DNA from: Christensenella massiliensis
GTDB lineage: Bacteria > Bacillota > Clostridia > Christensenellales > Christensenellaceae
Length of the DNA stretch: 64,000 bases
Assembly (NCBI GenBank): GCA_900155415.1
Contig: LT700187.1
Coordinates: forward strand, 930,001 to 994,000
Reading direction: 5' to 3'
Shown: one piece after another, positions 1 through 64,000 of the stretch
Layout of the letters: every line of letters begins with the position of its first letter
How positions within the stretch are numbered: the stretch's first letter is position 1
Notes under the pieces: model-generated
Database searches by the model: none
Told to the model about the DNA's origin: nothing
The model's input: the letters and a program-made list of their open reading frames with translations, nothing else
Made by a program: the position numbers and the translations under genes

Positions 1-363
1 GTCCGCCTTGCGGGGATCTCTGTGAAAAAGCAAAAGATGGCAGTTTATGCGATCTCCGGGCTGTGCGCGGCGCTGAGCGGTATCATTGCCGCGTCACGGA
101 CGGCGATCGGAACGCCGATCATCGGGGAAGGACTTGAGCTCGACGCGATCGCGGCCTGCGTCATCGGCGGCGCGAGCCTCGCCGGAGGGGAGGGCTCCTG
201 CATCAAGACGGTCGTAGGCGTGCTCGTGCTCGCTTTGATCAGCAATATCATGAACCTGCTCTCGGTTCCGTCCTATCCGCAGGATGTGATCAAAGGCCTG
301 ATCATCATTGGCTCCGTGCTGCTGCAATCGTTTACGGCGGGCCGGAAAGAACAGAGCGTCTGA
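1..363 (+). CDS. Sugar ABC transporter permease (RbsC-like), C-terminal part
   Basis: The reading frame is open from the first base, so the gene begins outside the window and only about 120 C-terminal residues are seen. The segment has the glycine-rich signature of RbsC/XylH-type permeases (LDAIAACVIGGASLAGGEGS, the conserved cytoplasmic EAA-like loop) followed by two hydrophobic helices. Such permeases form the membrane channel of ribose/xylose-type importers in the cytoplasmic membrane. It is followed 43 bp later by a polyol dehydrogenase and a xylulokinase-like gene, so the transported substrate is probably a pentose or pentitol; that last point is inference. Confidence 0.88.
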   Translation, partial: VRLAGISVKKQKMAVYAISGLCAALSGIIAASRTAIGTPIIGEGLELDAIAACVIGGASLAGGEGSCIKTVVGVLVLALISNIMNLLSVPSYPQDVIKGLIIIGSVLLQSFTAGRKEQSV

Positions 364-406
364 GGAAAACCGAAAGAGAAGGAACAAGAGGGAAAGGAGC
401 GAAAAA

Positions 407-1441
407 ATGAAGCAAGTTGAACTGACGGGGATCAAGCAATTTGAGGAAAAAGAGGTAGAGAGGCCGAAGCCGGCCGCGGATCAGGCGCTGATCAAAGTGG
501 AAGCGGTCGGGATCTGCGGTTCGGACATTCATGCCGTACACGGAAAACATCCGTTCATGTCTTTTCCGATCGTGCTGGGACATGAAGCGACGGGAGAAGT
601 CGTGGAAACAGGAAAAGACGTTACCTCCGTCGCGGTAGGCGACCGGGTGATCTACAGGCCGCAGAAGATATGCGGGGAGTGTCTGCAGTGCAGGACCGGG
701 CACTATAATATATGCGACAGGCTCGAGGTGCTTGGGTGTCAGGATACGGGCGCGAGCTCGGAGTATTACGCGGTAGACGCAGATCTTTTATACCGCCTGC
801 CGGACGGTCTTGGCTATGCGGAGGGAACGCTGATCGAGCCGCTGGCGGTCGGCGTTCATGCCGTAAGGCGCGGCTGCGCGGAGATATCGGGGAAAAAAGT
901 CCTCGTGATCGGCGCGGGTACGATCGGAAATCTGGTGGCGCAGAGCGCCAAAGGAATGGGAGCCGGCGCCGTCATGATCACGGACGTTTCCGAATATAAG
1001 CTCGATATGGCAAAGGCATGCGGCATCGATTATCCGGTCAATGTCAGCAAAAAAGATCTGAAAGACGAAATGACGAAAGCATTCGGCCCGGACGGCGCAG
1101 ACGTCGTATTTGAATGCAGCGCGAACGAGCATGCGCTGAACGAAGTCTTGAATATCGCGCGCAAGGGTATTACTATTGTTATCGTAGCGGTTTATGGCGG
1201 AAAAGCCAGCGTCGAGATGGCCAACGTTCAGGATCGGGAATATTCGTTGGTGGGAACGCTTATGTATCTGCATGAGGATTATGTGGAAGCGATCAGGCTC
1301 GCGGAAGAAAAAAAGGTAAATTTGGAAAAGCTGATTTCAAAACGGTTTGATCTGACGGAAACGGCGCAGGCCTATCAATACATTGACGATCACAAAAACG
1401 ATGTGCAAAAGGTAGTCCTGAATGTGTCCCATCCTTCGTGA
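407..1441 (+). CDS. Zinc-dependent polyol (sorbitol/xylitol-type) dehydrogenase
   Basis: A 344-residue medium-chain dehydrogenase. The ATG at 407 is chosen because GGAAAGGAGC lies just upstream and the longer frame adds 33 basic residues unlike the family. Visible features: catalytic zinc ligands in GICGSDIH and GHEATGEVVE near residues 40-70, a four-cysteine structural zinc loop (CGECLQCRTGHYNIC), and an NAD-binding Rossmann motif (VLVIGAGTIGNLVAQ) near residue 165. Family members oxidise sugar alcohols to ketoses in the cytoplasm. The stop overlaps no gene, but the next gene, a xylulokinase-like enzyme, starts 23 bp on. Together they would oxidise a pentitol and then phosphorylate the ketose; the exact polyol is not determined. 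Confidence 0.87.
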   Translation: MKQVELTGIKQFEEKEVERPKPAADQALIKVEAVGICGSDIHAVHGKHPFMSFPIVLGHEATGEVVETGKDVTSVAVGDRVIYRPQKICGECLQCRTGHYNICDRLEVLGCQDTGASSEYYAVDADLLYRLPDGLGYAEGTLIEPLAVGVHAVRRGCAEISGKKVLVIGAGTIGNLVAQSAKGMGAGAVMITDVSEYKLDMAKACGIDYPVNVSKKDLKDEMTKAFGPDGADVVFECSANEHALNEVLNIARKGITIVIVAVYGGKASVEMANVQDREYSLVGTLMYLHEDYVEAIRLAEEKKVNLEKLISKRFDLTETAQAYQYIDDHKNDVQKVVLNVSHPS

Positions 1442-1464
1442 TCCGAAACGACAGGAGAAATAAA

Positions 1465-3012
1465 ATGAAATATTTGCTGGGGATCGATGTTGGAACGCAG
1501 TCGATACGGGTTTGTCTGTTCGACGAAAAAGAGAACAATATCTGTTCAAAAACGACGGAGCAGTATGTGCGGATCGACCATCCCTCATGGGCCAGTCAGG
1601 ATGCCGGGGCATGGTGGGAGGCCGTCGTGCAGAGCATCCGGTATATTCTGGGAAAAAGCGGCGTGCCGCCCGCCGATATCCTGTCGGTCGGCTGCTGCGC
1701 GCACATGCACGGCCCTGTCGCCGTAGGCAGGGACGGTAGCCTCCTGTCACGCGATACGCAGCTATACTGCGACAAGCGTGTCGCCCCGGCCGTAGAAGCG
1801 ATGGGAGAAGAAACGGCGGAGCGGTGCTACCGGATCACCGGGAACCTCCCCTCTACAACGTGGATGGGCTTCAAGATCAGATGGATCCGTGAAAACGCTC
1901 CGAGGCTTTATGAAAGGACCTATCGGTTTCTTTCCCCGAAAGACTATATAAACTGCTGTCTGACGGGAGAGTTTTTTACGGACCAGACGGAAGCGTCGGG
2001 CACCTATGCAATGGATTGGAAGACGGGAAGCTGGTCGGACGAAGCGCTGGCGGCGGTCGGGATCGACAGAAGCAAGCTTCCGGATATTGCCGGCTCGTTC
2101 GAGGTGATCGGGAACGTGTCTGCCAAGGCCGCACGGGAGACGGGGCTCTCCCCGAAAACCAAGGTCGTATGCGGCAGCGGCGATTTCCCGGCCTCCATGT
2201 TCACGTCCGGGCTTCGGGAAGACGGCCTCGCAGTCGATTCCACCGCAACGGCGGCTACGGTATGCTGCATCGGCAGACGGCCGCTGTTCCATAAAAAATT
2301 ACTGGAGCTGAAAGACGTTTCCGGAAACTGGATGCATTACGGTGTGCTGGATGCCGCCGGGGCGGGCTTTCGGTGGCTGCGCGATACGGTCGCAAAAAGC
2401 GAAGCGGAAACGGCGCGGCGCAGGGGGGCGGACCCATACGACTATTTGTCCGGGCTGGCGGAAACCGTGCCCGCGGGGGCGGACGGACTGGTCTACCTCC
2501 CGTATCTTCTGGGCGAGCGTTCCGCGGGAAGCCCCGATTCCCGCGGAGCGTTTCTGGGGCTGCATCTGGGCTCCGACACGGCGCAGATGGTACGCGCGTT
2601 TTTGGAGGGCGTCGCGTTCGACCTGAAGCGCACGCTTGCCGTTTTTGAGGAGAGCGGGCTCGGGATCAAAAAGATATACCATGTGTCCGGCGGCGCAAAG
2701 GGAGAGCTGTGGAGCCAGATCAAGGCGGATATTTATGAAAGACCGGTCTATACGCTGAAAGAGAGCGAAGGAAGCGTTTTGGGCGCGGCGCTGATGGGGG
2801 GAGTGGGCGCAGGCCTGTATGAAAGCCCGGAGGCCGCGCTTGAAAAAGTATTTGCCATCCGCAGGGAATATACGCCGAACCGGAAAAACAGGGGAATTTA
2901 TGAGGATATGTTTGGTGTTTTCTGCAGTCTGCACGACAGAACGCAGCCCGCTTTTTCGCAGCTGCAGAAAATTCGGAGCCGTGCGATGCATGGGGATGCC
3001 TCGCGGGCATGA
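1465..3012 (+). CDS. FGGY-family carbohydrate kinase, xylulokinase-like
   Basis: A 515-residue kinase of usual FGGY length. The start at 1465 has AGGAGAAATAAA upstream; an in-frame ATG at 1438 overlaps the previous stop and lacks a good site. The N-terminal phosphate-binding loop (GIDVGTQSIRVCLFD, residues 6-20), the CGSGDFPASMFTSG region and the C-terminal VSGGAKGELWSQI adenosine-binding motif are all present. FGGY kinases phosphorylate ketoses such as xylulose or ribulose with ATP. Position after a transporter and a polyol dehydrogenase supports a pentitol pathway; related substrates (erythrulose, ribulose) cannot be excluded. Confidence 0.85.
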   Translation: MKYLLGIDVGTQSIRVCLFDEKENNICSKTTEQYVRIDHPSWASQDAGAWWEAVVQSIRYILGKSGVPPADILSVGCCAHMHGPVAVGRDGSLLSRDTQLYCDKRVAPAVEAMGEETAERCYRITGNLPSTTWMGFKIRWIRENAPRLYERTYRFLSPKDYINCCLTGEFFTDQTEASGTYAMDWKTGSWSDEALAAVGIDRSKLPDIAGSFEVIGNVSAKAARETGLSPKTKVVCGSGDFPASMFTSGLREDGLAVDSTATAATVCCIGRRPLFHKKLLELKDVSGNWMHYGVLDAAGAGFRWLRDTVAKSEAETARRRGADPYDYLSGLAETVPAGADGLVYLPYLLGERSAGSPDSRGAFLGLHLGSDTAQMVRAFLEGVAFDLKRTLAVFEESGLGIKKIYHVSGGAKGELWSQIKADIYERPVYTLKESEGSVLGAALMGGVGAGLYESPEAALEKVFAIRREYTPNRKNRGIYEDMFGVFCSLHDRTQPAFSQLQKIRSRAMHGDASRA

Positions 3013-3077
3013 GATAGAGTCCGCTGTGTGCTTCCCCTGCTATCATAGAACAGCCGGCAGAAAGTGAGGCGGCCAAG

Positions 3078-4664
3078 ATGAACGGAAAACTGAAGGTTCT
3101 GATCGCGGACGATGAACAGCTGGTCTGCGTATTGCTCCAAGACATGATCGACTGGGAGGGGATCGGGCTGACACCGCTCGGAGCCGTTTATGATGGGAAT
3201 TCGGCATATCAGGCAATATGCGAGCAGGAGCCGGATATCGTTCTGACAGATATCAGGATGCCGGGCAAGGATGGACTTGAGCTGGTACGGCTCTGCCAAA
3301 AGGAAAACAGAACGTGCGAATTTGTTGCGATCAGTGGCCATAAGGAATTTGAATACGCACATTCGGCGATTCAATATGGAGTGAATTATTTTTTGGTCAA
3401 GCCGATCAATGCGGAAGAGCTGAACGGGATATTAAGAGATATCCGCGGCAAATATGACGAAAAGCGCGGACAAATCGAGCGGCAGAAGCAGATCCAGCTA
3501 GAGCTGGAAAAGAGCAGACAGAAGATACAGGATGATTTCCTGAACCTATTCCGCACCGACCCGAAGCAGGTCTGCACGGCGCCTGTTTCAGAGCTCAACC
3601 AGAAATATATGCTGCGGCTGCTGCCCGAAGGCAGCTATCTGTTTTTCATCGTCAGATTGGATGGCAAACTGATGAACACAGACGAATATATGGATACTCT
3701 GCTCTGTCAGGCCGCAGAAAAAATAAAAAAACGGCTCAAGGGCAGCGGATGGGAATGCATCGTTCAGCAAGAGGCTGGCACCCTCTTCTGCATGGTGAAT
3801 GGAATGGATATGGACGCCGCCGTGAAAGAGATCGAAGCGGCATTGCCGGAGCTGATACAGGACCTTTATATGTATGCGCATGTGACGGCGGGCCTGTCGC
3901 GCGTTCATTCCTCTCTGGAGGGGGAAATGGCGGACGAAGCTGAGCTGGCTGCCGTCCAAAGGCTCGACGATGGAGTGGACCGGGTGATCCGCTTCCGGAG
4001 GCAGATGCGGCATCCTATGCCGCTGAGCAACGAACAGATGCTGGAATTTTTAAATTTAGTCGGACTTGCAAAGACGCATGCGGTGGAGGAATACTTTGAT
4101 GCAATGAGGGACGGGCTGCTCTCAAAACCTGCGACGGCGCTTTATCTTGCAATGAAAGCGCTGCTGAACCGGTTTTATGCGGGTATGGGCAGCCTTTACG
4201 GAACGGAGGAGATTCCGTGGAGGAAGGAAGTCCTTTTCCGGATGCTGAGAAACGGAAAGACAAAGCAGGAGCTGTACGATATGACACGAAAAACGGTGAT
4301 ATCCTGTCTGACAGAATATAACGAGGCAACGCGGACGGAGGAGCACTGGTGCATCCGGGAGGCGAAGCGGTATGTGCAGGAGCACTATTCCGAAAGCATT
4401 TCCCTTGATGATGTGGCGGGATGCCTGCATATCAGCCCCGCCTATTTCAGCACTCTGTTCAAGCGGCAGGAGGGGATCGGGTTTATCGATTATCTGCTTG
4501 GATTCCGCATCGATATCGCCAAAAAAATGCTGTGCGACAGGCAATGCAATATTACGGAGCTGGCGGAAAAAATCGGCTACCGCGACCAGAAGTATTTCAG
4601 CAAGCTCTTTAAAAAGACCGTAGGGATCACTCCCACGGAATATAAAAAGCTTCACGGAAGATAA
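3078..4664 (+). CDS. Response regulator with AraC-type DNA-binding domain (YesN-like)
   Basis: 528 residues. Receiver domain at residues 1-120 with acidic pocket D11/D12, phosphoacceptor D58 in LTDIRMPG, S86 in AISGHKEF and K108 in FLVKPI. A long, poorly conserved middle region (about 150-420) is followed by a two-HTH AraC domain (from IREAKRYVQEHYSESISLDD to the end, YFSKLFKKTVGITPTEYKK). The gene is 16 bp upstream of a LytS/YesM-type kinase. In Clostridia such pairs usually control adjacent sugar uptake genes, so the upstream polyol operon and the facing RbsA-like gene are likely targets (inference). Confidence 0.9.
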   Translation: MNGKLKVLIADDEQLVCVLLQDMIDWEGIGLTPLGAVYDGNSAYQAICEQEPDIVLTDIRMPGKDGLELVRLCQKENRTCEFVAISGHKEFEYAHSAIQYGVNYFLVKPINAEELNGILRDIRGKYDEKRGQIERQKQIQLELEKSRQKIQDDFLNLFRTDPKQVCTAPVSELNQKYMLRLLPEGSYLFFIVRLDGKLMNTDEYMDTLLCQAAEKIKKRLKGSGWECIVQQEAGTLFCMVNGMDMDAAVKEIEAALPELIQDLYMYAHVTAGLSRVHSSLEGEMADEAELAAVQRLDDGVDRVIRFRRQMRHPMPLSNEQMLEFLNLVGLAKTHAVEEYFDAMRDGLLSKPATALYLAMKALLNRFYAGMGSLYGTEEIPWRKEVLFRMLRNGKTKQELYDMTRKTVISCLTEYNEATRTEEHWCIREAKRYVQEHYSESISLDDVAGCLHISPAYFSTLFKRQEGIGFIDYLLGFRIDIAKKMLCDRQCNITELAEKIGYRDQKYFSKLFKKTVGITPTEYKKLHGR

Positions 4665-4680
4665 AAGCGGGTGCAGATAC

Positions 4681-5721
4681 GTGAAAAAAAGACCTGACTG
4701 TGGGAAAAAGAGAAAATCGATCAGCAAATATCTCGGCATCGCGGGCGCGGCAGTCGCGTGTGCGCTGGTATTTTGGGGGATCTCGTTCGGTATGGAAAGG
4801 ACGCCTCTTCTGGCATGGGGAACTGCCGCGATGATCGCGGGTGCGGCGGTTGCCCTTTATTTTGTATTCCGGTATCTGTACCTGCCGCTCCGCGAGATCG
4901 AAAGAAAAGGGATCGTAGCGGAGAAAACGCAAAGGCCGAACTATATGGCGTATGCCTATGAGGCGCTGCGGCTGGATACTTTGAAGGAATTGTCGGAGCG
5001 CGAATACGCGGCGCTGGTCTATAAAAAACAAGCGGAGCTCGACAGCCTGCAAAGCCAGATCAATCCCCACTTTTTATACAATACGCTGGAATCGATCCGC
5101 GGGCAGGCGGTTTTGGACAAGACTGAAAAAATCGCGAAAATGACGGAAGCGCTGTCCGCTTTTTTCCGTTACAGCATCGGCCGCAAAGGAAGCATCGTAC
5201 AGCTGACGGACGAACTGAAAAATACGGATAATTACATGCTCATACAGCAATTCCGGTTCGGGGAAAAGGTCTCGCTGCAGAAGATCATTTCTGATGAAGA
5301 GGCCCTGCAGGGCTATTTGCCGAAAATGACGATACAGCCCATTATTGAAAACGCGATCTATCATGGCCTTGAAATGAAGGAGGGAAAGGGCAGGATCATT
5401 CTCCGGATCACGCTGACGGAGAGCCGGATGATCATCAATGTGATGGATAATGGGGTAGGGATCGACGACGAGCAGGTGGAAAAAATCAACGCCTCGATGC
5501 AGGAACCGATCCATCTTTCCACCGAGCAGCTCCAAAACAGAAAGGGAAAAGGGATCGCGCTGAAAAATGTAAACGACCGCATCCGGCTTTTATATGGGGA
5601 GGGATACGGGCTGCATGTGTTCAGCACCTTAGGCGAAGGAACGGATGTGGAGATACAGCTTCCCTTTAAACAAGATAAGCCCCGAGAGCAGCAGTTTTTT
5701 CAGAATGCTGCAGACAAATGA
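4681..5721 (+). CDS. Sensor histidine kinase (YesM/LytS family) with a bare membrane hairpin
   Basis: 346 residues starting with GTG directly after the response regulator; no better start is seen. Two transmembrane helices (about 16-37 and 43-66) are joined by only a few residues, so there is no extracytoplasmic sensor domain and no clear HAMP domain. The phosphoacceptor region QINPHFLYNTLESIRGQ places the histidine at residue 130, followed by the N box (QPIIENAIYHG) and G boxes (MDNGVGID, GIALKNVNDRI). YesM kinases normally carry a large extracellular domain; here sensing must occur in the membrane or through a partner. The last 56 bp overlap the 3' end of the convergent gene at 5666. Confidence 0.9.
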   Translation: MKKRPDCGKKRKSISKYLGIAGAAVACALVFWGISFGMERTPLLAWGTAAMIAGAAVALYFVFRYLYLPLREIERKGIVAEKTQRPNYMAYAYEALRLDTLKELSEREYAALVYKKQAELDSLQSQINPHFLYNTLESIRGQAVLDKTEKIAKMTEALSAFFRYSIGRKGSIVQLTDELKNTDNYMLIQQFRFGEKVSLQKIISDEEALQGYLPKMTIQPIIENAIYHGLEMKEGKGRIILRITLTESRMIINVMDNGVGIDDEQVEKINASMQEPIHLSTEQLQNRKGKGIALKNVNDRIRLLYGEGYGLHVFSTLGEGTDVEIQLPFKQDKPREQQFFQNAADK

Positions 5722-7153
5722 AATCGAGCAGCTCCTGATAGGATACGGCAGCAGGGTCGATCTCCACATACCCCATCCGGCGCGTAGGGCACAGGATGCG
5801 GCTGCACAGGCTGTAGCAGTGTGAGATCTCCGGCGAGATGAAAAGGATGCCGATCCCCTCGGAAGCAATTCTGCGGACGATGGAAAGGAGCTCCTCGGAC
5901 TGAAGCGGGTCGAGCAGCGCGGTGATGTGGTTGATGATCATTGCGGAGGGACGTGAGTACAGGCAGCGGAAAAGCAGCGTCTTCAGGTCGAAAGACTGCC
6001 CGCGCGACTTAAGCTCTGCGTCGGAAAAGGAACCGATGCAGGAATGATAGATATGCTCCGAAACACGTTTTTTGACATTGAACGGCGATTTGCCGAGCAG
6101 CTGAAAGGAAAGATTTTCCGGAAGCGTAAAGCTGTTGATGTAGCTGTGGGAGGCAGACGCACCGTTTACAAAGGAAAGGCCGAGGGAGACGGCTTTTTTC
6201 AGAGAGCCTGCGCCGCGCCCGTCCACCCATAAAATATCCTCCGCCGAACGGCGCGGAGGGAACAGCATCTGCTCTAATTTGGAAAGAGAGCCGGTATAGT
6301 CCGCGATCCCAAGGATCTCGCCGCCATGCACGCAGCAGGAAAGCCTGCTTTTGCCGACCGGAAGCGCGTTTATCCGCAGGACGGTATCTCTGCCCGGATG
6401 CAGGCGGGCGGAAAAAGCCATCTTTTTTGGCTGCCTTTTTGTCATCATGGAAAACAAAAGATTTCCATTATACAGGTCATGATGGATCACACCGGCGGCA
6501 TATCCGCCCCGAAGGACCAGAATACGGTCGGAAAGCTCGGCCATCAGATCGGGCTGCGTACCGATATAGATGAAAGAGACCTGCTTCAGTCTGCGGATCA
6601 GATGCAGCAGCGCCGAAAAATCCTGTGCGCTGTATAGTGTTGCGATCCGGTCCAAAATAATGATCTTAGCCCCCTGAGAGACGAATTTCATAATTTGGAC
6701 GAGATGCGCCTGCGCTTCAGTGATGCGGCCCGCCGGCATGGAAGCGTCGAGCGGCAGTCCGGCGAAATCGAGATAATACTGCGTATGCGAGTATGCTTTT
6801 TTCCGGTTGAGAAAAAAGGAAGCCGGAGAGATTTTCCGGATCGCGGTAAAATTTTCCGCGATCGAAAATTCGGGGAACAACGCGCAGGAAGCGTTCAGGC
6901 AATAGATATGATGTTCCTGCTGGAAACGGCTTACGGAAGCGGAAGAAACGGGAGTTCCGTTCAAATAGAGCTTGCCCTCGCCGATCATGACCTCCCCGGA
7001 AAGAATTTTAGGCAAAATATCGATACCGGAGCTGCTCAGCCCCATAATACTCAGCAATTCCCCTTCGTAAAGGCTCATAGATATTTTTTTCAGGGATGCG
7101 TTGGCCTTACACCGCCATGACGCATTTTCCAACCGTAAAATTTCTTTTTTCAT
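5666..7153 (-). CDS. RbsA/MglA-like tandem ABC protein with degraded ATP-binding motifs
   Basis: 495 residues with the two-cassette plan and length of sugar importer ATPases such as RbsA, but every catalytic motif is lost. The first Walker A is GLSSSGID (residues 38-45; no GKS/T), the signature is RITEAQA, Walker B is IIILDR (the glutamate is arginine) and the switch histidine is absent. In the second half the Walker A region is IADYTGSLSKLE and Walker B AMIINHI. The frame is intact over 1.5 kb, with its own sigma-A promoter (7263-7291) and a Shine-Dalgarno-like GGAGGCGGGGG, so it is an expressed pseudo-ATPase rather than a decaying gene. Location against the two-component pair suggests a regulatory or sensing role (inference). 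Confidence 0.75.
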   Translation of the reverse strand: MKKEILRLENASWRCKANASLKKISMSLYEGELLSIMGLSSSGIDILPKILSGEVMIGEGKLYLNGTPVSSASVSRFQQEHHIYCLNASCALFPEFSIAENFTAIRKISPASFFLNRKKAYSHTQYYLDFAGLPLDASMPAGRITEAQAHLVQIMKFVSQGAKIIILDRIATLYSAQDFSALLHLIRRLKQVSFIYIGTQPDLMAELSDRILVLRGGYAAGVIHHDLYNGNLLFSMMTKRQPKKMAFSARLHPGRDTVLRINALPVGKSRLSCCVHGGEILGIADYTGSLSKLEQMLFPPRRSAEDILWVDGRGAGSLKKAVSLGLSFVNGASASHSYINSFTLPENLSFQLLGKSPFNVKKRVSEHIYHSCIGSFSDAELKSRGQSFDLKTLLFRCLYSRPSAMIINHITALLDPLQSEELLSIVRRIASEGIGILFISPEISHCYSLCSRILCPTRRMGYVEIDPAAVSYQELLDFICLQHSEKTAALGAYLV

Positions 7154-7262
7154 TTTGCAGATCCCCCGCCTCCAAAATGTCTTTTAAAATATCTGCTGAC
7201 TGAAAGCGGAACAGAAGTATTTGAATTTGAAACACGCAGACCATTCCATAAGGCTTTTCTTT

Positions 7263-7291
7263 ATTATAATGAGGATCTCATTTTGTTTCAA
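7263..7291 (-). promoter_or_regulatory. Promoter of the degenerate ABC gene, with palindromic operator in the spacer
   Basis: On the minus strand TTGAAA (7286-7291) and TATAAT (7263-7268) are separated by exactly 17 bp. The spacer contains AATGAG-GAT-CTCATT (7268-7282 on the plus strand), a 15-bp inverted repeat well placed for a repressor or for the neighbouring response regulator. The leader to the ATG at 7153 is about 100 bp. Confidence 0.7.
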
Positions 7292-7309
7292 CGGGCAATT
7301 TCCGTCCGC

Positions 7310-7771
7310 GGCCGTTCGGCCGTCTTTGTCGCGCTCCGGCCGAAAGGAAAAAGAAGCTAAGTGACCCGCACCCGCCGTTCTGCGCGCCGTACGCTTACCT
7401 ATGGCCGTTCGGCCGTCTTTGTCGCGCTCCGGCCGAAAGGAAAAAGAAGCTAAGTGACCCGCGCCCGCCGTTCTGCGCGCCGTACGCTTACCTATGGCCG
7501 TTTGGCCGTCTTTGTCGCGCTCCGGCCGAAAGGAAAAAGAAGCTAAGTGACCCGCGCCCGCCGTTCTGTGCGCCGTACGCTTACCTATGGCCGTTCGGCC
7601 GTCTTTGTCGCGCTCCGGCCGAAAGGAAAAAGAAGCTAAGCGGCCCGCGCCCGCCGTTCTGCGCGCCGTACGCTTACCTATGGCCGTTCGGCCGTCTTTG
7701 TCGCGCTCCGGCCGAAAGGAAAAAGAAGCTAAGCGGCCCGCGCCCGCCGTTCTGCGCGCCGTACGCTTACC
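7310..7771. repeat. Tandem array of five 93-bp repeats
   Basis: Units begin with GGCCGTTCGG at 7310, 7403, 7496, 7589 and 7682, giving an exact 93-bp period with only a few substitutions (GTGACCC versus GCGGCCC, GTTCGG versus GTTTGG). Each unit contains TTCGGCCG, a 14-nt gap and CGGCCGAA, which could fold as a hairpin. Because 93 is divisible by three, a reading frame stays open across units (31-residue repeat), but it has no ribosome binding site and looks non-coding. The array lies between the start of the degenerate ABC gene and the YtrA-type operon promoter. Confidence 0.95.
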
Positions 7772-7797
7772 GCGTCCTGTTTTTTTGACTTCCCCGG

Positions 7798-7848
7798 TTG
7801 ACAGAGGCGGGGCAGGGTGTTATATTGTATATGTTGTATATATACAAT
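7798..7848 (+). promoter_or_regulatory. Promoter and palindromic operator of the GntR/ABC operon
   Basis: TTGACA at 7798-7803 and TATATT at 7821-7826 are 17 bp apart. A perfect 14-bp palindrome TTGTATATATACAA occupies 7834-7847, nested in a longer inverted repeat ATTGTATAT (7824-7832) / ATATACAAT (7840-7848). It overlaps the expected transcription start and is the likely autoregulatory site of the YtrA-type repressor encoded next. Confidence 0.82.
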
Positions 7849-7870
7849 TTTAAACCGGGAGGGTTGATGA

Positions 7871-8242
7871 GTGGATATCATCATCAGCAATTCCAGCGGA
7901 AAGCCGATCTATGAGCAGATCACCTCGCAGATCAAGAGCATGATCATCAGCGGGGAGCTCAAGGAGGGGGACGCCCTTCCGTCCATGCGGCTGCTGGCAA
8001 AGGAACTGAGGATCAGCGTCATCACAACAAAGCGCGCGTACGATGATCTTGAGCGCGACGGCTTTATCGAGAGCTTCACCGGCAAGGGGAGCTTCGTGGC
8101 GCAGAAAAATGTGGAGTTTATCCGCGAGGAGCAATTAAAGGCTGCCGAGGAACATCTGAAAAACGCCGTCTGCGCGGCGAAAAGCAGCGGTATTTCCCGC
8201 GCGGAGCTGGAAGAGATGCTGCGCATTCTCTATGAAGAATAG
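7871..8242 (+). CDS. GntR-family repressor, YtrA subfamily
   Basis: 123 residues. The GTG start at 7871 is supported by GGGAGGG seven bases upstream. An N-terminal winged HTH (PIYEQITSQIKSMIISGEL through DDLERDGFIES, residues 13-70) is followed by a short helical tail, the layout of YtrA-type regulators, which lack a large effector domain. Known members repress adjacent ABC exporter genes and respond to cell-envelope-active compounds. Here it heads an operon with an ABC ATPase 31 bp downstream and a permease, and a palindrome over its own promoter suggests autorepression. Confidence 0.9.
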   Translation: MDIIISNSSGKPIYEQITSQIKSMIISGELKEGDALPSMRLLAKELRISVITTKRAYDDLERDGFIESFTGKGSFVAQKNVEFIREEQLKAAEEHLKNAVCAAKSSGISRAELEEMLRILYEE

Positions 8243-8273
8243 CGCCCGCGGGCTTCACATGAAAGGATAGGAC

Positions 8274-9131
8274 ATGAACAGCATCAGCTTGAAAAACGTA
8301 AGCAAGGAATACCGGGATTTTGCCCTCCGGGACGTAAGCTTTACTGTGCCGCAGGGCAGCATCATGGGCCTCATCGGCGAAAACGGCGCGGGCAAGACCA
8401 CTGTCTTAAAGCTCGTTTTGAATATGATACGCGCGGACGCGGGCCGCATCGAGGTGTTCGGCCTCGACCATATCAAAAACGAACGGGAGATCAAGGAACA
8501 GATCGGCGTGGTGATGGAGGAAAGCTGCTTCTATGAAGCGCTGCGGTGCAAAGAAGCGGCGGCCATCCTGCGCAATCTCTTCAAAACGTGGGACGACGCG
8601 CTGTTCCGCACGTATGCGGAGCGCTTCGGCCTGCCGTGGGAAAAACAGCTGAAGGAATTTTCGCGGGGCATGAAGATGAAGCTGTCTATTGCGGCGGCGC
8701 TTTCCCACCGTCCGAGGCTTCTGATACTCGACGAGGCGACGAGCGGGCTCGATCCCGTTGTGCGCAGCGAGATATTGGACGTATTCCTCGATTTCATTCA
8801 GGATGAGGAGCATTCCATCCTCATTTCCTCGCATATCACGAGCGATCTGGAAAAGGTGGCGGACTATATTACCTTTCTTCACGAGGGCCGGGTGGTGCTC
8901 TCGGAGAACAAGGACAAAATGCTGTACGGCTATGGCATTCTGAAGTGTGGGGAAAAGGAATTCGCCCGGATCGCGCCGGAGGACGTCCTCCGCTGCCGCA
9001 GGTCCGCCTTCGGCTATGAGGTGCTGACTGCGGACAAAAACGCCGCGGCGCGCAAATATCCGGACCTCACGCTGGACAGCGCCGCCCTTGAGGACGTCAT
9101 GCTGCTTATGATAAAGGGGGAGACGGTATGA
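8274..9131 (+). CDS. ABC transporter ATP-binding protein
   Basis: 285 residues with an intact cassette: Walker A GENGAGKTT (residues 35-43), signature FSRGMKMKLSIA, Walker B LLILDEATSGLDP and switch region ISSHITSD. The C-terminal 60 residues are variable as in exporter ATPases of the BcrA/YtrB type. ATG at 8274 has AAAGGATAGG upstream. It overlaps the permease gene by 4 bp (ATGA), so the two are translationally coupled. It powers export or detoxification in the plasma membrane; the substrate is unknown. Confidence 0.88.
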   Translation: MNSISLKNVSKEYRDFALRDVSFTVPQGSIMGLIGENGAGKTTVLKLVLNMIRADAGRIEVFGLDHIKNEREIKEQIGVVMEESCFYEALRCKEAAAILRNLFKTWDDALFRTYAERFGLPWEKQLKEFSRGMKMKLSIAAALSHRPRLLILDEATSGLDPVVRSEILDVFLDFIQDEEHSILISSHITSDLEKVADYITFLHEGRVVLSENKDKMLYGYGILKCGEKEFARIAPEDVLRCRRSAFGYEVLTADKNAAARKYPDLTLDSAALEDVMLLMIKGETV

Positions 9132-9769
9132 AAGGCCTTTTGCTGAAAGAGATTCTGGGGATCAAAAGCTTTTTGAAAATGTATCTCTTCATCATCGCGG
9201 TCTGCATCATTCCTGTTGCGGTCTCGCAGAACGGAAGCTTTTCATCGGGCTTTGCCATCGGCGTCTGTACGTTCGTGGGCATCATGATGTGCTTTGTTTC
9301 GTTCAACTACGATGCCGTCAGCAAGTGGGATAAATTCGTCCTTACGCTCCCGTTCACGCGGGAGCAGATCGTCCGCTCGAAATACCTGTTTTCCCTCATC
9401 ATGATAGGCGTCGGAATGGGCATGGGGCTCGCGGTCTCCGCCGTGCTTGCGGCGGTGAGCGGCACGGGCCTCGGGCCGGAGGTCTTTTTTACGATGGTGT
9501 TTCTTGTGGCCTGCGGCCTGCTTTCCATCAGTGTCATCATTCCGCTGATCTTCAAATTCGGGGTGGAAAAAAGCCGCATCATCGTGATCGTTATTTTTCT
9601 TGTGCCGTTTATGACGTTCATCGGGCTGTTTGGGAACGGAACGGTAGATGACGCGGCAGTGGAGGCGGCCTTTTCCGTCCTTTTGTGGCTGCTGCCCCTC
9701 TGCGGCGCAGCAGCGCTTGCGGTGTCCTATCCCGCATCCGTGCACATTTACCGGAAAAAAGAGGTATAA
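9128..9769 (+). CDS. ABC-2 type permease of the YtrA-controlled exporter
   Basis: 213 residues with six hydrophobic segments (roughly residues 12-30, 40-60, 88-112, 115-140, 145-165, 180-200) and no soluble domain. It starts inside the stop region of the ATPase gene and is followed by a strong terminator at 9791, so it ends a three-gene operon. Family: small ABC-2 membrane proteins that partner a single ATPase, often in peptide-antibiotic resistance. Confidence 0.8.
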   Translation: MKGLLLKEILGIKSFLKMYLFIIAVCIIPVAVSQNGSFSSGFAIGVCTFVGIMMCFVSFNYDAVSKWDKFVLTLPFTREQIVRSKYLFSLIMIGVGMGMGLAVSAVLAAVSGTGLGPEVFFTMVFLVACGLLSISVIIPLIFKFGVEKSRIIVIVIFLVPFMTFIGLFGNGTVDDAAVEAAFSVLLWLLPLCGAAALAVSYPASVHIYRKKEV

Positions 9770-9790
9770 GAAAAACAAGAAAAGAAGCAA

Positions 9791-9828
9791 AAGGCCGCGG
9801 GCACAGGCAGAGGCGCCGCGGCCTTTTT
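9791..9828 (+). terminator. Rho-independent terminator of the GntR/ABC operon
   Basis: A 10-bp stem AAGGCCGCGG (9791-9800) / CCGCGGCCTT (9816-9825) followed by a T run, 22 bp after the permease stop. Confidence 0.9.
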
Positions 9829-9922
9829 ACGGCATTTTCCTAATTTGCTTCAGAAAAGCCCGGTCCGCCGCTCCCGTTTTCCTTGCGGCAACAACGCTTT
9901 TTGATCCCGTTTTCCCATTAAA

Positions 9923-9944
9923 AAACCGCCCTTTCGAGCGGTTT
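9923..9944 (-). terminator. Rho-independent terminator of the minus-strand island
   Basis: AAACCGC / GCGGTTT stem (9923-9929 and 9938-9944); on the minus strand it is followed by a run of Ts. It sits just past the stop of the gene ending at 9963. Confidence 0.75.
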
Positions 9945-9962
9945 ATCTCATTACTAACAGTC

Positions 9963-10349
9963 CTATGCTTCATCATCAGCATATTTTCGATTTTCGCAAT
10001 GCTCACATATCTCGCGCCAGTTTTCTTTTTCCTTAAAAGAATCCGCAAGGTAGCTTTCGCTTATCAGCCCTTCAGAAATCCCAACTATCATTGCACAAAT
10101 TCCAGAACCTAACATTTCATCAGTCAACGGACACATGACTTCTGTATGTTCTTTGGATTCCGGCTTGTAAGTAATGCCGCCATCTCCATTATATGGTTTT
10201 TTGTGGTCTACCCATAATTGCCATATTTCAATCGGAATACCATTAGGATATGCCTTGCATTTGCGATTGCCTATATAGTGAGCGCAATATTCGCACTGCG
10301 CACTTCCTAAATTCGTATCGTCAAGCACTACCTCTTTATCTTTTTTCAT
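9963..10349 (-). CDS. Small two-module cysteine-rich protein of unknown function
   Basis: 128 residues. The N-terminal half has QCEYCAHYIGNRKCKAYPNG and a DHKKPYNGDGGI stretch, a pattern recalled from widespread small uncharacterised proteins. The C-terminal 55 residues (from MCPLTDEMLGSGIC to FKEKENWREICEHCENRKY) are clearly homologous to the separate 68-residue protein encoded at 10452-10658. Four spaced cysteines in that module suggest metal binding. No function is assigned. Position at the end of a toxin-like cluster would fit an immunity-type protein, which is inference. Base composition is AT-richer than the flanks. Confidence 0.6.
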   Translation of the reverse strand: MKKDKEVVLDDTNLGSAQCEYCAHYIGNRKCKAYPNGIPIEIWQLWVDHKKPYNGDGGITYKPESKEHTEVMCPLTDEMLGSGICAMIVGISEGLISESYLADSFKEKENWREICEHCENRKYADDEA

Positions 10350-10451
10350 ATCTATTTCCGCCGTTCAAAAGTATATCTCAAATCATATTTCCGTGCCAAT
10401 ACATCGACAATGTGTCTAATATATGATATTTCAAGTCCTGCGCTTTCACCT

Positions 10452-10658
10452 TTATGCCTCGCTATTGACGTACTTGCGGTTATCACAACTCAAACATATC
10501 TCGCGCCAGTTTTCTTTTTCCTTAAAACGGTCTTGCAGTACACGTTCCTTAATAAATCCATCTGTTATATCTGTTACTGCTACGCAATCGCCCGCGCTCA
10601 ACATTTCGTCAATCAACGGACACATAACGCGGCTCGGATATTCGACATCACCCGCCAT
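10452..10658 (-). CDS. 68-residue CxxC protein overlapping the toxin-like gene; possible immunity protein
   Basis: Starts with ATG at 10658, 11 bp inside the 3' end of the gene at 10648-10935, with GGGAGGTG upstream of the ATG. The sequence VMCPLIDEMLSAGDC... FKEKENWREICLSCDNRKY matches the C-terminal half of the 128-residue protein at 9963. The nucleotide sequence at 10495-10527 is nearly identical to that at 10004-10037, so this is a recent duplication. Overlap with a nuclease-like toxin domain is the arrangement expected for an immunity gene, but no immunity family is recognised. Confidence 0.55.
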   Translation of the reverse strand: MAGDVEYPSRVMCPLIDEMLSAGDCVAVTDITDGFIKERVLQDRFKEKENWREICLSCDNRKYVNSEA

Positions 10659-10935
10659 ATTTTTTTAGCACCTCCCTCATAGCCTTTACGCTGTCCGTAA
10701 ATTCGTTCTCTTTGTATGCAGTCCTGATATTTCCCGTCTTTTTGTTAACGGACGCGCACCCCTCTGCGCTGTAATAGTTCTCAAACTCACCTTTCCGTTT
10801 GTTAACAGAAGCTTTCGTATTTGCTATAAATTGTTTTGCCGCATCTTCCGTTACGCCATATTCCCGCTCTTTACCGATAGGATTATCGTCAAAATGCAAA
10901 AGCTCAATATGTATCGATTCCGGGGGCAAATGCAC
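10648..10935 (-). pseudogene. Orphan C-terminal toxin tip, phage BECR-type nuclease-like, without its carrier
   Basis: About 95 residues from a possible GTG at 10935; the frame is open upstream to a TAA at 10984-10986 with no ATG and no convincing ribosome binding site. The pattern VHLPPESIHIELLHFDDNPI, GKEREYGVTEDAAKQFI, NTKASV, FENYYSAEGCASV and GNIRTAYKENEF resembles, from memory, the C-terminal nuclease domain (phage barnase-EndoU-colicin-RelE-like) found at the end of MuF-type phage head proteins. The carrier protein is missing, so this is either a displaced toxin cassette or a phage remnant. The match is by motif recall and needs a profile search. Confidence 0.5.
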
Positions 10936-11061
10936 TTCGCCTTTAATCCCTACCGCTTTTATCTTTGATACTATTCTACCATTTTACCGCTTTGTTTCAA
11001 TGCTTTTCGCCCCTTGCTTCTCCGCACAAACCGCCTTTCCGCTCATGCTCCGGCCAACCAA

Positions 11062-11083
11062 AACCCGCCCTTTTGGGGCGGTT
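11062..11083 (-). terminator. GC-rich hairpin at the end of the 61-residue gene
   Basis: AACCCGCCC (11062-11070) pairs with GGGCGGTT (11076-11083) across TTTTG. On the minus strand it is followed by TTTGG, only a weak T run. It abuts the stop codon at 11083. Confidence 0.5.
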
Positions 11084-11268
11084 CAGTCTATTTCCTCGAT
11101 CATCGTAGCTTCTTCTCCCAAGCACGCTTTGACAAATTTATCAAAGGCCGCCTGTTCTTCCGGCGTTGGATCATCTATCGTCAATACCCAACGACTATAC
11201 CCATATTGATCTCTCTCGTCTCCGGGTTTGATCTTCCCCCACAAAATCTTAGGTGGACACATCAGCAT
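11083..11268 (-). CDS. Small hypothetical protein (61 residues)
   Basis: Not recognised. The sequence contains YGYSRWVLTIDDPTPEEQAAFDKF and ends in an acidic tail (TMIEEID). It lies in the AT-richer minus-strand island between other tiny genes and ends in a hairpin. It might be a phage accessory or immunity-type protein; nothing in it decides. Confidence 0.45.
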   Translation of the reverse strand: MLMCPPKILWGKIKPGDERDQYGYSRWVLTIDDPTPEEQAAFDKFVKACLGEEATMIEEID

Positions 11269-11315
11269 ACTACAATCCTCCCAGCATAAGCTTTAAAATA
11301 TCTGCTGTTTTTCGC

Positions 11316-11576
11316 TTATTGCTCTACGCTTTTGGGCCTCAACCAAAGCAGAGTATCGATCTGGTCTTGATCTATTTCTATATCAAAGGCTCCATCTCCG
11401 TCTCCCCAAAAATGCAACCCTCTTCGTTCGACTTCTGCGTGCGAGATTTCATCATCACTATATTCATTGAATCGCTCCTGTGCGTATTTAAGCTGCTCCG
11501 GCGTATACTGTGCAAGCGCTTCCTTGTGGAACCAATTTCTTATATCCCTATCTGATTTCTGTGTATTTCCATCCAT
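11316..11576 (-). CDS. Small acidic hypothetical protein (86 residues)
   Basis: Not recognised. Starts with ATG at 11576; the first half is helical and charged (FHKEALAQYTPEQLKYAQERF), the second acidic with a GDGDGAFDIEID stretch. The start lies inside the 3' end of the gene at 11548-11757 (29-bp overlap), which suggests one small operon on the minus strand. Confidence 0.45.
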   Translation of the reverse strand: MDGNTQKSDRDIRNWFHKEALAQYTPEQLKYAQERFNEYSDDEISHAEVERRGLHFWGDGDGAFDIEIDQDQIDTLLWLRPKSVEQ

Positions 11577-11757
11577 ACTTTTCAGCCATCTCCTTTATCG
11601 CAGCACGTCTACTACCGCACTTTTTCATTAGGTCAGCCAACTCTGCTTCGATACGCACCTCATTTTCAATGCGCACACCATTTCCAATCCTATCTATTTT
11701 TCCGTTTGCAGCCTGTACGCCGCAGACAACAAGCATTTTGTTTTTGTTCACTGCCAA
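11548..11757 (-). CDS. Small hypothetical protein (about 69 residues)
   Basis: Not recognised. The start is uncertain: TTG at 11757 or the ATG seven codons later. A lysine-rich C-terminal part (LADLMKKCGSRRAAIKEMAEKYGWKY) could be a helix-turn-helix-like helical pair but there is no family match from memory. It is the first gene of the low-G+C minus-strand cluster, and the MATE gene ends about 100 bp upstream of it. Confidence 0.4.
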   Translation of the reverse strand: MAVNKNKMLVVCGVQAANGKIDRIGNGVRIENEVRIEAELADLMKKCGSRRAAIKEMAEKYGWKYTEIR

Positions 11758-11861
11758 TAAATATATTCCCGCCTGAAAAGAAAAAGTTTTTCATACAGGC
11801 CGCCATTGAAGCGGTTCCTTCAATGCTTTTTGTATTTGAAAAGACCTCCGTTTTTATAGCA

Positions 11862-13262
11862 TCAGCTTTCCGCCGCAAGCGCGGCCGCCTCTTCGTCGAG
11901 CTGCTTCATAGAGCGGCGGAACTGGACGGTGAACACGATGGCAGTCGTTGCGACGGCAATAGCGTCCGCCACGGGCTCCGCGAGATAGACTGCGAACACC
12001 TTGTCGGGAATCAGCGCGGGCAGGAGGTAGATGAGCGGGATGAGCAGCAAAATTTTACGGAAAACGGCGAGGAACAGGGACGTTTTTGCGTTGCCGAGCG
12101 CAATGAACGTCTGCTGGCAGGCGATCTGTACGCCGAACACCACCGTTGAGGCCATATAAATGCGCAGTGCGTAGACGGTCATATCCATCAGGGCGGGGTC
12201 TTTGGTAAAAATGGAAGCCAAGACCTGCGGCGCGAACATGGCGAGCGCCCACAGGGCCGCCGAATAGAGGACGCTTGCGATGAGCAAAAGGCGGAACGCC
12301 TGCTTCACCCGTCCGGAATTGCGCGCGCCGTAGTTGAAGCTCACGATGGGCTGCGCGCCCTGCGAAAGCCCCATGAGGGGCAGGAGGGAGAACTGCATCA
12401 CCGTGGTAAGGATGGTCATCGCGCCCACGGCGATATCGCCGCCGTATTGCTGGAGAGAGGCGTTGAAGCATACCGCGATCACGCTTTCGGTGAACTGCAT
12501 GATGAACGGCGAAAGCCCGAGCAGCACGCACGGCAGCAGCACGGAGGCCTCGGGCCGGAGGTTTTTCGGGCGCAGGCGCACGATGGCGCGCTTCCCGGCG
12601 AGAAAACAAAACACCCAAATGCAGGATACGGCCTGCGAGAGGATGGTCGCAAGCGCCGCGCCCGCAACGCCAAGATCAAAGGTGAAGATGAAGATGGGGT
12701 CCAAAACGATGTTGAGGGCCGCGCCGATGAGCACGGTCAGCATGCCTGTTTTGGCAAAGCCCTGCGCCGTGATGAACGGGTTGAGGCCGAGGGCGATCTG
12801 CACGAACACCGTCCCTGCGGCATAGATGGGCATATACTGCATGGCATAGGCGATGGTGTCCGCGCTCGCGCCGAACAGCATCAGCATGGGCCGCCCGAAC
12901 ACGAGAAAAACGGCGGTGAGCGCGCCCGCGAGAATCAGGAGCAGGGTGGTGCAGTTGCCGAGTATCTTTTCCGCGGCGGGATAATCGCCCCGCCCCATCA
13001 TGATGGACGCGCGGGGCGCGCCGCCCATGCCCGCGAGCGCCGCGAACGCGGAGATGATCATGATGAGCGGCATACACACGCCCACCCCCGTCAGGGCCTG
13101 CGCGCCGATCACGTCGATATGGCCGATATACATACGGTCCACCATATTATACAGCACGTTGACGACCTGTGCGGCCACGGTGGGTATGGCAAGACGGAAC
13201 AAAAGCCTGCCTACCTTTCCCGTGCCGAGGTCTGTTTTTTCGTTTTGTACTGCCGTATCCAT
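11862..13262 (-). CDS. MATE-family multidrug efflux protein
   Basis: 466 residues with about twelve hydrophobic helices in two similar halves, the usual MATE size. Recognisable are the N-terminal GKVGRLLFRLAIPTVAAQVVNVLYNMVDRMYIGHI and the central SPFIMQFTESVIAV and MGLSQGAQPIVSFNYGA motifs (each shown in part). MATE proteins export cationic drugs using Na+ or H+ gradients. AGGAGGAAA precedes the ATG. It follows a MarR-type gene by 10 bp in the same direction, so it is probably derepressed by that regulator's ligand. Confidence 0.93.
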   Translation of the reverse strand: MDTAVQNEKTDLGTGKVGRLLFRLAIPTVAAQVVNVLYNMVDRMYIGHIDVIGAQALTGVGVCMPLIMIISAFAALAGMGGAPRASIMMGRGDYPAAEKILGNCTTLLLILAGALTAVFLVFGRPMLMLFGASADTIAYAMQYMPIYAAGTVFVQIALGLNPFITAQGFAKTGMLTVLIGAALNIVLDPIFIFTFDLGVAGAALATILSQAVSCIWVFCFLAGKRAIVRLRPKNLRPEASVLLPCVLLGLSPFIMQFTESVIAVCFNASLQQYGGDIAVGAMTILTTVMQFSLLPLMGLSQGAQPIVSFNYGARNSGRVKQAFRLLLIASVLYSAALWALAMFAPQVLASIFTKDPALMDMTVYALRIYMASTVVFGVQIACQQTFIALGNAKTSLFLAVFRKILLLIPLIYLLPALIPDKVFAVYLAEPVADAIAVATTAIVFTVQFRRSMKQLDEEAAALAAES

Positions 13263-13272
13263 TGCTTTCCTC

Positions 13273-13713
13273 CTATACCGTTTCCAGTTTTTCGCACAGC
13301 CGCTCGAACACAGCAGAGATCACGGCGCGTTCCCCGGGCGTGGTCATGCCTCCGAGCAGCGCAAGGAACGCCTCCTGCGCGCCGTGCAGGGCGTGCAGGG
13401 CGGGGGCTGCCGCCTCCGTCAAAACAAGGTGCGTATACCGGCGGTCCCTCCGGTCGGTGTGCAGCGTAAGATAGCCGCGCGCGGAAAGAGACTCCACCGC
13501 CTTGGAAACGAGCGCCTTGGAGACGGAGCGGTATTTCACGACGTCCATCGCCGTATCGAACCCCGGATTGTTGGAAAGGAACAAAAGCACGTCCGCCTCC
13601 CCCTGCGACAGGCCGAACGGCTCCGCAGCCCTTGCGCATTCCCTTTCATACAGCTTTTTCAGCTTCCGGCTCAAATAGAGCAGCGGACGCAGATAGCGTT
13701 CCTCATGCTGCAT
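13273..13713 (-). CDS. MarR-family transcriptional regulator
   Basis: 146 residues; winged HTH in the middle (LSQGEADVLLFLSNNPGFD, KALVSKAVESLSARGYL, DRRDRRYTHLVLT). ATG at 13713 with AGGAGGG upstream. It is the first gene of a two-gene operon with the MATE pump and likely represses it. The promoter at 13763-13791 on the minus strand fits the start. Confidence 0.92.
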   Translation of the reverse strand: MQHEERYLRPLLYLSRKLKKLYERECARAAEPFGLSQGEADVLLFLSNNPGFDTAMDVVKYRSVSKALVSKAVESLSARGYLTLHTDRRDRRYTHLVLTEAAAPALHALHGAQEAFLALLGGMTTPGERAVISAVFERLCEKLETV

Positions 13714-13762
13714 ATATGCAGGCCCTCCTATCGTTCCTGAGTAAACGGTTCAATTATAAACT

Positions 13763-13791
13763 ATTTTAACGGGCCGCGGATACCCTGTCAA
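13763..13791 (-). promoter_or_regulatory. Promoter of the marR-MATE operon
   Basis: Minus strand TTGACA (13786-13791), 17-bp spacer, TAAAAT (13763-13768). The AT-rich stretch just downstream (13740-13762) is the likely MarR operator, although its symmetry is imperfect. Confidence 0.75.
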
Positions 13792-13938
13792 GGGAATGGC
13801 TTTGGAAAAGGCGGGCGGGGCAGGGAACGGGCACGCCAAAGAAAGATACGCAAATAAAAACGATAAGCGTGCGCGCGGCATTTAGAAAAGGAGGCCCGCC
13901 GTATGGAAAGCGCTGCGGCCGGGCATATCCCCCTCCGC

Positions 13939-13967
13939 ATGACAAACGCCTCCCGATTTTATATAAT
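13939..13967 (+). promoter_or_regulatory. Promoter of the zinc alcohol dehydrogenase gene
   Basis: ATGACA (13939-13944), 17-bp spacer, TATAAT (13962-13967). Its position downstream of an alternative ATG at 13903 argues for the ATG at 13993 as the real start. Confidence 0.75.
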
Positions 13968-13992
13968 AAGAAAGAAAGTAAGGAGGCGGAAG

Positions 13993-15039
13993 ATGAAAGC
14001 TGTCGTATTTGAGGAAAAAGGAAGATTTACGCTTACGGAACGCCCCGTTCCGAAGCTGGAAAAAGAAACGGACGCGGTCGTGCGGGTGACGCTCGCGTCC
14101 ATCTGCTCGAGCGACCTGCACATAAAACACGGAAGCGTTCCGCGGGCAAAGGCGGGCGTTATTGTGGGCCATGAAATGGTGGGCGTGGTGGAAGAGGTTG
14201 GCAAAGACGTAAAAACAGTGCGGCCGGGCGACCGGGTGACGGTCAACGTGGAAACGTTCTGCGGACACTGTTTTTTTTGCCGGCGCGGTTTTGTCAACAA
14301 CTGCACGGACGAAAACGGCGGCTGGGCGCTCGGCTGCCGCATCGACGGCGGGCAGGCGGAATATGTGCGCGTTCCCTTTGCAGACAGCGGCCTTGACCGG
14401 ATCCCGGACGGAGTGACGGACGAACAGGCGCTTTTCGTGGGCGATATCCTCGCAACGGGCTATTGGGCCGCGCAGATCGGGGAGCTTCAAAAAAACGACA
14501 CGGCACTCGTGCTCGGCGCAGGGCCGACGGGCCTGTGCACGGCGGCATGCGCGCGCCTGTATGAGCCGGCGCACATCGTGATCGCAGACGTCGCGGAAGA
14601 GCGTCTCGCCCTCGCACGGAAAATGGGGATCGCGGATTTTGCGGTAAACCCGGAAAAAGAGGACGCCATGGCGCTGCTGCGCGGCCTGACGGATGGGCGC
14701 GGCGCGGACGTTGTGTTTGAAGTCGCCGGGGGGGAAAATACCTTCGGGCTCGCGTGGCGCGCGGCGCGCCCGAACGCGAACGTGTGCGTGGTCGCCATGT
14801 ACGACAGGCCGCAAATTCTCCCGCTCCCCGATATGTACGGGAAAAACCTCACGTTCAAAACGGGCGGGGTGGACGCGAACGCCTGCGGCAAAATTCTGGA
14901 GCTGATCGCGCAGGGCAGGCTCGATACGACGCCCCTCATCACGCACCGTTTCCCGCTCAGCCGGGCGATGGAGGCATACCGCCTGTTTGAGCGCAAGGAG
15001 GACGGCGTCGTCAAGATCGCACTCGATCCGCAGCGGTGA
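13993..15039 (+). CDS. Zinc-binding alcohol dehydrogenase family protein
   Basis: 348 residues, typical of medium-chain dehydrogenases. AAGGAGGCGG precedes the ATG at 13993. Catalytic zinc ligands lie in ASICSSDLHIKHG and VGHEMVGVVEEVG; the structural zinc site is CGHCFFCRRGFVNNC; the NAD(P) motif is LVLGAGPTGLCTAACA near residue 170. It resembles threonine/sorbitol/formaldehyde-type dehydrogenases but the substrate is unknown. It stands alone with its own promoter, upstream of the AraC gene. Confidence 0.87.
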   Translation: MKAVVFEEKGRFTLTERPVPKLEKETDAVVRVTLASICSSDLHIKHGSVPRAKAGVIVGHEMVGVVEEVGKDVKTVRPGDRVTVNVETFCGHCFFCRRGFVNNCTDENGGWALGCRIDGGQAEYVRVPFADSGLDRIPDGVTDEQALFVGDILATGYWAAQIGELQKNDTALVLGAGPTGLCTAACARLYEPAHIVIADVAEERLALARKMGIADFAVNPEKEDAMALLRGLTDGRGADVVFEVAGGENTFGLAWRAARPNANVCVVAMYDRPQILPLPDMYGKNLTFKTGGVDANACGKILELIAQGRLDTTPLITHRFPLSRAMEAYRLFERKEDGVVKIALDPQR

Positions 15040-15105
15040 CCGGGAAAAACAAGACGCGCAGCCCGGCGGACAGCTGCATGGCCCAAGGGCTCCCGGCGGT
15101 CCGCC

Positions 15106-15159
15106 TTGACAAATGAAGCGGCAGGGAGTATACTCCAATTGAGTTAGCATAAGCTAACT
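15106..15159 (+). promoter_or_regulatory. Promoter and inverted-repeat operator (box 1) of the AraC-type regulator gene
   Basis: TTGACA (15106-15111), 17 bp, TATACT (15129-15134). Directly downstream is AGTTAGC-ATAA-GCTAACT (15142-15159), a perfect 7-bp inverted repeat over the expected transcript start. Near-identical boxes occur at 16193 and 39542. Confidence 0.85.
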
Positions 15160-15190
15160 AATGAAGCGAAACGAGAATAGGAGAGATGTC

Positions 15191-16171
15191 ATGAATTGGG
15201 AATTTATTTTTCCCGGAAAGCTGCGGCGGGAGGGCACAGATGAGGAACGCACGCTCTACCGCATCGATTTTCCGGACGGCTTCGGCCGCCTGACGGCCTC
15301 GGAGGTCCTGCCCGGCGTCCTGCTCGTATTCAATGATTTCCATACCTCCTGCGGCTTCCGCAACGAAGCGCCCCGGCCCGGCTTTATCGAGATCAACCAC
15401 TGCCTGCGCGGGCGGTATGAATGCGTGCTGCGGGATGGGCGGCATCTTGGCCTCGGCCCGCAGGACCTTGCATTCAGCGATATGGGCAGCCCGGCGGACT
15501 ACTCCACGTTCGTATCCGGCGAATATTATGGACTCAGCATCCTCCTGCACATAGAGGAAGCGGAACGTGCGCTGAACTCCTTTTTAGGCGAACGGATCCA
15601 TATTGGCGAGCTGTTTGAGCACATTCTTTGCGAGGGGCTGTTCGTGCTGCGCGCAGACCCGGAGATCCAGCATATCGTATCCGAGATCTACCGTGCGCCT
15701 GCACGGGCACGGCACGGTTATTACAGGCTGAAAGCGGCGGAGCTCCTGCTGTTCGTCATGTTCCGGCGCGCGGACAGCGGAGCGCCGCTGTTCTCCGGCT
15801 ATTGCCGGGGAAGCGTACCGCGTGCGGAAGAGGCGGCCCGCCGTCTGACGGAGGACCTGAAGCGGCATTATACACTCGCGGAGCTTGCCGTTCTTTGCCG
15901 GGTGAGCGAAACGACGCTCAAAAAAGAATTTAAAAAGGTATACGGGGAAACGCCGGGGCAATATCTGAAGCGCAGGCGTATGGAGCAGGCGGCCCTGCTG
16001 CTTGGAACGACGAGGCTTTCCGTGGGCGAGGTCGCGGAGACGGTCGGCTACCGGAACGCGAGCAAATTTTCCGCCGCATTTACGGAGCGCTTCGGCATTT
16101 CTCCCCGGCTGTACAAAAAAGATGCCGTTTTGGAGCAAAACGCATGCTTTGGCGCTGGAACGATTCCTTGA
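15191..16171 (+). CDS. AraC-family transcriptional regulator of the ABC half-transporter operon
   Basis: 326 residues. ATG at 15191 is preferred over 15161 because ATAGGAGAGATGTC gives a proper ribosome binding site. The N-terminal effector domain (about 1-210) contains a beta-rich stretch (FIEINHCLRGRYECVLRDG); the C-terminal AraC domain has two HTHs (YTLAELAVLCRVSETTLKKEF and SVGEVAETVGYRNASKFSAAF). Regulators of this kind commonly sit before pairs of ABC half-transporters that import siderophores or related metal chelates, as with YbtA/PchR-type proteins. It is expected to activate the genes downstream in response to the imported ligand (inference). Confidence 0.88.
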   Translation: MNWEFIFPGKLRREGTDEERTLYRIDFPDGFGRLTASEVLPGVLLVFNDFHTSCGFRNEAPRPGFIEINHCLRGRYECVLRDGRHLGLGPQDLAFSDMGSPADYSTFVSGEYYGLSILLHIEEAERALNSFLGERIHIGELFEHILCEGLFVLRADPEIQHIVSEIYRAPARARHGYYRLKAAELLLFVMFRRADSGAPLFSGYCRGSVPRAEEAARRLTEDLKRHYTLAELAVLCRVSETTLKKEFKKVYGETPGQYLKRRRMEQAALLLGTTRLSVGEVAETVGYRNASKFSAAFTERFGISPRLYKKDAVLEQNACFGAGTIP

Positions 16172-16178
16172 AGCGGTT

Positions 16179-16208
16179 TATAATCGTCTAATGTTAGCGA
16201 ATGCTAAC
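16179..16208 (+). promoter_or_regulatory. -10 element and inverted-repeat operator (box 2) before the ABC pair
   Basis: TATAAT at 16179-16184 with only a weak -35, consistent with activator dependence, followed by GTTAGC-GAAT-GCTAAC (16193-16208). The box would cover the transcription start and so act as a repressor site. Confidence 0.8.
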
Positions 16209-16233
16209 CAACGAAAAGCAAGGAGGAGTTACA

Positions 16234-18030
16234 GTGAAACCAAGGAAGAAAGGAAATATTGCGCGGCTGATGGAATACGCCGGAGGCTACCGGAAGCTGA
16301 CGGTGCTCGGCTGCGTGCTGTCGGGGATATCCGCCGTGCTGTCTATGGCGCCGTATATCCTGATCTGGTTCGTGGCGCGCGGCATTTTTGAAGCAGCCGC
16401 GGGCGGGAGCGTGGAAGAGCTGGCGCAGTACGGCTGGTATGCCGTATGGTTCGCGCTGATCGGCGCAGGCGTCTATTTCGCCGCGCTGATGTGCACGCAT
16501 CTCGCTGCGTTCCGAACGGCGCGGAACATGCGTTCCGCCGCGGCAAAGCGGCTCGTAGACCTGCCGCTCGGCTTTTTCACAGGCAGCCAGTCGGGCAGGC
16601 TGCGCAAGACGATCGACGATAACGCCGGGCTTACGGAGACGTTGCTCGCGCACGAGCTGCCCGACGCGGTAGGCGCGGTGGTGACGCCCATCGCGGCGGT
16701 GGCTCTGCTGTTCGTATTCGAATGGAGACTCGGGCTTTTGTGCCTCATACCCATTGTGATCGGCGTCATTACGCTGTTCCGCATGATGGGCGGCAAGCAG
16801 GCGGGCTTTTTCAGCCGCTATCAGCGCGCCATCGAGGACCTGAGCGCGGAAGCGACGGAATATGTGCGCGGTATTCCGGTCGTCAAGGTGTTCCAGCAGA
16901 CGGTATATTCCTTTAAGACCTTTTATGCGTCGATCATGAGCTATGGAAAGATGGCTTCGGATTACGCCATGGTGAACCGCGTTCCCATGTCGCTGTTTAC
17001 CACCGTTCTGAACGCGGCGTTCCTCCTGCTGATCCCGGCGGGAATGATACTTTGCAGCGTCTCGTCGGACGGCTGGGGCGCGCTTGCAGACCTTATTTTC
17101 TATGTTCTCTTTACGCCGCTGTGCGCGATGATGATCTCCCGCCTGATGTATGCGGGTGAAGCGTCTATGCAGGCTGCGGAGGCCGTACACAAGCTGGATG
17201 AGATCATGGAACAGCAGCCGCTGCCTAAAGCGGCCGCGTCCGTTTCCCCGCGGGGAACGGAGATCGAGCTGAAAAACGTGACCTTTACCTATCCCGGAGC
17301 GGAGCATCCCGCGCTTGCAGGCGTGAGCTTTACAGTGCCCGCGGGAAAAACGGTGGCGCTCGTCGGACCGTCGGGCGGCGGAAAAACGACGGCGGCGAGC
17401 CTCATTCCGCGCTTTTGGGACGTACAGGAGGGGGCGGTGCTCGTGGGCGGCGCGGACGTGCGCCAAATCGCGCCGGAGGAGCTGATGGATTCCATCGCGT
17501 TCGTGTTTCAGGATACCCGCCTCTTTAAAACGAGCCTGCTCGAGAACATACGCGCCGCGCGCCCGGAGGCGTCGCGCGGGGAAGTACTGCGGGCTGCGGA
17601 GGCCGCGCAGTGCGGAGATATCCTCGGGAAGCTGCCGGACGGCCTCGATACGGTGGTCGGCGCAAAGGGCGTATACCTTTCGGGCGGAGAGCAGCAGCGC
17701 ATCGCGCTTGCCCGCGCCGTTCTGAAGGACGCGCCCATCATCGTGCTCGACGAGGCCACGGCATTTGCGGACCCGGAAAACGAAGCGCTTATCCAAAAGG
17801 CGTTCGAGGCGCTGACAAAAGGGAAAACGGTGCTGATGATCGCACACCGGCTGTCTACCGTACAGGATGCGGACGGCATCGTGGTCCTGCGGGACGGCAT
17901 CGTGGCGGAGCAGGGAACGCATGCAGAACTGCTTGCCCGGAAAGGCGTCTATGCCGCGATGTGGAAAGACTATCAAACGGCGGCACAGTGGAAAGTCGGC
18001 GGAGCGGCCGGAAAGGAGGCAATGGCATGA
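16234..18030 (+). CDS. ABC half-transporter, fused permease and ATPase (Irp6/YbtP-like), first of pair
   Basis: 598 residues. GTG at 16234 is chosen: AGGAGG lies seven bases upstream, while the upstream in-frame ATG at 16201 falls inside the operator. The six-helix transmembrane domain covers about 1-320; the cassette follows with Walker A GPSGGGKTT, signature LSGGEQQRIALARA, Walker B IIVLDEATAFADPENE and switch IAHRLSTV. Although built like exporters, such paired proteins next to AraC regulators are known importers of metal-siderophores (YbtP/YbtQ, IrtAB). The operator in front supports metal control. Confidence 0.88.
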   Translation: MKPRKKGNIARLMEYAGGYRKLTVLGCVLSGISAVLSMAPYILIWFVARGIFEAAAGGSVEELAQYGWYAVWFALIGAGVYFAALMCTHLAAFRTARNMRSAAAKRLVDLPLGFFTGSQSGRLRKTIDDNAGLTETLLAHELPDAVGAVVTPIAAVALLFVFEWRLGLLCLIPIVIGVITLFRMMGGKQAGFFSRYQRAIEDLSAEATEYVRGIPVVKVFQQTVYSFKTFYASIMSYGKMASDYAMVNRVPMSLFTTVLNAAFLLLIPAGMILCSVSSDGWGALADLIFYVLFTPLCAMMISRLMYAGEASMQAAEAVHKLDEIMEQQPLPKAAASVSPRGTEIELKNVTFTYPGAEHPALAGVSFTVPAGKTVALVGPSGGGKTTAASLIPRFWDVQEGAVLVGGADVRQIAPEELMDSIAFVFQDTRLFKTSLLENIRAARPEASRGEVLRAAEAAQCGDILGKLPDGLDTVVGAKGVYLSGGEQQRIALARAVLKDAPIIVLDEATAFADPENEALIQKAFEALTKGKTVLMIAHRLSTVQDADGIVVLRDGIVAEQGTHAELLARKGVYAAMWKDYQTAAQWKVGGAAGKEAMA

Positions 18031-19805
18031 TCAAACGGTTACAGCAGCGCTATGCGCTGACGGAAAAGGGCGCGAAAGACCTTGTGCGCGCCGCATTGCT
18101 CACGATGCTTGCGAATATCAGCCTGATGATCCCGGCGGGGCTTTTGCTCCTCGTTTTGATGAACATTATAACGGCGCTTTCCGCCGGCGGAGACCCGGCG
18201 GCCGGGGTGTGGGGCTATACCGCCCTTGCAGCGGCGCTCGTGGCAGTGATCTATCTCGTACACTATTTCCAATATAAGGCTCTGTTCATATCGGTCTATG
18301 ATGAAAGCGCAAACAGGCGCGTGCGTCTCGCGGAAAAGCTGCGCGCACTGCCGCTGTCGTTTTTCGGGAAGCGGGACCTTTCCGACCTCACGTCGACGAT
18401 CATGTCGGACTGCAGCCTGCTCGAGCAGGGCTTTTCCCACTGGGTCCCCCAGCTCTACGGAACAGCCGTTTCGACAGTCATCATTTCCGCGTGCCTGCTG
18501 ATATTCGACTGGCGGCTCGGCCTTGCAGTCGTTTGGGTGATACCCGTTGCGGCGGTCATCGTAGCCGCCTCCAAAAAGGTGCAGGACCGCTGCGGCACGC
18601 GCGCCCTTCTTGCGCGCCGTGCGGCGACGGACGGCCTACAGGAGCTGCTCGAAACGGTGAAGGACATCAAGGCGTGCAACCAGAAAGGGAGCTATCTTGC
18701 GGGGCTCGACGAAACGCTTGCGCAGGAGGAAAAAGCGACGGTCCGGGGCGAGCTCGTGACGGGCGTGTGCGTCACGTCGGCGCAGGCACTCCTGAAGCTC
18801 GGGATCGCGACCACGGTGCTCGTGGGCGTTCTGCTGTTCGCTTCCGGGCAGGTGGCGCTCCCGGTATTCCTGATCTATCTGATCGTCGCCTCGCGCGTTT
18901 ATGACCCGCTTAACAATGTTCTCATCAATATGGCGGCGGTGTTCGGCATGCAGATCAGAGTCGAACGTATGCGCGCCATTGAGGAGCAGCCGGTGCAGAC
19001 GGGAACAGACAGCTATTCCCCGGACGGCTATGATATCGCGTTCGATCATGTGCGGTTCGCCTATAATGAAAACGAGGGCGTGCTCGAGGACGTGTCGTTC
19101 ACGGCAAAGCAGGGCGAGGTAACAGCGCTCGTCGGGCCGTCGGGCGGCGGGAAGAGCACCGCGGCGAAGCTTGCGGCGCGCTTCTGGGACGTGGACGGCG
19201 GGACCGTCACGATCGGCGGAGTGGACGTATCCTCCGTGGAACCGGAAACGCTGCTCGAGAACTATGCGATCGTATTTCAGGACGTAGTCCTCTTTCGTGA
19301 TACGGTCATGGAAAACATACGGCTCGGACGGCGGGGCGCGACGGATGAAGAAGTGATCGCGGCGGCGCGCGCGGCACAGTGCGAGGAGTTCGTATCCCGC
19401 CTGCCGCAGGGCTATCAGACGGTGATCGGTGAAAACGGCTCTACCCTTTCGGGAGGCGAGCGGCAGCGCATCTCGATCGCGCGTGCGCTCCTCAAGGACG
19501 CCCCCATTGTTCTGCTCGACGAAGCCACGGCAAGCCTCGATGTGGAGAACGAAACGGCGGTGCAGGAGGCGCTCTCCGGGCTGGTACAGGAAAAAACGGT
19601 GCTCGTGATCGCCCACCGGATGCGCACGGTGATGGGGGCGGACAAGGTGGTCGTGCTCTCGGAGGGCAGGGTCGCCGAAATGGGGCGGCCGGAGAAGCTT
19701 ATGCAAAGCGGCGGCGTGTTTGCGCGCATGGTAAAGCTGCAGCAGGAAAGCGCAGACTGGAAGCTCAAAGGCGAGGCAGGAAAGACGGCGGCCCATAAAG
19801 CATGA
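18027..19805 (+). CDS. ABC half-transporter, fused permease and ATPase (Irp6/YbtQ-like), second of pair
   Basis: 592 residues, starting at an ATGA overlap with the first half-transporter and preceded by AAGGAGG; the open frame extends upstream but only in antiparallel reading of the first gene. Transmembrane domain about 1-320, cassette with Walker A GPSGGGKSTAAKL, signature LSGGERQRISIARAL, Walker B IVLLDEATASLDVENE and switch IAHRMRTV. It is expected to form a heterodimer with the preceding protein. Both sites look catalytically complete. Confidence 0.88.
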   Translation: MIKRLQQRYALTEKGAKDLVRAALLTMLANISLMIPAGLLLLVLMNIITALSAGGDPAAGVWGYTALAAALVAVIYLVHYFQYKALFISVYDESANRRVRLAEKLRALPLSFFGKRDLSDLTSTIMSDCSLLEQGFSHWVPQLYGTAVSTVIISACLLIFDWRLGLAVVWVIPVAAVIVAASKKVQDRCGTRALLARRAATDGLQELLETVKDIKACNQKGSYLAGLDETLAQEEKATVRGELVTGVCVTSAQALLKLGIATTVLVGVLLFASGQVALPVFLIYLIVASRVYDPLNNVLINMAAVFGMQIRVERMRAIEEQPVQTGTDSYSPDGYDIAFDHVRFAYNENEGVLEDVSFTAKQGEVTALVGPSGGGKSTAAKLAARFWDVDGGTVTIGGVDVSSVEPETLLENYAIVFQDVVLFRDTVMENIRLGRRGATDEEVIAAARAAQCEEFVSRLPQGYQTVIGENGSTLSGGERQRISIARALLKDAPIVLLDEATASLDVENETAVQEALSGLVQEKTVLVIAHRMRTVMGADKVVVLSEGRVAEMGRPEKLMQSGGVFARMVKLQQESADWKLKGEAGKTAAHKA

Positions 19806-19870
19806 ATCGGGAGGGATAAAAAGAGGCCCGGCAGGACCGCCGCAGAAAAAAAGCAAAGGATAGATACTGA

Positions 19871-20254
19871 ATGAAAAAAAGACCGAGCGAAGACCATTTA
19901 TATGAATCCGGCGAGGATTATTTGGAAGCGATCCTGATCCTGAAGCAGAAAAGCGGCACGGTACGGCCGATAGACATCGCGCGCCGTTTCGGCTATTCGC
20001 GGCCCAGCGTAAGCAGGGCCGTCGCCGCGCTCCGTGCGGACGGGCTGCTGCGGCCGGATACGGGAAACGACCTTGAATTGACCGAAAAGGGGCTTCGCCT
20101 TGCGCAGAAGGTCTATGAACGCCATTGCTTTTTCACGCAGCGGCTGACCGAAGCGGGGGTGGACCCCAAGACCGCCGAACAGGACGCCTGCCGCATCGAG
20201 CATGCGATCAGCGACGAGAGCTTTGAGAAGCTGAAAAGCTCTTTCTCGGAATAG
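19871..20254 (+). CDS. DtxR-family metal-dependent repressor, short form
   Basis: 127 residues. The N-terminal winged HTH (ESGEDYLEAILILKQKSGTVRP, SRPSVSRAVAALRADGLL) and the dimerisation/metal segment EQDACRIEHAISDESFEKL match the family (compare the EACRWEHVMSD region of DtxR). It has no SH3-like third domain, as in MntR-type members. It lies 65 bp after the ABC pair in the same direction. It is the obvious candidate to bind the GTTAGC-N4-GCTAAC boxes; which metal it senses is not shown, but iron fits the transporter type. Confidence 0.85.
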   Translation: MKKRPSEDHLYESGEDYLEAILILKQKSGTVRPIDIARRFGYSRPSVSRAVAALRADGLLRPDTGNDLELTEKGLRLAQKVYERHCFFTQRLTEAGVDPKTAEQDACRIEHAISDESFEKLKSSFSE

Positions 20255-20391
20255 AAGCCTGTTTTTCGGCCGGAGGGTAGGCGCAGCCGCAGAAAGCAGA
20301 GATAAGCGGCGGTGTTTTTCCGCGCGCTAAACCGAGCGGCCTAAGCGGAACGGATGATGACAGGCCGCAAAATGCGAGGAGCAAAAAAACG

Positions 20392-20994
20392 ATGAAAAGT
20401 ATCTTTCAGAACACACGAAAGCCGGAGGGCTTTTGGGGGCGGATGATCCTGCGGGGCATGAACCGCGGGCACGCGCCGCTTTCCGCATGGGGCATGACCT
20501 ATCTTCGGGCGGCGGAGAACGCGCGCATTCTCGACATCGGGTGCGGGGGCGGCGCGAACATCGCGCGTATGCTCCGGCTGTGGCCGCAGAGCTTTGTGGA
20601 GGGCGTCGACTATTCCCCGGAAAGCGTAAAGATGAGCCGCAGGAAAAACAAGGCGCTTCTCGGAACGCGGTGTGCGGTGCGGGAGGGAGACGTAAGCGCG
20701 CTTCCCTACGAAAACGGCGCGTTCGACGCGGCGACCGCATTCGAGACCGTCTATTTCTGGCCGGAGCCCGCGCGCGCCTTTGCCGAGGTGCGCCGGGTCC
20801 TGCGGCCGGGCGGGATGTTCCTCATCGTATGCGAGGGAAGCGACCCGGCCGACGCCACATGGACGAGCCGCATCGGCGGAATGACGGTCTATTCCGGAGA
20901 AGAGCTCCGCAGCCTGCTGCAAAGGGCAGGATTTTCGGAGCCTGTCCTCCGGCAGGGCAGAAAGCAATGGATCTGCCTCACCGCCCGCGCATGA
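20392..20994 (+). CDS. Class I SAM-dependent methyltransferase
   Basis: 200 residues. Motif I ILDIGCGGGANIARML near residue 44, an acidic motif II region (VEGVDYSPESVKMS), ALPYENGAFDAATAFETVYFW and a post-motif RRVLRPGGMFLIV identify a Methyltransf_11-type enzyme. The substrate is unknown. GAGGAGC precedes the ATG. It follows the DtxR gene by 137 bp on the same strand and may share the operon; a role in modifying a chelate or in metal stress is speculation. Confidence 0.85.
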   Translation: MKSIFQNTRKPEGFWGRMILRGMNRGHAPLSAWGMTYLRAAENARILDIGCGGGANIARMLRLWPQSFVEGVDYSPESVKMSRRKNKALLGTRCAVREGDVSALPYENGAFDAATAFETVYFWPEPARAFAEVRRVLRPGGMFLIVCEGSDPADATWTSRIGGMTVYSGEELRSLLQRAGFSEPVLRQGRKQWICLTARA

Positions 20995-21319
20995 ACGGCA
21001 GAGCGGAACAGCCGATGTCGATAAAAAAATACAAAGCAAAATAGAATAGTTCAATATACGGTTTCACAGAATATGCTAATATAAATACAGCGTTCCGCAG
21101 GATGGGGCGCCCGTTCAGGAAAGCTGTTTCCTGAACACAGAGACGTTTGCGTGCAGATCATACGAATAACGTCTGGTATTCTATTTGTGCGCAAAAGCAT
21201 AAACAGATCGTAAATCACCGGCGGCTTTACAGGCCGTGCGCTCTGCGCACAGTAAAACCGCCGCAAGCACGGAAAGCGTCCGGCCGCGCAGCGGCGAGAC
21301 CTTTTCGAAATATTCATAA

Positions 21320-21530
21320 AGTAGCTTTGTGGCCCCGCGGTGTGCGTTTGCGCGCGGGGATGGACAAGGGAATTGGGTGAAAGTCCCAAACGGAATCCGC
21401 CGCTGTAAGCGCTGAGGCAAGCATCCGTTGGCGAAAGCCAGTCACTGGGAGACCGGGAAGGCAGGGTGCCTGACGCGAAAACAACAGAAGCTGTTTTCAC
21501 AGGCGTAAGTCAGAAGACCTACAAAGAGAC
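21320..21530 (+). ncRNA. Cobalamin (AdoCbl-type) riboswitch
   Basis: The conserved core is unmistakable: GGGTGAAAGTCCCAAACGG (from 21375), CCGCCGCTGTAA, the GCCAGTCACTGG stretch (from 21437), GGGAAGGC, and GTAAGTCAGAAGACCTAC at the 3' end. The outer stem is CTTTGT (21325-21330) with ACAAAG (21521-21526). It lies on the plus strand ahead of the DUF4430 and ECF genes and should lower their expression when B12 is plentiful. Confidence 0.96.
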
Positions 21531-21532
21531 GA

Positions 21533-21580
21533 AAAAAAGACGGGCGGGCGCCGGAACGTTTGCGCAGGGGTCTTTTTATT
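21533..21580 (+). terminator. Riboswitch-linked terminator-like hairpin
   Basis: AAAAAGAC (ending 21541) pairs with GTCTTTTT (21570-21577) around a GC-rich interior with GCGC/GCGC pairing; the right arm forms the T run. It begins immediately after the riboswitch, so it is the likely expression platform. Confidence 0.6.
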
Positions 21581-21596
21581 GTTCGCGGGAATACGG

Positions 21597-21627
21597 CCGC
21601 GGCGGATCGCATTCGCCGCGGTTTTTT
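21597..21627 (+). terminator. Strong rho-independent terminator downstream of the riboswitch
   Basis: CCGCGGCG (21597-21604) / CGCCGCGG (21614-21621) followed by six Ts. It precedes the first gene, so transcripts must read through both this and the previous hairpin. Confidence 0.85.
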
Positions 21628-21662
21628 ATTTGTCTGCGTATGCCGGAAGGAAAGACGGAAAA

Positions 21663-22016
21663 ATGGATCAAATAGAAGCGTGCAGGCAGGAAGCCGAAAA
21701 ATGGAAAAAATGGGAAAAAGCGGGCGCATTTCGCAATATGGACCGGGAGCGTGCGGAAAAATATAACCTCTACCGGCAGGCATGCGTCCGGCGGTTTGCT
21801 TCTCTTTACCGGGAAATGGACGACGAGGCGCTTCTCGGTATTCTGCGCAGCCGGGCGGCGGAGCTCGGCAGAAATCCCAACCGCCGGGAGGTGTTTCCGG
21901 TCTATCATATTTTTTTGCGTATGAGATTCAAAAACTGGCCGTCTGCTCTGCGGGCGGCGGGGCTGAAGCCCCCGAAGGAGAAGAAGAGATATGAAAACAG
22001 GAACAAAAGCCGCTAA
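21663..22016 (+). CDS. Small protein with a homing-endonuclease-associated (HNH) repeat
   Basis: 117 residues. ATG at 21663 lies after the terminator with GGAAGGA upstream; the longer frame would start inside the terminator. N-terminal half is a charged helical segment (EACRQEAEKWKKWEKAG); the C-terminal half, DDEALLGILRSRAAELGRNP ... FKNWPSALRAAGLKP, matches the repeat that accompanies HNH homing endonucleases and probably binds DNA. No nuclease domain is present. It is the first gene under the B12 riboswitch and overlaps the next gene by 26 bp, so translation is probably coupled. It may be a small DNA-binding regulator (inference). Confidence 0.65.
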   Translation: MDQIEACRQEAEKWKKWEKAGAFRNMDRERAEKYNLYRQACVRRFASLYREMDDEALLGILRSRAAELGRNPNRREVFPVYHIFLRMRFKNWPSALRAAGLKPPKEKKRYENRNKSR

Positions 22017-23358
22017 AAAAACCGCATTTAACGTCATTATGGCGGTTGCGGCAGCCGTCATCGTGATTGGCGCGGTCATGATTGCGGGCAGCCTGCAGGG
22101 ATGGTTCGACGGCGGCGGACAGACGGCACAGGGCGGAACTGCGGCTGCGGAAGCGGTGACCGCGGAAAATAAGACCGGCAGCGCCAACATCGAGCGGGAG
22201 GGGATCGCCTATTCCCTTGAGGACGGCACGAAGCTGCGGGACGGCGACATCATCGAGACGCTCAACGGCTCTTCTGTAGAGCTTGCGCTGCCCGCAGGCG
22301 CGGTCAGCCTGAACCAGAACACCGAGGCCGTGGTACGCATCGGGGAGGACGGCTTTTCGATAGAGCTTACAAACGGAGAAGCCTTTGTAAATACGGACGG
22401 CGCGTTCACCCTGCGGCTCGCGGAGCTTGAAACGGACGTGACCGCTGCCTCCGGCGTATTCTCCGCCAGCGCCCCTGCGGGCAGCGCGAACGTGTATGTC
22501 TACGAAAACAGCGTAAGCGCGGGCGGCATAGAGGTCTCGGCCGGGCAGGCTGTGTCGCTCTATGCGGATGGTCAGGCGCCGTCGGTCGCGGCGCTTTCTC
22601 TCGCGGCGCTGAACGATTTTGACATCGGGCAGGTGCGCGCGGCGAACGAAACGAAAACGCTGTGCTTTACGAACGGTGAGCTTGACGCGCTTGCGGCGGA
22701 GCGGGAGGAACAGCTGCGCTCCGCGCTTGAGCAGCAGCAGGCCGAACAGGAAAAAGCACAGCAGATCGAAGAGCAGCGGCAGAACAATCAGAATGGAATG
22801 GGAGGCTCCGCCGGCGGTACGGGAAGCAGCGCTGCGGGCGGCGCTTCCGGGAGCACAGGCGGCTCCGGGTCCTCCGGCGGCGCATCGGGAGGAACGGGCG
22901 GCAGCGGCTCATCCGGAAATGCAGGAAATGCGGATGCGGGGCTTCCCGCGAATCCTACCTGCACCATCGCCATCCGCTGCAATACGATATTGGATAATAT
23001 GGAGAATCTCGCGGAGGGCAAAAACAAATATGTGCCCGCGAACGGCGCCATACTTGCAACCTCTACCCTCGAATTCAGCGAGGGAGAAACGGTGTTCGAC
23101 GTTTTGAAGCGCGCGTGCTCGCTTGCGGGCATCCAGCTCGAGTATTCGTGGACGCCGATGTATAACAGCTATTATGTGGAGGGCATAGGTAATCTGTATG
23201 AGTTCGACTGCGGGAACCAGTCGGGCTGGATGTATCAGGTGAACGGGTGGTATCCGAATTACGGCTGCTCGGAATATAAAGTGCAAAACGGGGATTCCAT
23301 CGTATGGAACTATACGTGCGAGGGCTATGGGGCGGATCTTGGCGCAGGCATGTCCTGA
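21991..23358 (+). CDS. Membrane-anchored protein with FecR-like and DUF4430 (transcobalamin-like) domains
   Basis: 455 residues, ATG at 21991 with AAGGAGA upstream. Order: one N-terminal transmembrane helix (about 12-35), a FecR-like beta domain (about 70-195, with DGTKLRDGDIIETLNGSSVELAL), a glutamine/glutamate-rich coil (about 230-265), a Gly/Ser linker, and a C-terminal DUF4430 domain (about 320-450, with FSEGETVFDVLKRAC and GNQSGWMYQVNGWYPNYGC). DUF4430 is homologous to the beta domain of transcobalamin and intrinsic factor. The protein would sit outside the membrane as a B12-binding or hand-over factor; B12 binding is inferred from the riboswitch and the fold. Confidence 0.82.
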   Translation: MKTGTKAAKKTAFNVIMAVAAAVIVIGAVMIAGSLQGWFDGGGQTAQGGTAAAEAVTAENKTGSANIEREGIAYSLEDGTKLRDGDIIETLNGSSVELALPAGAVSLNQNTEAVVRIGEDGFSIELTNGEAFVNTDGAFTLRLAELETDVTAASGVFSASAPAGSANVYVYENSVSAGGIEVSAGQAVSLYADGQAPSVAALSLAALNDFDIGQVRAANETKTLCFTNGELDALAAEREEQLRSALEQQQAEQEKAQQIEEQRQNNQNGMGGSAGGTGSSAAGGASGSTGGSGSSGGASGGTGGSGSSGNAGNADAGLPANPTCTIAIRCNTILDNMENLAEGKNKYVPANGAILATSTLEFSEGETVFDVLKRACSLAGIQLEYSWTPMYNSYYVEGIGNLYEFDCGNQSGWMYQVNGWYPNYGCSEYKVQNGDSIVWNYTCEGYGADLGAGMS

Positions 23359-23429
23359 TGGGAGAAACGGCTCGCGCCCGCGCGCGAAAGATGAGATAAA
23401 AAGAACGGGAGAAAGAAGAGGTAGGAAGG

Positions 23430-26400
23430 ATGAAACAGGGAAGTAAGAAGCGGCTTATGAAGCTCGTCGCGGTGCTGCTCACGATTGCTCTCGTGATCGG
23501 CGCGCTGCCGCTCACGGCAATGGCGCAGCAGGCACAGAACCCTGCCGCAGCCATAACGGAGGGCGCGCCGCAGGAAGCGGACGCGCAGCCGTCCGAAAGT
23601 GCGGAGCCAAGTGTGCAGCCAAGCGCACAGGCCTCGGAAGAACAGCCTGCGCCGGAGGCGTCCGAAACGGCAGACCCAAGCGGGGAGCCGTCTGAAGAGC
23701 CCGCAGCGGAGGAGACAGCAGGCCCGGCCGCACAGAGCACGGAACCGGCAGAGCCGGAGCCGTCTGCGGAAATAAGCGCGGAACCGTCCGCACAGCCGCA
23801 GGCAAATGTGCTGGCGGCCCCGGCGCCGGCGGCACGGAGCATCGGCGATGTACCTGCCGGAGAAGAGAAAATAGGGCAGGTGTATGTCAGCATCGAGGAT
23901 ACGGTGCCGAAATCGGGGGCGGACGACCCCGGCCCGCGCGGCGTTATGGCCGAGGGCTGGGTGGACCTCTACCCGTCCGATACCATGATGTCCGTCGTCG
24001 TCAGGCTTGCGGACAGCAAGGGCCTTGAGGTTGAGGGGGCGGAATCAAATTATATCACGTCCATCGGCGGCCTCGCGGCGTTCGACCGCGGAAGCATGAG
24101 CGGATGGATGGGCACGCTGAACGACTGGTTCACAAACGAGGGCTTCGGCGCTTTCACCGTGGCGAACGGAAACCTGAAGGACGGCGATACCGTCACGATC
24201 CTGTATACGCTGAATTACGGGGAAGACGTCGGAGGCTCGTGGGGCAATACCGATAAGACCGTCAGCGCGATCGGCGTGAGCGCGGGAACGCTCGAGCCCG
24301 CATTTGATAAGGATACGCACGAATATACGCTGACCCTCCCGGCGGGAACGGATTCCGTCAAAATCACGCCTGCTGCGTCGAACAAGAACTATCAGGTGCG
24401 CGCGAGCGTGGATGGTGTGGAATATAAGCGCACACAGAGCATTCCTGTTTCGGACGGGACCGTCATCACGGTAAAATGCGGCGACCCGTCGTGGCCGTCC
24501 ATGAATGATAATAGCGGTCCTGCCGAGCTATATACGCTCACGGTGAAGCTCGGCGGGGAAGAGGTCAACACGCCTCCGGCGCGCAAAGCGGGCGTTCCGG
24601 CGGAGGCTTCCGCAAAAACGGAGCCGGGGACCGCATGGACGCTCGACCTTTCCACGATCTTTGAGGACGCGGATGGGGACGCGCTCTCCTACAAGGTGAG
24701 CGTAGACGGCGGCGGGGCTGTTCCGGCGGACGAAAGCTACGCCTATACGCCGCAGGCGGCGGGAGAAACGAAGCTCGTCTTTACGGCAAACGACGGAAAA
24801 GAGGATTCCAAAGACGCCTACACCGTAACGCTCAAGGCGGAGACTGCGGAAAGCCGCCTGCAGGAAGCGGTAGACGCGCTGGAAGACGCATGGTATAAAA
24901 TGCGGCCGGTATGCGGAACGGACACGAACGTTACCGATGTGATGAAAGCGGAGCTCGTAGAGCTCGGCTACGGCGACATCGAGGTCGCAGTCAAGAGCTC
25001 GGACGACGAAGAGCACGTCGCGGCGGACGGCGCGATCACCTATTTTTACGATTTGAATTCCTATGTGGGCGTTGCCAATGTGGACGTCGTGTTCACCTTT
25101 ACGCTCGGCGGAGCGTCCAAAGAGTATACCCAGCGGGTCATCGTCGGCTGGGATACGGTCCGCGTGGCAAAGGACATTGAAGAACAAGAAGCGTCCGCGG
25201 TCACATGGGATACGATCAAAGGCGAAAACGCGGCGGCGGACAGCGTGACGTCCGACCTCACGCTGCCCCAGTATGCAGGTACGGCGTATGGAGATTCGCT
25301 CGCCAAAATTTCATGGGAGTCGTCGAACCCGGACGTCGTTTCCCTCAAGGAAAACGGAGATTCGTGGGATTATGAGCCGTATACGGGCGTGGTTACAAAG
25401 CCGGAAGCGGATACGGACGTGACGCTCACGGCGACCTTTACCTTTAAAAAGGACGAGTCGTGCACGGTCAAAAAGCAATTCAGTATTACGGTAAAAGGCT
25501 ACAGCGAGGAAGAGATCGAGCAGAAAAAGGCGGAGATGCTCGCAGAGCTGAACGAAAAATATACGGACGGCCTGCTCAAGGATTTTACGACGCAGGAGGC
25601 GCTCGACCGTGAAAACGTAACGGGAGATATCCAGCTTCCCATTCCCTCGCGGCTCGGCCTTGTCAATAAGGAAGTGACGGTATCGAGCAGCAACGCGGAC
25701 GTTGTGACGATCAACGGCTACCGCGCCGCCGTGGTATGCCCGTTTGGGGAGGACGCGCAGGTAGACCTCATCGTCACGCTGACGCGCGGAAGCATCAGTG
25801 TGGAAAAGCGCATCCCGCTTACCGTAAAGGCGATCGACGAGGCGGAGATCGACAGGGAGATCGAGCTGATGGAGGCGGCCAAGGCGGCCTATTTCGATGG
25901 CATCAACAATGGGGCGAACCCGGATAAAGATCATGTGACGGAGAACCTTACCGCGTTCCGCGAGGTGAATTTCGGCGAAGGGGATTCCCTCGTATGGACG
26001 TATACCTATCTGGACGACAAGGGAACGGGCATCAGGCCGGTCTCGATCGAGCCGGACGACGAAATGGGGGAACTGGGCTACAACCTGTTCCAGTCCTCGA
26101 ACACTTCGGTCATCAAGCATGAGAATCTTCTGGTCACGCAGCCCGCGCAGGATACGCAGGTCACGATCAGCTCCGTGCTGTCCAGCACGAAATTTGAAAA
26201 ATATGCGGAGCAGTATCCGGAGAACGAGAAGCTGCAAAAGCTGTACCGCCAGCCCGTCAGCGTGACGGTGACGGTAAAAGCGCCGGTAGACGAGGACGCC
26301 GTCCTTGCGGACATCAAGGCGGCTGTGGACGGCGTATCGCTCTCGGAAGTGACGGGCCTTTATGTGCGCGAGACGGACTGGGATGAAAATTATGACGACG

Positions 26401-29400
26401 TCATCGTGACGAACGTCGAACAGACATGGCAGCTTAGAATGAAGCGCGACGACATTGCCGTAACGGTGGTAAAGAGCGAAAACGCCAACATCGCGCCGGA
26501 CGGCGGCGTTGCCTTTACGGACGAAAAGGTGCAGGGGAACGTGACCTTCCGCTTCACAAAGGACGGCGTTTCCTATGAAAAGGAGGTGCTCGTCACCGTT
26601 CCCGTCCACATAAAGACGGTGCAGGAGCAGATCGACGGGCTCACGGCGCTGTTCGGAACAGACGAAGGCTTTGACCTCATCAAAGGAGACAATCCATCGA
26701 AAGAGGCGGTGACGCAGCCGCTCAAATTGAAAACAACAGCGTCGTATTACGGGCTGACCGGCTATTCGGATGTCAAGCTGGAATGGACGAGCTCGGATAC
26801 GGACGTGATCGACCCGCCGTCGTACGGCAGCGATTCCGTCAAGGTAAACCGCCCGGCACAGGGAGAGCCGGACGCGGAGGTGCGGCTCACGCTCACCGTG
26901 AAAAAACAGTATAGCTCGGATACGGGAACACCGGGCTCAGTCGATATCGTGCTGAAGGTTCCCGCCATAACAGAGGAGGAGGTCCGGGAGGCGAAGGAGG
27001 CTGTAGACGCGGCGCTCGCAAACGTGACGCTCGACGGCTTTACGGAATCGGGCAGCCTCGGAAAGACGGAGATCGACCCGCAGGCCCTCGATTTCGACGT
27101 GCAGCTCAAAAGCCTTACAGATCTTATTGCCGCCGGAATGATAGAGGACACGGCGACCAACCGGCAAATGGAATGGGAATGGTCGACGGACGGAACGGAG
27201 GCGGACGGGAACTATCTGAAAATCAATTATTTAAAGTGCAACGTGATGCGTACCGCAGGAACGGCGGATATGGAAACGAACCTCATCCTCACGCTGACCT
27301 ATAACGGTTACAGCGGAAGCAAGACATTCCCGGTGACCATCAAAGGGCTGACGGAAGCGGAAGTGGAAGCGGCGAACGCGGAGATGAAAGAATATGAGGC
27401 GGCCATCTGGAACGGACTGAAAGGGGAAAACATCTCTGCGGATTTCGTGACCTGCGACCTCGGCTGGGACCGTGAAAATGGCAGCGTCGCATTCTACAGG
27501 ATGCATAAAGAGGACGGACAGGTCGTCTATACGCTGAAGAACGGAAGCTGCCCCGCCAACGTGGGCGTAGAGCTCGGCTCGTGGAAGTCGTCCGACCCGA
27601 CGGTCATCGGGCACACCACGGGCGGCTACGGAACGGTGGATATCCTCGAGCTTTTGAAGCGCCCGGACCTCGGGGAAGAGGACTTCAGCGTGACGCTCAG
27701 CACGAATATGAAGAATCTGCGCTACGGCAACGCGAAGAACGCGGACGGAACGGCGGCCGTGCCGGATATCACGGCGGAGCTGAAGCTCACGGTTCCGGCC
27801 TATACGAACGAGCTTGCGGAGCTCTCGGCGGAGGGCTTCCCCTTTGACTTTGATCCTGCGCTGGACGCGTTTGCCATCGAAGTGCCGAAGGATACGGAGC
27901 AGGTCAAAATAACGGCAAAGGCCAAGGACCCGGCGGCAAGCGTGACGGTAAACGGGCAGGAGCCTGACGAGAGCGGCAGCGTAACGGTCGCCCTTTCGGG
28001 CACGGGCGTACAGCTCCCCGTAGTAGCTGCCGTGCAGGAACAGCCGAGGACAGTGACGCTTACTGTAAACTATGCGGCGGACTATCGGGAGGTCTATGAA
28101 AAGACGGGCGGATATCTTCATTCCACCGTAAAAGACCCCATCGTCAGCACGTCCGGCGGCGAATGGGCGGTCATCGGACTTGCCCGCGCGGGCTATCCGG
28201 TGGAGGACGGCTATTACGACAAATATATTGCGAACGTCATCCGTACCCTCGAAGAGACGGACGGCGTGCTGGACAGCAGGAAATATACGGAATACTCGCG
28301 CGTCGTCCTTGCGCTTACGTCGATCGGCTACGATGTGACGAACGTAGGCGGATATAATCTGCTCGAGCCTCTTGCCGATTTTGACCAGACGGTATGGCAG
28401 GGGATCAACGGAGCCATTTACGCGCTGATCGCCTTTGACTCGCACGGCTACGAGATCCCGGCGGCGCCGGAGGGCAAGACGCAGACCACGCGTGAAAATC
28501 TGATCGGGCACATTCTGGAGCAGGAAAAAAGCGGCGGAGGCTGGGCGCTCTTCGGAAGCAAGGCCGACCCGGATATCACGGCAATGGCGCTGCAGGCGCT
28601 CGCACCGTATTACGATAAGGACGCAGAGGTAAAGGCGGCGGCAGACCGGGCGCTCGCGGCGCTGTCCGGCATACAGGCGGCGGACGGCGGCTTTGGAAGC
28701 TGGGGCTCGGTAAACAGTGAATCGTGCGCGCAGGTCGTGGTGGCGCTGACGGCGCTCGAAATCGATCCGGACAGCGATCCGCGCTTTGTAAAGAACGGAA
28801 AATCGGCGCTGGACGCGCTCCTTTCCTTCACGACGGAGGAGGGCGGCTTCAGCCACGTTGCGGGCGGCGGAACGAACGGCATGGCGACGGAGCAGGGCTA
28901 TTACGCGCTCGCGGCCTACGACCGCTATTTAAGCGGTAAGACTTCGCTTTACGATATGAGCGATGTAAGCGTAAACGCGCCGTATGAAACGGCGGGCCGC
29001 CTGATCGACGCCATCGGTACGGTGAACCTCGGCAGCGAAAACGCGATAAAAGCGGCGCGGGCAGCGTATGATGCGCTGACGGACTCCCAGAAAAAGATGG
29101 TGGATAATTACAGCGTGCTCGAGGCCGCGGAAAAGAAGCTGGCCGAGCTGCAAAAGCCGGTTCGGGACGTGATGGCGAAAATCGACGCCATCGGCACGGT
29201 GGGCCCCGGCAGTGAAAGTGCGGTAAAAGCTGCACGGACGGCGTATGATGCGCTCGATGCAGAGCAAAAGGCGTATGTCACGAACTACGCCGTGCTCACG
29301 CAGGCGGAAACCAAATTGGCGCAGCTTGAAAAAGCGGCTGAAGTGGAAAAACTCATCGGCGCCATCGGAGAGGTAAACGCAAGCAGCAAAGACGCGATCG

Positions 29401-30359
29401 CGGCGGCGCGGGCGGCATATGACGCGCTCTCGGCGGAGGAAAAGGTGCTGGTCGGAAACTATGCTGTGCTGACGGCGGCGGAGCGTGCGTTCGACGCGCT
29501 TTCCGCGCAGGACGGCGGCACGCAGACCGAAACCGGTACGGAGGCTGCGGCACAGCCCGGCGGGTCCACCAAGTCTCTCGGGAATGCAGGAACCGGAACG
29601 GCGGTGACGATCGACGGCATAAAATACACGATGTCCGCACAGGCGGCGGAGGTCGCAGAGAAGATCGCGGCGATGCCTAAGGGAGAGGCGTATGACCTTG
29701 AGGCAGTGCTCGAAACCTATAAGCTGTACGATGCGCTTTCGGACGCGCAGAAAGCGGAGGTCGTGAACTATGCAGACCTCGAGGCGCAGATGAACCGCGT
29801 GGGTGTGGATAACCATAAAGACGACGCGGCAGGACTGAAAGCGGAGGGGATCGGCTGGCATGTGAAGATCAGCATCCGCGAAGTAGGACAGTCGGAGGAC
29901 GTATTCCAAAAGCTTTCGGGAAGCGTGGGAAGCAACACGCTTCTGAAGATGTTTGAGATCACGCTGACCGACTTGCTGACGGGCGAAGAATATACGCCTG
30001 TGTCCGGCGTGACCCTGCGCCTGCCCTCGCCCGATCTTACAGGCTTTGACGGCGCGGTCATCGCGCACTATGCGGACGGCGGTCAGGCGGAGTATCTTGA
30101 ATGCAGGATAGAGAACGGCGAGCTCGTTTGGACGGCGGAAAGCTTCTCCTACTTCGGCGTTCTCGGCGCTGCGGCTGCAGCGGAAGCCGTGCTGGAGGAC
30201 GGCGGCGCGGACGAAGCGGCGGTTTATCGCGCTATGGCGGCGGACGGCGCGCAGGCAGCTCCGGCCGTTTGGCCGTGGATCCTCGTGATCTGCATCGGCG
30301 CTGCGGCCGTTGTGCTCGCGGTGCTGGCGAAAAAGGGCGTTTTGCACGGCAAGCGGTAA
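23430..30359 (+). CDS. Giant surface protein with DUF4430, Ig-like repeats and an alpha6/alpha6 barrel (intrinsic-factor-like)
   Basis: 2309 residues. Rough order: signal peptide 1-35; Pro/Glu/Ser-rich low-complexity stalk 40-140; DUF4430 domain about 147-268 (GSMSGWMGTLNDWFTNEGFG); cadherin-like beta-sandwich about 273-372; a further Ig-like domain to about 470; about seven atrophied bacterial Ig-type repeats with helical linkers to about 1455; a second cadherin-like domain to about 1547; a prenyltransferase/terpene-cyclase-like alpha6/alpha6 domain about 1550-1840 with QW-like repeats (GGGWALFGSKADPDITAMAL, GGFGSWGSVNSESCAQVVV); three helical repeats of about 58 residues plus a divergent fourth (1851-2127; IDAIGTVNLGSENAIKAAR); a C-terminal beta domain; and a membrane anchor about 2278-2303 with basic tail. 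No LPXTG sorting motif. The alpha6/alpha6 plus DUF4430 pair is the domain set of intrinsic factor, suggesting cell-surface B12 capture (inference). Confidence 0.85.
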   Translation: MKQGSKKRLMKLVAVLLTIALVIGALPLTAMAQQAQNPAAAITEGAPQEADAQPSESAEPSVQPSAQASEEQPAPEASETADPSGEPSEEPAAEETAGPAAQSTEPAEPEPSAEISAEPSAQPQANVLAAPAPAARSIGDVPAGEEKIGQVYVSIEDTVPKSGADDPGPRGVMAEGWVDLYPSDTMMSVVVRLADSKGLEVEGAESNYITSIGGLAAFDRGSMSGWMGTLNDWFTNEGFGAFTVANGNLKDGDTVTILYTLNYGEDVGGSWGNTDKTVSAIGVSAGTLEPAFDKDTHEYTLTLPAGTDSVKITPAASNKNYQVRASVDGVEYKRTQSIPVSDGTVITVKCGDPSWPSMNDNSGPAELYTLTVKLGGEEVNTPPARKAGVPAEASAKTEPGTAWTLDLSTIFEDADGDALSYKVSVDGGGAVPADESYAYTPQAAGETKLVFTANDGKEDSKDAYTVTLKAETAESRLQEAVDALEDAWYKMRPVCGTDTNVTDVMKAELVELGYGDIEVAVKSSDDEEHVAADGAITYFYDLNSYVGVANVDVVFTFTLGGASKEYTQRVIVGWDTVRVAKDIEEQEASAVTWDTIKGENAAADSVTSDLTLPQYAGTAYGDSLAKISWESSNPDVVSLKENGDSWDYEPYTGVVTKPEADTDVTLTATFTFKKDESCTVKKQFSITVKGYSEEEIEQKKAEMLAELNEKYTDGLLKDFTTQEALDRENVTGDIQLPIPSRLGLVNKEVTVSSSNADVVTINGYRAAVVCPFGEDAQVDLIVTLTRGSISVEKRIPLTVKAIDEAEIDREIELMEAAKAAYFDGINNGANPDKDHVTENLTAFREVNFGEGDSLVWTYTYLDDKGTGIRPVSIEPDDEMGELGYNLFQSSNTSVIKHENLLVTQPAQDTQVTISSVLSSTKFEKYAEQYPENEKLQKLYRQPVSVTVTVKAPVDEDAVLADIKAAVDGVSLSEVTGLYVRETDWDENYDDVIVTNVEQTWQLRMKRDDIAVTVVKSENANIAPDGGVAFTDEKVQGNVTFRFTKDGVSYEKEVLVTVPVHIKTVQEQIDGLTALFGTDEGFDLIKGDNPSKEAVTQPLKLKTTASYYGLTGYSDVKLEWTSSDTDVIDPPSYGSDSVKVNRPAQGEPDAEVRLTLTVKKQYSSDTGTPGSVDIVLKVPAITEEEVREAKEAVDAALANVTLDGFTESGSLGKTEIDPQALDFDVQLKSLTDLIAAGMIEDTATNRQMEWEWSTDGTEADGNYLKINYLKCNVMRTAGTADMETNLILTLTYNGYSGSKTFPVTIKGLTEAEVEAANAEMKEYEAAIWNGLKGENISADFVTCDLGWDRENGSVAFYRMHKEDGQVVYTLKNGSCPANVGVELGSWKSSDPTVIGHTTGGYGTVDILELLKRPDLGEEDFSVTLSTNMKNLRYGNAKNADGTAAVPDITAELKLTVPAYTNELAELSAEGFPFDFDPALDAFAIEVPKDTEQVKITAKAKDPAASVTVNGQEPDESGSVTVALSGTGVQLPVVAAVQEQPRTVTLTVNYAADYREVYEKTGGYLHSTVKDPIVSTSGGEWAVIGLARAGYPVEDGYYDKYIANVIRTLEETDGVLDSRKYTEYSRVVLALTSIGYDVTNVGGYNLLEPLADFDQTVWQGINGAIYALIAFDSHGYEIPAAPEGKTQTTRENLIGHILEQEKSGGGWALFGSKADPDITAMALQALAPYYDKDAEVKAAADRALAALSGIQAADGGFGSWGSVNSESCAQVVVALTALEIDPDSDPRFVKNGKSALDALLSFTTEEGGFSHVAGGGTNGMATEQGYYALAAYDRYLSGKTSLYDMSDVSVNAPYETAGRLIDAIGTVNLGSENAIKAARAAYDALTDSQKKMVDNYSVLEAAEKKLAELQKPVRDVMAKIDAIGTVGPGSESAVKAARTAYDALDAEQKAYVTNYAVLTQAETKLAQLEKAAEVEKLIGAIGEVNASSKDAIAAARAAYDALSAEEKVLVGNYAVLTAAERAFDALSAQDGGTQTETGTEAAAQPGGSTKSLGNAGTGTAVTIDGIKYTMSAQAAEVAEKIAAMPKGEAYDLEAVLETYKLYDALSDAQKAEVVNYADLEAQMNRVGVDNHKDDAAGLKAEGIGWHVKISIREVGQSEDVFQKLSGSVGSNTLLKMFEITLTDLLTGEEYTPVSGVTLRLPSPDLTGFDGAVIAHYADGGQAEYLECRIENGELVWTAESFSYFGVLGAAAAAEAVLEDGGADEAAVYRAMAADGAQAAPAVWPWILVICIGAAAVVLAVLAKKGVLHGKR

Positions 30360-30537
30360 AAAGCAGGGAAGAAAGAACAGGAAACCGCAACAGATAACAG
30401 GGAACGGGAAAGGAGCGCGGCGGCGCGCAAAGCCAAAACGGGCCTCCTTCCCGTTTCCGGCTTCGGTTCGGCAATACACAGCGAACGGCGCGGCGGAGCC
30501 CTCCCGGCTCCGTCCGGCTGTTTGTATGGAGAAGGAA

Positions 30538-31422
30538 ATGGAGCAGGGCTTCGGGGGATATCATCCGGCGGTCAATTTCATATTTTTTGCGGGCGCGGTC
30601 CTGTTCGGGATGTTTTTTGTGCATCCCGCTTTTTTGCTTCTGTCCGTCGGGTTGTCCTGTACGAGCTATTTTCTCTTCAAGGGGCGGCGCGGCGTGCGCC
30701 TTTTGCTGGGCATGCTGGTCCTGTTCGCGGCGGTATCGCTTCTGAACCCGGTGTTCAACCCGTATGGGGAGACGGTGCTGTTCACGTGGCTGTGGGGGAG
30801 GCCGTTCACGCTGGAGGCGCTTTTGTACGGGCTTGCGACGGGTGGGATGTTCCTGACGGTCATTCTGTGGTTCGCGTGTTATAATGAGATCATGACGAGC
30901 GATAAGTTTACCTACCTGTTCGGGAAATTTGTTCCTGCGCTTTCGCTGGTCCTGTGTATGGTGCTGCGCTTTGTGCCGCACTTCAGGGAAAAGGCGCAGA
31001 CCATCGGCGGCGCGCGGCGGTGCATCGGGAAATCGGCGGAAAACGGAACGAAGCGGGAGCGGCTTGAAAGCGGCATGGCGGTTCTGTCCGTGCTCACGTC
31101 GTGGTCGCTCGAGGGCGCGGCGGTCACGGCGGACTCCATGAAGAGCCGGGGATACGGCAGCGGACCGCGGACGAATTTTTCCATCTATCGGCTTTCCCGC
31201 CGGGACGGAGTGGTCCTGACGCTGCTCGCGGTGTGTGCGGCGGGGCTCGCCGCATGTATGCTGCGGGGCGGAACGGAGGCAGTGTTCCTGCCCGGTATTT
31301 TCTGGGCGCAGGGCCCGGCAACGGCGCTCGGGTCGGTTTTCTATGGGATATTTTTGGCGGTTCCCGCCGCGATTCAAATAGGGGAGGGTATCACATGGCG
31401 CATTTTGCGGTCGAGGATTTGA
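30538..31422 (+). CDS. ECF transporter transmembrane T component (first copy)
   Basis: 294 residues; ATG at 30538 has GGAGAAGG upstream, with 30526 as an alternative. Several hydrophobic helices and the coupling-helix motif SMKSRGYG near the C-terminus identify an EcfT/CbiQ protein, which joins the substrate-binding S component to the ATPases. It overlaps the ATPase gene by 28 bp. Position in the riboswitch locus supports B12 or corrinoid uptake. Confidence 0.85.
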   Translation: MEQGFGGYHPAVNFIFFAGAVLFGMFFVHPAFLLLSVGLSCTSYFLFKGRRGVRLLLGMLVLFAAVSLLNPVFNPYGETVLFTWLWGRPFTLEALLYGLATGGMFLTVILWFACYNEIMTSDKFTYLFGKFVPALSLVLCMVLRFVPHFREKAQTIGGARRCIGKSAENGTKRERLESGMAVLSVLTSWSLEGAAVTADSMKSRGYGSGPRTNFSIYRLSRRDGVVLTLLAVCAAGLAACMLRGGTEAVFLPGIFWAQGPATALGSVFYGIFLAVPAAIQIGEGITWRILRSRI

Positions 31423-33080
31423 CGTTTACTTACCCGGAGGCGAAAAAAGAGGCGCTTTCCGGCGTGAGCATCAGCATTGAAAAGGGGGAATACGTCACCC
31501 TGTGCGGAAAGAGCGGAAGCGGCAAAACGACGCTGATGCGGCACCTGAAAACCGCGCTTGCGCCGCACGGGAAGCGGACGGGGCGGATCCTGCTGGACGG
31601 ACGGCCGCTTGAGGAGATAGGCCTGCGCGAGCAGAGCGCGCGCATCGGGTATGTCATGCAGGACCCGGACAGTCAGATCGTGACAGATAAGGTGTGGCAC
31701 GAGCTGGCGTTCGGGCTGGAGAGCCTCGGGTGCGACCAGAAGACCATGCGCCTGCGCGTGGCGGAAATGGCGAACTATTTCGGCATCGGAACGTGGTTCC
31801 ACCGGAATGTGGCAGAGCTTTCGGGCGGGCAGAAGCAGCTTTTGAACCTCGCGTCCATCATGGCGATGCAGCCGGACGCGCTCATCCTCGACGAGCCGAC
31901 GAGCCAGCTCGACCCCATTGCCGCAGCGGATTTCCTCAATACGGTGCGCAAAATAAACCTTGAGCTCGGAACGACGGTCATTCTGTCCGAGCATCGGCTG
32001 GAGGAGGTGTTCCCCAGCGCGGACCGGGTGATCGTGATGGAAAAAGGGAAAGTTTTGGCGGAGGACACGCCCCGCCGCATCGGGCAGCGGCTGCATGCGG
32101 AACAAAGCGACATGGCGGCCGCGCTCCCGTCGCCCATGCGCATTTTTTACGGTGTGGGGAGTAGCCTTGATTGCCCGCTCACGGTACGCGAGGGGCGCAG
32201 GTGGCTCTCGGAGGAACTGAAAGACACGGAGATCAGGCAGGACAGCTTGCCCGATCCCGGGGAGACAGAGGAGCCGGAGGCAAAGGACGCCGCCGTCGCG
32301 CTCAAAGAGGTGTGGTTCCGCTATGAAAAGGATGCGCCGGACGTGCTGCGCGGCACAAGCCTTTCCGTGCCGAAGGGAACTCTGTTCGCCGTGGTAGGCG
32401 GGAACGGCACGGGAAAATCCACCATGCTGAAAACGGTGTGCGGGATATGCAGGCCCTACCGGGGCAAGGTAATGATCGATGGGAAGCGGATCGAAAAATA
32501 TAAGGCGGAAGAGCTGTTCCGCGGCAACCTCGCCATGCTGCCGCAGGACCCGCAGAGCCTGTTCGTCAAAAAAACGGTGGAGGAGGACCTTGTAGAGATG
32601 CTCGCGGACGTTCCGGGGAGCATCGGAGAAAAAGAGGAGCTCATCAACGGGGTGGCGCGGGACTGTGAGGTAATGGGGCTGCTTTCCTCCCACCCCTACG
32701 ATCTTTCGGGCGGAGAGCAGCAGCGGGCGGCGCTTGCGAAGGTGCTGCTGTGCAGGCCGCGTATCCTGCTTCTCGACGAGCCCACAAAGGGCATCGATAA
32801 CTTTTACAAGCAAAAGCTGGCGGAAATTTTAGACAGGCTGAAAGCAAAGGGAGCGACGGTCCTCATGGTGTCGCACGACGTGGAATTCTGCGCGCAGTAT
32901 GCGGACAGCGTTTCCATGTTTTTCGACGGCGGCGTGGTGACGACGAACACGCCCGCGCGCTTTTTTTCGCAGAACAGCTTTTATACAACGGCGGCGAACC
33001 GCATGAGCCGCCATATTTTCAGAAATGCGGTGACGAACGGGGACGTGATCGAGCTATGCCGGATCAACAAACAAAACTGA
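31395..33080 (+). CDS. ECF transporter ATPase with two fused cassettes
   Basis: 561 residues, ATG at 31395 after GGGGAGGGTATCAC. First cassette: Walker A GKSGSGKTT, signature LSGGQKQLLNLAS, Walker B ALILDEPTSQLDP. Second cassette from about residue 300: GGNGTGKSTMLKT, LSGGEQQRAALAK, ILLLDEPTKGID. Both look active. The fusion replaces the usual separate EcfA and EcfA' proteins. It energises the ECF complex encoded around it. Confidence 0.9.
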   Translation: MAHFAVEDLTFTYPEAKKEALSGVSISIEKGEYVTLCGKSGSGKTTLMRHLKTALAPHGKRTGRILLDGRPLEEIGLREQSARIGYVMQDPDSQIVTDKVWHELAFGLESLGCDQKTMRLRVAEMANYFGIGTWFHRNVAELSGGQKQLLNLASIMAMQPDALILDEPTSQLDPIAAADFLNTVRKINLELGTTVILSEHRLEEVFPSADRVIVMEKGKVLAEDTPRRIGQRLHAEQSDMAAALPSPMRIFYGVGSSLDCPLTVREGRRWLSEELKDTEIRQDSLPDPGETEEPEAKDAAVALKEVWFRYEKDAPDVLRGTSLSVPKGTLFAVVGGNGTGKSTMLKTVCGICRPYRGKVMIDGKRIEKYKAEELFRGNLAMLPQDPQSLFVKKTVEEDLVEMLADVPGSIGEKEELINGVARDCEVMGLLSSHPYDLSGGEQQRAALAKVLLCRPRILLLDEPTKGIDNFYKQKLAEILDRLKAKGATVLMVSHDVEFCAQYADSVSMFFDGGVVTTNTPARFFSQNSFYTTAANRMSRHIFRNAVTNGDVIELCRINKQN

Positions 33081-33913
33081 AGCGGTGCGGAACGTATACG
33101 TGGTTCGGGTTTACTCTGCCGTTTGAACGAAAGCTCGCGCTCATCGCGGAGGCGGGCTTTCAGACCATCTGCACATGGTGGGACGATACGTTTGCCGGAA
33201 CGGACGGGCGCAAGGAGGAGCATTTCCGGCTCGCGGAGCGGGCGGGGCTTTCCCTCGAGCACACGCATCTTCCCTATTTCGGGTGCGACGCGCTGTGGTT
33301 CCCCGGAGAAGAGGGAGACGCGCTGTGCGCGCGCTATGCACAGAGCGCGGCGCAGGCGGCGGACGCGGGAATCAAAACGGCGGTGCTGCACCCGTTCGGG
33401 AAATACGTGCCCGAAAACGGAAACTGGAGCATATACCTCTCGCGCATGCGGCGCATTGCGGAGCGGTGTGAACAAAGCGGCATACGCCTTGCCGTAGAAA
33501 ACCTTGCGGACAACGAAGCGCTCGCGCGCATCGTGGACGCGCTTGCAGACAGCCCCGCCGTGGGCGTCTGCTTCGATACGGGGCACAACCATGTGACGGC
33601 GGGGAACGACTTCAGCCTGCTTTCGCGGTTTCCGGACAGGATCTTTGCCCTGCACGTGCACGACAACAGCGGTTTGCGGGACGAACACCTGCTCCCCTAC
33701 GAGGGCACGGTGGACTGGGCCGCGTTCCTTGCGGCGGCGGAGCGGACGGAGTTCGGCGGCTCGCTGATGCTCGAGGCGTGCTGGCCCGTGGACTGGGATA
33801 AGCTCAATGAGCCGGATTATGAATATGAAGAGCCGCCCATACCGCCGGAGGAATACCTTGCGCGGGCAAGGAAAAGCTGCGGGCGGATATTGGGGGAAAG
33901 GACGGAGGATTAA
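33056..33913 (+). CDS. TIM-barrel protein of the sugar isomerase/epimerase (AP endonuclease 2-like) family
   Basis: 285 residues, start ATG at 33056 inside the end of the ATPase gene (25-bp overlap), with no strong ribosome binding site, so coupling is likely. Metal-site motifs of the xylose-isomerase-like TIM barrel are visible: AVENLADN, VGVCFDTGHNHV, ALHVHDNSG and LPYEGTVDW, giving the usual E, D-H, H and E ligands. Enzymes of this family isomerise or epimerise sugars or related acids. Its role between the A and S genes of an ECF transporter is not obvious; no sugar pathway is adjacent. Confidence 0.82.
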   Translation: MPDQQTKLKRCGTYTWFGFTLPFERKLALIAEAGFQTICTWWDDTFAGTDGRKEEHFRLAERAGLSLEHTHLPYFGCDALWFPGEEGDALCARYAQSAAQAADAGIKTAVLHPFGKYVPENGNWSIYLSRMRRIAERCEQSGIRLAVENLADNEALARIVDALADSPAVGVCFDTGHNHVTAGNDFSLLSRFPDRIFALHVHDNSGLRDEHLLPYEGTVDWAAFLAAAERTEFGGSLMLEACWPVDWDKLNEPDYEYEEPPIPPEEYLARARKSCGRILGERTED

Positions 33914-33914
33914 C

Positions 33915-34670
33915 ATGGAAGAACGCATCACGCTCGGAAAAAAGAAACGGGAGGAGCTGCCGGAAAAGCGGAAGTTTTCGCGGCGCACGGTGCTTTCCTT
34001 TTTCATCGTCCTGATCGCCATCCCGTTCACCATCTGGTTCGGCTGGCGCTACGGAGACCGGAATTTTTATATCGTGAGCCTGCTCATCATTATCTATACG
34101 ATGATCCCCTTTTTTCTCGTGTTTGAAAAGCGCAGGCCGCAGGCGCGGGAGCTCGTCATCCTTGCCGTGATGTGCGGCATCGCCGTCGCCTCGCGCGCCG
34201 TTTTCATCTGGCTGCCCCATTTCAAGCCCATGACCGCGGTCATCATCATTACGGGCATCGCATTCGGGGCGGAGGCGGGCTTCCTCACGGGCGCGGTATC
34301 CGGCTTTGTTTCCAATTTTATTTTCGGGCAGGGCGCGTGGACGCCGTGGCAGATGTTCGCGTTCGGCATGGCGGGCTTCCTTGCCGGGCTGTTTTACCAG
34401 AAAGGCCTGCTGCGCAGGGAAAAGCTTCCGCTGTGCGTGTTCGGGGGCGTAGTCACGATGTGTGTGGTGGGGCCGCTGCTCGACACCTGCGCGCTGTTTA
34501 CCATGAGCTCGGTCATCACGCCGGAAAGCGCGGCGGCCATCTATCTTTCGGGCCTGCCCGTGAACGCGGTGCACACCTCGGCCACGGTGCTCACCCTGCT
34601 TCTGGTCTCAAAACCGATGTTTGAAAAGCTGGACCGCGTGAAGCGGAAATACGGCATGCTGGAGGCGTAA
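33915..34670 (+). CDS. ECF transporter substrate-specific S component (probable cobalamin/corrinoid)
   Basis: 251 residues; ATG at 33915, GGAGG seven bases upstream, one base after the previous stop. The N-terminus is basic and cytoplasmic, then six to seven hydrophobic helices with TGAVSGFVSNFIFGQGAWTP and WQMFAFGMAGFLAGLFYQKG typical of large S components. Under a B12 riboswitch and beside DUF4430 proteins it is most likely the B12 or corrinoid binder (CbrT-like in role); specificity is inferred from context only. Confidence 0.8.
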   Translation: MEERITLGKKKREELPEKRKFSRRTVLSFFIVLIAIPFTIWFGWRYGDRNFYIVSLLIIIYTMIPFFLVFEKRRPQARELVILAVMCGIAVASRAVFIWLPHFKPMTAVIIITGIAFGAEAGFLTGAVSGFVSNFIFGQGAWTPWQMFAFGMAGFLAGLFYQKGLLRREKLPLCVFGGVVTMCVVGPLLDTCALFTMSSVITPESAAAIYLSGLPVNAVHTSATVLTLLLVSKPMFEKLDRVKRKYGMLEA

Positions 34671-34672
34671 AC

Positions 34673-35569
34673 ATGCGCTTCGACTCATGGAACCCGGCGG
34701 TCAACTTCATCTTTTTCGGCATCGTCGTCGCTTCGGCGGTCGCGTTCAACCAGCCGGTGTTCCTTGCCATCGGCTATGCCTGCTCCTTTGCCTATTCGGT
34801 CAAGCTGAACGGGAAAAGGGCGGTCTGCTTCAACCTTGCGCTCATTCCGTTTATCGTGCTGTTCGCCCTTTTTTATTCGGGCTACAACCACTTCGGGGTC
34901 ACGAACCTCGCCGTCAATTTCATCGGCAACCAGCTCACCCTCGAGGCCCTTGTCTCCGGCTTTGTCATCGGAACGCGGGCGGCGTCGGTGCTGATGTGGT
35001 TTTCCTGCATGAACGCCGTCGTTTCGAGCGACAAGGTGGTGTATCTTTTCGGGCGCGTTTCGCCCCGTTTGTCTCTGTTTTTATCCATCCTGCTGCGCAT
35101 GGTGCCGCGCGTGAAGGAACGTGCGCGGAAGATCGGCGCCGCCCAGCGGGCAATCGGACGCGGCGCGGGGCAGGGGGGCCTCCTGCGCCGCATGCGAAAC
35201 GGTATGCGCATCGCGTCTATCGTGATCACATGGACGATGGAGAGCATGATCGGCACGTCGGACTCCATGAAAAGCCGGGGCTATACCCTGCGGGGGCGCA
35301 CCGCCTTTTCCATTTACCGCTTCGACTACCGGGACAGGAGCTTCGTGCTCGTGCTGTTCGGCTGCGCCGCCATTCTCCTGATGGGCATACTGCTCGACCA
35401 GACGTGCATTCTGTATGACCCGGAGATCATCCTGAACCGTATCACGCCCCTTTCCGGCGTATTCTACGCGGCCTATGCGCTTTTGTGCCTGCTGCCCATG
35501 CTGGTGCAGATAATGGGGGAGAGACGCTTTGCACGGCAGAGAAAAGCGGGCTGTGAAAACGGCGCTTAA
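34673..35569 (+). CDS. ECF transporter transmembrane T component (second copy)
   Basis: 298 residues, ATG at 34673 two bases after the S-component stop with GGAGGCG upstream. It shares with the first T protein the N-terminal pattern WNPAVNFIFF versus HPAVNFIFF, the central SDKVVYLFG region and the SMKSRGY coupling motif, so the two are paralogues. A second T gene in one ECF operon is unusual; it may form an alternative complex or a heteromer. Last gene before the terminator at 35713. Confidence 0.85.
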   Translation: MRFDSWNPAVNFIFFGIVVASAVAFNQPVFLAIGYACSFAYSVKLNGKRAVCFNLALIPFIVLFALFYSGYNHFGVTNLAVNFIGNQLTLEALVSGFVIGTRAASVLMWFSCMNAVVSSDKVVYLFGRVSPRLSLFLSILLRMVPRVKERARKIGAAQRAIGRGAGQGGLLRRMRNGMRIASIVITWTMESMIGTSDSMKSRGYTLRGRTAFSIYRFDYRDRSFVLVLFGCAAILLMGILLDQTCILYDPEIILNRITPLSGVFYAAYALLCLLPMLVQIMGERRFARQRKAGCENGA

Positions 35570-35712
35570 AACGGCCGGAAGAGGCTCGCCGGCGGCCCCC
35601 CGCGGACAAAGAGGGGATGCATGCCGGCCCGCTCCGAAAGGGCCCTGCAGCCGAACGGCCTGCCGGGCCCTATTCCCGAAAATGCATAGAAACGGAACTT
35701 TTTCGGCAAACG

Positions 35713-35742
35713 AAAGGCCGGACGCAATATCCGGCCTTTTTT
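35713..35742. terminator. Terminator between the ECF operon and copA
   Basis: AAAGGCCGGA (35713-35722) / TCCGGCCTTT (35730-35739), followed by Ts on the plus strand. It lies between convergent operons and could serve both, though the minus-strand T run is poorer. Confidence 0.88.
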
Positions 35743-35750
35743 CGTCTGTT

Positions 35751-38351
35751 TTACGCTTCCTCGCATTTCACGAGCGTATAGCCCGCGTCTGCGATGGCGT
35801 CCCGGAACACCTGTTCGGGCACGTCCTTTGAAAGGGTGACGGCGGCCTGCTTTTTGTCGAGGTCCACGACCGCCTCCGTCACGCCGTCGAGCGCCGAGAG
35901 CAGCTTCTGCACGTTCATCTGGCAGTGCGCGCACATCATTCCGTCAATGGTCAGCAGTTTTTTCATTTCCTTTTGTCCTTTCCCGTTTTCCGGCGCAGGA
36001 GCGCCTGTATTTTTGATTTGCTCCGCCGCCGCTTCCGGCACGGGGCTATCGGTTCTGCTTTTATCCTTGAACAGCCTCAGCCGCAGCGCGTTCAGAACGA
36101 CGCACACCGAGCTTAAGCTCATGGCGGCCGAGCCGATCATCGGGCTCAGGCGGATTCCGAACGCGGGGAAGAGCGCGCCCGCTGCGAGCGGAATGCCGAG
36201 GGTGTTGTAGAAGAACGCCCAGAATAGGTTTTGGTGGATATTGCGCACCACCGCCTTGCTGAGGCTGATTGCCGTCGCTACGTCTGCAAGGGAATCCTTC
36301 ATCAGCACTACGTCCGCCGATTCGATGGCGATGTCCGTACCCGCGCCGATGGCAATACCAATGTCCGCACGGGTGAGCGCGGGCGCATCGTTCACACCGT
36401 CGCCTACCATGGCGACCTTATGCCCCTTTTCCTGAAGCGCGCGTACGCTCGCCTCCTTATCGGCGGGCAGTACGTCTGAGATGGCTTCCTCTACCCCCAC
36501 CTCTTTGCGGATGGCCTCCGCCGTCACGCGGTTATCGCCCGTGAGCATCACGACGTGCAGGCCCATCTCGCGGAAGCGGGCAATTGCCGCGCGGCTGTCC
36601 TCACGGATGGTGTCCGCCACCGCGATCACACCTGTGATCCTGCCGTCCGCCGCGAACAGGAGAGGCGTTTTGCCCTCGCCCGCAAAGCGTTCGGCGAGCT
36701 CCCTTGCCTGCGCGTTTTCCGCAAGTCCGGATTCTTCCATGAACGCGAGATTTCCGGCGACGCACCGCCGCCCGCTTACGACCGCGCGAATGCCGCGGCC
36801 TGCCTGCGCTTCAAATTCCTCTGCGCGGGGGATGGAAAGTCCTTTTTCCCGCGCTTTTTCCACAACGGCCTGCGCAAGCGGATGCTCGCTCCCAGCCTCC
36901 GCAGCGGCGGCCTGCGCGAGAAATTCATCCTCCGTAAGGGAAGCGTCCAGCACCGAGATATCCGTGACCGACGGGTGGCCGGAGGTGATGGTTCCGGTCT
37001 TATCGAGCACGACGGTGTCTATGGAATGCAGATTCTCAAGGCTTTCCGCCGATTTGATGAGAATACCCTGCTCGGCAGCCTTTCCGGTGCCCACCATGAT
37101 GGCGACGGGCGTTGCCAGCCCAAGCGCGCACGGGCAGGAGATGACGAGCACGGAAATAGCGTTCGAAAAGGCGAATTCAAAGCCCTGCCCGGCGATGAGC
37201 CATACGGCGATCGTCACGATGGCAATGCCGATGACGACGGGCACAAAGATGCCGCTCACGCGGTCCGCAAGCCGGGCGATGGGCGCTTTGGAGTTTCCGG
37301 CCTCGTCCACCAAGCGGATGATCTGCGCGAGGGTCGTATCCTCGCCCACCTTGGTCGCCTGCATGCGGAAGGAACCGTTTTTGTTGATGGTCGCCGAGAT
37401 CACGGTATCGCCCGGCTTTTTCTCTACGGGAATGCTTTCGCCTGTGATGGCCGCTTGATCGACATAGCCGTAGCCCTCCGTGAGCACGCCGTCCACGGGA
37501 ATGCTCTCGCCCGGGCGGATCACGACGGTGTCGCCGCTCTGTACCTGCTCGGCGGGGATCACGCTCTCTTTCCCGCCGCGCAGGACGGTCGCCGTTTTGG
37601 GGGCGAGGTCGACGAGCTTGCCGAGCGCGTCCGATGTTTTGGATTTGGAGCGTGCCTCAAGATATTTGCCCACCGTAACGAGGGTGAGTATCATGGCCGC
37701 CGACTCAAAATACAGCGCGTGGGAATATTCGTGCACGAGCGCCATATCGCCGTGGCCGAAGCCGTACGCCATGCGGTACATGGCAAACAGCCCGTACACG
37801 AGAGACGCCGCCGAGCCGACAGCCACCAGCGAATCCATATTGGGGGAGCGCTTTGCGAGCGCGCGGAACCCGTTCGTATAAAAGTGCAGGTTGATGACGA
37901 TGATGGGGATCGTGATGATAAGCTGTGTCAGCGCGGAGATCAGCGCATTTTCCATGCCCACGAAAATACCGGGGGTGGGAATACCCATCATCGGCCCCAT
38001 GGCGATATACATGAGGGGGATCAAAAGGATCACGGAGGAAACGAGCCGCCGGCGCATCGCGCCCTGCCCATCCGCTGTGAGCTTCTGCCGTTCCTCCCAT
38101 TCGCTGCGGAACCCGCCTTTCTGCGCGCCGTCCGTACTGCCGGGCAGGGAAGCGCCGTAGCCAATGCTTTCCACCGCGCCGATGATCGCGTCCGGCGCCG
38201 TTCTGTTTTCATCATAGGTCACGGTCATGCGGTTTCCGAGCAGGCTGACGTCTACGTCCGAAACGCCGTCCAGCTTGCGCACGCAGCGGTCCACATTGGC
38301 CTGACACGCCGCGCAGGTCATGCCCGTAACATTATATTTTTCTGTTTTCAA
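35751..38351 (-). CDS. copA: Copper-exporting P1B-type ATPase with an extra C-terminal CopZ-like domain
   Basis: 866 residues. An N-terminal HMA domain has GMTCAAC (residues 10-16). Eight membrane helices include VISCPCALGLATP; the phosphorylation site is DKTGTIT; further motifs are SEHPLAQ and GDGVNDAPAL. After the last helix a linker leads to a complete second HMA domain with GMMCAHC (last 71 residues). Function: ATP-driven Cu(I) export across the plasma membrane. An ATG with AAAGGA upstream at 35966 opens this last domain, so a free CopZ-like chaperone might also be made. It follows csoR by 18 bp, and CsoR sites lie upstream. Confidence 0.94.
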   Translation of the reverse strand: MKTEKYNVTGMTCAACQANVDRCVRKLDGVSDVDVSLLGNRMTVTYDENRTAPDAIIGAVESIGYGASLPGSTDGAQKGGFRSEWEERQKLTADGQGAMRRRLVSSVILLIPLMYIAMGPMMGIPTPGIFVGMENALISALTQLIITIPIIVINLHFYTNGFRALAKRSPNMDSLVAVGSAASLVYGLFAMYRMAYGFGHGDMALVHEYSHALYFESAAMILTLVTVGKYLEARSKSKTSDALGKLVDLAPKTATVLRGGKESVIPAEQVQSGDTVVIRPGESIPVDGVLTEGYGYVDQAAITGESIPVEKKPGDTVISATINKNGSFRMQATKVGEDTTLAQIIRLVDEAGNSKAPIARLADRVSGIFVPVVIGIAIVTIAVWLIAGQGFEFAFSNAISVLVISCPCALGLATPVAIMVGTGKAAEQGILIKSAESLENLHSIDTVVLDKTGTITSGHPSVTDISVLDASLTEDEFLAQAAAAEAGSEHPLAQAVVEKAREKGLSIPRAEEFEAQAGRGIRAVVSGRRCVAGNLAFMEESGLAENAQARELAERFAGEGKTPLLFAADGRITGVIAVADTIREDSRAAIARFREMGLHVVMLTGDNRVTAEAIRKEVGVEEAISDVLPADKEASVRALQEKGHKVAMVGDGVNDAPALTRADIGIAIGAGTDIAIESADVVLMKDSLADVATAISLSKAVVRNIHQNLFWAFFYNTLGIPLAAGALFPAFGIRLSPMIGSAAMSLSSVCVVLNALRLRLFKDKSRTDSPVPEAAAEQIKNTGAPAPENGKGQKEMKKLLTIDGMMCAHCQMNVQKLLSALDGVTEAVVDLDKKQAAVTLSKDVPEQVFRDAIADAGYTLVKCEEA

Positions 38352-38369
38352 CAGAGCTTCCTCCTCTCC

Positions 38370-38687
38370 TTATTTCAGCTTTTTGATGAGCTGCACCGCT
38401 TCGTCTACAACGGCGGTGTTGCCCTTTTTGATCTCTTCCACCACGCATGTTTCCATGTGGTCCTGCAAAATCAGGTAACCGAATGCCGCAAGCGCGCTTT
38501 CCACCGCCGCGACCTGCGTTAAAATATCCCCGCAGTAGCGGTTCTCGTCCAGCATTTTACCGATGCCGGAAAGCTGCCCGGCCATGCGGCTCAGACGGTT
38601 TTTTAAAAGCCGCAGCTCCTGCCCGCTGCGCGGAGTCGCCTTCTGATGGCATGCGCACGGCGCGGCCGCCTTGCTTTTGATTTCCAT
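38370..38687 (-). CDS. csoR: Copper-sensing repressor, CsoR family
   Basis: 105 residues, all helical. The Cu(I) ligands are visible as C in NRYCGDILTQ and H and C in HMETC. An extra N-terminal CACHQ segment precedes the family core RLLKNRLSRMAGQLSGI. CsoR represses copper export genes and lets go when Cu(I) binds. It is first in the csoR-copA operon, and two family-type operators lie upstream. Confidence 0.93.
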   Translation of the reverse strand: MEIKSKAAAPCACHQKATPRSGQELRLLKNRLSRMAGQLSGIGKMLDENRYCGDILTQVAAVESALAAFGYLILQDHMETCVVEEIKKGNTAVVDEAVQLIKKLK

Positions 38688-38710
38688 GCTTCCGTCCTCC
38701 TTTTGTCTTT

Positions 38711-38771
38711 AAATACCCCGGTGGGGTATTTGTGCTGTAACAATAATATACCCCAAAGGGGTATTTGTCAA
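38711..38771 (-). promoter_or_regulatory. Promoter and two CsoR operators of csoR-copA
   Basis: Operator 1: AAATACCCC-GGT-GGGGTATTT (38711-38731). Operator 2: ATACCCC-AAA-GGGGTAT (38748-38764). On the minus strand TTGACA (38766-38771) and TATTAT (38743-38748) are 17 bp apart, with operator 2 filling the spacer. This is the expected pattern of copper-relieved repression. Confidence 0.9.
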
Positions 38772-38821
38772 ACAGAAATGACGCGCGGTGAAAAATTTTT
38801 ATGGGCTGCCTGTACCTGCGG

Positions 38822-38879
38822 TTGACAAACCGGGATGAGAATGATATATTAAAAACGCTGTTATTGATAACGCTGTTTT
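38822..38879 (+). promoter_or_regulatory. Promoter and tandem operator of the TetR/ECF locus
   Basis: TTGACA (38822-38827), 17 bp, TATATT (38845-38850). Directly after it AACGCTGTT occurs twice, 15 bp apart (from about 38854 and 38869), each within a near-palindrome of form TAAC-GCT-GTTA. This is a plausible autoregulatory TetR site. Confidence 0.75.
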
Positions 38880-38904
38880 TGATTTTGCGGAAAGGAGCGG
38901 GGGC

Positions 38905-39525
38905 ATGGCAAAACGGGAAGAGGGAATCACCGAAAGCCTTCTTTTATGCGCAAAAAAAGAATTTTTGGAAAAGGGCTATAAGGATGCCTCCCTGCGGGAA
39001 ATCGCGGAAAAGGCAGGCACAAGCACCGGGGCGATCTATATCCGCTATCCGGATAAAGGCGCTCTTTTCAGCGCGCTGGTGGAGCCCGTGGCGGAGGGCC
39101 TTATGGGCCGTTTCCGCGCCGCGCAGGACGAGCATTTCGACCTGATCCCCGCGGGCAGGACCGAAACGAGCCAAGCGCTTTCCACGGCCTACCTCTACCG
39201 CTTTCTCGACTATATCTATGAAAATTTCGACTCGTTCAAGCTTTTGATCTGCCGTTCCGGCGGAACGAGCTATCAGGATTTCCTGCACGAGCTGGTACGC
39301 CTCGAGGTGGAACAGAGCGAGCGGTATTACAGACAGCTCCGGGCAGCGGGAAAAATCGAAGGAACGCTCGACAGGGAGGTCCACCACATGCTGACGAGCG
39401 CGTATTTCACCGCGGTGTTCGAAGTAGTGGCGCACGATATGCCAAAGGAAAAAGCGCGCGCTTACGTAGAGCAGCTCGCATGCTTTTTCAATGCCGGATG
39501 GAACAGTCTGATCCGGTGGAAATAA
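38905..39525 (+). CDS. TetR/AcrR-family regulator
   Basis: 206 residues, ATG at 38905 with AAAGGAGCGGGGGC upstream. N-terminal HTH (ESLLLCAKKEFLEKGYKDAS, LREIAEKAGTSTGAIYIRYP) followed by a helical ligand domain. It precedes an ECF transporter with MptD-type S component; the tandem near-palindromes over its promoter imply autorepression. Its ligand is unknown. Confidence 0.9.
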   Translation: MAKREEGITESLLLCAKKEFLEKGYKDASLREIAEKAGTSTGAIYIRYPDKGALFSALVEPVAEGLMGRFRAAQDEHFDLIPAGRTETSQALSTAYLYRFLDYIYENFDSFKLLICRSGGTSYQDFLHELVRLEVEQSERYYRQLRAAGKIEGTLDREVHHMLTSAYFTAVFEVVAHDMPKEKARAYVEQLACFFNAGWNSLIRWK

Positions 39526-39541
39526 ATTTTTTTGCACAAAG

Positions 39542-39557
39542 GTTAGCGATTGCTAAC
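39542..39557 (+). promoter_or_regulatory. Inverted-repeat operator (box 3) before the ECF transporter
   Basis: GTTAGC-GATT-GCTAAC, matching boxes at 15142 and 16193 apart from the centre. It lies 28 bp upstream of the ATG of the S component and just after the TetR stop. Confidence 0.8.
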
Positions 39558-39585
39558 TATAAAAATGTTGGAGGAGGACAACAAG

Positions 39586-40188
39586 ATGAATACAAATACC
39601 AAATGGTCCGCGAAGGATGTGATCACGACCGTGCTTTTAAGCGTACTGCTGATCGTGATCCAGCTGCTGATCAACATGGTCTGCATGGCCAGCCACTTTG
39701 TCAGCATGGTGCTTTCCGTGGGGATCACCTGCTTTGTATGCGCCCCCGTTTATTTCCTGATGGTGCGCCGCGTGCACAAGCGGTTCGTTTCCCTGCTTTA
39801 TATGACGCTGCTCGGCGTCGTTTTCCTGATCATGGGCGACTGGTTCCTGCTGCCCTATTTTATCGTGGTGGGGCTCGTATGCGAAGCGATACTGTGGAGG
39901 AAAGGCTCGTATGACGCGCCGTGGCGTATCACAGCCGCTTGGACGGTCTACAGCGGGCTTTATCAGGGCGTGAACCTGCTGCCGATCCTCGCGTTTTGGG
40001 AAACCTTCGCCTCCAATGCGCTCGCCTCCGGCATGACGCAGGAGTATATCGATTCCTATCTGTCCTACTATACACAGCCGGGCTGGCTGGCGGTCATCCT
40101 CATCATCACGGTTGCATGCGGCTTTGCGGGCAGTCTGGTCGGCAGCCGCATGATGGCAAAGCATTTCAGTAAGGCAGGCGTCCTGTAA
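39586..40188 (+). CDS. ECF transporter S component, MptD/Trep_Strep family
   Basis: 200 residues; ATG at 39586 with GGAGGAGG upstream. Five to six hydrophobic helices; the helix pattern (KDVITTVLLSVLLIVIQLL, LMGDWFLLPYFIVVGLVCEA-like core) matches the Trep_Strep family of putative S components. It is followed without a gap by its T protein. A DtxR-type box in front suggests that its substrate is iron-linked, perhaps heme or a chelate; other ECF transporters such as LhaSTA are known to import heme, but specificity here is inference. Confidence 0.8.
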   Translation: MNTNTKWSAKDVITTVLLSVLLIVIQLLINMVCMASHFVSMVLSVGITCFVCAPVYFLMVRRVHKRFVSLLYMTLLGVVFLIMGDWFLLPYFIVVGLVCEAILWRKGSYDAPWRITAAWTVYSGLYQGVNLLPILAFWETFASNALASGMTQEYIDSYLSYYTQPGWLAVILIITVACGFAGSLVGSRMMAKHFSKAGVL

Positions 40189-40887
40189 ATGGAAAAAAAG
40201 AAGGCAGGCTTTGCCGTCGCTGCCAGACTGTGCGTGTTTGCCGCGACGCTGGCCGGCGTTTTTCTGACAGACGGCACAGACCGGACGTGGATCATTGCGG
40301 CGATGCTGTTTTGTGTCCTCGCGGCGCAGAAAGCATGGAAGCAATGCGCGGGCTTCGCCGTTTTTTACGGAATATTATCTCTGCTGCTGTACCTGATTCG
40401 TTTTCATGGGCTGCGCATGGCGGCATTCTCGGAATTTCACGTGTTCCTGTTTTGGTGGCTGACGCCGGTCTTTATGGCGGCGTGGAACCTCGTATCCGCC
40501 CCGCCGGGAATGCTGAGCGCCTTTTTTGCGCGCGTCCATGCGCCTACGGGGGCGATCCTCGGGCTGCTCGTCATTTTCCGTTTTTTTCCTACCATGCGCG
40601 CAGAGCTGCACGGGCTGCGGGAGTCTATGCACAACCGGGGACTTACCGGACCGGCGCAGGTGCTCCGCCGCCCGGGGAACACATTTGAGTATATTCTGGT
40701 TCCCATGCTGCTGCGCTGCCTGCAAATCTCCGACCAGCTCGCGGTCTCCGCGGCGGCGCGGGGGATCGATACGCCCGGCCCGCGGCACAGCTATTACGAG
40801 CAGAAGCTCCGGGTGCGGGATATCCTCGCGGCGGCGCTCTACGCGGGCGCGATACTGGTATTTCTGCTGATAGGAGGGGTCAAATGA
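40189..40887 (+). CDS. ECF transporter T component (CbiQ-like)
   Basis: 232 residues starting directly after the S-component stop. Membrane helices in the N-terminal half and, towards the C-terminus, the coupling region HGLRESMHNRGLTGPAQVL and AVSAAARGIDTPGP with the A-R-G motif. It overlaps the ATPase gene by 4 bp (ATGA). Confidence 0.85.
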   Translation: MEKKKAGFAVAARLCVFAATLAGVFLTDGTDRTWIIAAMLFCVLAAQKAWKQCAGFAVFYGILSLLLYLIRFHGLRMAAFSEFHVFLFWWLTPVFMAAWNLVSAPPGMLSAFFARVHAPTGAILGLLVIFRFFPTMRAELHGLRESMHNRGLTGPAQVLRRPGNTFEYILVPMLLRCLQISDQLAVSAAARGIDTPGPRHSYYEQKLRVRDILAAALYAGAILVFLLIGGVK

Positions 40888-42287
40888 TCGAGCTTGAAAA
40901 CGTATCCTTTGCCTATGCGGGGGAGGAACCGTGTATCCACGGCGTGGACCTTAGGGTGGCGGCCGGGGAATGCGTTGTATTCATAGGGCGCTCAGGCAAT
41001 GGAAAAACCACGCTGACGCGCCTGATAAACGGCCTTGCCCCCTATTATTATGAGGGAACGCTCAGCGGAAAGCTTCGGATCGGCGGAACAGACCTTGCAG
41101 AGATACCGCAATGGGAACGCGCAAAGCAGATCGGCTGCGTGTTTCAGGATCCACGGTCTCAGTTTTTTTCGGCGGAGCTTGCCGGGGAAGTGGCGTTCGG
41201 CTGCGAGAATCTCGGCTTTTCCGTGCAGGAGATCAGGGACCGCACAGATGGAGTGATACGCACGATGGGCCTCGACGCCCTGCGGAACACTCCGCTTGAC
41301 CGGCTTTCCAGCGGGGAAAAGCAAAAGGTCGCGATCGCTTCGGCCCGTGCGGCGGGGCCGCGGATATTCACCTTTGACGAACCCACCGCAAATCTTGACG
41401 AAGAAAGCGCCGGGCAGCTTTCAGAGACGCTGGCGGAATTGAAGAGGCAGGGGCACACGCTCGTCGTTGCCGAGCACCGGCTGTCGTGGCTGATGGAGCT
41501 TGCGGACCGCTTTTTATATGTGGACGGGGGCAGGCTCGTGCGGGAATTTTCCCCGCGTGAGCTCGCCTTGCTCTCCGCAGGCGAAGCCGCGCGGATAGGT
41601 CTGCGCCGTCCATGTAAAACGGAGCCGCCTCTCCTGCCCGCCGCGGACTGCCGGACAGGCGCGGCCGCGGAAGCGCGGCGGGTCTGCTGCACGGTGGGAA
41701 GAAAGACCATTTTCCGGGATATCGATTTCAGCGCTTCTCCGGGCGAGGTCGTGGCGGTAACCGGGCGGAACGGAACGGGCAAGACGACATTTGCAAAAAT
41801 ACTGTGCGGACTGCGCCGTGAAAGCGGGGGGAGCGTGCTCTTCAGCGGAAAAAGACTGCCGCCCGGCCGCCGCAGGGAACGCGTCTTTTACAGTGCCAAC
41901 GACACCAACACCCAGTTTTTCACACCCAGCGTGGAGGAAGAGGTGCTTTTGCTGCTGCCCCGGCGGGAAAAAGAGCTGGAACGGGCGCGGGAGACGCTCA
42001 GGCGGCTCGGCCTGTATGAATACCGCACCCGTCACCCCGCCACTCTTTCCGGCGGCCAGAAGCAGCGGCTCTCTTTGGCGTGCGGCGTCTTGAGCGGGCG
42101 GGAGCTCCTGATTTTTGACGAACCCACCAGCGGCCTTGACGGCGGCAACATGAAGATCATTTCAGATATGCTGAAGCAGGAGGCTGAAAACGGGAAAACG
42201 GTGCTGGTGATTACGCATGACGCCGAACTGATGGAGGCGTGCTGTACGCATATATTCCAGATGGGAGGCTACCGACCGGGCAGATAA
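40884..42287 (+). CDS. ECF transporter ATPase with two fused cassettes
   Basis: 467 residues. First cassette: GRSGNGKTTLTRL, LSSGEKQKVAIAS, FTFDEPTANLDEES. Second: GRNGTGKTTFAKIL, LSGGQKQRLSLAC, LLIFDEPTSGLDGG. Shorter than the fused ATPase of the B12 locus (561 residues) and clearly a separate lineage. Its 3' end overlaps by 19 bp with the convergent permease gene. Confidence 0.9.
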   Translation: MIELENVSFAYAGEEPCIHGVDLRVAAGECVVFIGRSGNGKTTLTRLINGLAPYYYEGTLSGKLRIGGTDLAEIPQWERAKQIGCVFQDPRSQFFSAELAGEVAFGCENLGFSVQEIRDRTDGVIRTMGLDALRNTPLDRLSSGEKQKVAIASARAAGPRIFTFDEPTANLDEESAGQLSETLAELKRQGHTLVVAEHRLSWLMELADRFLYVDGGRLVREFSPRELALLSAGEAARIGLRRPCKTEPPLLPAADCRTGAAAEARRVCCTVGRKTIFRDIDFSASPGEVVAVTGRNGTGKTTFAKILCGLRRESGGSVLFSGKRLPPGRRRERVFYSANDTNTQFFTPSVEEEVLLLLPRREKELERARETLRRLGLYEYRTRHPATLSGGQKQRLSLACGVLSGRELLIFDEPTSGLDGGNMKIISDMLKQEAENGKTVLVITHDAELMEACCTHIFQMGGYRPGR

Positions 42288-43405
42288 TAAAGCCCGCAGA
42301 GCACGGCAAGACCGGCCGCGTTCACCAGTGTGAATACGCCGAGATAGCGCCCGGCCCGCGCGTTTTCAGTCCGCATATAAAGCCGGAAGGAAATGACGCT
42401 CGCAAGGGAAGCGATGATCGTTCCAAGCCCGCCGACATTCGTGCCGGCAAGCAGGGCGGGGGCGTTATCTGTAAAACCGGAGAGCAGCACCGCCGCCGGA
42501 ACGTTGCTGATGACTTGGCTTGCAAGCACAGAGGTCCCGAACGGGTCCGCGTTCAGCCATTCCCCGATGAGGCTTTGGACAGCGGGGATGCGGCCCATGT
42601 TCCCGGAGAAGATAAAAAAGCAGACAAACGTGCAGAGGAGCCCATAATCTACGGCGCGGAACGACGGGCGGGATACAAAAAGGAAGAAGCCCGCAACGAT
42701 CGGCGTCAGTACCCAATAGGGAAACACATGCAACACACATAAAATGCACAGCAAAAACAGGAAAAGGAACAGAAAAAGGCGCTTTCGGCACCGGACCGGC
42801 GCAGCTGCGGCGGAAGCGGACAAAGGCTCTAAAGGCTCTTTGCGCACGAAGAGGCAGGCAGCACAGAGCATGACGAGGCTGACGGCCGCAAAGGGCAGCA
42901 GAACGGTGATAAAATCCGCAAAGGACAGTTCAAAATCGGAATATAAAAACAGGTTCTGCGGATTGCCGAACGGCGTCAGCATGCTTCCGAGGTTGGCGGC
43001 GGCCGTTTGCAGCACGATGGTGAAGATCAGGCTGCGCTTTTTGCCCGCACGCCCAAGAATCAGAATGGTAAAGGGAACGAGAGCAATGAGCGCCACGTCG
43101 TTGGTGATGAACATGGATAAAAAGAACGTGAGCAAAACAAGCAGAAGCGTCAGCGTACGCAGGTTTTTCGGCCCGCGCAGCAGCTTTCCGGCGAGAAAAT
43201 CCAGAAGGCCGCAGGACTGCATGCCCGCTTGGACGAGCATAAAGCAAAAGAGCAGGCACAGTACCTCCGTGTTGATATAACCGGAATATGCGGCGTCCGG
43301 CGGAACAAGCAGCATCGAAACGCCGGCGCATATGAGCGAGGCCAGAAATACAGGCTCGCGCTTTATGAATTTGAATACTCTGCTTCCCATCTCAAACATT
43401 CCCAT
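42269..43405 (-). CDS. SLC13/ArsB-type anion permease
   Basis: About 378 residues from the ATG at 43405; a GTG at 43432 and ATGs at 43399 and 43390 are alternatives, none with a clear ribosome binding site. About ten hydrophobic segments; the SLC13/ArsB/CitMHS signature regions ITNDVALIALVPF, LTPFGNPQNLFLYS, and VISNVPAAVLLSGFTDN with GTNVGGLGTIIASLA are present. Family members move arsenite, sulfate or di- and tricarboxylates. Substrate not determined. Confidence 0.82.
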   Translation of the reverse strand: MGMFEMGSRVFKFIKREPVFLASLICAGVSMLLVPPDAAYSGYINTEVLCLLFCFMLVQAGMQSCGLLDFLAGKLLRGPKNLRTLTLLLVLLTFFLSMFITNDVALIALVPFTILILGRAGKKRSLIFTIVLQTAAANLGSMLTPFGNPQNLFLYSDFELSFADFITVLLPFAAVSLVMLCAACLFVRKEPLEPLSASAAAAPVRCRKRLFLFLFLFLLCILCVLHVFPYWVLTPIVAGFFLFVSRPSFRAVDYGLLCTFVCFFIFSGNMGRIPAVQSLIGEWLNADPFGTSVLASQVISNVPAAVLLSGFTDNAPALLAGTNVGGLGTIIASLASVISFRLYMRTENARAGRYLGVFTLVNAAGLAVLCGLYYLPGR

Positions 43406-43520
43406 TTCTATAAGCAAACTGTATTTTAGCACATCTCTCCGGGAATGGGAACCGTTTCTGAAAAAGGAAAGGACCTTATTTCGAAAATTGGCGGGACTGC
43501 GTTTTTTCGGCGCAAACCGA

Positions 43521-43612
43521 TTGACTTTTTTAATGGGGGAGAGTAAACTGATGTATGGGGTGAGCAGACGCTAACCCCATATATTTTACATGCGGATTAG
43601 CGATAGCTTACT
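43521..43612 (+). promoter_or_regulatory. Promoter region of the HMA2/P-type ATPase operon
   Basis: TTGACT (43521-43526), 17 bp, TAAACT (43544-43549). Downstream, TATGGGG (43554-43560) and CCCCATA (43575-43581) form an inverted repeat followed by a short T run, and GATTAGC-GATA-GCTTACT (43595-43612) resembles the GTTAGC-N4-GCTAAC box with two changes. The first may be a metal-responsive operator or attenuator; the second a degraded box. Confidence 0.55.
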
Positions 43613-43632
43613 ATATCCGGTCGGGAGGCGTT

Positions 43633-44220
43633 ATGAGCGGTGGTTTATTGGCGGCGGCCCTGCTGCCCATTCTTGGAAGCATGATCTTAAACGGCGGGAA
43701 GAAGAAGCGGAGGCCGAACCAGCTTGGGCTCCCCTCCTTTCGCGGCGTTCTGGAAGTAAAGAGCGCAGTGGAGGGCAGGATACGGTTCCGCGTACCCTTT
43801 CTGAAGGGGAATGAAGCGATGGCGGCGCAGGCCAAGCGGCAGATCGAGCGCCTTACCGCTGTCGGCGAGGCGGTGGTCAATCCGGAGACGGGCTCCTTGC
43901 TCGTACGGTATGAACCGCAGGCCGTACAGCCGCAGCTGCTCGAAGCGGCGGTGATCAAGCTGCTGGGGCTGGAGGAAGCGGCGCAGGCGAGCGGCGGAAG
44001 CGTGCTCGGCAAGGAATGCCGCACCTTTGCGGACGCTATGAACCATGCGGTCGCGGATAAAACGGGCGGCCTTTTTGACCTGAATTTCCTTGTTTCCGCT
44101 CTTATGATTGGCGCGGGCGTGTTTCAGGTGATGCGGAACCCGTCTATGATGCCGAACGGCTATACGCTTCTTCGGTGGGGCACGAACCAGCTGCTCGGGC
44201 GCGGGGGGCGGTGTGAATGA
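43633..44220 (+). CDS. HMA2-like domain protein, membrane-associated
   Basis: 195 residues, ATG at 43633 with GGGAGGCG upstream. N-terminal hydrophobic helix (LLAAALLPILGSMIL), then a ferredoxin-like HMA2-type domain (about 38-105, EGRIRFRVPFL to TGSLLVRYE) without a CxxC metal motif, and a C-terminal hydrophobic helix. It overlaps the next HMA2-like gene by 4 bp. Such domains accompany a subset of P-type ATPases; the function is unknown. Confidence 0.75.
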   Translation: MSGGLLAAALLPILGSMILNGGKKKRRPNQLGLPSFRGVLEVKSAVEGRIRFRVPFLKGNEAMAAQAKRQIERLTAVGEAVVNPETGSLLVRYEPQAVQPQLLEAAVIKLLGLEEAAQASGGSVLGKECRTFADAMNHAVADKTGGLFDLNFLVSALMIGAGVFQVMRNPSMMPNGYTLLRWGTNQLLGRGGRCE

Positions 44221-44609
44221 GCGACTGGAAAGCGGGCGCGATCCGTTCCTTTTTCCGGGTGCGCGTCCATTCAGATATTCCGGGCCGCCTGCGGCTCAAG
44301 ATCAGTAATTTCCGGCTGATCCCGCAGGCAGGGGTGAGCGCTTCCCTGCCGTATATCCCGAAGGCTTTCGGCCTGCTTCCGGGCGTAAAGACGGCGGAGC
44401 TGAACGCTAAGGTAGGCAGCCTCCTCATCTTGTATGACCCTGCTGTGACCGGAACGAAAGCTATTTTGGATTGGATCGATACGATGATCGAAACGGGCGT
44501 CAAATACGCGCCCGCTATTGCGCGTTCGGGCATGAAAGACCCGGCGCGCATCGAACGTTTTTTCATAGAGAAGCTGCAAACGCGGCTCCCATCGGGCGAA
44601 CGGAGGTAA
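44217..44609 (+). CDS. HMA2-like domain protein (single domain)
   Basis: 130 residues, ATGA overlap with the preceding gene. The domain is seen in PGRLRLKISNFRLIP through GVKTAELNAKVGSLLILYD, again lacking CxxC. There is no membrane helix, so this is a soluble or peripheral relative of its neighbours. It ends one base before the P-type ATPase gene and likely works with it. Confidence 0.72.
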   Translation: MSDWKAGAIRSFFRVRVHSDIPGRLRLKISNFRLIPQAGVSASLPYIPKAFGLLPGVKTAELNAKVGSLLILYDPAVTGTKAILDWIDTMIETGVKYAPAIARSGMKDPARIERFFIEKLQTRLPSGERR

Positions 44610-44610
44610 T

Positions 44611-46809
44611 ATGACAGAAAAGATCGCCTTCAAGGGCATAGTGGTAAGACAGGCGGCGGGGCGCCTGCGCCTGCATTATACGGGCCTGCGTTACCTGAAA
44701 GCGCTCTACCGGGAGATCGGAGAGCGCGTGTGCACAGTCTCCTGCGTGGAGAGCGTTACCCTGAACGGCATAACGGAAAACATATTGATCTGCTACGACA
44801 GCGGGAAGCGAATGGCGGACCGTCTGCCGGAGGCCGCGGACGCTGTAATGGAGCAGTACGCGATGCAGGCCTACCGGACAATGAAGGAAGAAAGCGCAAA
44901 GCAGGCGGCCGTACAGGACGAACAGCCTGCGGGGGATTCCAAACAGATCCTCACGCGGCTCGCCGTTTCGGGCGCGGCGCTTGCTTTGGGAAACACGGTG
45001 CTCAAAAATTACGCCAAAACGGAGCTGCTCCCCATTCCCTATCTTGGAAAATTTACGACCTTTCCCGCACTTGTGAGCATGGGCTTAACGGCGCCGCTCC
45101 TAAAATCGGCGTGGCAGGGCATTGTGCGCGATAAACAGCTGAATGCGGACTTTCTGACTGTTACGTCTATCGTAGCGAGCATCCTTTTGGGCCAGAGCTT
45201 TTCGGCGCTGACGATCATCATGCTTTCAGATGTGGCGGAGTTCATGACCACCTATACCATCGAGCGGACGCGCAGGTCCATCAAAAAGCTTCTGTCTGTG
45301 GAGGACGCGTATGCGTGGAAGCTTCTGGAAAGCGGAGAGCTCGCGCACTGCCCGATCGAGGACATCATGATCGGGGATACGGTCGTGATCCACACCGGCG
45401 AAAAGGTCACGGTGGACGGCGAGGTCCTCGCCGGACAGGCACTGGTAGATCAAAGCTCGACCACCGGGGAATTCCTGCCTGCCGTATGCAAGGAGGGCGA
45501 TAAGCTGCTCGCGGGCTCTATCATCAAAAGCGGCGTAGTAACGGTACGCGCGCTGAAGGTGGGAGACGATACGGTCGTTTCCCGCATCATCAATATGGTG
45601 GAGAACGTCGCCTCGCAGAAAGCGCCCATCCAGCATTATGCGGACCAATTCTCAAACTATCTCGTGCCGCTGAATTTTCTTGCGGCCATCGCGGTCTGGG
45701 CGGTCACCCGCAGGGCGGATCAGGCGCTGAAAATGCTGGTGATCGATTATTCCTGCGGCATCAAGCTGTCTACGGCGGCAGCTTTTTCGGCAGCCATCAA
45801 CGCGGCGGTAAAGCGCGGCATCCTCATCAAGGGCGGCGCGTATCTCGAACGGATGAGCAGCGCAAATACCGTGATTTTCGATAAAACAGGCACGATCACG
45901 GAGGGAAAGCCGGAGGTCGTCGCCGTCAGGATATTTGCAAAAAATTATACGGAACGCGAGGTCGTGGCGCTCGCCTGCGCGGCAGAGGAGACCTCCAGCC
46001 ACCCGCTTGCCGGAGCGATCATGGATTACGGCGCCCAGCTTGGCGTAGAGACGCCTGTGCACAGCGATACGGTGACCGTGATCTCAAAGGGCAGCAGTAC
46101 GATGGTGGATGGGAAGTGCATCCGCGCGGGCAGCCTTGCCTATATGCGGGAAAATAAAATACGTGTGCCGCGTTCGGCCCAAATGCCCGCTGACGTAGGC
46201 ATCGCAACTTATATCGCGGAGGACAGGACGCTGCTCGGCGTGCTGTGCGCGGTCGATAAGCCGCGCACCAATATCCGCAGGGCGGTCAACAACCTGCGGG
46301 GAAAGGGGATCGACGAGATCTCCCTCCTGACGGGCGACAGCAAAGAGCAGGCAGCCGCCATTGCCGCACAGATCGGCGCGGATTCCTATCAGGCGGAGCT
46401 TTTGCCCGAGCAGAAAGCGGAGGCAGTCCTGAAGCTTCAGGCGGGGGGAAACGGCGTCGTCATGGTCGGGGACGGCATCAACGACGCGCCCGCGCTTTCC
46501 TATGCGGACGTAGGCATCTCGCTCGGAAGCAAATCGACGGATGTGGCGATGGAGACCTCAGATATCGTCATAGGGCGCAACGACCCGATGCTGATCCCGC
46601 AGGTGAGAGACATCTCCAACCGGACGATGGAGGTAGTAAAGCAGAATTTCGCGATGGTGATCGGCATCAACACCCTCGGCCTGATCTTAGGTGCGGCAAG
46701 CAATATCTCCGTATTCTGGAGCGCGATGCTGCATAATATGAGCACGATCGCGGTGGTGGGGAATTCCTGCCGGCTGCTTTTCTATAACAGAAAACAGGAG
46801 AAAGAATAA
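44611..46809 (+). CDS. P1B-like P-type ATPase with N-terminal HMA2 domain and YSC membrane motif
   Basis: 732 residues; the GGAGG upstream lies in the end of the previous gene. Residues about 1-75 are an HMA2-like domain (AAGRLRLHYTGLRYL, no CxxC). The membrane metal motif is DYSCGIKLST near residue 379, in the place of SCPCALGLAT in CopA, so only the second cysteine is kept. Phosphorylation site DKTGTITEG near 422, SSHPLAG, and GDGINDAPALSYADVG are intact, so it should be an active pump. The transported ion is unknown; the motif does not match copper or zinc/cadmium pumps. Confidence 0.88.
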   Translation: MTEKIAFKGIVVRQAAGRLRLHYTGLRYLKALYREIGERVCTVSCVESVTLNGITENILICYDSGKRMADRLPEAADAVMEQYAMQAYRTMKEESAKQAAVQDEQPAGDSKQILTRLAVSGAALALGNTVLKNYAKTELLPIPYLGKFTTFPALVSMGLTAPLLKSAWQGIVRDKQLNADFLTVTSIVASILLGQSFSALTIIMLSDVAEFMTTYTIERTRRSIKKLLSVEDAYAWKLLESGELAHCPIEDIMIGDTVVIHTGEKVTVDGEVLAGQALVDQSSTTGEFLPAVCKEGDKLLAGSIIKSGVVTVRALKVGDDTVVSRIINMVENVASQKAPIQHYADQFSNYLVPLNFLAAIAVWAVTRRADQALKMLVIDYSCGIKLSTAAAFSAAINAAVKRGILIKGGAYLERMSSANTVIFDKTGTITEGKPEVVAVRIFAKNYTEREVVALACAAEETSSHPLAGAIMDYGAQLGVETPVHSDTVTVISKGSSTMVDGKCIRAGSLAYMRENKIRVPRSAQMPADVGIATYIAEDRTLLGVLCAVDKPRTNIRRAVNNLRGKGIDEISLLTGDSKEQAAAIAAQIGADSYQAELLPEQKAEAVLKLQAGGNGVVMVGDGINDAPALSYADVGISLGSKSTDVAMETSDIVIGRNDPMLIPQVRDISNRTMEVVKQNFAMVIGINTLGLILGAASNISVFWSAMLHNMSTIAVVGNSCRLLFYNRKQEKE

Positions 46810-46810
46810 G

Positions 46811-47572
46811 ATGCTGCATTCAGACCTCGAAATACTGCATGAAACGCGGGGACGCATCCGCGTCCGCCTGCCTGAAGGGCTTTCCGATCCGGGTACGGCA
46901 GGGCTGTTTTTATGCGGACATCGGGAGGTGCGGGGTTTCCGGTATAATCCTGTGCTCCGCACAGCGGTCATCTGGTATGAAACGATCGGACGGGAAGAGC
47001 TTCTCGCCCGGATAGCGGCCGTTTATGCCCGGCAGAACGGCATGCGGTATATCCATCTGAAAGACCGCGGCAAACGGCAGGCCGCACGCATCACGCCCAG
47101 CGGACAGGCCGCGCTTGCGGCGATTCTTGTCAATACGGCCGCGCAGGTATTCCTGCCTGCTTCGCCGGTCGCGGCCGTTACGAAATGGTGCGCCGTCGGT
47201 ACGACTGCCGGCGCGGTCATCGAGCACGGCTACCACGAGCTTGCCCAGCGGGGCGCGTTCGACCCGGAGGTGATGTCGATCATGTACCTCATCAATGCGA
47301 TGGGAAAGGGTCAGACAGCCTATGCGACGCCGCTCGTATGGCTGATCACGTTCGGACGGCACCTGTTCCGCCCGCGGGATAAGGGGGTCATGCTGAAGGT
47401 GGAGGACGCGGGAGCGGACCGGGATGGAAATGAGACGACTCTCGTCCGCGTGCTCCGTGATACGGACAGGAAGGGCAGGGCGGCCTTTCTCGGCGAATTT
47501 TTAGGGAGATATCTGCAGGCATATCCGCAGATGCCGTTCCCGGCCGGCCGGCAGTTCGTCGTACAGGGATAG
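46811..47572 (+). CDS. HMA2-like domain protein with membrane segments
   Basis: 253 residues, ATG one base after the ATPase gene. HMA2-like domain at about 5-75 (HETRGRIRVRLPEGL to NPVLRTAVIWYE), then a hydrophobic hairpin-like stretch (about 95-145), another near 180, and a charged C-terminal region. It is the fourth HMA2-type domain in the operon. Possibly a subunit or regulator of the pump (inference). Confidence 0.72.
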   Translation: MLHSDLEILHETRGRIRVRLPEGLSDPGTAGLFLCGHREVRGFRYNPVLRTAVIWYETIGREELLARIAAVYARQNGMRYIHLKDRGKRQAARITPSGQAALAAILVNTAAQVFLPASPVAAVTKWCAVGTTAGAVIEHGYHELAQRGAFDPEVMSIMYLINAMGKGQTAYATPLVWLITFGRHLFRPRDKGVMLKVEDAGADRDGNETTLVRVLRDTDRKGRAAFLGEFLGRYLQAYPQMPFPAGRQFVVQG

Positions 47573-47618
47573 AAAAACGGCCCTTTGGCCGAAGCAAATA
47601 AAGGAGGACGATGTTATT

Positions 47619-47924
47619 ATGATGAGCGGATTTGCAAAGGGGCTGCTGGTTGGCCTCGGAGTCAGCGCGGTAGGGTTTTATCTCTATAAAAAGAATGAAC
47701 AGAAGGTCGATTCCTTCCTGCGCGGGCATGGCTTTCCCGTGCCGGAATCGGGCAGGATGGAGCTTGCGGACCTGTCGCTCGAGGAGCTGATGGAGACGAA
47801 AGAGGATATCGAGGATATCATTGCAGAGCGCGAGATGAGCGGCGAAAGCAGCGTAATCACCTGCACTGCGGCTCCGGCAGCAGAGGAAGCCGCGCTTCCT
47901 GAAGCGAAGAAAGCAAAAAAATAA
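47619..47924 (+). CDS. Small membrane-anchored protein at the end of the P-type ATPase operon
   Basis: 101 residues. N-terminal glycine-rich transmembrane helix (FAKGLLVGLGVSAVGFYLY), a helical acidic segment (LSLEELMETKEDIEDII) and an alanine/lysine tail. AAGGAGG lies 11 bp upstream of the ATG. The layout recalls small partner proteins of the Mycobacterium CtpC type (PacL), but no metal-binding tail or sequence match is visible, so the comparison is only of form. Confidence 0.65.
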   Translation: MMSGFAKGLLVGLGVSAVGFYLYKKNEQKVDSFLRGHGFPVPESGRMELADLSLEELMETKEDIEDIIAEREMSGESSVITCTAAPAAEEAALPEAKKAKK

Positions 47925-47946
47925 AAACAGACTAAACGACATAAGC

Positions 47947-47976
47947 GCCATACCTCCGAACGGGGTATGGCTTTTT
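47947..47976 (+). terminator. Terminator of the HMA2/P-type ATPase operon
   Basis: GCCATACC (47947-47954) / GGTATGGC (47964-47971) followed by five Ts. The following 260 bp up to the next promoter hold no supported gene; they are very G+C-rich and show nothing else clear. Confidence 0.9.
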
Positions 47977-48236
47977 GGCGTAAAGGAAAACGCACGTCCT
48001 TTCATTCGCGGGGAAACGAGGCGTGGCGGCAGCGGACGGCCCGGCCCGAACGGAAAAGAGGGCTTCGGCTTTGCCTTTTCCGGCGCCGCGGTGCAAAGAG
48101 CTGCGGAGAGCCGAAAGCCGCGGGAAGCAGGCGCGCGGGCGGCCGTTTTTATGCCGAAGCTCCGTTTTTCGTCCACGCGGATAAAAAAGCCGGAGAGCTC
48201 ATTCAACGCGCTGTATGCCCGATTCATGCAATTTAA

Positions 48237-48286
48237 TAGACGAATATTTTTGTGCCCGGTATAATGGATTCTGTCAACAGACAGAA
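48237..48286 (+). promoter_or_regulatory. Promoter and inverted repeat before the LytTR regulator gene
   Basis: TAGACG (48237-48242), 17 bp, TATAAT (48260-48265). TTCTGTC-AACA-GACAGAA (48269-48286) is a perfect 7-bp inverted repeat over the expected transcription start and may be an autoregulatory site. Confidence 0.7.
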
Positions 48287-48303
48287 AACTATGATATGCT
48301 TGG

Positions 48304-49128
48304 ATGATGCTTATGGAGATCAAAAAAGAGACCGTATGTGAAGACACCCTGTATATCATCAGGGAATATTACCGCCTGAACACGGGCCCGCTGTTCGATG
48401 TGCTGGCCGGGGACTGCGTTTGGCTGAGCATAGGAAATCTTCTCGTCTCGGGCGCGGAGGCGATCAAGGCACAGTTCCAAGACGGCTTTCTTATGCCGCG
48501 CTTTGAATTGGAGGAACCAAGCTTCCGGCAGATCGAAACGGGGAGCGCAGGTCAGCTCATGGTGCTCGGCGAATATACGCTCTATGCCTCCGGACAGGCG
48601 GATATCGTGTGCACGGCGCGGCAGCGGTTGACGTTTTGCTACCGCGAGGAAGCAGACGGGTACCGTCTGTATCACATGCACGTATCCAATGAATACAGCG
48701 AGCTTGTAGACGAGGAGGTTTTCCCCGTCCAGATCACGAAGCAGACCTACCGGTATGTGCAGCGCCTGCTGAAGGAAAGCGGGGAAAACAACAACCGGAG
48801 ATTAGCGGTAAAGGAAAACGGCTCGCTTTGCTTTATCGATACGGGGATGATCCAGTATATACAGGCATTGGAACGGGAAAGCATCCTATATCTGGTGAAT
48901 GAGCACAGGCAGGTGCAGGCCTCCATCAAAGCATTGGAGGAGGAGCTGCCTCCCCATTTTTACCGGCTGCACAGGAGCTATTTCATCAACTGTGATTATG
49001 TGGCGAAGATAGAGCGGTATAAGCTGACGCTGATCACGGGGGAGGAGCTCCCGATACCCAAAATGCGGTATACGCAGATACGGGACGACGTCACAGCGAT
49101 CATAGAGAAAAAGGCGGGCAGGAACTGA
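48304..49128 (+). CDS. LytTR-family transcriptional regulator with N-terminal SnoaL/NTF2-like domain
   Basis: 274 residues from ATG at 48304 (48313 is an alternative; neither has a strong ribosome binding site). Residues about 1-140 look like a SnoaL/NTF2-type alpha+beta ligand domain (IIREYYRLNTGPLFDVLAGD, VLGEYTLYASGQADIVC). The C-terminal LytTR domain runs from about 170: IQYIQALERESILYLVNEHR, FYRLHRSYFINCDYVAKIER. It is not a receiver-type response regulator, so it probably responds directly to a small ligand. Stands alone, and the M13 peptidase follows. Confidence 0.82.
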   Translation: MMLMEIKKETVCEDTLYIIREYYRLNTGPLFDVLAGDCVWLSIGNLLVSGAEAIKAQFQDGFLMPRFELEEPSFRQIETGSAGQLMVLGEYTLYASGQADIVCTARQRLTFCYREEADGYRLYHMHVSNEYSELVDEEVFPVQITKQTYRYVQRLLKESGENNNRRLAVKENGSLCFIDTGMIQYIQALERESILYLVNEHRQVQASIKALEEELPPHFYRLHRSYFINCDYVAKIERYKLTLITGEELPIPKMRYTQIRDDVTAIIEKKAGRN

Positions 49129-49187
49129 GCCGCGTATCAGCGGACGGCGACCTGCTTTTGAGCGAACAGGCAGAAGGAGGACAAAAT

Positions 49188-51283
49188 ATGAAAATCATCA
49201 AACGGGTCTTAGCGGTCTTGTTTGCGGCGGCTCTGCTGTTCGCCGCAGCGTGCAGCGCACAGCCGCAGGCGGAGGAAAGCGCGCCGCCGTCCGCTTCGGC
49301 GGCGGAGAGCGCACAGGACGGGGCGCAGGGAGGCGCGCCGGGCGCGGCGTGGGTCAATTCGGATATTTCCGGGAGCGTGACGGCGGAGACGCAGACCGAC
49401 CCTAAGGACGACTTCAACGCGGCGGTCAATCAGGAATGGATGGCGGGAACGGAGCTCGGCACGCAGATGCAGGCAAGCACCTTTACCGAGCGCAGCAATG
49501 AAGTGATGGCACAGGTCATGGCGCTCATTACGGACGAGTCGCAGGCGAGCCATGAGGCGCAGCTCGTGCGGGAATTTTATAACGACTATGTGGATATGGA
49601 AAGCCGCAACGCCCTCGGCATGGAGCCGGTTTTGCCGCTGCTCGGGGAAATCGAAGCGATTGAAACGCTGGACGAGTTGACAGCATACCTTGCGGACTGG
49701 GGAACCTCGCGGACGCGCCTGCGAAAGCGGATATCGCGGCGGATTGGAAGGACAGCACGAAGAATGCCGTTTACATCGGTCCGCCGAGCTTCTCGCTCTC
49801 GGATGCGGACGAATATAAAAGCATAACGGACGTAGGGCAGAGAAAAAAAGACGCGGAGGAAGTGATGTTCAAAAAGCTGCTTGCCCGCGCAGGATATTCG
49901 GAAGAAGAAGCGGCAGGCCTTTGGGAAGCGTTCTTTGCCCTTGAAACGGAGATCGCGCAGGCGTCGATCGGGAACGCGGAGGGAGCTTCCGCGGACATAC
50001 GCGACAAGGCCTATAACCCGAAGAGCGCGGCGGAGCTTGCGGAGCTGTCGCCCGATTTCCCGCTCATGGAAATCCTGAAGCCCTATACGGACGGCGGCGT
50101 CGACCGTTTCATCCTCACCGAGCCTGAATGGCTCGCAAAGATGAACGAGCTGTATACGGAGGAAAACGTGGAGGGATTCAAGGCGTGGCTTATTTACCAG
50201 ACGTTGACGGGCACGGCGGGAATGCTCGATCAGGAATGCCTCGATATCATGACGGAATACAGCGGCGCGGCAGTGGGGAACGCGCAGATGGAGCTGCCGA
50301 CGGAGCAGCTCGCCTACGAGATGTGTTCCGCGCTGTTCGATATGGCGATCGGCAAGCTGTATGTGGAAAGCTATGTGACGGAAGAAACCAAGCGGGATGT
50401 GACGGAGCTGGTAAACGACGCCGTGGCGGTGTACCGGCAAAGGCTTGAAGAAAACGAATGGCTGGGCGATGAAACCAAAGAAAGGGCGCTCGAAAAGCTC
50501 GATACGCTTAAGGTGCGCGTGGCCTATCCGGACGACTGGTCGCTGTACGATTATTCAGATTACGCGCTGCCGGAGGACGGCGGGATCATAGACGATATCC
50601 TTGCGGTGCGGGAAAAGGCCCAGTCCAAAAAGGTGGACAGGGCAAAGGCGGAGATCGATAAGGACCTGTGGATGACTGCGCCGCAGACGGTGAACGCTTT
50701 TTACCAGCCGACGGATAATTCCATCAATATCCCGGCGGGCATTTTGGGCGGGGATTTTTATGACCCGAACGGAACGGTCGAGCAGCAGATGGGTTCGCTC
50801 GGCATCATCATCGGGCACGAGATCACGCACGGGTTCGACTCCAACATGGGCAGCCTTTACGACAAGGATGGAAACCTCTCCAACTGGTGGACGGAAGAGG
50901 ACCGCGCGGCGTTCAAGGAACGCACGGACAAGGTGGGCGCGTATTACGCGGGCATCGAAGTGCTGCCCGGGAAATATGTGAACGGAGAATACACCATCGG
51001 CGAGACGGTGGCCGACCTCGGCGGGATGTCCTGCATGCTCGAGCTTGCAAAGGGCATAGACGGCTTCGATTACCAAACGTTTTTTGAAAGCTGGGCAAAG
51101 GTGTGGAAGTTACAGGAATCGGAGGAGACCGCGGAATATATGCTGCAGATTGACACGCACGCGCCGGGCTATCTGCGCGCAAATGTGAACGTGCAGCAGT
51201 TTCAGGAGTTTTACGATGCGTTCGGCGTAGAGGAGGGCGACGGGATGTACCTCGCGCCGGAGGAAAGGCTCTCCGTTTGGTAA
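49188..51283 (+). pseudogene. M13-family (PepO/neprilysin-like) metallopeptidase interrupted by a frameshift
   Basis: Lipoprotein start: MKIIKRVLAVLFAAALLFAAAC with lipobox, AAGGAGG upstream of the ATG at 49188. The first frame matches the M13 start to about residue 170 and then stops at 49826; the rest continues in another frame through LGNLADAPAKADIAADWKDS, so one base is missing near the GGGG run 49699-49702. The second part (to 51283) has the zinc site IIGHEITHGFD and third ligand GETVADLGG, complete to the end. Repaired length is about 698 residues, normal for M13. Either a sequencing error, a recent mutation or slippage at the G run. The peptidase would act outside the membrane. Confidence 0.85.
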
Positions 51284-51368
51284 AAAAGCGCGGGCCGGAA
51301 TTTCGGATGGACGGCGGCGGGCGCAACGTATATACTATAATCAAAGAATCGTTTGAACGGGAGGACGC

Positions 51369-53264
51369 ATGAAACAGAGGCTGAAAAGGTTTTTCCTATT
51401 GACGGCGGCAGCGCTTGCGGCGCTTCTGCCGCTGACCGCTTTTGCGCAGGCGGCGCCGGATTATGTCATCAAAAGCGAAGAGATCGTCATACGGGTCAAT
51501 GAGGACAATACATACGATATCTCCAAGAAAATCACGGCGGATTTTTCGCAGAGCGTGGGAGAAACGCACGGTATTACGGAAACGGTCCCGGTGGATATGA
51601 AGCTGCGGCGCATGACGGACGGGCAGTATGAGGAATCGGGCGCGCACGCTGTTGTGACGAACCTCGAGGCCAATGTTCCGAGCGAAGCCTCACGGGATGG
51701 AAACAATATGGTAATCCGCCTCGGCGACCCGGACGAGACGGTGACGGGCGCAGTGGAATATGAATACAGCTACCGTTACGACATGGGGCCGGACACGCTT
51801 TCCAGCGCGGACGAATTTTACTACAACCTTGTGAGCCCGGAAAACACGGTTCCCATCGAAAAACTCAGCTTTGTCATCGAAATGCCCAAAGCGTTCGACG
51901 CGGAAAAGCTCGGCTTTACCACCGGAGCGGCGGGAAGCGGGACGTATGACGAGACGGCCCTTACCTACACGGTGGAGGGGAACGTCATCCGGGGAGAGCT
52001 GACAAAGGCCGTGGAAAGCGGATATGGCGTAGGCGTGCGTATCGAGCTGCCGGAGGGATACTACGCGGGCGCGCGTTCAGCGTTCTCCTATTTCATTCCG
52101 GCGTTGTGCGCGGGCGGCGCGGCCTTTGTGCTCGTGGTCATTCTGCTCGCGGCCTCCGGGAGGCGGCGCGTCGAGGCGGAGACGGTGGAATTCGGCCCAC
52201 CGGAGGGCATGAACAGCGCGGACGTCGGGTATATCATCGACGGCGAAACGGACAACCGGGACGTGGTCTCTCTGCTCATCTTCTGGGCGGACAGGGGCTT
52301 CATCGAGATCCACCAGCCGGATGAAAAGAATATGACGTTCAAAAAGCTGAAAGACCTGCCGCAGGACGCGAACGATTACGAAAAAATATTGTTCGGAAAG
52401 ATGTTCGTGCTTTCGGACAGCATCGACATCAGGGATATGCGGTATGAATTTGCCGATACGGTAAACAGCGCGAAAAAGAGGATCAGGGAAAAATATAATA
52501 CCGCGCAAAACCGCGTTTATACAAAAAAGTCAGTCGCGTTCAGATACCTTGCGACAGTGCTCGCGGCCGTTCCGGTCGCGGCAGCTGCGGTAACTGCGGT
52601 CTATCTGGAAAGCATGGAAATATTTACCGCCGTCATGATGGGCGTTGTGTTCGTCGGCTTGGTCGGCTGGCTGGGCGCGCTGCTCATCAGCGATTCCGTT
52701 TGTCGGCGGAAATCGGATAAAAAATCCGCGCGCATAGGAAAGCTGGTCGGCGGGATTTTGATCCTTGCGGGCGTTACGGCGTTTTCCTGCCTGCTGTTTT
52801 CTGCCTATCTGGGCTGGTGGGTTGTGCTGCCCGCCGCTGCGGCGCTCGTTATGGCCCTCCTGTCCGGGCTGATGCCCCGGCGGACAGAGCAGGGCGCGCA
52901 GTGGGCCGGACGTATCCTTGGGCTGAAGCGCTTTATTGAAACGGCGGAGGCGGACCGCATCAAAATGATGGTGCGGGACGATCCGGCCAGCTTTTATCAT
53001 ATCCTGCCCTATGCGTATGTGCTGGGGGTGACGGACGAATGGGCGAAGCGGTTTGAAAGCATCGCGCTCGAGCCGCCGCGGTGGTATTACGGCTACTATG
53101 GCGGCACATGGTCCACGCTGTATTTCACGCGGTCGCTTTACCGGGGCATGAATCAGGCGCTTGCGAGCATGACCGCGGCGAAAAGTTCGGGCGGAGGCAG
53201 CGGCTATGGCGGCGGAGGCTTCTCGGGCGGCGGCGCGGGAGGCAGCAGCTTCGGCAGATGGTAG
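51369..53264 (+). CDS. DUF2207-family membrane protein
   Basis: 631 residues, ATG at 51369 with GGGAGGA upstream; a TATAAT lies at 51336-51341. Signal peptide (residues 1-27), an extracytoplasmic beta-rich DUF2207 domain (about 30-225), one helix near 240-260, a cytoplasmic part, two hydrophobic pairs near 395-440 and 460-500, and a glycine/serine-rich tail (GGGSGYGGGGFSGGG) as is typical. Function unknown; the family is widespread and predicted to act in the envelope. Confidence 0.9.
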   Translation: MKQRLKRFFLLTAAALAALLPLTAFAQAAPDYVIKSEEIVIRVNEDNTYDISKKITADFSQSVGETHGITETVPVDMKLRRMTDGQYEESGAHAVVTNLEANVPSEASRDGNNMVIRLGDPDETVTGAVEYEYSYRYDMGPDTLSSADEFYYNLVSPENTVPIEKLSFVIEMPKAFDAEKLGFTTGAAGSGTYDETALTYTVEGNVIRGELTKAVESGYGVGVRIELPEGYYAGARSAFSYFIPALCAGGAAFVLVVILLAASGRRRVEAETVEFGPPEGMNSADVGYIIDGETDNRDVVSLLIFWADRGFIEIHQPDEKNMTFKKLKDLPQDANDYEKILFGKMFVLSDSIDIRDMRYEFADTVNSAKKRIREKYNTAQNRVYTKKSVAFRYLATVLAAVPVAAAAVTAVYLESMEIFTAVMMGVVFVGLVGWLGALLISDSVCRRKSDKKSARIGKLVGGILILAGVTAFSCLLFSAYLGWWVVLPAAAALVMALLSGLMPRRTEQGAQWAGRILGLKRFIETAEADRIKMMVRDDPASFYHILPYAYVLGVTDEWAKRFESIALEPPRWYYGYYGGTWSTLYFTRSLYRGMNQALASMTAAKSSGGGSGYGGGGFSGGGAGGSSFGRW

Positions 53265-53284
53265 TATAAAAAGGAGAATTCGGT

Positions 53285-53749
53285 TTGATACAGAAAATCG
53301 TGGATTTTGTGGAAGGGATCAAGGCGGAGAAACTGCTTAAAGCCGCAGGCGTGTTGCTCCTGATCATCGGGGCGTTAGATGCGCTGGCCGTCGTTTCCCT
53401 CTATCCGATGAGGACGAACCCGGGCTACGCCTACGATCCGGATTGGAAATTTATGCTTCTTGACTGGATCATGCCGGCGGTAGAGATCACCGCCGGAATT
53501 TTGGCTTTTTATTTCATTCGGCATCGGGAGAAGCATATGGCAGCTTCCGCGCTGGCGATGGTTATGGTGCTCCTTTCCACCTTTATGGCAAACCTGTTTA
53601 TGGATTTTGCAGAAAAGGCATTCGTTTATGTGTCTTTGATACCCGCATATCTATATCTGTTTGGAGCGGCTAAGCTGCGGGAAGGGGAAAAATATAAAAA
53701 CTACGAAATATATCAAACGTTTTACGAGAATCATAAAAAAAGCGGCTGA
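53285..53749 (+). CDS. Small integral membrane protein of unknown function
   Basis: 154 residues. TTG start at 53285, supported by AAGGAGAATT upstream and 20 bp spacing from the DUF2207 stop. About four hydrophobic helices (residues 18-38, 58-80, 88-108, 112-132). Not recognised. It is probably cotranscribed with the DUF2207 gene and ends in a terminator. Confidence 0.65.
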   Translation: MIQKIVDFVEGIKAEKLLKAAGVLLLIIGALDALAVVSLYPMRTNPGYAYDPDWKFMLLDWIMPAVEITAGILAFYFIRHREKHMAASALAMVMVLLSTFMANLFMDFAEKAFVYVSLIPAYLYLFGAAKLREGEKYKNYEIYQTFYENHKKSG

Positions 53750-53754
53750 AAAAG

Positions 53755-53782
53755 CAGGAGGCGAACGGGCCTCCTGTTTTTT
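53755..53782 (+). terminator. Rho-independent terminator
   Basis: CAGGAGGC (53755-53762) / GCCTCCTG (53769-53776) and six Ts, six bases after the stop of the small membrane protein gene. Confidence 0.93.
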
Positions 53783-53947
53783 GACTGTTCGGCGGAGAAT
53801 GCCGCGGAAAAATTTTGTACATTTCGTTTTTCAGACTCCTGAAAAGTGGGTATCAATAGTAAACCGCCGGAGCGGACCGAAAGAGCGCGGACAGCGCAGG
53901 CGGCAGCGTTCCGGGTTTCAGACCCACAGTTAAGGAGAACAAGATAA

Positions 53948-54298
53948 ATGAGACGTTTTGGAAGCAGATTTTTGCATGCAGCAGGATTTTCAGACAGGCA
54001 GGACGAAAGATACGGGGAAGAGGAACGGGCGGGGAGCGCGCAGATTTTGATCTTCCGGCCCGGTTCTTATGAGGATGCGAGGGAGATCGCCCTAAGCCTC
54101 GAGCAGGATAAGCAGGTCGTCGTAGATTTCGGCGGTTTGGAGCAGGAGCTTGTGCGGAAAATATCGGATTTTATGGACGGAGCGGTCTATGCGCTGCGCG
54201 GGCAGGTACACGAGATATCGCCCACGCTTCTGATCGCCGTGCCGGAATATGTGGACGTGGAAAAAGAAGCGGGGCAGCCCGCAGGGTTTGGCCTGTAG
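53948..54298 (+). CDS. sepF: SepF-like cell division protein
   Basis: 116 residues, shorter than most SepF proteins. A short variable N-terminus is followed by the conserved core: ILIFRPGSYEDAREIALSLE, QVVVDFGGLEQELVRKISDFM and GAVYALRGQVHEISPTLLIAVP. SepF tethers FtsZ to the membrane in Gram-positives. The N-terminus (MRRFGSRFLHAAGF) could be the membrane-binding amphipathic helix. It is not next to ftsZ or the yggS cluster, so it may be a stand-alone paralogue. Confidence 0.85.
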   Translation: MRRFGSRFLHAAGFSDRQDERYGEEERAGSAQILIFRPGSYEDAREIALSLEQDKQVVVDFGGLEQELVRKISDFMDGAVYALRGQVHEISPTLLIAVPEYVDVEKEAGQPAGFGL

Positions 54299-54323
54299 GG
54301 AGGCCACTTTTATACTGGGATAG

Positions 54324-54827
54324 ATGGAATTCGGCTATACGATCCCCTTGCAGAAGCATGTGGGAAAACGGATATTAGAATATGGAACGGAGCGGGAACG
54401 GCTTTTTTGCTGGGACGTTCACGCAATTCGCCTGCGCGGTCAGGATGCGACGCTTGCGGTCAACTGCAAAAACCGGTATACGGTTGTGCTCTTGGGTATG
54501 GAACGGGAGTGGAACGCGCTGCATGGCGTTTTGCTGCGCGGCCTGCGGTCTGCGTTTTCGGCGGACGGTTTTTCGGACGAATGGGCCGCGCGTTATTTCG
54601 CGCGGGCAGGCGAAGCCTCCGTAACGCGTACGCACGGGCGGCGGGAGGTCGCCTTTCTGAACCGCGCGTGGGAGGACGTTTTGGCCTGCGATATGGCGGC
54701 CATTCCAGACAGCAGAGATCAATTTCCGCTGAACAGGGCGGTCAATTCCATTCCCTGCCGCTGCGCCGGACATGAGGGAACGGGCGCCGCGCTTGAAAGA
54801 ATGCGGGAAGACCTCGCGGCGCTCTGA
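54324..54827 (+). CDS. DUF6933-like hypothetical protein
   Basis: 167 residues from ATG at 54324. The pattern FCWDVHAIRLRGQDATLAVNCKNRY and the tail with LNRAVNSIPC resemble small proteins annotated DUF6933, which have no known role. It is a soluble protein without membrane helices. It follows the SepF gene by 25 bp, but a weak ribosome binding site makes coupling uncertain. Confidence 0.6.
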   Translation: MEFGYTIPLQKHVGKRILEYGTERERLFCWDVHAIRLRGQDATLAVNCKNRYTVVLLGMEREWNALHGVLLRGLRSAFSADGFSDEWAARYFARAGEASVTRTHGRREVAFLNRAWEDVLACDMAAIPDSRDQFPLNRAVNSIPCRCAGHEGTGAALERMREDLAAL

Positions 54828-54839
54828 ATACGCGCCAAG

Positions 54840-55262
54840 TCAAATAGTCTCATCCGAGATAAATGGATTCTGAAGCTGCATCGCCCCGCCATCCGGCAAG
54901 CGGCGAAAGCCGTATTTTTCATAAAAAGATATATTTTTGCTTTCTTCCGGCATCAGATTGATATAAAAATAATCCTGATATTTTTCTTTCATCAGTTCGA
55001 TCAATTTTCCGGCGATCCCTTTGCCCTGATAAGTTGGATGAACCAAAGCATAGTGCAGAAAAGCCAACATTCCGCCATCGTCGAGCGCCCGCATAAGACC
55101 GACGAGCCGGTTTCCGTCCCATGCAGTCAATACGGTGGACGAATGCATTAGAGCGCTGTAAAGACGTGTTGGATAACGGCCGGAGGCCCAACCGACTGAT
55201 AAAAACAGCTCCTGTACATCTTGAGGGCTAAACTTTTTCTCTTCCGTAAAAATAAGATTCAT
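54840..55262 (-). CDS. GNAT-family N-acetyltransferase
   Basis: 140 residues. Acetyl-CoA-binding motif VHPTYQGKGIAGKLIELM near residue 75 and the C-terminal FYEKYGFRRLP motif are typical of GNAT enzymes. Substrate unknown. It starts in a 4-bp overlap with the end of the HxlR-type regulator gene and belongs to the same minus-strand operon. Confidence 0.9.
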   Translation of the reverse strand: MNLIFTEEKKFSPQDVQELFLSVGWASGRYPTRLYSALMHSSTVLTAWDGNRLVGLMRALDDGGMLAFLHYALVHPTYQGKGIAGKLIELMKEKYQDYFYINLMPEESKNISFYEKYGFRRLPDGGAMQLQNPFISDETI

Positions 55263-55654
55263 TCTGTTTTCTCACCATAATCGCACTTTTTGCACTGCGG
55301 CAGGGTGGCTGTTCCCGTATTTTTATGATAAGCGCCTGCCCAACGGCAGATGCCCCGAAGAATTGGTACGACGGAAAGGCCTTTCTGTGTTAAGCTGTAT
55401 TCTACGCGCAGAGGGATCTCATTATATTGCCGCCGCTGAATGATGCCGTCTGCAATCAATTCCTTGAGAGCGGATGCAAGCACAGCGTCCGTAATATTTG
55501 TCATTTCACGACGCAGAATACTATACCGAAGCACCTTTTGTTCCGCAAGAACGCAAATAATGCGGGATTTCCATTTTCCTCCGAATAGATCCAAACCGTA
55601 TTCCAACGGGCAGCGGATATCCTTTTCCAGCTTTGGCTGATACAAGAAAATCAT
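55259..55654 (-). CDS. HxlR-family transcriptional regulator
   Basis: 131 residues; HxlR winged HTH with CPLEYGLDLFGGKWKSRIIC, LRREMTNITDAVLASALKEL and RVEYSLTQKGLSVVPIL. A C-terminal CKKC pair is seen (TLPQCKKCDYG). HxlR proteins sense aldehydes, quinones or redox change. It is divergent from the small monooxygenase-like gene at 55818 and overlaps the acetyltransferase gene. Confidence 0.92.
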   Translation of the reverse strand: MIFLYQPKLEKDIRCPLEYGLDLFGGKWKSRIICVLAEQKVLRYSILRREMTNITDAVLASALKELIADGIIQRRQYNEIPLRVEYSLTQKGLSVVPILRGICRWAGAYHKNTGTATLPQCKKCDYGEKTE

Positions 55655-55724
55655 CTCCTTATTCTGTAAATTATGATTTTATTATAGGGATAAAAATCGG
55701 CGCATGGAAAGCTACTATGAATTT

Positions 55725-55786
55725 TATGAGTATCTTATAAATTTGCGGGTATATTCCTTCCGAACTATGCATACGGTATACTCATA
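55725..55786. promoter_or_regulatory. Divergent operator region of the HxlR-type regulator
   Basis: TATGAGTAT (55725-55733) and ATACTCATA (55778-55786) are exact reverse complements 44 bp apart. TATACT (55777-55782) overlaps the right arm and may be the -10 for the plus-strand gene. Two symmetric sites fit a dimeric HxlR repressor acting on both promoters. Confidence 0.5.
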
Positions 55787-55817
55787 GACAGATTCGGAAA
55801 ACAGGAGGATATTTGAA

Positions 55818-56108
55818 ATGAAAGTAAATGCATATCTTGAAATTACGATGAAGATAGCAGAAGCGAACCGTCCGGCTGCGGTAAAGGTCTACACAGATTA
55901 CAGAGCGCCCTTTCTGGAGACGATTACAGGGGCGCTTACAAAAGAATTGTTGGCGCGCGCGGAGGACGTACAGGTTTTACACGGATTTGACAGTATCGAG
56001 CATGCGCAGGCGTATTTGGAGAGCGGGTTATTTCAAAAAGATGTTTTTACAGGGCTAAAGCCACTGTGGGATGTAGAACCGAATATAAGGATCTATAGTG
56101 TGGTGTAA
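55818..56108 (+). CDS. Small ferredoxin-like monooxygenase-fold (ABM-like) protein
   Basis: 96 residues, AGGAGGATATTTGAA before the ATG. The alternation VNAYLEITMKI ... LETITGAL ... QVLHGFDSIEHAQAYLESGLF suggests the dimeric alpha/beta barrel of antibiotic-biosynthesis monooxygenase-like proteins. Divergent from an HxlR regulator, which often controls such genes in electrophile or redox defence. Catalysis not shown. Confidence 0.6.
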   Translation: MKVNAYLEITMKIAEANRPAAVKVYTDYRAPFLETITGALTKELLARAEDVQVLHGFDSIEHAQAYLESGLFQKDVFTGLKPLWDVEPNIRIYSVV

Positions 56109-56119
56109 AGAATTTCGGA

Positions 56120-56154
56120 AAAACGGCGTTTTCTTCAAAAAGGAGCCGTTTTTT
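56120..56154. terminator. Bidirectional terminator between the ABM-like and GIY-YIG genes
   Basis: AAAACGGC (56120-56127) / GCCGTTTT (56145-56152), followed by Ts on the plus strand and preceded by As that read as Ts on the minus strand. It contains the stop codon of the GIY-YIG gene. Confidence 0.75.
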
Positions 56155-56422
56155 CTGTATAACAGGAATTCGCGCCGCTTTCGAGCAGCGCCAGCTTTTC
56201 CCTGCGGCTGAGCCGCTTGACTGCACATTCGCGCCGCATGGCCTCGTGTTTCGTTTCCAAGCGCTCGAGGTAGACCAGACGAACGGGCAGGCGGGACCGC
56301 GTATATTTCGCGCCCTTTCCCGCCCGGTGTGCGGCGAGACGTTTTTTCATATCGTTCGTCCACCCCGTATAAAGCGTCCCGTCGGCACACAGGAGCATAT
56401 AAACAAACGCCCCGCCCTCCAT
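56135..56422 (-). CDS. GIY-YIG domain nuclease-like protein (UPF0213/YhbQ type)
   Basis: 95 residues. The single domain has FVYMLLCADGTLYTGWTNDM (YML and YTG in place of GIY and YIG, as in the YhbQ group), RLAAHRAGKGAKYT with the conserved arginine/lysine region, and a glutamate in the ...RECAVKRLSRREK segment. Members cut DNA or remain uncharacterised. The ATG shares a base with the cobS stop (TGATG), so translation is coupled. Confidence 0.85.
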   Translation of the reverse strand: MEGGAFVYMLLCADGTLYTGWTNDMKKRLAAHRAGKGAKYTRSRLPVRLVYLERLETKHEAMRRECAVKRLSRREKLALLESGANSCYTEKTAPF

Positions 56423-57177
56423 CAGAAGGCCGCGCAAGCGAGTATGAGCAGTTCGTTTATGCACAGGAGAAATCCGGCGAGATCCCCGGTGAGGCCGCCG
56501 AATTTGCCGTAGCACAGCCGGCGGAAGAGGAGGAACCACAGAAAAGAGGCAAGGGCCGCGGCAGCGCCGGCCGCGGGCCGCGCGAAGATCATGCCCGCCG
56601 ACGCGGTGATGATCCATAAAACGCTTACCGCGCGCACCGTCTTTTTGTCGGCGCCGTCCGCAAACGCGTGGGCAAGGCCGGTGTCGCGTGCGAGGCGCAG
56701 GGATACGATCGCAAAGGAAGAATATCCGCGGGAAAGGACATAGCCAAGGCAGAGCATGAGAGGGGTGCGGGCATTTGTAAAGAATTGTGCGGCAAAGCCG
56801 AATGTGAGCAGCAGATACAGCGCGCAGAAAATCACGCCGAACGCGCCGGTATGAGAATCCTTCAGAATTTCAAGCCGCCTCGCCGGGCTTTGGTGCGAGC
56901 CGAGCGCATCGCCTGTATCGATGAGGCCGTCAAGGTGTATGCCGCCCGAAAGCACGGGAGGCAGCGCCGTGAGAACGGCGGCGAACAGCACGGCGCCAAA
57001 GGAAGCAGAGCCGCAGGCCCATATCCACAGCCATGCGGCGGCGCCGATCAGCACGCCGACCAGCGGAAAAAAACACATGGCGTATTTCATGGTGTCCTGC
57101 GTCCAGCCGAGCTGAGGCATGGGCAGTATGGAATACATGGAAAACGCGGCCGCAAGGCCGCCGAAGATCGGTTTCAT
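56422..57177 (-). CDS. cobS: Adenosylcobinamide-GDP ribazoletransferase (cobalamin synthase)
   Basis: 251 residues, integral membrane protein. CobS signatures are present: GGIHLDGLIDTGDALGSH near residue 78, KDSHTGAFGV near 105, and FGGLTGDLAGF near 225. The enzyme joins the lower ligand to adenosylcobinamide-GDP as the last step of cobalamin assembly. It is isolated from other cob genes here and has no riboswitch in front, but it shows that the organism can complete imported or self-made corrinoids, relevant to the B12 uptake locus at 21320-35569. Confidence 0.93.
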   Translation of the reverse strand: MKPIFGGLAAAFSMYSILPMPQLGWTQDTMKYAMCFFPLVGVLIGAAAWLWIWACGSASFGAVLFAAVLTALPPVLSGGIHLDGLIDTGDALGSHQSPARRLEILKDSHTGAFGVIFCALYLLLTFGFAAQFFTNARTPLMLCLGYVLSRGYSSFAIVSLRLARDTGLAHAFADGADKKTVRAVSVLWIITASAGMIFARPAAGAAAALASFLWFLLFRRLCYGKFGGLTGDLAGFLLCINELLILACAAF

Positions 57178-57253
57178 GAAAGGGATATCCTTCCTTTTTT
57201 TTCTATCATACCATATTGGGATAAAAAAAGAAAAGAACGTGAGGCTGCTGTTT

Positions 57254-57841
57254 TTATGCCGGCCGGGAAGGGCGGAGCCTCAATGCGTCAAAGACAAACA
57301 GGTCCACAAGCTCGGTGATGTCTTTGCCGTCATAACCGAGCGTATGGCTGAGCAAAATCGCAATCAGGCCGTTGAGCAAAACGTCGATCAGACGTATCAA
57401 TGCCGGCCGTTCCGCTTCCGGTATTCCGCAGCGGCATAAAAAATCCTGCATGATTTCATACTGTGCGGCGTAGGTTTTCCGAAAATCGGTTTTCACGGCA
57501 CCGCTCTCCGCTGTTCCCACGGAGGAATGAAACAGGGAATAAAACTGCGGATGCTGCGTCATATAGTGTAAATATGCCTTGCACATACCCACGCAAGGCT
57601 CCTGTGCCCTGCGTGCGGAACGCAGAGTATAGGCCTGCACACGTTTTGAGATGCGTTTTTTGCAGGTCGCGATCAGGTCCTGTTTATTTTCGAAATGCTT
57701 ATATGCGGTGGCGTGCGTCACACCGCAGGCCGCCGCGATCCTGCGCAGGGAGATCTGACCCGGGCCGTTTTTACCGATTTCCCGTATCGTTTCGTCTATG
57801 AGGCGGTCCCGGATGTTTTTTTTACTGACAGTCACGGCCAT
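57254..57841 (-). CDS. TetR-family regulator (second of tandem pair)
   Basis: 195 residues. N-terminal HTH IRDRLIDETIREIGKNGPGQ, LRRIAAACGVTHATAYKHFE; helical C-terminal domain. AAGGAGGAGG precedes the ATG at 57841, which lies 20 bp inside the end of the other TetR gene, so both come from one transcript. No target gene is adjacent on the same strand other than cobS 76 bp downstream. Confidence 0.87.
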   Translation of the reverse strand: MAVTVSKKNIRDRLIDETIREIGKNGPGQISLRRIAAACGVTHATAYKHFENKQDLIATCKKRISKRVQAYTLRSARRAQEPCVGMCKAYLHYMTQHPQFYSLFHSSVGTAESGAVKTDFRKTYAAQYEIMQDFLCRCGIPEAERPALIRLIDVLLNGLIAILLSHTLGYDGKDITELVDLFVFDALRLRPSRPA

Positions 57842-58550
57842 GAACCTCCTCCTTTTCCAAAATACGCGAAAACAACAGGCGCAGCATGGAAAGGACCGTT
57901 TCGTCCTGCGTATCCTTAGGGATCAGTCCGCTTTGCACGCCGTAGGGAAGCCCGTTGACAAAGCAATGCAGGAGGATCTGCCCGTTTGCAACGGAAGGCT
58001 CTTCCTGATGCAAAGGCGCGTCCAAAGGCGTTTTTTTGATACGCTCGATCGCCTGCCCGGCTTTCAAAAGCACCTTGAGGAACGGTGCGGGCAGGGTGCT
58101 GATCCGGGAAAGCGTTTTCAGGTTCGGCATTTTCGAATCATATTTTGAAAAATAACGGACGTCCTCTCCGGCGGATTCGATTTGATAGTAGGGCTCCTTG
58201 TTTTGATTGAGCAGGACCTGCCAATGATAGGGATATTTCTCAAACAAAATCATATACGCACGGGCAAAACAGGCGATCTTGGAGGCAAAATCCGAGGAAT
58301 CGCGCGTCAGGACGTCGATGCAGTATTCGGCAATCTGTTTTTCGATACGGTCCCCGATCGCACGCAGCAGCGCGTCCTTATCCTCAAAATGATTATAGAT
58401 CGCATGCGGCGTCACATGGCAGAGCTCTGCCATTTTGCGCATCGTAAGCTCGTCCATGCTATGGTTGGTGAGGAATATAAGCCCGGTCTCGATCAGATCC
58501 TCACGCAAAGAACTTTTTTTGTTTCCCGCCACGGCGCAGCTCCTGTTCAT
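57822..58550 (-). CDS. TetR-family regulator (first of tandem pair)
   Basis: About 242 residues from ATG at 58550; an in-frame start at 58571 lies inside the -10 box. HTH: LREDLIETGLIFLTNHSMDE, LTMRKMAELCHVTPHAIYNHF. The C-terminal domain is longer than that of its neighbour. The promoter leaves only a few bases of leader before the ATG and no Shine-Dalgarno sequence is seen, so the message may be leaderless. Confidence 0.85.
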   Translation of the reverse strand: MNRSCAVAGNKKSSLREDLIETGLIFLTNHSMDELTMRKMAELCHVTPHAIYNHFEDKDALLRAIGDRIEKQIAEYCIDVLTRDSSDFASKIACFARAYMILFEKYPYHWQVLLNQNKEPYYQIESAGEDVRYFSKYDSKMPNLKTLSRISTLPAPFLKVLLKAGQAIERIKKTPLDAPLHQEEPSVANGQILLHCFVNGLPYGVQSGLIPKDTQDETVLSMLRLLFSRILEKEEVHGRDCQ

Positions 58551-58562
58551 GATTTCTGATTC

Positions 58563-58591
58563 ATTATACAATAATCCCTCAAAACTTACAA
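58563..58591 (-). promoter_or_regulatory. Promoter of the tandem TetR operon
   Basis: Minus strand TTGTAA (58586-58591), 17 bp, TATAAT (58563-58568). Expected start near 58556, six bases from the ATG. Confidence 0.6.
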
Positions 58592-58876
58592 TCTGTTTTC
58601 GGACAGGAAATGGCTGTAGGGCTTGTTTTATGCACTGTAAACAGAACAGTGGGAGACGGAAAAAATAAAGAGCTCCAATCTATCAAAATAAATACCGTCT
58701 CATTGGCCGTCAAGACGGTAAAAGGGTCTTTATATCGAAAGTCAGGCAGCACGTCCGCTTTTTCCGATGGTTAAAAATGCAGAAAATTTTAGCCACGCCA
58801 AAATAGGTTGAAAAAAGTGTCCGGAAACACTCTGACAGGGATGGACAGGAAGGTCTATAAAAAATACCACTGTATA
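58592..58876. other. Gene-free interval with two inverted repeats
   Basis: No gene is supported. CACTGT / ACAGTG (58633-58651) and TACCGTCT / AGACGGTA (58693-58720) form two possible hairpins. The second is followed by a T-rich stretch on the minus strand, so it could end a minus-strand transcript, but none is evident. Confidence 0.4.
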
Positions 58877-58905
58877 TTGACTTTGATAGGTAATGGTTTT
58901 AAAAT
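58877..58905 (+). promoter_or_regulatory. Promoter of the HU gene
   Basis: TTGACT (58877-58882), 17 bp, TAAAAT (58900-58905), in an AT-rich stretch about 90 bp before the ATG. Confidence 0.75.
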
Positions 58906-58995
58906 ATAGACTATAAATAGTAACCAATGTATATATATGAAAGCGCTTGCGCCCGTATAAAGGCTTTCGTTTTTAATGGAAAGGGGAAATATGAA

Positions 58996-59268
58996 ATGAA
59001 CAGAAAAGAACTGGTGACAAGGGTGTCGGAAAAAACAGGCCTGATGAAAAAAGACGTGGAAGCGGTAACGGATGCGGTCTTGGACGAGATCAGGGAAACG
59101 CTCGCCGCGGGCGGCAAGGTCCAGCTGATGGGCTTTGGTTCCTTTGAAGTGCGCAGCCGCGCCGCACGCAACGGCAAAAACCCGCGCACGGGCGAGACTA
59201 TTTTGATGCCGGAAGTAAAGCTGCCCGCGTTCAAGGCAGGGAAGCTGCTCAAAGACGCGGTCAGATAA
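58996..59268 (+). CDS. hup: HU-family DNA-binding protein
   Basis: 90 residues, the normal HU length, from ATG at 58996 (MNRKELVTRVSEKTG); AAGGGGAAAT precedes it, and the longer frame from 58927 adds an unrelated leader. The family motifs VQLMGFGSFEVRSRAARNGK and NPRTGETI with the conserved arm are clear. HU is a nucleoid protein that bends DNA. Confidence 0.95.
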   Translation: MNRKELVTRVSEKTGLMKKDVEAVTDAVLDEIRETLAAGGKVQLMGFGSFEVRSRAARNGKNPRTGETILMPEVKLPAFKAGKLLKDAVR

Positions 59269-59293
59269 GGTTTTTTTCGAAAATATCATACTA

Positions 59294-59531
59294 TGAGAAA
59301 TACGCCGCTGAATTCATTTTTTGCCGGCGCCGTCCGGCTGCGGAACGGCCCTGACGCTCGCGTTCGTGCACATTATGGGCGGTACCGCTCACGGGCACAT
59401 CAGTCAACCCGGCAAGAAGTCTTGCGCCAGCCATTTTTATGGGCGGACGGGCAATCGAGCAGGTATGGCTGTTTATTGCAGCGCCGCTCGTTGGCGCCGC
59501 GCTGCTGCGCTTGTATGGATATTTCTCATAA
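59294..59531 (+). pseudogene. Aquaporin (MIP family) remnant with internal deletion and frameshift
   Basis: In one frame the stretch 59394-59531 reads PLTGTSVNPARSLAPAIF, MGGRAIEQVWLFIAAPLVGA and a tail to TAA, matching the second NPA motif and last helix of AqpZ-type channels. Just before, ALTLAFVHIMG is in another frame, one base off. At the left edge ATGAG followed by AAATACGCCGCTGAATTC recalls the MRKYAAEF start of the family. The middle, including the first NPA motif, is missing. A dead gene. Confidence 0.75.
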
Positions 59532-59582
59532 AGGACAAAAAGCAGCAGGCCGCATAAATAAGCGAAAAACCGACGCAAACTC

Positions 59583-59608
59583 AAAAGCCGCCGAAAGGCG
59601 GCTTTTTT
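59583..59608. terminator. Bidirectional rho-independent terminator
   Basis: A 10-bp stem AAAAGCCGCC (59583-59592) / GGCGGCTTTT (59597-59606) with GAAA loop and Ts. It serves the HU/aquaporin side and the LysR gene, whose stop is at 59621. Confidence 0.93.
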
Positions 59609-59620
59609 GCACCGTTTTTT

Positions 59621-60499
59621 CTATCGGCCATCTCCTGCTTTCCGTACGGCGGCATTCAAAAAACCGGAAAGGGGCGGGGATAAATATTTATCCCTGCGGT
59701 ATACCGCATAGTTGGTATTTTTCAGCCGGAGCCCGCGCACAGGAATGCGGACGAGCTCTCCCGCGGCAAGCTCGCGTTCGATGAGCACCTCGGGCAGGAT
59801 ACTGATGCCGAGGCCGCTCTTTGCCGCGGCGGCAAGGGCCTGCGAATCCACGCTCGTCCACACGGGGCGCGCGGCAAGCCCGTGCAGCATGAGCGCGCTG
59901 TCCAGCACCTCGCGCACAGAGCTGCCCTTTTCCCGCAGCAGCAGGGATTCGCGCACAAGCGCCTGCGGCGTTAGGGAACGCGGCGCGGGATAGGAGGGGG
60001 CGCATACCGCCACGCTCGTAAAAGAAGAGAACGGATGTGCGGCGAGGCGGCTGTCCGCCACCGCGCCCTCGATCAGAGCTGCGTCGATCTGATTGGACAG
60101 CAGCTTTTCCGTGTTATGCCGGGCGGTGTCGACCTCGATAGAGACGGGAACGTGGAACGCCTCGGAAAACCGGTGCAGGATGCCGGGCAGGAGCACGTTC
60201 GCAATGGTGATGCTCGAGCCGATGCGCAGAGGGGAAAGAAAATCAAGCTCTCCCTTGCTGCGCTCAAGGTCCTCCGTAAGCTCCACGATGCGCGCCGCCT
60301 TTTCATAAAACGCCTTTCCCGCGCCGGTGAGGAAGATCCTGCGGGCGATACGGTCAAACAGGACGCAGCCTGTTTCCTGCTCGAGCTCGGCGACCACATG
60401 GGAAACGGCGGGCTGCGTCATATACAGGCGCTTTGCGGCGCGGGTAAAGCTCATCTCTTCGCATACGCGGCAGAAAACGGTAAGCTGGCGCAGATTCAT
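59621..60499 (-). CDS. LysR-family regulator
   Basis: 292 residues from ATG at 60499, with AAGGAGACGAT upstream; the frame extends seven codons further but without a site. N-terminal HTH MNLRQLTVFCRVCEEMSFTR, AAKRLYMTQPAVSHVVAELE; the rest is a periplasmic-binding-like effector domain. It is divergent from a chromate-transporter pair and probably activates or represses it. Confidence 0.93.
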   Translation of the reverse strand: MNLRQLTVFCRVCEEMSFTRAAKRLYMTQPAVSHVVAELEQETGCVLFDRIARRIFLTGAGKAFYEKAARIVELTEDLERSKGELDFLSPLRIGSSITIANVLLPGILHRFSEAFHVPVSIEVDTARHNTEKLLSNQIDAALIEGAVADSRLAAHPFSSFTSVAVCAPSYPAPRSLTPQALVRESLLLREKGSSVREVLDSALMLHGLAARPVWTSVDSQALAAAAKSGLGISILPEVLIERELAAGELVRIPVRGLRLKNTNYAVYRRDKYLSPPLSGFLNAAVRKAGDGR

Positions 60500-60541
60500 A
60501 TCGTCTCCTTTCCAATCCATTACTGTTTACTTATGGATTTT

Positions 60542-60561
60542 ATAAAATAATAGCATTTTAT
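60542..60561. promoter_or_regulatory. Putative LysR operator in the lysR-chr intergenic region
   Basis: ATAAAAT (60542-60548) and ATTTTAT (60555-60561) form an inverted repeat with 6-bp spacing, of the T-N11-A type that LysR proteins bind. A TATAAT lies at 60580-60585 for the transporter genes. Confidence 0.5.
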
Positions 60562-60607
60562 GAATTGAACCGCAATCCTTATAATAGGAAAGGGACAGGA
60601 GGAGAGC

Positions 60608-61180
60608 ATGGGAAAAAGAGTATCGCTTGCGTGGCTGTTTGGAATCAATCTTTTCATCAGCGCGTTTACGTTTGGGGGCGGCTATGTCGTCGTTCCCATG
60701 ATTCGCAAATACTATGTGGAAAAAAAGGGGCTGTTTGACGAACGGGAGCTGATGGACCTCGCGGCGTGCGCGCAGTCGTCGCCCGGCGCGGTGGCAGTCA
60801 ATCTCGCGGCGGTAACGGGCTACCGCGTAGCGGGCAGAAAAGGAATGCTCATCGGCTGCGTCGGCGCGGTGATCCCACCCCTTGTCATTTTGACGGTCAT
60901 CTCGTTTTTCTATGCCGCATTCAGTGAAAACCAGATCGTCCGCGCGGTCCTCCGCGGAATGGAGGCGGGTGTGTGCGCGCTCGTCGTGGATGTGGTGATC
61001 GACATGGGGCGCGCAGTGTTTCAGGAGAAAAACCGGCTGCTCGATATCCTGCTGCCCGCCGCTTTCGTGCTCGTATTTTTTTTGCAGGTGAACGTGGTGC
61101 TTGTGATCGCGGGCAGTGCGGCGGCGTCCTTTGCCGCAGGCTGGCTCGCAAGGAGGAAGCGCAATGGAACTGCTGTTTAG
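60608..61180 (+). CDS. Chromate transporter family protein, first half-gene
   Basis: 190 residues; AGGAGGAGAGC before the ATG. The CHR-family signature FGGGYVVVPMI near residue 22 and the ELMDLAACAQSSPGAVAVN stretch are present with about five helices. Half-length CHR proteins work in pairs; the second half overlaps by 17 bp. Known members export chromate, but many gut Clostridia carry them with unknown substrates. Confidence 0.9.
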   Translation: MGKRVSLAWLFGINLFISAFTFGGGYVVVPMIRKYYVEKKGLFDERELMDLAACAQSSPGAVAVNLAAVTGYRVAGRKGMLIGCVGAVIPPLVILTVISFFYAAFSENQIVRAVLRGMEAGVCALVVDVVIDMGRAVFQEKNRLLDILLPAAFVLVFFLQVNVVLVIAGSAAASFAAGWLARRKRNGTAV

Positions 61181-61733
61181 CTTGCTTGGGAATTTTTTGC
61201 AGGTGGGTCTTTTCAGCTTCGGCGGCGGCTATGCGACGATCCCGCTCATACAGGAGTATATCGTCGAGGGGCAGGGATGGCTGACCTATCAGGAGCTGAC
61301 GGATATCCTCACCATTTCCCAGATGACGCCCGGCCCTATTGCGGTCAATACCTCGACCTTTGTGGGTACGCGCATCGCGGGCTTTCCCGGCGCGGTCTTT
61401 GCCACGGTGGGCTGCGTTTTGCCGGGGGTCCTGATGTCGGTGGCGCTGTATTATTTTTTTCGTAAATATAACGGAATACAGGGCGTATCGGACGTGCTCG
61501 CGGGTCTGCGCGCAACGTCTGTCGGCCTCATTGCCGCGGCGGCGGGCAGTATTTTGCTCATCGCGCTCACCGGCTCGTCGGAGCTCGGGCAGGGGAGCGG
61601 GATCGGCGCCGCTACGGCGGGCGTCTTTGCGGGCATGCTGTTTATGCTGCGCAAATGGAAGTGGAGCCCGATGCTCGTGATGGCCGTTTCAGGCGGCCTC
61701 GGCGCGCTGCTGTTCGGCGTGCTTGGACTATGA
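61164..61733 (+). CDS. Chromate transporter family protein, second half-gene
   Basis: 189 residues, ATG at 61164 after AAGGAGG, inside the end of the first half-gene. FGGGYATIPLI near residue 18 and LTISQMTPGPIAVNT mark the second CHR domain. Expected to dimerise with the previous protein in the membrane. Confidence 0.9.
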   Translation: MELLFSLLGNFLQVGLFSFGGGYATIPLIQEYIVEGQGWLTYQELTDILTISQMTPGPIAVNTSTFVGTRIAGFPGAVFATVGCVLPGVLMSVALYYFFRKYNGIQGVSDVLAGLRATSVGLIAAAAGSILLIALTGSSELGQGSGIGAATAGVFAGMLFMLRKWKWSPMLVMAVSGGLGALLFGVLGL

Positions 61734-61808
61734 AGCGGGCAGATACAGCAATATAAGGCTGGGGTTTTGCGGCCCTGCCTTTGATGTGATCTGCTGAATT
61801 AAAAAACG

Positions 61809-61838
61809 CCGCCCTCTTGGTGTGAAGGGCGGTATTTT
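61809..61838. terminator. Bidirectional terminator between the chr and lacI genes
   Basis: CCGCCCT (61809-61815) / AGGGCGG (61826-61832) with Ts on both outer sides (ATTTTT to the right, AAAAAA to the left). Confidence 0.85.
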
Positions 61839-61842
61839 TCGC

Positions 61843-62862
61843 TCACAGATTCTCCAGAATGCGGATATCGTTTTTTACGATAAACTGCTGTTTTTTGGGC
61901 GGCGCGCCGCTCATGAGGGAATTGAACGCGAGCTTCACCGCCTCATAGCCCTGCGCAAACGGCTGCTGGCAGATGGTCGCGTGGATGAGCCCCGCGCGCA
62001 TCAGCTCCTCCGTCTGCGGGATATGGTCGAATGAAACGATGTGCAGCCTGCGCCCCGGCAGGAAAGACTGCACCGCGCGGCAAACGCCATAAATGCCTGC
62101 CGCCACGAGGAAGATCGTATCGATCTCCGGATGGTCGGTCAGCATTTTGCGCGTGCTTTCAAAGCCGATCATATCGTCGTCCTGCGTTTCCATAATGGAA
62201 AGGAACCGGAATTTGGGATATTTTTTATACATCACGTCCAAAAAGCCGTCGATACGCTGCTTGTGGCCGAGGATATGCACAGAGCCGATGAGGATACCGA
62301 CATTTGCGACACCGCCCGTCATCAGGCCCAGCATGCCGCAGGCGATGCGTCCGCCCTCGAAATAGTCGCTGCCTACATAGCATAGGCGGCGGCAGTTTTC
62401 GATGTCCGTATTGAGTGTATAGACCTGAACGCCCCGCGCGGCCAGCTCGTTTATCTTTCCGGCGACCTCCGGGGTATTGATGGGGTTGAAGATCAGCGCG
62501 CTCGAATCGGCTCCCATTTCGGTCAGCGCAGTGATCTGCGCGTCCACATCGTAGCCCTTTAAGGTGCGCAGGACGACCTTTACGCCGTAATCGTGGAGCT
62601 CGCGCTCCGCCGCATGCACACCGCTGATGACCTCGGAAAAGAACGGGTTGCCCTCGCTTGCGAGAAGCACGCTGATGATATAGGATTTTTTCCGCGCGGC
62701 GAGCGCCTTGCCCGCCCGGTTCGGCTTATAGCCTACCTGCTCGGCAATGCTGCGCACGAGCCGCTCCTTTTCGGGGGAAACATGCCCGCGCCCGTTAAGT
62801 ACGCGGTCTACTGTTCCGCGCGAAACGCCGCTCAGTTCGGATATTTGTTTGATCGTTGCCAT
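61843..62862 (-). CDS. LacI-family regulator of the adjacent sugar operon
   Basis: 339 residues. HTH TIKQISELSGVSRGTVDRVL with hinge region, then a ribose-binding-protein-like domain (SYIISVLLASEGNPFFSEVI, VYTLNTDIENCRRLCYVGSD). It is divergent from a DUF4867/fucose-isomerase-like operon, and two identical operators lie in the shared region, so it most likely represses both itself and that operon until a sugar binds. Confidence 0.93.
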   Translation of the reverse strand: MATIKQISELSGVSRGTVDRVLNGRGHVSPEKERLVRSIAEQVGYKPNRAGKALAARKKSYIISVLLASEGNPFFSEVISGVHAAERELHDYGVKVVLRTLKGYDVDAQITALTEMGADSSALIFNPINTPEVAGKINELAARGVQVYTLNTDIENCRRLCYVGSDYFEGGRIACGMLGLMTGGVANVGILIGSVHILGHKQRIDGFLDVMYKKYPKFRFLSIMETQDDDMIGFESTRKMLTDHPEIDTIFLVAAGIYGVCRAVQSFLPGRRLHIVSFDHIPQTEELMRAGLIHATICQQPFAQGYEAVKLAFNSLMSGAPPKKQQFIVKNDIRILENL

Positions 62863-62894
62863 GATTGCCTCACATTCGGTTTGAATACAAGTTC

Positions 62895-62953
62895 TGTGTG
62901 CTCGTGCACATGTTGTATGGTTTTATGATAAAGCCTCGCGGGGATACTGTCAA
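62895..62953 (-). promoter_or_regulatory. Promoter and operator 1 of the lacI gene
   Basis: Minus strand TTGACA (62948-62953), 17 bp, TATCAT (62925-62930); downstream the operator TGTGTGCTCGTGCACA (62895-62910), the reverse complement of the core of operator 2. Confidence 0.82.
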
Positions 62954-62980
62954 CTGTCTTTCACGGCAAAGAAAAAAACG

Positions 62981-63038
62981 TTGACTGCGGCGCGATACGG
63001 TGGTATTCTTAAAGCAAAAGCGTGTGCACGAGCACACA
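62981..63038 (+). promoter_or_regulatory. Promoter and operator 2 of the DUF4867/isomerase operon
   Basis: TTGACT (62981-62986), 17 bp, TATTCT (63004-63009); GTGTGC-ACGA-GCACAC (63022-63037) lies just past the start point. The two operators share TGTGCACGAGCACA and are about 127 bp apart centre to centre, close to twelve helical turns. Confidence 0.85.
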
Positions 63039-63085
63039 TCTGTATTTATGATCCAATAGAAAAATAGATCCAAGGGGGAATTGTG

Positions 63086-63706
63086 ATGGAGATTCAAGCG
63101 GTCACCTCGCCGGCGTTCCGGAAGTACGGAAGGATCGTCGGGGGGATTGATTTTACGGAGCTTTTGGAAGCGATGAAAGCTACTCCCACACCGGACGGCG
63201 TAGTCTATGAGCCGAGCGTTCCGGAATTGGAGGCTGTGGGGGTATTTGAGGCACTGCGCGACCGTGTATACGGTGGCCTGCCCATTCAGATCGGCTACTG
63301 CAACGGGGACAACCATATGCTGAACGCAGTGGAATATCACCGGTCGAGCGAGATCAACGTCGCATGCACGGATATGATACTGCTCATTGGAATGCAGCAG
63401 GATATCGACCCGGATACGTTTGAATACGATACGTCCAAAATGGAGGCGTTCCTCGTGCCCGCGGGCACAGCCGTCGAGGTATACGCGACGACGCTGCACT
63501 ATGCGCCGATCAGCTCGGACGGAAAATTCCGCGTGGTAGTCGTGCTGCCGAAGGAAACGAACGAGCCGCTGACGTTCACGCCCGGAAAAGAGGGAGAGGA
63601 CGCGCTGCTGTTCGCGCGGAACAAGTGGCTGATCGCACACCCGGAAAGCGGGCTGGAAAAAGACGGCGCGTTCATCGGGCTCAAAGGGGAAAACATTACG
63701 ATATAA
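63086..63706 (+). CDS. DUF4867-family protein
   Basis: 206 residues from ATG at 63086 with GGGGGAA upstream. Family-type stretches: VVYEPSVPELEAVGVFE, GGLPIQIGYCNGDNHMLNA, EYHRSSEINVACTDMILL and FLVPAGTAVEVYATTLHYAP. DUF4867 proteins are small cupin-like enzymes of unknown activity that occur beside sugar isomerases and sugar transport genes. First gene of the LacI-controlled operon. Confidence 0.87.
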   Translation: MEIQAVTSPAFRKYGRIVGGIDFTELLEAMKATPTPDGVVYEPSVPELEAVGVFEALRDRVYGGLPIQIGYCNGDNHMLNAVEYHRSSEINVACTDMILLIGMQQDIDPDTFEYDTSKMEAFLVPAGTAVEVYATTLHYAPISSDGKFRVVVVLPKETNEPLTFTPGKEGEDALLFARNKWLIAHPESGLEKDGAFIGLKGENITI

Positions 63707-63731
63707 TCAATTTTAAATGGAGGTCAAAGTT

Positions 63732-64000
63732 ATGAACAACATTCCTGAAGTAAAATTAGGCGTGATCGCGGTGAGCCGCGACTGCTTCGTGATCTCGCTG
63801 TCCGAACGCCGCCGCGCCGCGGTAAAAGAGGCGTGCGGAAAGAAAGGTATCGACCTTTTTGAAGCGAAGACAACGGTGGAAAACGAAACCGACATGCTGA
63901 AGGCCGTAGAGGAAGTGAAAGCGGCAGGCTGCAACGCGCTGCTCGTGTTCCTCGGAAACTTCGGCCCGGAAACGCCGGAAACGCTGATCGCAAAATATTT
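63732..64000 (+). CDS. L-fucose/arabinose isomerase-like protein, N-terminal part
   Basis: Runs off the right edge; about 89 residues are visible. GGAGGTCAAAGTT precedes the ATG. The N-terminus (VKLGVIAVSRDCFVISLSER, GCNALLVFLGNFGPETPETL) fits the N1 domain of fucose-isomerase-fold proteins that follow DUF4867 genes. Probably isomerises an aldose to a ketose; the substrate is not known. Confidence 0.75.
   Translation, partial: MNNIPEVKLGVIAVSRDCFVISLSERRRAAVKEACGKKGIDLFEAKTTVENETDMLKAVEEVKAAGCNALLVFLGNFGPETPETLIAKY

Follow-up and report, generated by a model that had tools for sequence, protein, structure and literature searches.

The locus and its transport genes

In Christensenella massiliensis, a relative of the Gram-positive clostridia, a cobalamin riboswitch heads an operon of about 14 kb with all genes on the plus strand (the window is the whole stretch analysed, 64,000 nucleotides). 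After the riboswitch come P0001, P0002, EcfT, a fused EcfA-EcfA′ ATPase (EcfAA′), a CbiR-like gene, a CbrT-like S component and a second EcfT. The start codons of the first EcfT and of EcfAA′ were picked by eye.

21312..21540, plus strand: cobalamin riboswitch aptamer RF00174 (69 bits, E 6.1e-15, full model)
21595..21623, plus strand: candidate intrinsic terminator for the riboswitch (stem of 13 bp and T run; pattern scan and fold)
21663..22016, plus strand: small ORF with an HNH-repeat domain (PF18780, E 2.2e-10)
21991..23358, plus strand: P0001, C-terminal DUF4430 at 23083-23316 (PF14478, E 6.3e-21)
23430..30359, plus strand: P0002, 2309 amino acids, DUF4430 at 23979-24170, alpha/alpha barrel at 28044-28979 (Pfam, AlphaFold2, hydropathy)
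30526..31422, plus strand: first EcfT (CbiQ E 1.2e-4, below cut-off; phmmer homologues)
31395..33080, plus strand: EcfA-EcfA′ fused ATPase (NCBIfam TIGR04520, 359 bits, cut-off 315, two stretches)
33056..33913, plus strand: CbiR-like TIM barrel (PF01261, E 3.2e-28; best NCBIfam family CbiR)
33915..34670, plus strand: CbrT-like ECF S component (best solved match 6fnp, CbrT)
34673..35569, plus strand: second EcfT (CbiQ E 1.1e-7, over cut-off)
56425..57177, minus strand: CobS (cobalamin-5-phosphate synthase), outside the operon (PF02654, E 5.5e-48)

The original prediction, a clear cobalamin riboswitch followed by two DUF4430 proteins and then by ECF genes, is confirmed in domains and order with Rfam, Pfam and NCBIfam. 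The aptamer spans model positions 1-189 (gathering score 31.5) and is the sole Rfam match at the gathering threshold within the window, and one of four RF00174 matches in the 2.56 Mb genome. For the terminator, the pattern scan of 21000-22000 finds 2 (1.7 expected in shuffles), and the fold of 21541-21640 is not significant (z -1.1). The HNH-repeat ORF between the riboswitch and P0001 is an addition to the prediction. Its phmmer homologues are found in none of the at least 51 listed loci seeded on related S components (S-seeded loci, found with exact peptide patterns; many stop at contig ends).

The expected ECF transporter is present, with EcfT, EcfAA′, S component and second EcfT all identified (Pfam/NCBIfam), and the first EcfT has phmmer homologues in 49 of the 51 S-seeded loci listed. 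The S component (aligned in A4 with 18 of 51 others) is above cut-off for both PF07155 and PF12822. Among solved structures it matches CbrT (6fnp) with E 1.8e-7 alone and 4.4e-18 with the family profile, with which the next S component, 4hzu, is at 4.2e-4. Compared with CbrT, two extra N-terminal TM-like segments are present. By its nearest S component, the transporter is predicted to be of the CbrT type with B12 as cargo; the prediction for CbrT itself reportedly goes back to Rodionov et al. 2009. ECF-CbrT of Lactobacillus delbrueckii (PDB 6FNP) has an S component of the same family and, when purified, transports cobalamin and cobinamide, the likely cargo here also (PMC5997447). In L. delbrueckii, cbrS adjoins cbrT, and a single ECF module is predicted to serve CbrT and seven other S components (PMC5997447), whereas here EcfT, EcfAA′ and the DUF4430/barrel proteins are encoded in one operon.

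The CbiR-like gene between the ATPase and S component genes is likewise an addition. As for CbiR of Akkermansia, its product belongs to the AP endonuclease 2 superfamily, has CbiR as best NCBIfam match and has corrinoid genes as neighbors (PMC7733943). Unlike CbiR of Akkermansia, it is at half the equivalog score (NF041277, E 1.3e-13, 51 bits, below the cut-off of 105); all 8 related genes scored give between 33 and 47 bits. Judged from sequence, it is possibly a cobamide-remodelling phosphodiesterase. The sole CobS match in the genome, for a late step of corrinoid salvage, lies in the window. CbiD is absent from the genome, so that anaerobic corrin synthesis, of which it is one marker, is probably absent. 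The genome also contains a BtuFCD-like operon behind a different cobalamin riboswitch, and the DUF4430/CbrT-like operon need therefore not be the only corrinoid route. Instead of B12, the preferred cargo might be cobinamide, a different cobamide or some degradation product, a variant compatible with our main reading of the locus as a corrinoid scavenging operon. Three points lean towards it: the two substrates accepted by CbrT (PMC5997447), the remodelling of foreign cobamides suggested by the operon's CbiR-like gene together with CobS elsewhere in the window, and the separate BtuFCD-like system. With the CbiR identity falling below its cut-off, we consider this variant rather unlikely.

The DUF4430 proteins and the alpha/alpha barrel

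The two predicted DUF4430 domains are both real matches: PF14478 is above the Pfam cut-off in P0001 and in P0002 (E 6.1e-8), and there are no further matches in the whole genome. P0001 has an N-terminal TM-like segment (15-33), a middle region without family, a Gly/Ser-rich linker and the C-terminal DUF4430, and no barrel match. P0002 has an N-terminal signal-like segment, DUF4430 (residues 184-247), an Ig-like and cadherin-like stalk, the alpha/alpha barrel (about 1539-1850) and a C-terminal TM-like segment, with about 1,300 residues between the two domains; by hydropathy, there is one TM-like segment per end. Alignment A2 (DUF4430, 33 rows) contains the window and 32 of 34 stretches (near-duplicates L037 and L019 omitted). 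In the search of solved structures, the DUF4430 profile finds no relative, and the sequences of P0001 and P0002 give matches to cyclases, weak at 0.08 to 0.09, or to low-complexity stretches.

The predicted placement on a Gram-positive surface stands to the extent that the TM-like segments, taken from hydropathy alone, fit it; surface display of both proteins would agree with them. With its single TM-like segment and a short part only ahead of it, P0001 could also belong to a system in which the DUF4430 proteins act as sensors of B12 outside the cell and pass a signal through the membrane, with no delivery, and related domains have been reported fused to DNA-binding domains (Burroughs et al. 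2007; PMC1796856). Such sensing is very improbable: Pfam finds no signalling domain in P0001 or P0002, and the riboswitch already supplies regulation.

An alpha6/alpha6 barrel had been read in one of the two proteins, and the AlphaFold2 model of this P0002 domain, mostly helical and confident (mean pLDDT 95, pTM 0.92), does match alpha/alpha barrels. The Cobalamin_bind profile (PF01122) proposed for the search has no match in P0001 or P0002 at E 0.1, nor in the barrel alone at E 0.01. The Pfam matches of the barrel, SQHop_cyclase_C and Prenyltrans, are weak and below cut-off. Its structural kinship is broad, sugar enzymes included: transcobalamin is found by Foldseek with TMq up to 0.64, and the VIA Z is 18.7 for transcobalamin versus 23 for terpene cyclases. 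With the sequence profile, cyclases are at 1e-14, and transcobalamin is absent among the 20 matches at E 0.01. Going by the model, the fold appears to be shared with transcobalamin but not exclusive to that family, terpene cyclases being equally close or closer.

Squalene-hopene and drimenyl cyclases are the best matches by both profile and structure, as they would be for a barrel acting as an enzyme of the terpene-cyclase or sugar-epimerase type. The class II terpene cyclase motif is DxDD. In alignment A1 (the window and 30 of 32 barrel stretches; duplicate L019 and partial L039 omitted), D-x-T is present in 31 of 31 rows and the last DxDD position is never D, and terpene cyclase activity is rejected on this ground. 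The barrel is, moreover, predicted to be exported, and it is riboswitch-controlled and adjacent to B12 transport genes, and there is little chance that it is an enzyme of either type.

Closer ties to transcobalamin are faint in sequence. The profile alignment gives E 0.014 for the beta domain and 0.016 for a 45-column barrel piece, with probabilities of about 3 percent; it pairs an invariant barrel Asp (model residue 177) with Asp176 of transcobalamin, which we take to be a B12 contact, but our reading gives this pairing no weight. With a bacterial chain containing both barrel and DUF4430, transcobalamin chains occupy Foldseek ranks 1-6. In the predicted structure of the two-domain relative L025, the blocks of the beta domain are at pLDDT 37 to 71, and the model does not define how the two domains pack.

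Linkage of riboswitch, DUF4430 and CbrT-like genes

A survey of riboswitch, DUF4430 and ECF genes, as suggested with the prediction, shows the linkage conserved in two genome samples (order and phylum). Across the phylum, DUF4430 occurs in 34 of 109 genomes sampled (own included). With the own genome excluded, RF00174 lies upstream on the same strand and within 8 kb of DUF4430 in 27/33, against 0.52 expected (expectations in both samples assume random placement, independent genomes and rounded genome sizes), and 26 of these 27 riboswitches score above cut-off. A CbrT-like gene lies within 10 kb downstream of DUF4430 in 28/33 (0.17 expected), and a CbrT-like S component is present in 33/33, a count with no background rate from genomes without DUF4430. 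In the order sample, RF00174 is found upstream, same strand, within 7 kb, in 14 of 21 DUF4430 genomes (13/20 minus own; 0.06 expected), 3 of the 14 links resting on riboswitch matches below cut-off.

The riboswitch link is missing in 7/21 (order) and 6/33 (phylum) DUF4430 genomes. With strict filters, RF00174 has no match anywhere in G014, G020, G043 and G049 of the order sample; G113, G122 and G161 of the phylum sample have no RF00174 match either, yet in G122 and G161 DUF4430 is paired with an S component. The riboswitch model RF01482 explains none of the 7 order-sample genomes in which the RF00174 link is missing. The control genomes of Lactococcus lactis and Methanosarcina acetivorans contain DUF4430, but the RF00174 matches among the controls lie in other genomes.

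Among the S-seeded loci listed with 8 kb upstream (n = 34), DUF4430 occurs in 28, the barrel in 22 and a cobalamin-type riboswitch in 17 (14 of these upstream of S); 4 of the 34 evaluable loci have neither DUF4430 nor barrel. Barrel ORFs without DUF4430 (n = 17) are followed by a DUF4430 ORF within 900 bp in 11 cases, 10 of them overlapping or with a gap within 25 bp (gaps are approximate, ORFs being taken stop to stop). Barrel and then DUF4430 in one chain occur in the relatives L014, from Paenibacillus glycanilyticus, L023, L025 and L036. On a Lactiplantibacillus plasmid, described with B12 genes and CbrVUT (PMC6722938), barrel and DUF4430 genes adjoin ECF genes. Several relatives with such loci are gut genomes.

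Corrinoid import could stand while the DUF4430/barrel proteins do other surface work, for example as anchors, adhesins or polysaccharide binders. The broad kinship of the barrel, sugar enzymes included, and the annotation of one homologue on the Lactiplantibacillus plasmid as a lectin point that way; and since purified ECF-CbrT transports on its own, without such proteins (PMC5997447), capture proteins may be dispensable. We nevertheless judge this alternative improbable in view of the linkage to the riboswitch (27/33) and to the CbrT-like S component (28/33), and of a compact form in which DUF4430 is paired with a small membrane protein, with no stalk or adhesin parts. Both folds, in addition, occur in transcobalamin and intrinsic factor (PMC1796856).

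Corrinoid import and proposed capture

B12-controlled corrinoid uptake through an ECF importer, one part of the prediction, is well supported because the riboswitch, the CbrT-like S component and the linkage counts in two samples concur. Taken as a whole, the locus is quite probably a B12-repressed corrinoid scavenging operon with surface capture, hand-over, import and remodelling. With corrinoid scarce, the riboswitch would permit expression. P0001 and P0002 would lie on the outer membrane face, where the DUF4430 (beta) domain and the alpha/alpha barrel would bind corrinoid outside the cell, the membrane-anchored DUF4430 of P0001 most likely closing on the barrel of P0002. The captured corrinoid would be brought to the CbrT-like S component, with the EcfT/EcfAA′ module driving import; the CbiR-like enzyme would then cut the lower ligand of imported cobamides, and CobS and others would rebuild the preferred form. 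It is plausible that DUF4430 and the barrel capture B12, perhaps in a sandwich like that of intrinsic factor, and hand it over. Surface display, B12 binding, the pairing of P0001 with P0002, hand-over and remodelling are the steps that we infer.

In other ECF importers, to our knowledge, the S component itself is regarded as the direct binder of the substrate. With slightly less than an even chance, in our estimate, the DUF4430 proteins are dedicated extracellular capture subunits of such an importer. The minimal form would be a beta-domain protein with a CbrT-like S component; the fuller form would be a split intrinsic factor, in which barrel and beta domain are made as a pair of surface proteins, enclose the corrinoid together and, as separate chains, can release it to the S component.

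The capture idea for such proteins is already known. Bacterial surface proteins with toroid and transcobalamin-like domains, encoded with CbiO/CbiQ genes, were proposed to scavenge B12 (Burroughs et al. 2007; PMC1796856). The SLBB operons described there are alike in their secreted beta-grasp and alpha/alpha toroid proteins, a second paralogous SLBB protein, CbiO/CbiQ-like genes and hosts without key B12 synthesis genes (PMC1796856). The present locus has DUF4430 proteins predicted to be exported (hydropathy), a toroid (AlphaFold2), CbiO/CbiQ-like genes, and CbiD absent though CobS is present. It adds a riboswitch, a CbrT-like S component, a CbiR-like gene and counted linkage; the main text of that paper uses none of the terms riboswitch, S component or remodel (PMC1796856). 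As far as searched, the counted linkage with riboswitch and CbrT is new, and so are the CbiR-like gene and the frequently seen split form, with a DUF4430 gene following a barrel gene.

In animal intrinsic factor, transcobalamin and haptocorrin, the alpha/alpha barrel and beta domain folds are both present, as here, and the predicted likeness to intrinsic factor holds at the fold level. It does not extend to the architecture: neither P0001 nor P0002 has a barrel and then a beta domain in one short-linker chain, the domains sit in different chains, or in one chain with a wide gap and the order reversed, PF01122 is absent, and the barrel has terpene cyclases as relatives at least as close. BtuG of Bacteroides is also a surface capture protein aiding a B12 importer, its partner being the outer-membrane transporter BtuB (PMC6143338).

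The human B12 carriers hold their ligand near-irreversibly and release it only by proteolysis (PMC5997447). If our reading is true, the same two folds on separate chains would show how a B12 clamp becomes reversible, ECF importers would gain a substrate-capture partner, and Gram-positives competing for B12 would have their own equivalent of BtuG. The suggestion made in 2007 that transcobalamin came to animals from Gram-positives (PMC1796856) becomes directly testable, and a function is offered for DUF4430, a domain of unknown function present in about a third (34/109) of the genomes sampled.

A predicted riboswitch-led operon and its products

The original prediction placed a cobalamin riboswitch at the head of a plus-strand run of DUF4430 and ECF genes; that run is real, with the gene order as claimed. 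The host genome is a single contig of 2.56 Mb. The features ahead of the genes are:

21312-21540, +, cobalamin riboswitch (RF00174), 69 bits vs. a threshold of 31.5
21595-21623, +, candidate riboswitch terminator, stem and T run (pattern scan and fold)

Terminator-like patterns in the kilobase around 21595-21623 are about as many as in shuffles, and the fold there is not exceptional. The genes that follow 3′ of the riboswitch are, in order, a small HNH-repeat ORF, P0001, P0002, EcfT, EcfAA′, a CbiR-like gene, the S component, and a second EcfT. They overlap or lie at most ∼170 bp apart, a spacing that looks as in an operon. The small ORF between the riboswitch and P0001 (21663-22016), with a homing-endonuclease-associated repeat, has no phmmer homologue in the related loci (0/51). 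Convergent to the operon (35754-38687, minus strand) are a P-type ATPase with HMA and a small ORF, CsoR-like by eye. About 4 kb past the operon lies a second ECF-type cluster (39550-42287), in which a double ATPase and a CbiQ-like EcfT accompany a membrane protein of the Trep_Strep family. Genes at 43633-47572 encode a protein with an HMA_2 domain and one resembling P-type ATPases; two further ORFs there match nothing in Pfam at 1e-5.

P0001 has a single TM-like segment (residues 15-33), a Gly/Ser-rich linker, and DUF4430 at the C-terminus. P0002 has a TM-like segment at each end, an N-terminal DUF4430, a stalk matching Big_9 (slightly below cut-off), three aBig_2 and two cadherin-like stretches, and an alpha/alpha barrel at residues 1539-1850. 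The last 80 residues of P0001 and P0002 contain no LPxTG motif. The presence of DUF4430 in two proteins, one of them with a barrel, is thus borne out, by Pfam for DUF4430 and by AlphaFold2 for the barrel (31-row alignment, mean pLDDT 95, pTM 0.92).

The ECF transporter of the run is of the CbrT type. Against solved structures, the S component matches CbrT (6fnp) at 1.8e-7; with the family profile (19 rows), CbrT reaches 4.4e-18 and the next S component 4.2e-4. ECF-CbrT has been shown to transport cobalamin and cobinamide (6FNP; eLife, PMC5997447). In the three long S ORFs scanned (L014, L018, L023), the S component and the double ATPase are fused in one ORF, which argues for a dedicated ECF module.

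Linkage of riboswitch, DUF4430, and S component

Among 61 genomes of the order (own genome included), scanned for RF00174 with strict filters, DUF4430 occurs in 21 and RF00174 matches in 37. A riboswitch lies upstream of DUF4430, on the same strand and within 7 kb, in 14/21 genomes vs. 0.06 expected from random placement (three, G030, G040, and G054, rest on below-cut-off riboswitch matches, and G060 on a below-cut-off DUF4430 match); no opposite-strand case occurs in this sample. Four of the seven unlinked genomes (G014, G020, G043, G049) have no RF00174 match. In G043 (L094 4550-5092), DUF4430 adjoins a small membrane protein, while the genome is without an RF00174 match. The S profile matches in 13 of the 21 DUF4430 genomes (none in eight), strongly in nine (E < 1e-15), and in 8/9 on the same contig as DUF4430; in the remaining one, G041, the contig with DUF4430 is 7 kb long. 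An internal stop interrupts the match in G054.

Among 109 genomes of the phylum, 34 carry DUF4430; with the own genome excluded from linkage counts, the co-occurrence that the original prediction proposed to survey lies well above chance. An RF00174 match is found upstream within 8 kb of DUF4430 in 27/33 genomes vs. 0.52 expected (below cut-off in one, G127), and a CbrT-like S component within 10 kb downstream in 28/33 vs. 0.17. Both links occur in 24/33, and neither in G088 and G113. By domain, 60/75 have an upstream RF00174 match, with one opposite-strand case. The S profile matches somewhere in all 33 DUF4430 carriers, which alone were counted (weakest in G074, 1.5e-7).

Seeding on the S component gave at least 51 related loci, scored with family HMMs. 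DUF4430 occurs in 35/51 and the barrel in 26/51, never on the strand opposite S. Where the locus extends 8 kb or more upstream of S (34 loci), DUF4430 occurs in 28, the barrel in 22, either in 30, and neither in four; a cobalamin-type riboswitch occurs in 17, upstream of S in 14 and, in L044, L053, and L054, 3′ of S, where a barrel or DUF4430 gene follows it. In all, 22 of the 51 loci have an RF00174 or RF01482 match, and in five of these (L039, L044, L049, L053, L054) the riboswitch is not ahead of the ECF genes. In two Enterococcus loci (L026, L031), a second cobalamin riboswitch lies ∼1.5 kb past the S component, with an extra DUF4430 near 10.9 kb. Barrel-only ORFs (n = 17) are followed within 900 bp by a DUF4430 ORF in 11 cases, 10 of them within 25 bp or overlapping. 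In ORFs with both domains (n = 13), DUF4430 comes first in 10 (in one, L025, on either side of the barrel) and the barrel in three.

Compact forms also occur. In four order genomes (L090, L091, L096, L097), a cobalamin riboswitch match precedes, by 262 to 587 bp, the gene for a short DUF4430 protein (143 to 187 amino acids), and a small membrane protein is encoded next (riboswitch below cut-off in L091 and L096, DUF4430 below cut-off in L097). From their first residues, these small DUF4430 proteins look like lipoproteins. The membrane proteins have no Pfam family at E 0.01; the S profile matches those of L096 (1.2e-4) and L097 (1.9e-10) and not those of L090 and L091. In L090, a CbiR-like ORF is immediately upstream of the riboswitch. 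In G122 and G161, where RF00174 is absent, gaps of 18 and 12 bp separate the DUF4430 match from the CbrT-like match 3′ of it (3.8e-20 and 8.5e-21).

The P0001 domain finds matches in ten plasmid records, two of which are described here. In Latilactobacillus p1_CACC879, an LPXTG protein with a match to the barrel profile (9.1e-64) is followed by DUF4430 and then by the ECF genes for EcfT, ATPase, and S in turn. In Lactiplantibacillus pMF1298-5, ECF genes are followed by a lectin-annotated gene and DUF4430; the annotation (fucose-binding lectin II, L100 3440-4492) is doubtful, since the gene matches the barrel profile at 1.8e-24. The genes listed for this plasmid include NrdJ, CobA, CblT, CblS, CobS, CobC, and CbrVUT, and the word DUF4430 is absent from that paper (PMC6722938).

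Fold of the barrel

The likeness to intrinsic factor holds in part. Among the best 50 Foldseek rows, the TM-score normalised to the P0002 barrel model peaks with transcobalamin 2bb6 (0.64); by E-value, drimenyl diphosphate synthase is top (1.0e-5), and the first transcobalamin stands at rank 10 (4.2e-5). In VIA-align, terpene cyclases score higher (Z 23) than transcobalamin, intrinsic factor, and haptocorrin (18.6 to 18.7), which rank amid sugar epimerases and prenyltransferases. The barrel sequence profile finds cyclases at 1.2e-14, and transcobalamin is absent among its 20 matches at E 0.01. The fold is thus compatible with a B12 barrel, yet these comparisons do not single one out. Class II cyclases carry a DxDD motif. 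The barrel family has D-x-T-x-M (D and T in 31/31 rows, M in 30/31), and the last Asp of DxDD occurs in 0/31. For L025, with barrel then DUF4430 on one chain (mean pLDDT 72.6; beta-domain ten-residue blocks 37 to 71), the top six Foldseek matches are transcobalamin chains, aligned over 433 to 462 columns at an rmsd of ∼20 Å, so that either the relative domain placement is mismatched or the packing is poorly predicted in the model.

Corrinoid metabolism and a putative capture mechanism

The best NCBIfam family of the operon's CbiR-like gene is CbiR, at half the cut-off score. Relatives occur in 8/51 S-seeded loci, with CbiR best in 7/8, always below cut-off (an epimerase family in L007). A quarter of cbiR genes are reported to adjoin transport genes, and coupling to uptake was suggested (PMC7733943). 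CobS is present in the window, CbiD was not found in the host genome, and B12-binding domains match three times there, two over cut-off. Other cobalamin riboswitches of the host precede a BtuFCD-like operon (permease best matched by NCBIfam BtuC; all below cut-offs) and an anaerobic ribonucleotide reductase (over cut-off). One of the host's four (L087 440-619) is not followed by any obvious corrinoid gene; the first clear genes past it on the plus strand are for an ABC-type ATPase and a large membrane protein.

The core idea was already published as a prediction: SLBB proteins of bacteria, encoded in operons that also carry CbiO and CbiQ and in many cases accompanied by an alpha/alpha toroid and another SLBB protein, were proposed as B12 scavengers, and animal transcobalamin-like proteins as acquired from Gram-positives (Burroughs et al. 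2007; PMC1796856). The window operon is a well-marked case of that class; its further features are an ECF module of the CbrT type within the operon, the CbiR-like gene, and the split, putative capture proteins. The terms riboswitch and S component are absent from the main text of that paper. In the literature searched (subscription journals mostly outside its scope), we found neither an experiment on barrel/DUF4430 proteins nor an account of the linkage of DUF4430 to riboswitch and CbrT.

The system is real and B12-related, with putative corrinoid binding by the capture proteins. Most likely, corrinoid shortage would release the riboswitch, and P0001 and P0002 would be displayed at the surface, capture corrinoid, and pass it to the CbrT-like S component; ATP-driven import would be followed by lower-ligand removal and rebuilding. 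In P0002, the long stalk carries DUF4430 at its distal end, and the barrel lies closer to the C-terminal membrane segment; in P0001, DUF4430 is anchored through the N-terminal segment (TM-like by hydropathy). From these positions, and from the adjacent barrel/DUF4430 gene pairs in relatives, we suppose that the P0002 barrel pairs with P0001. Human carriers are described as keeping B12 bound until proteolysis (PMC5997447); if the clamp is split, this release problem would be eased.
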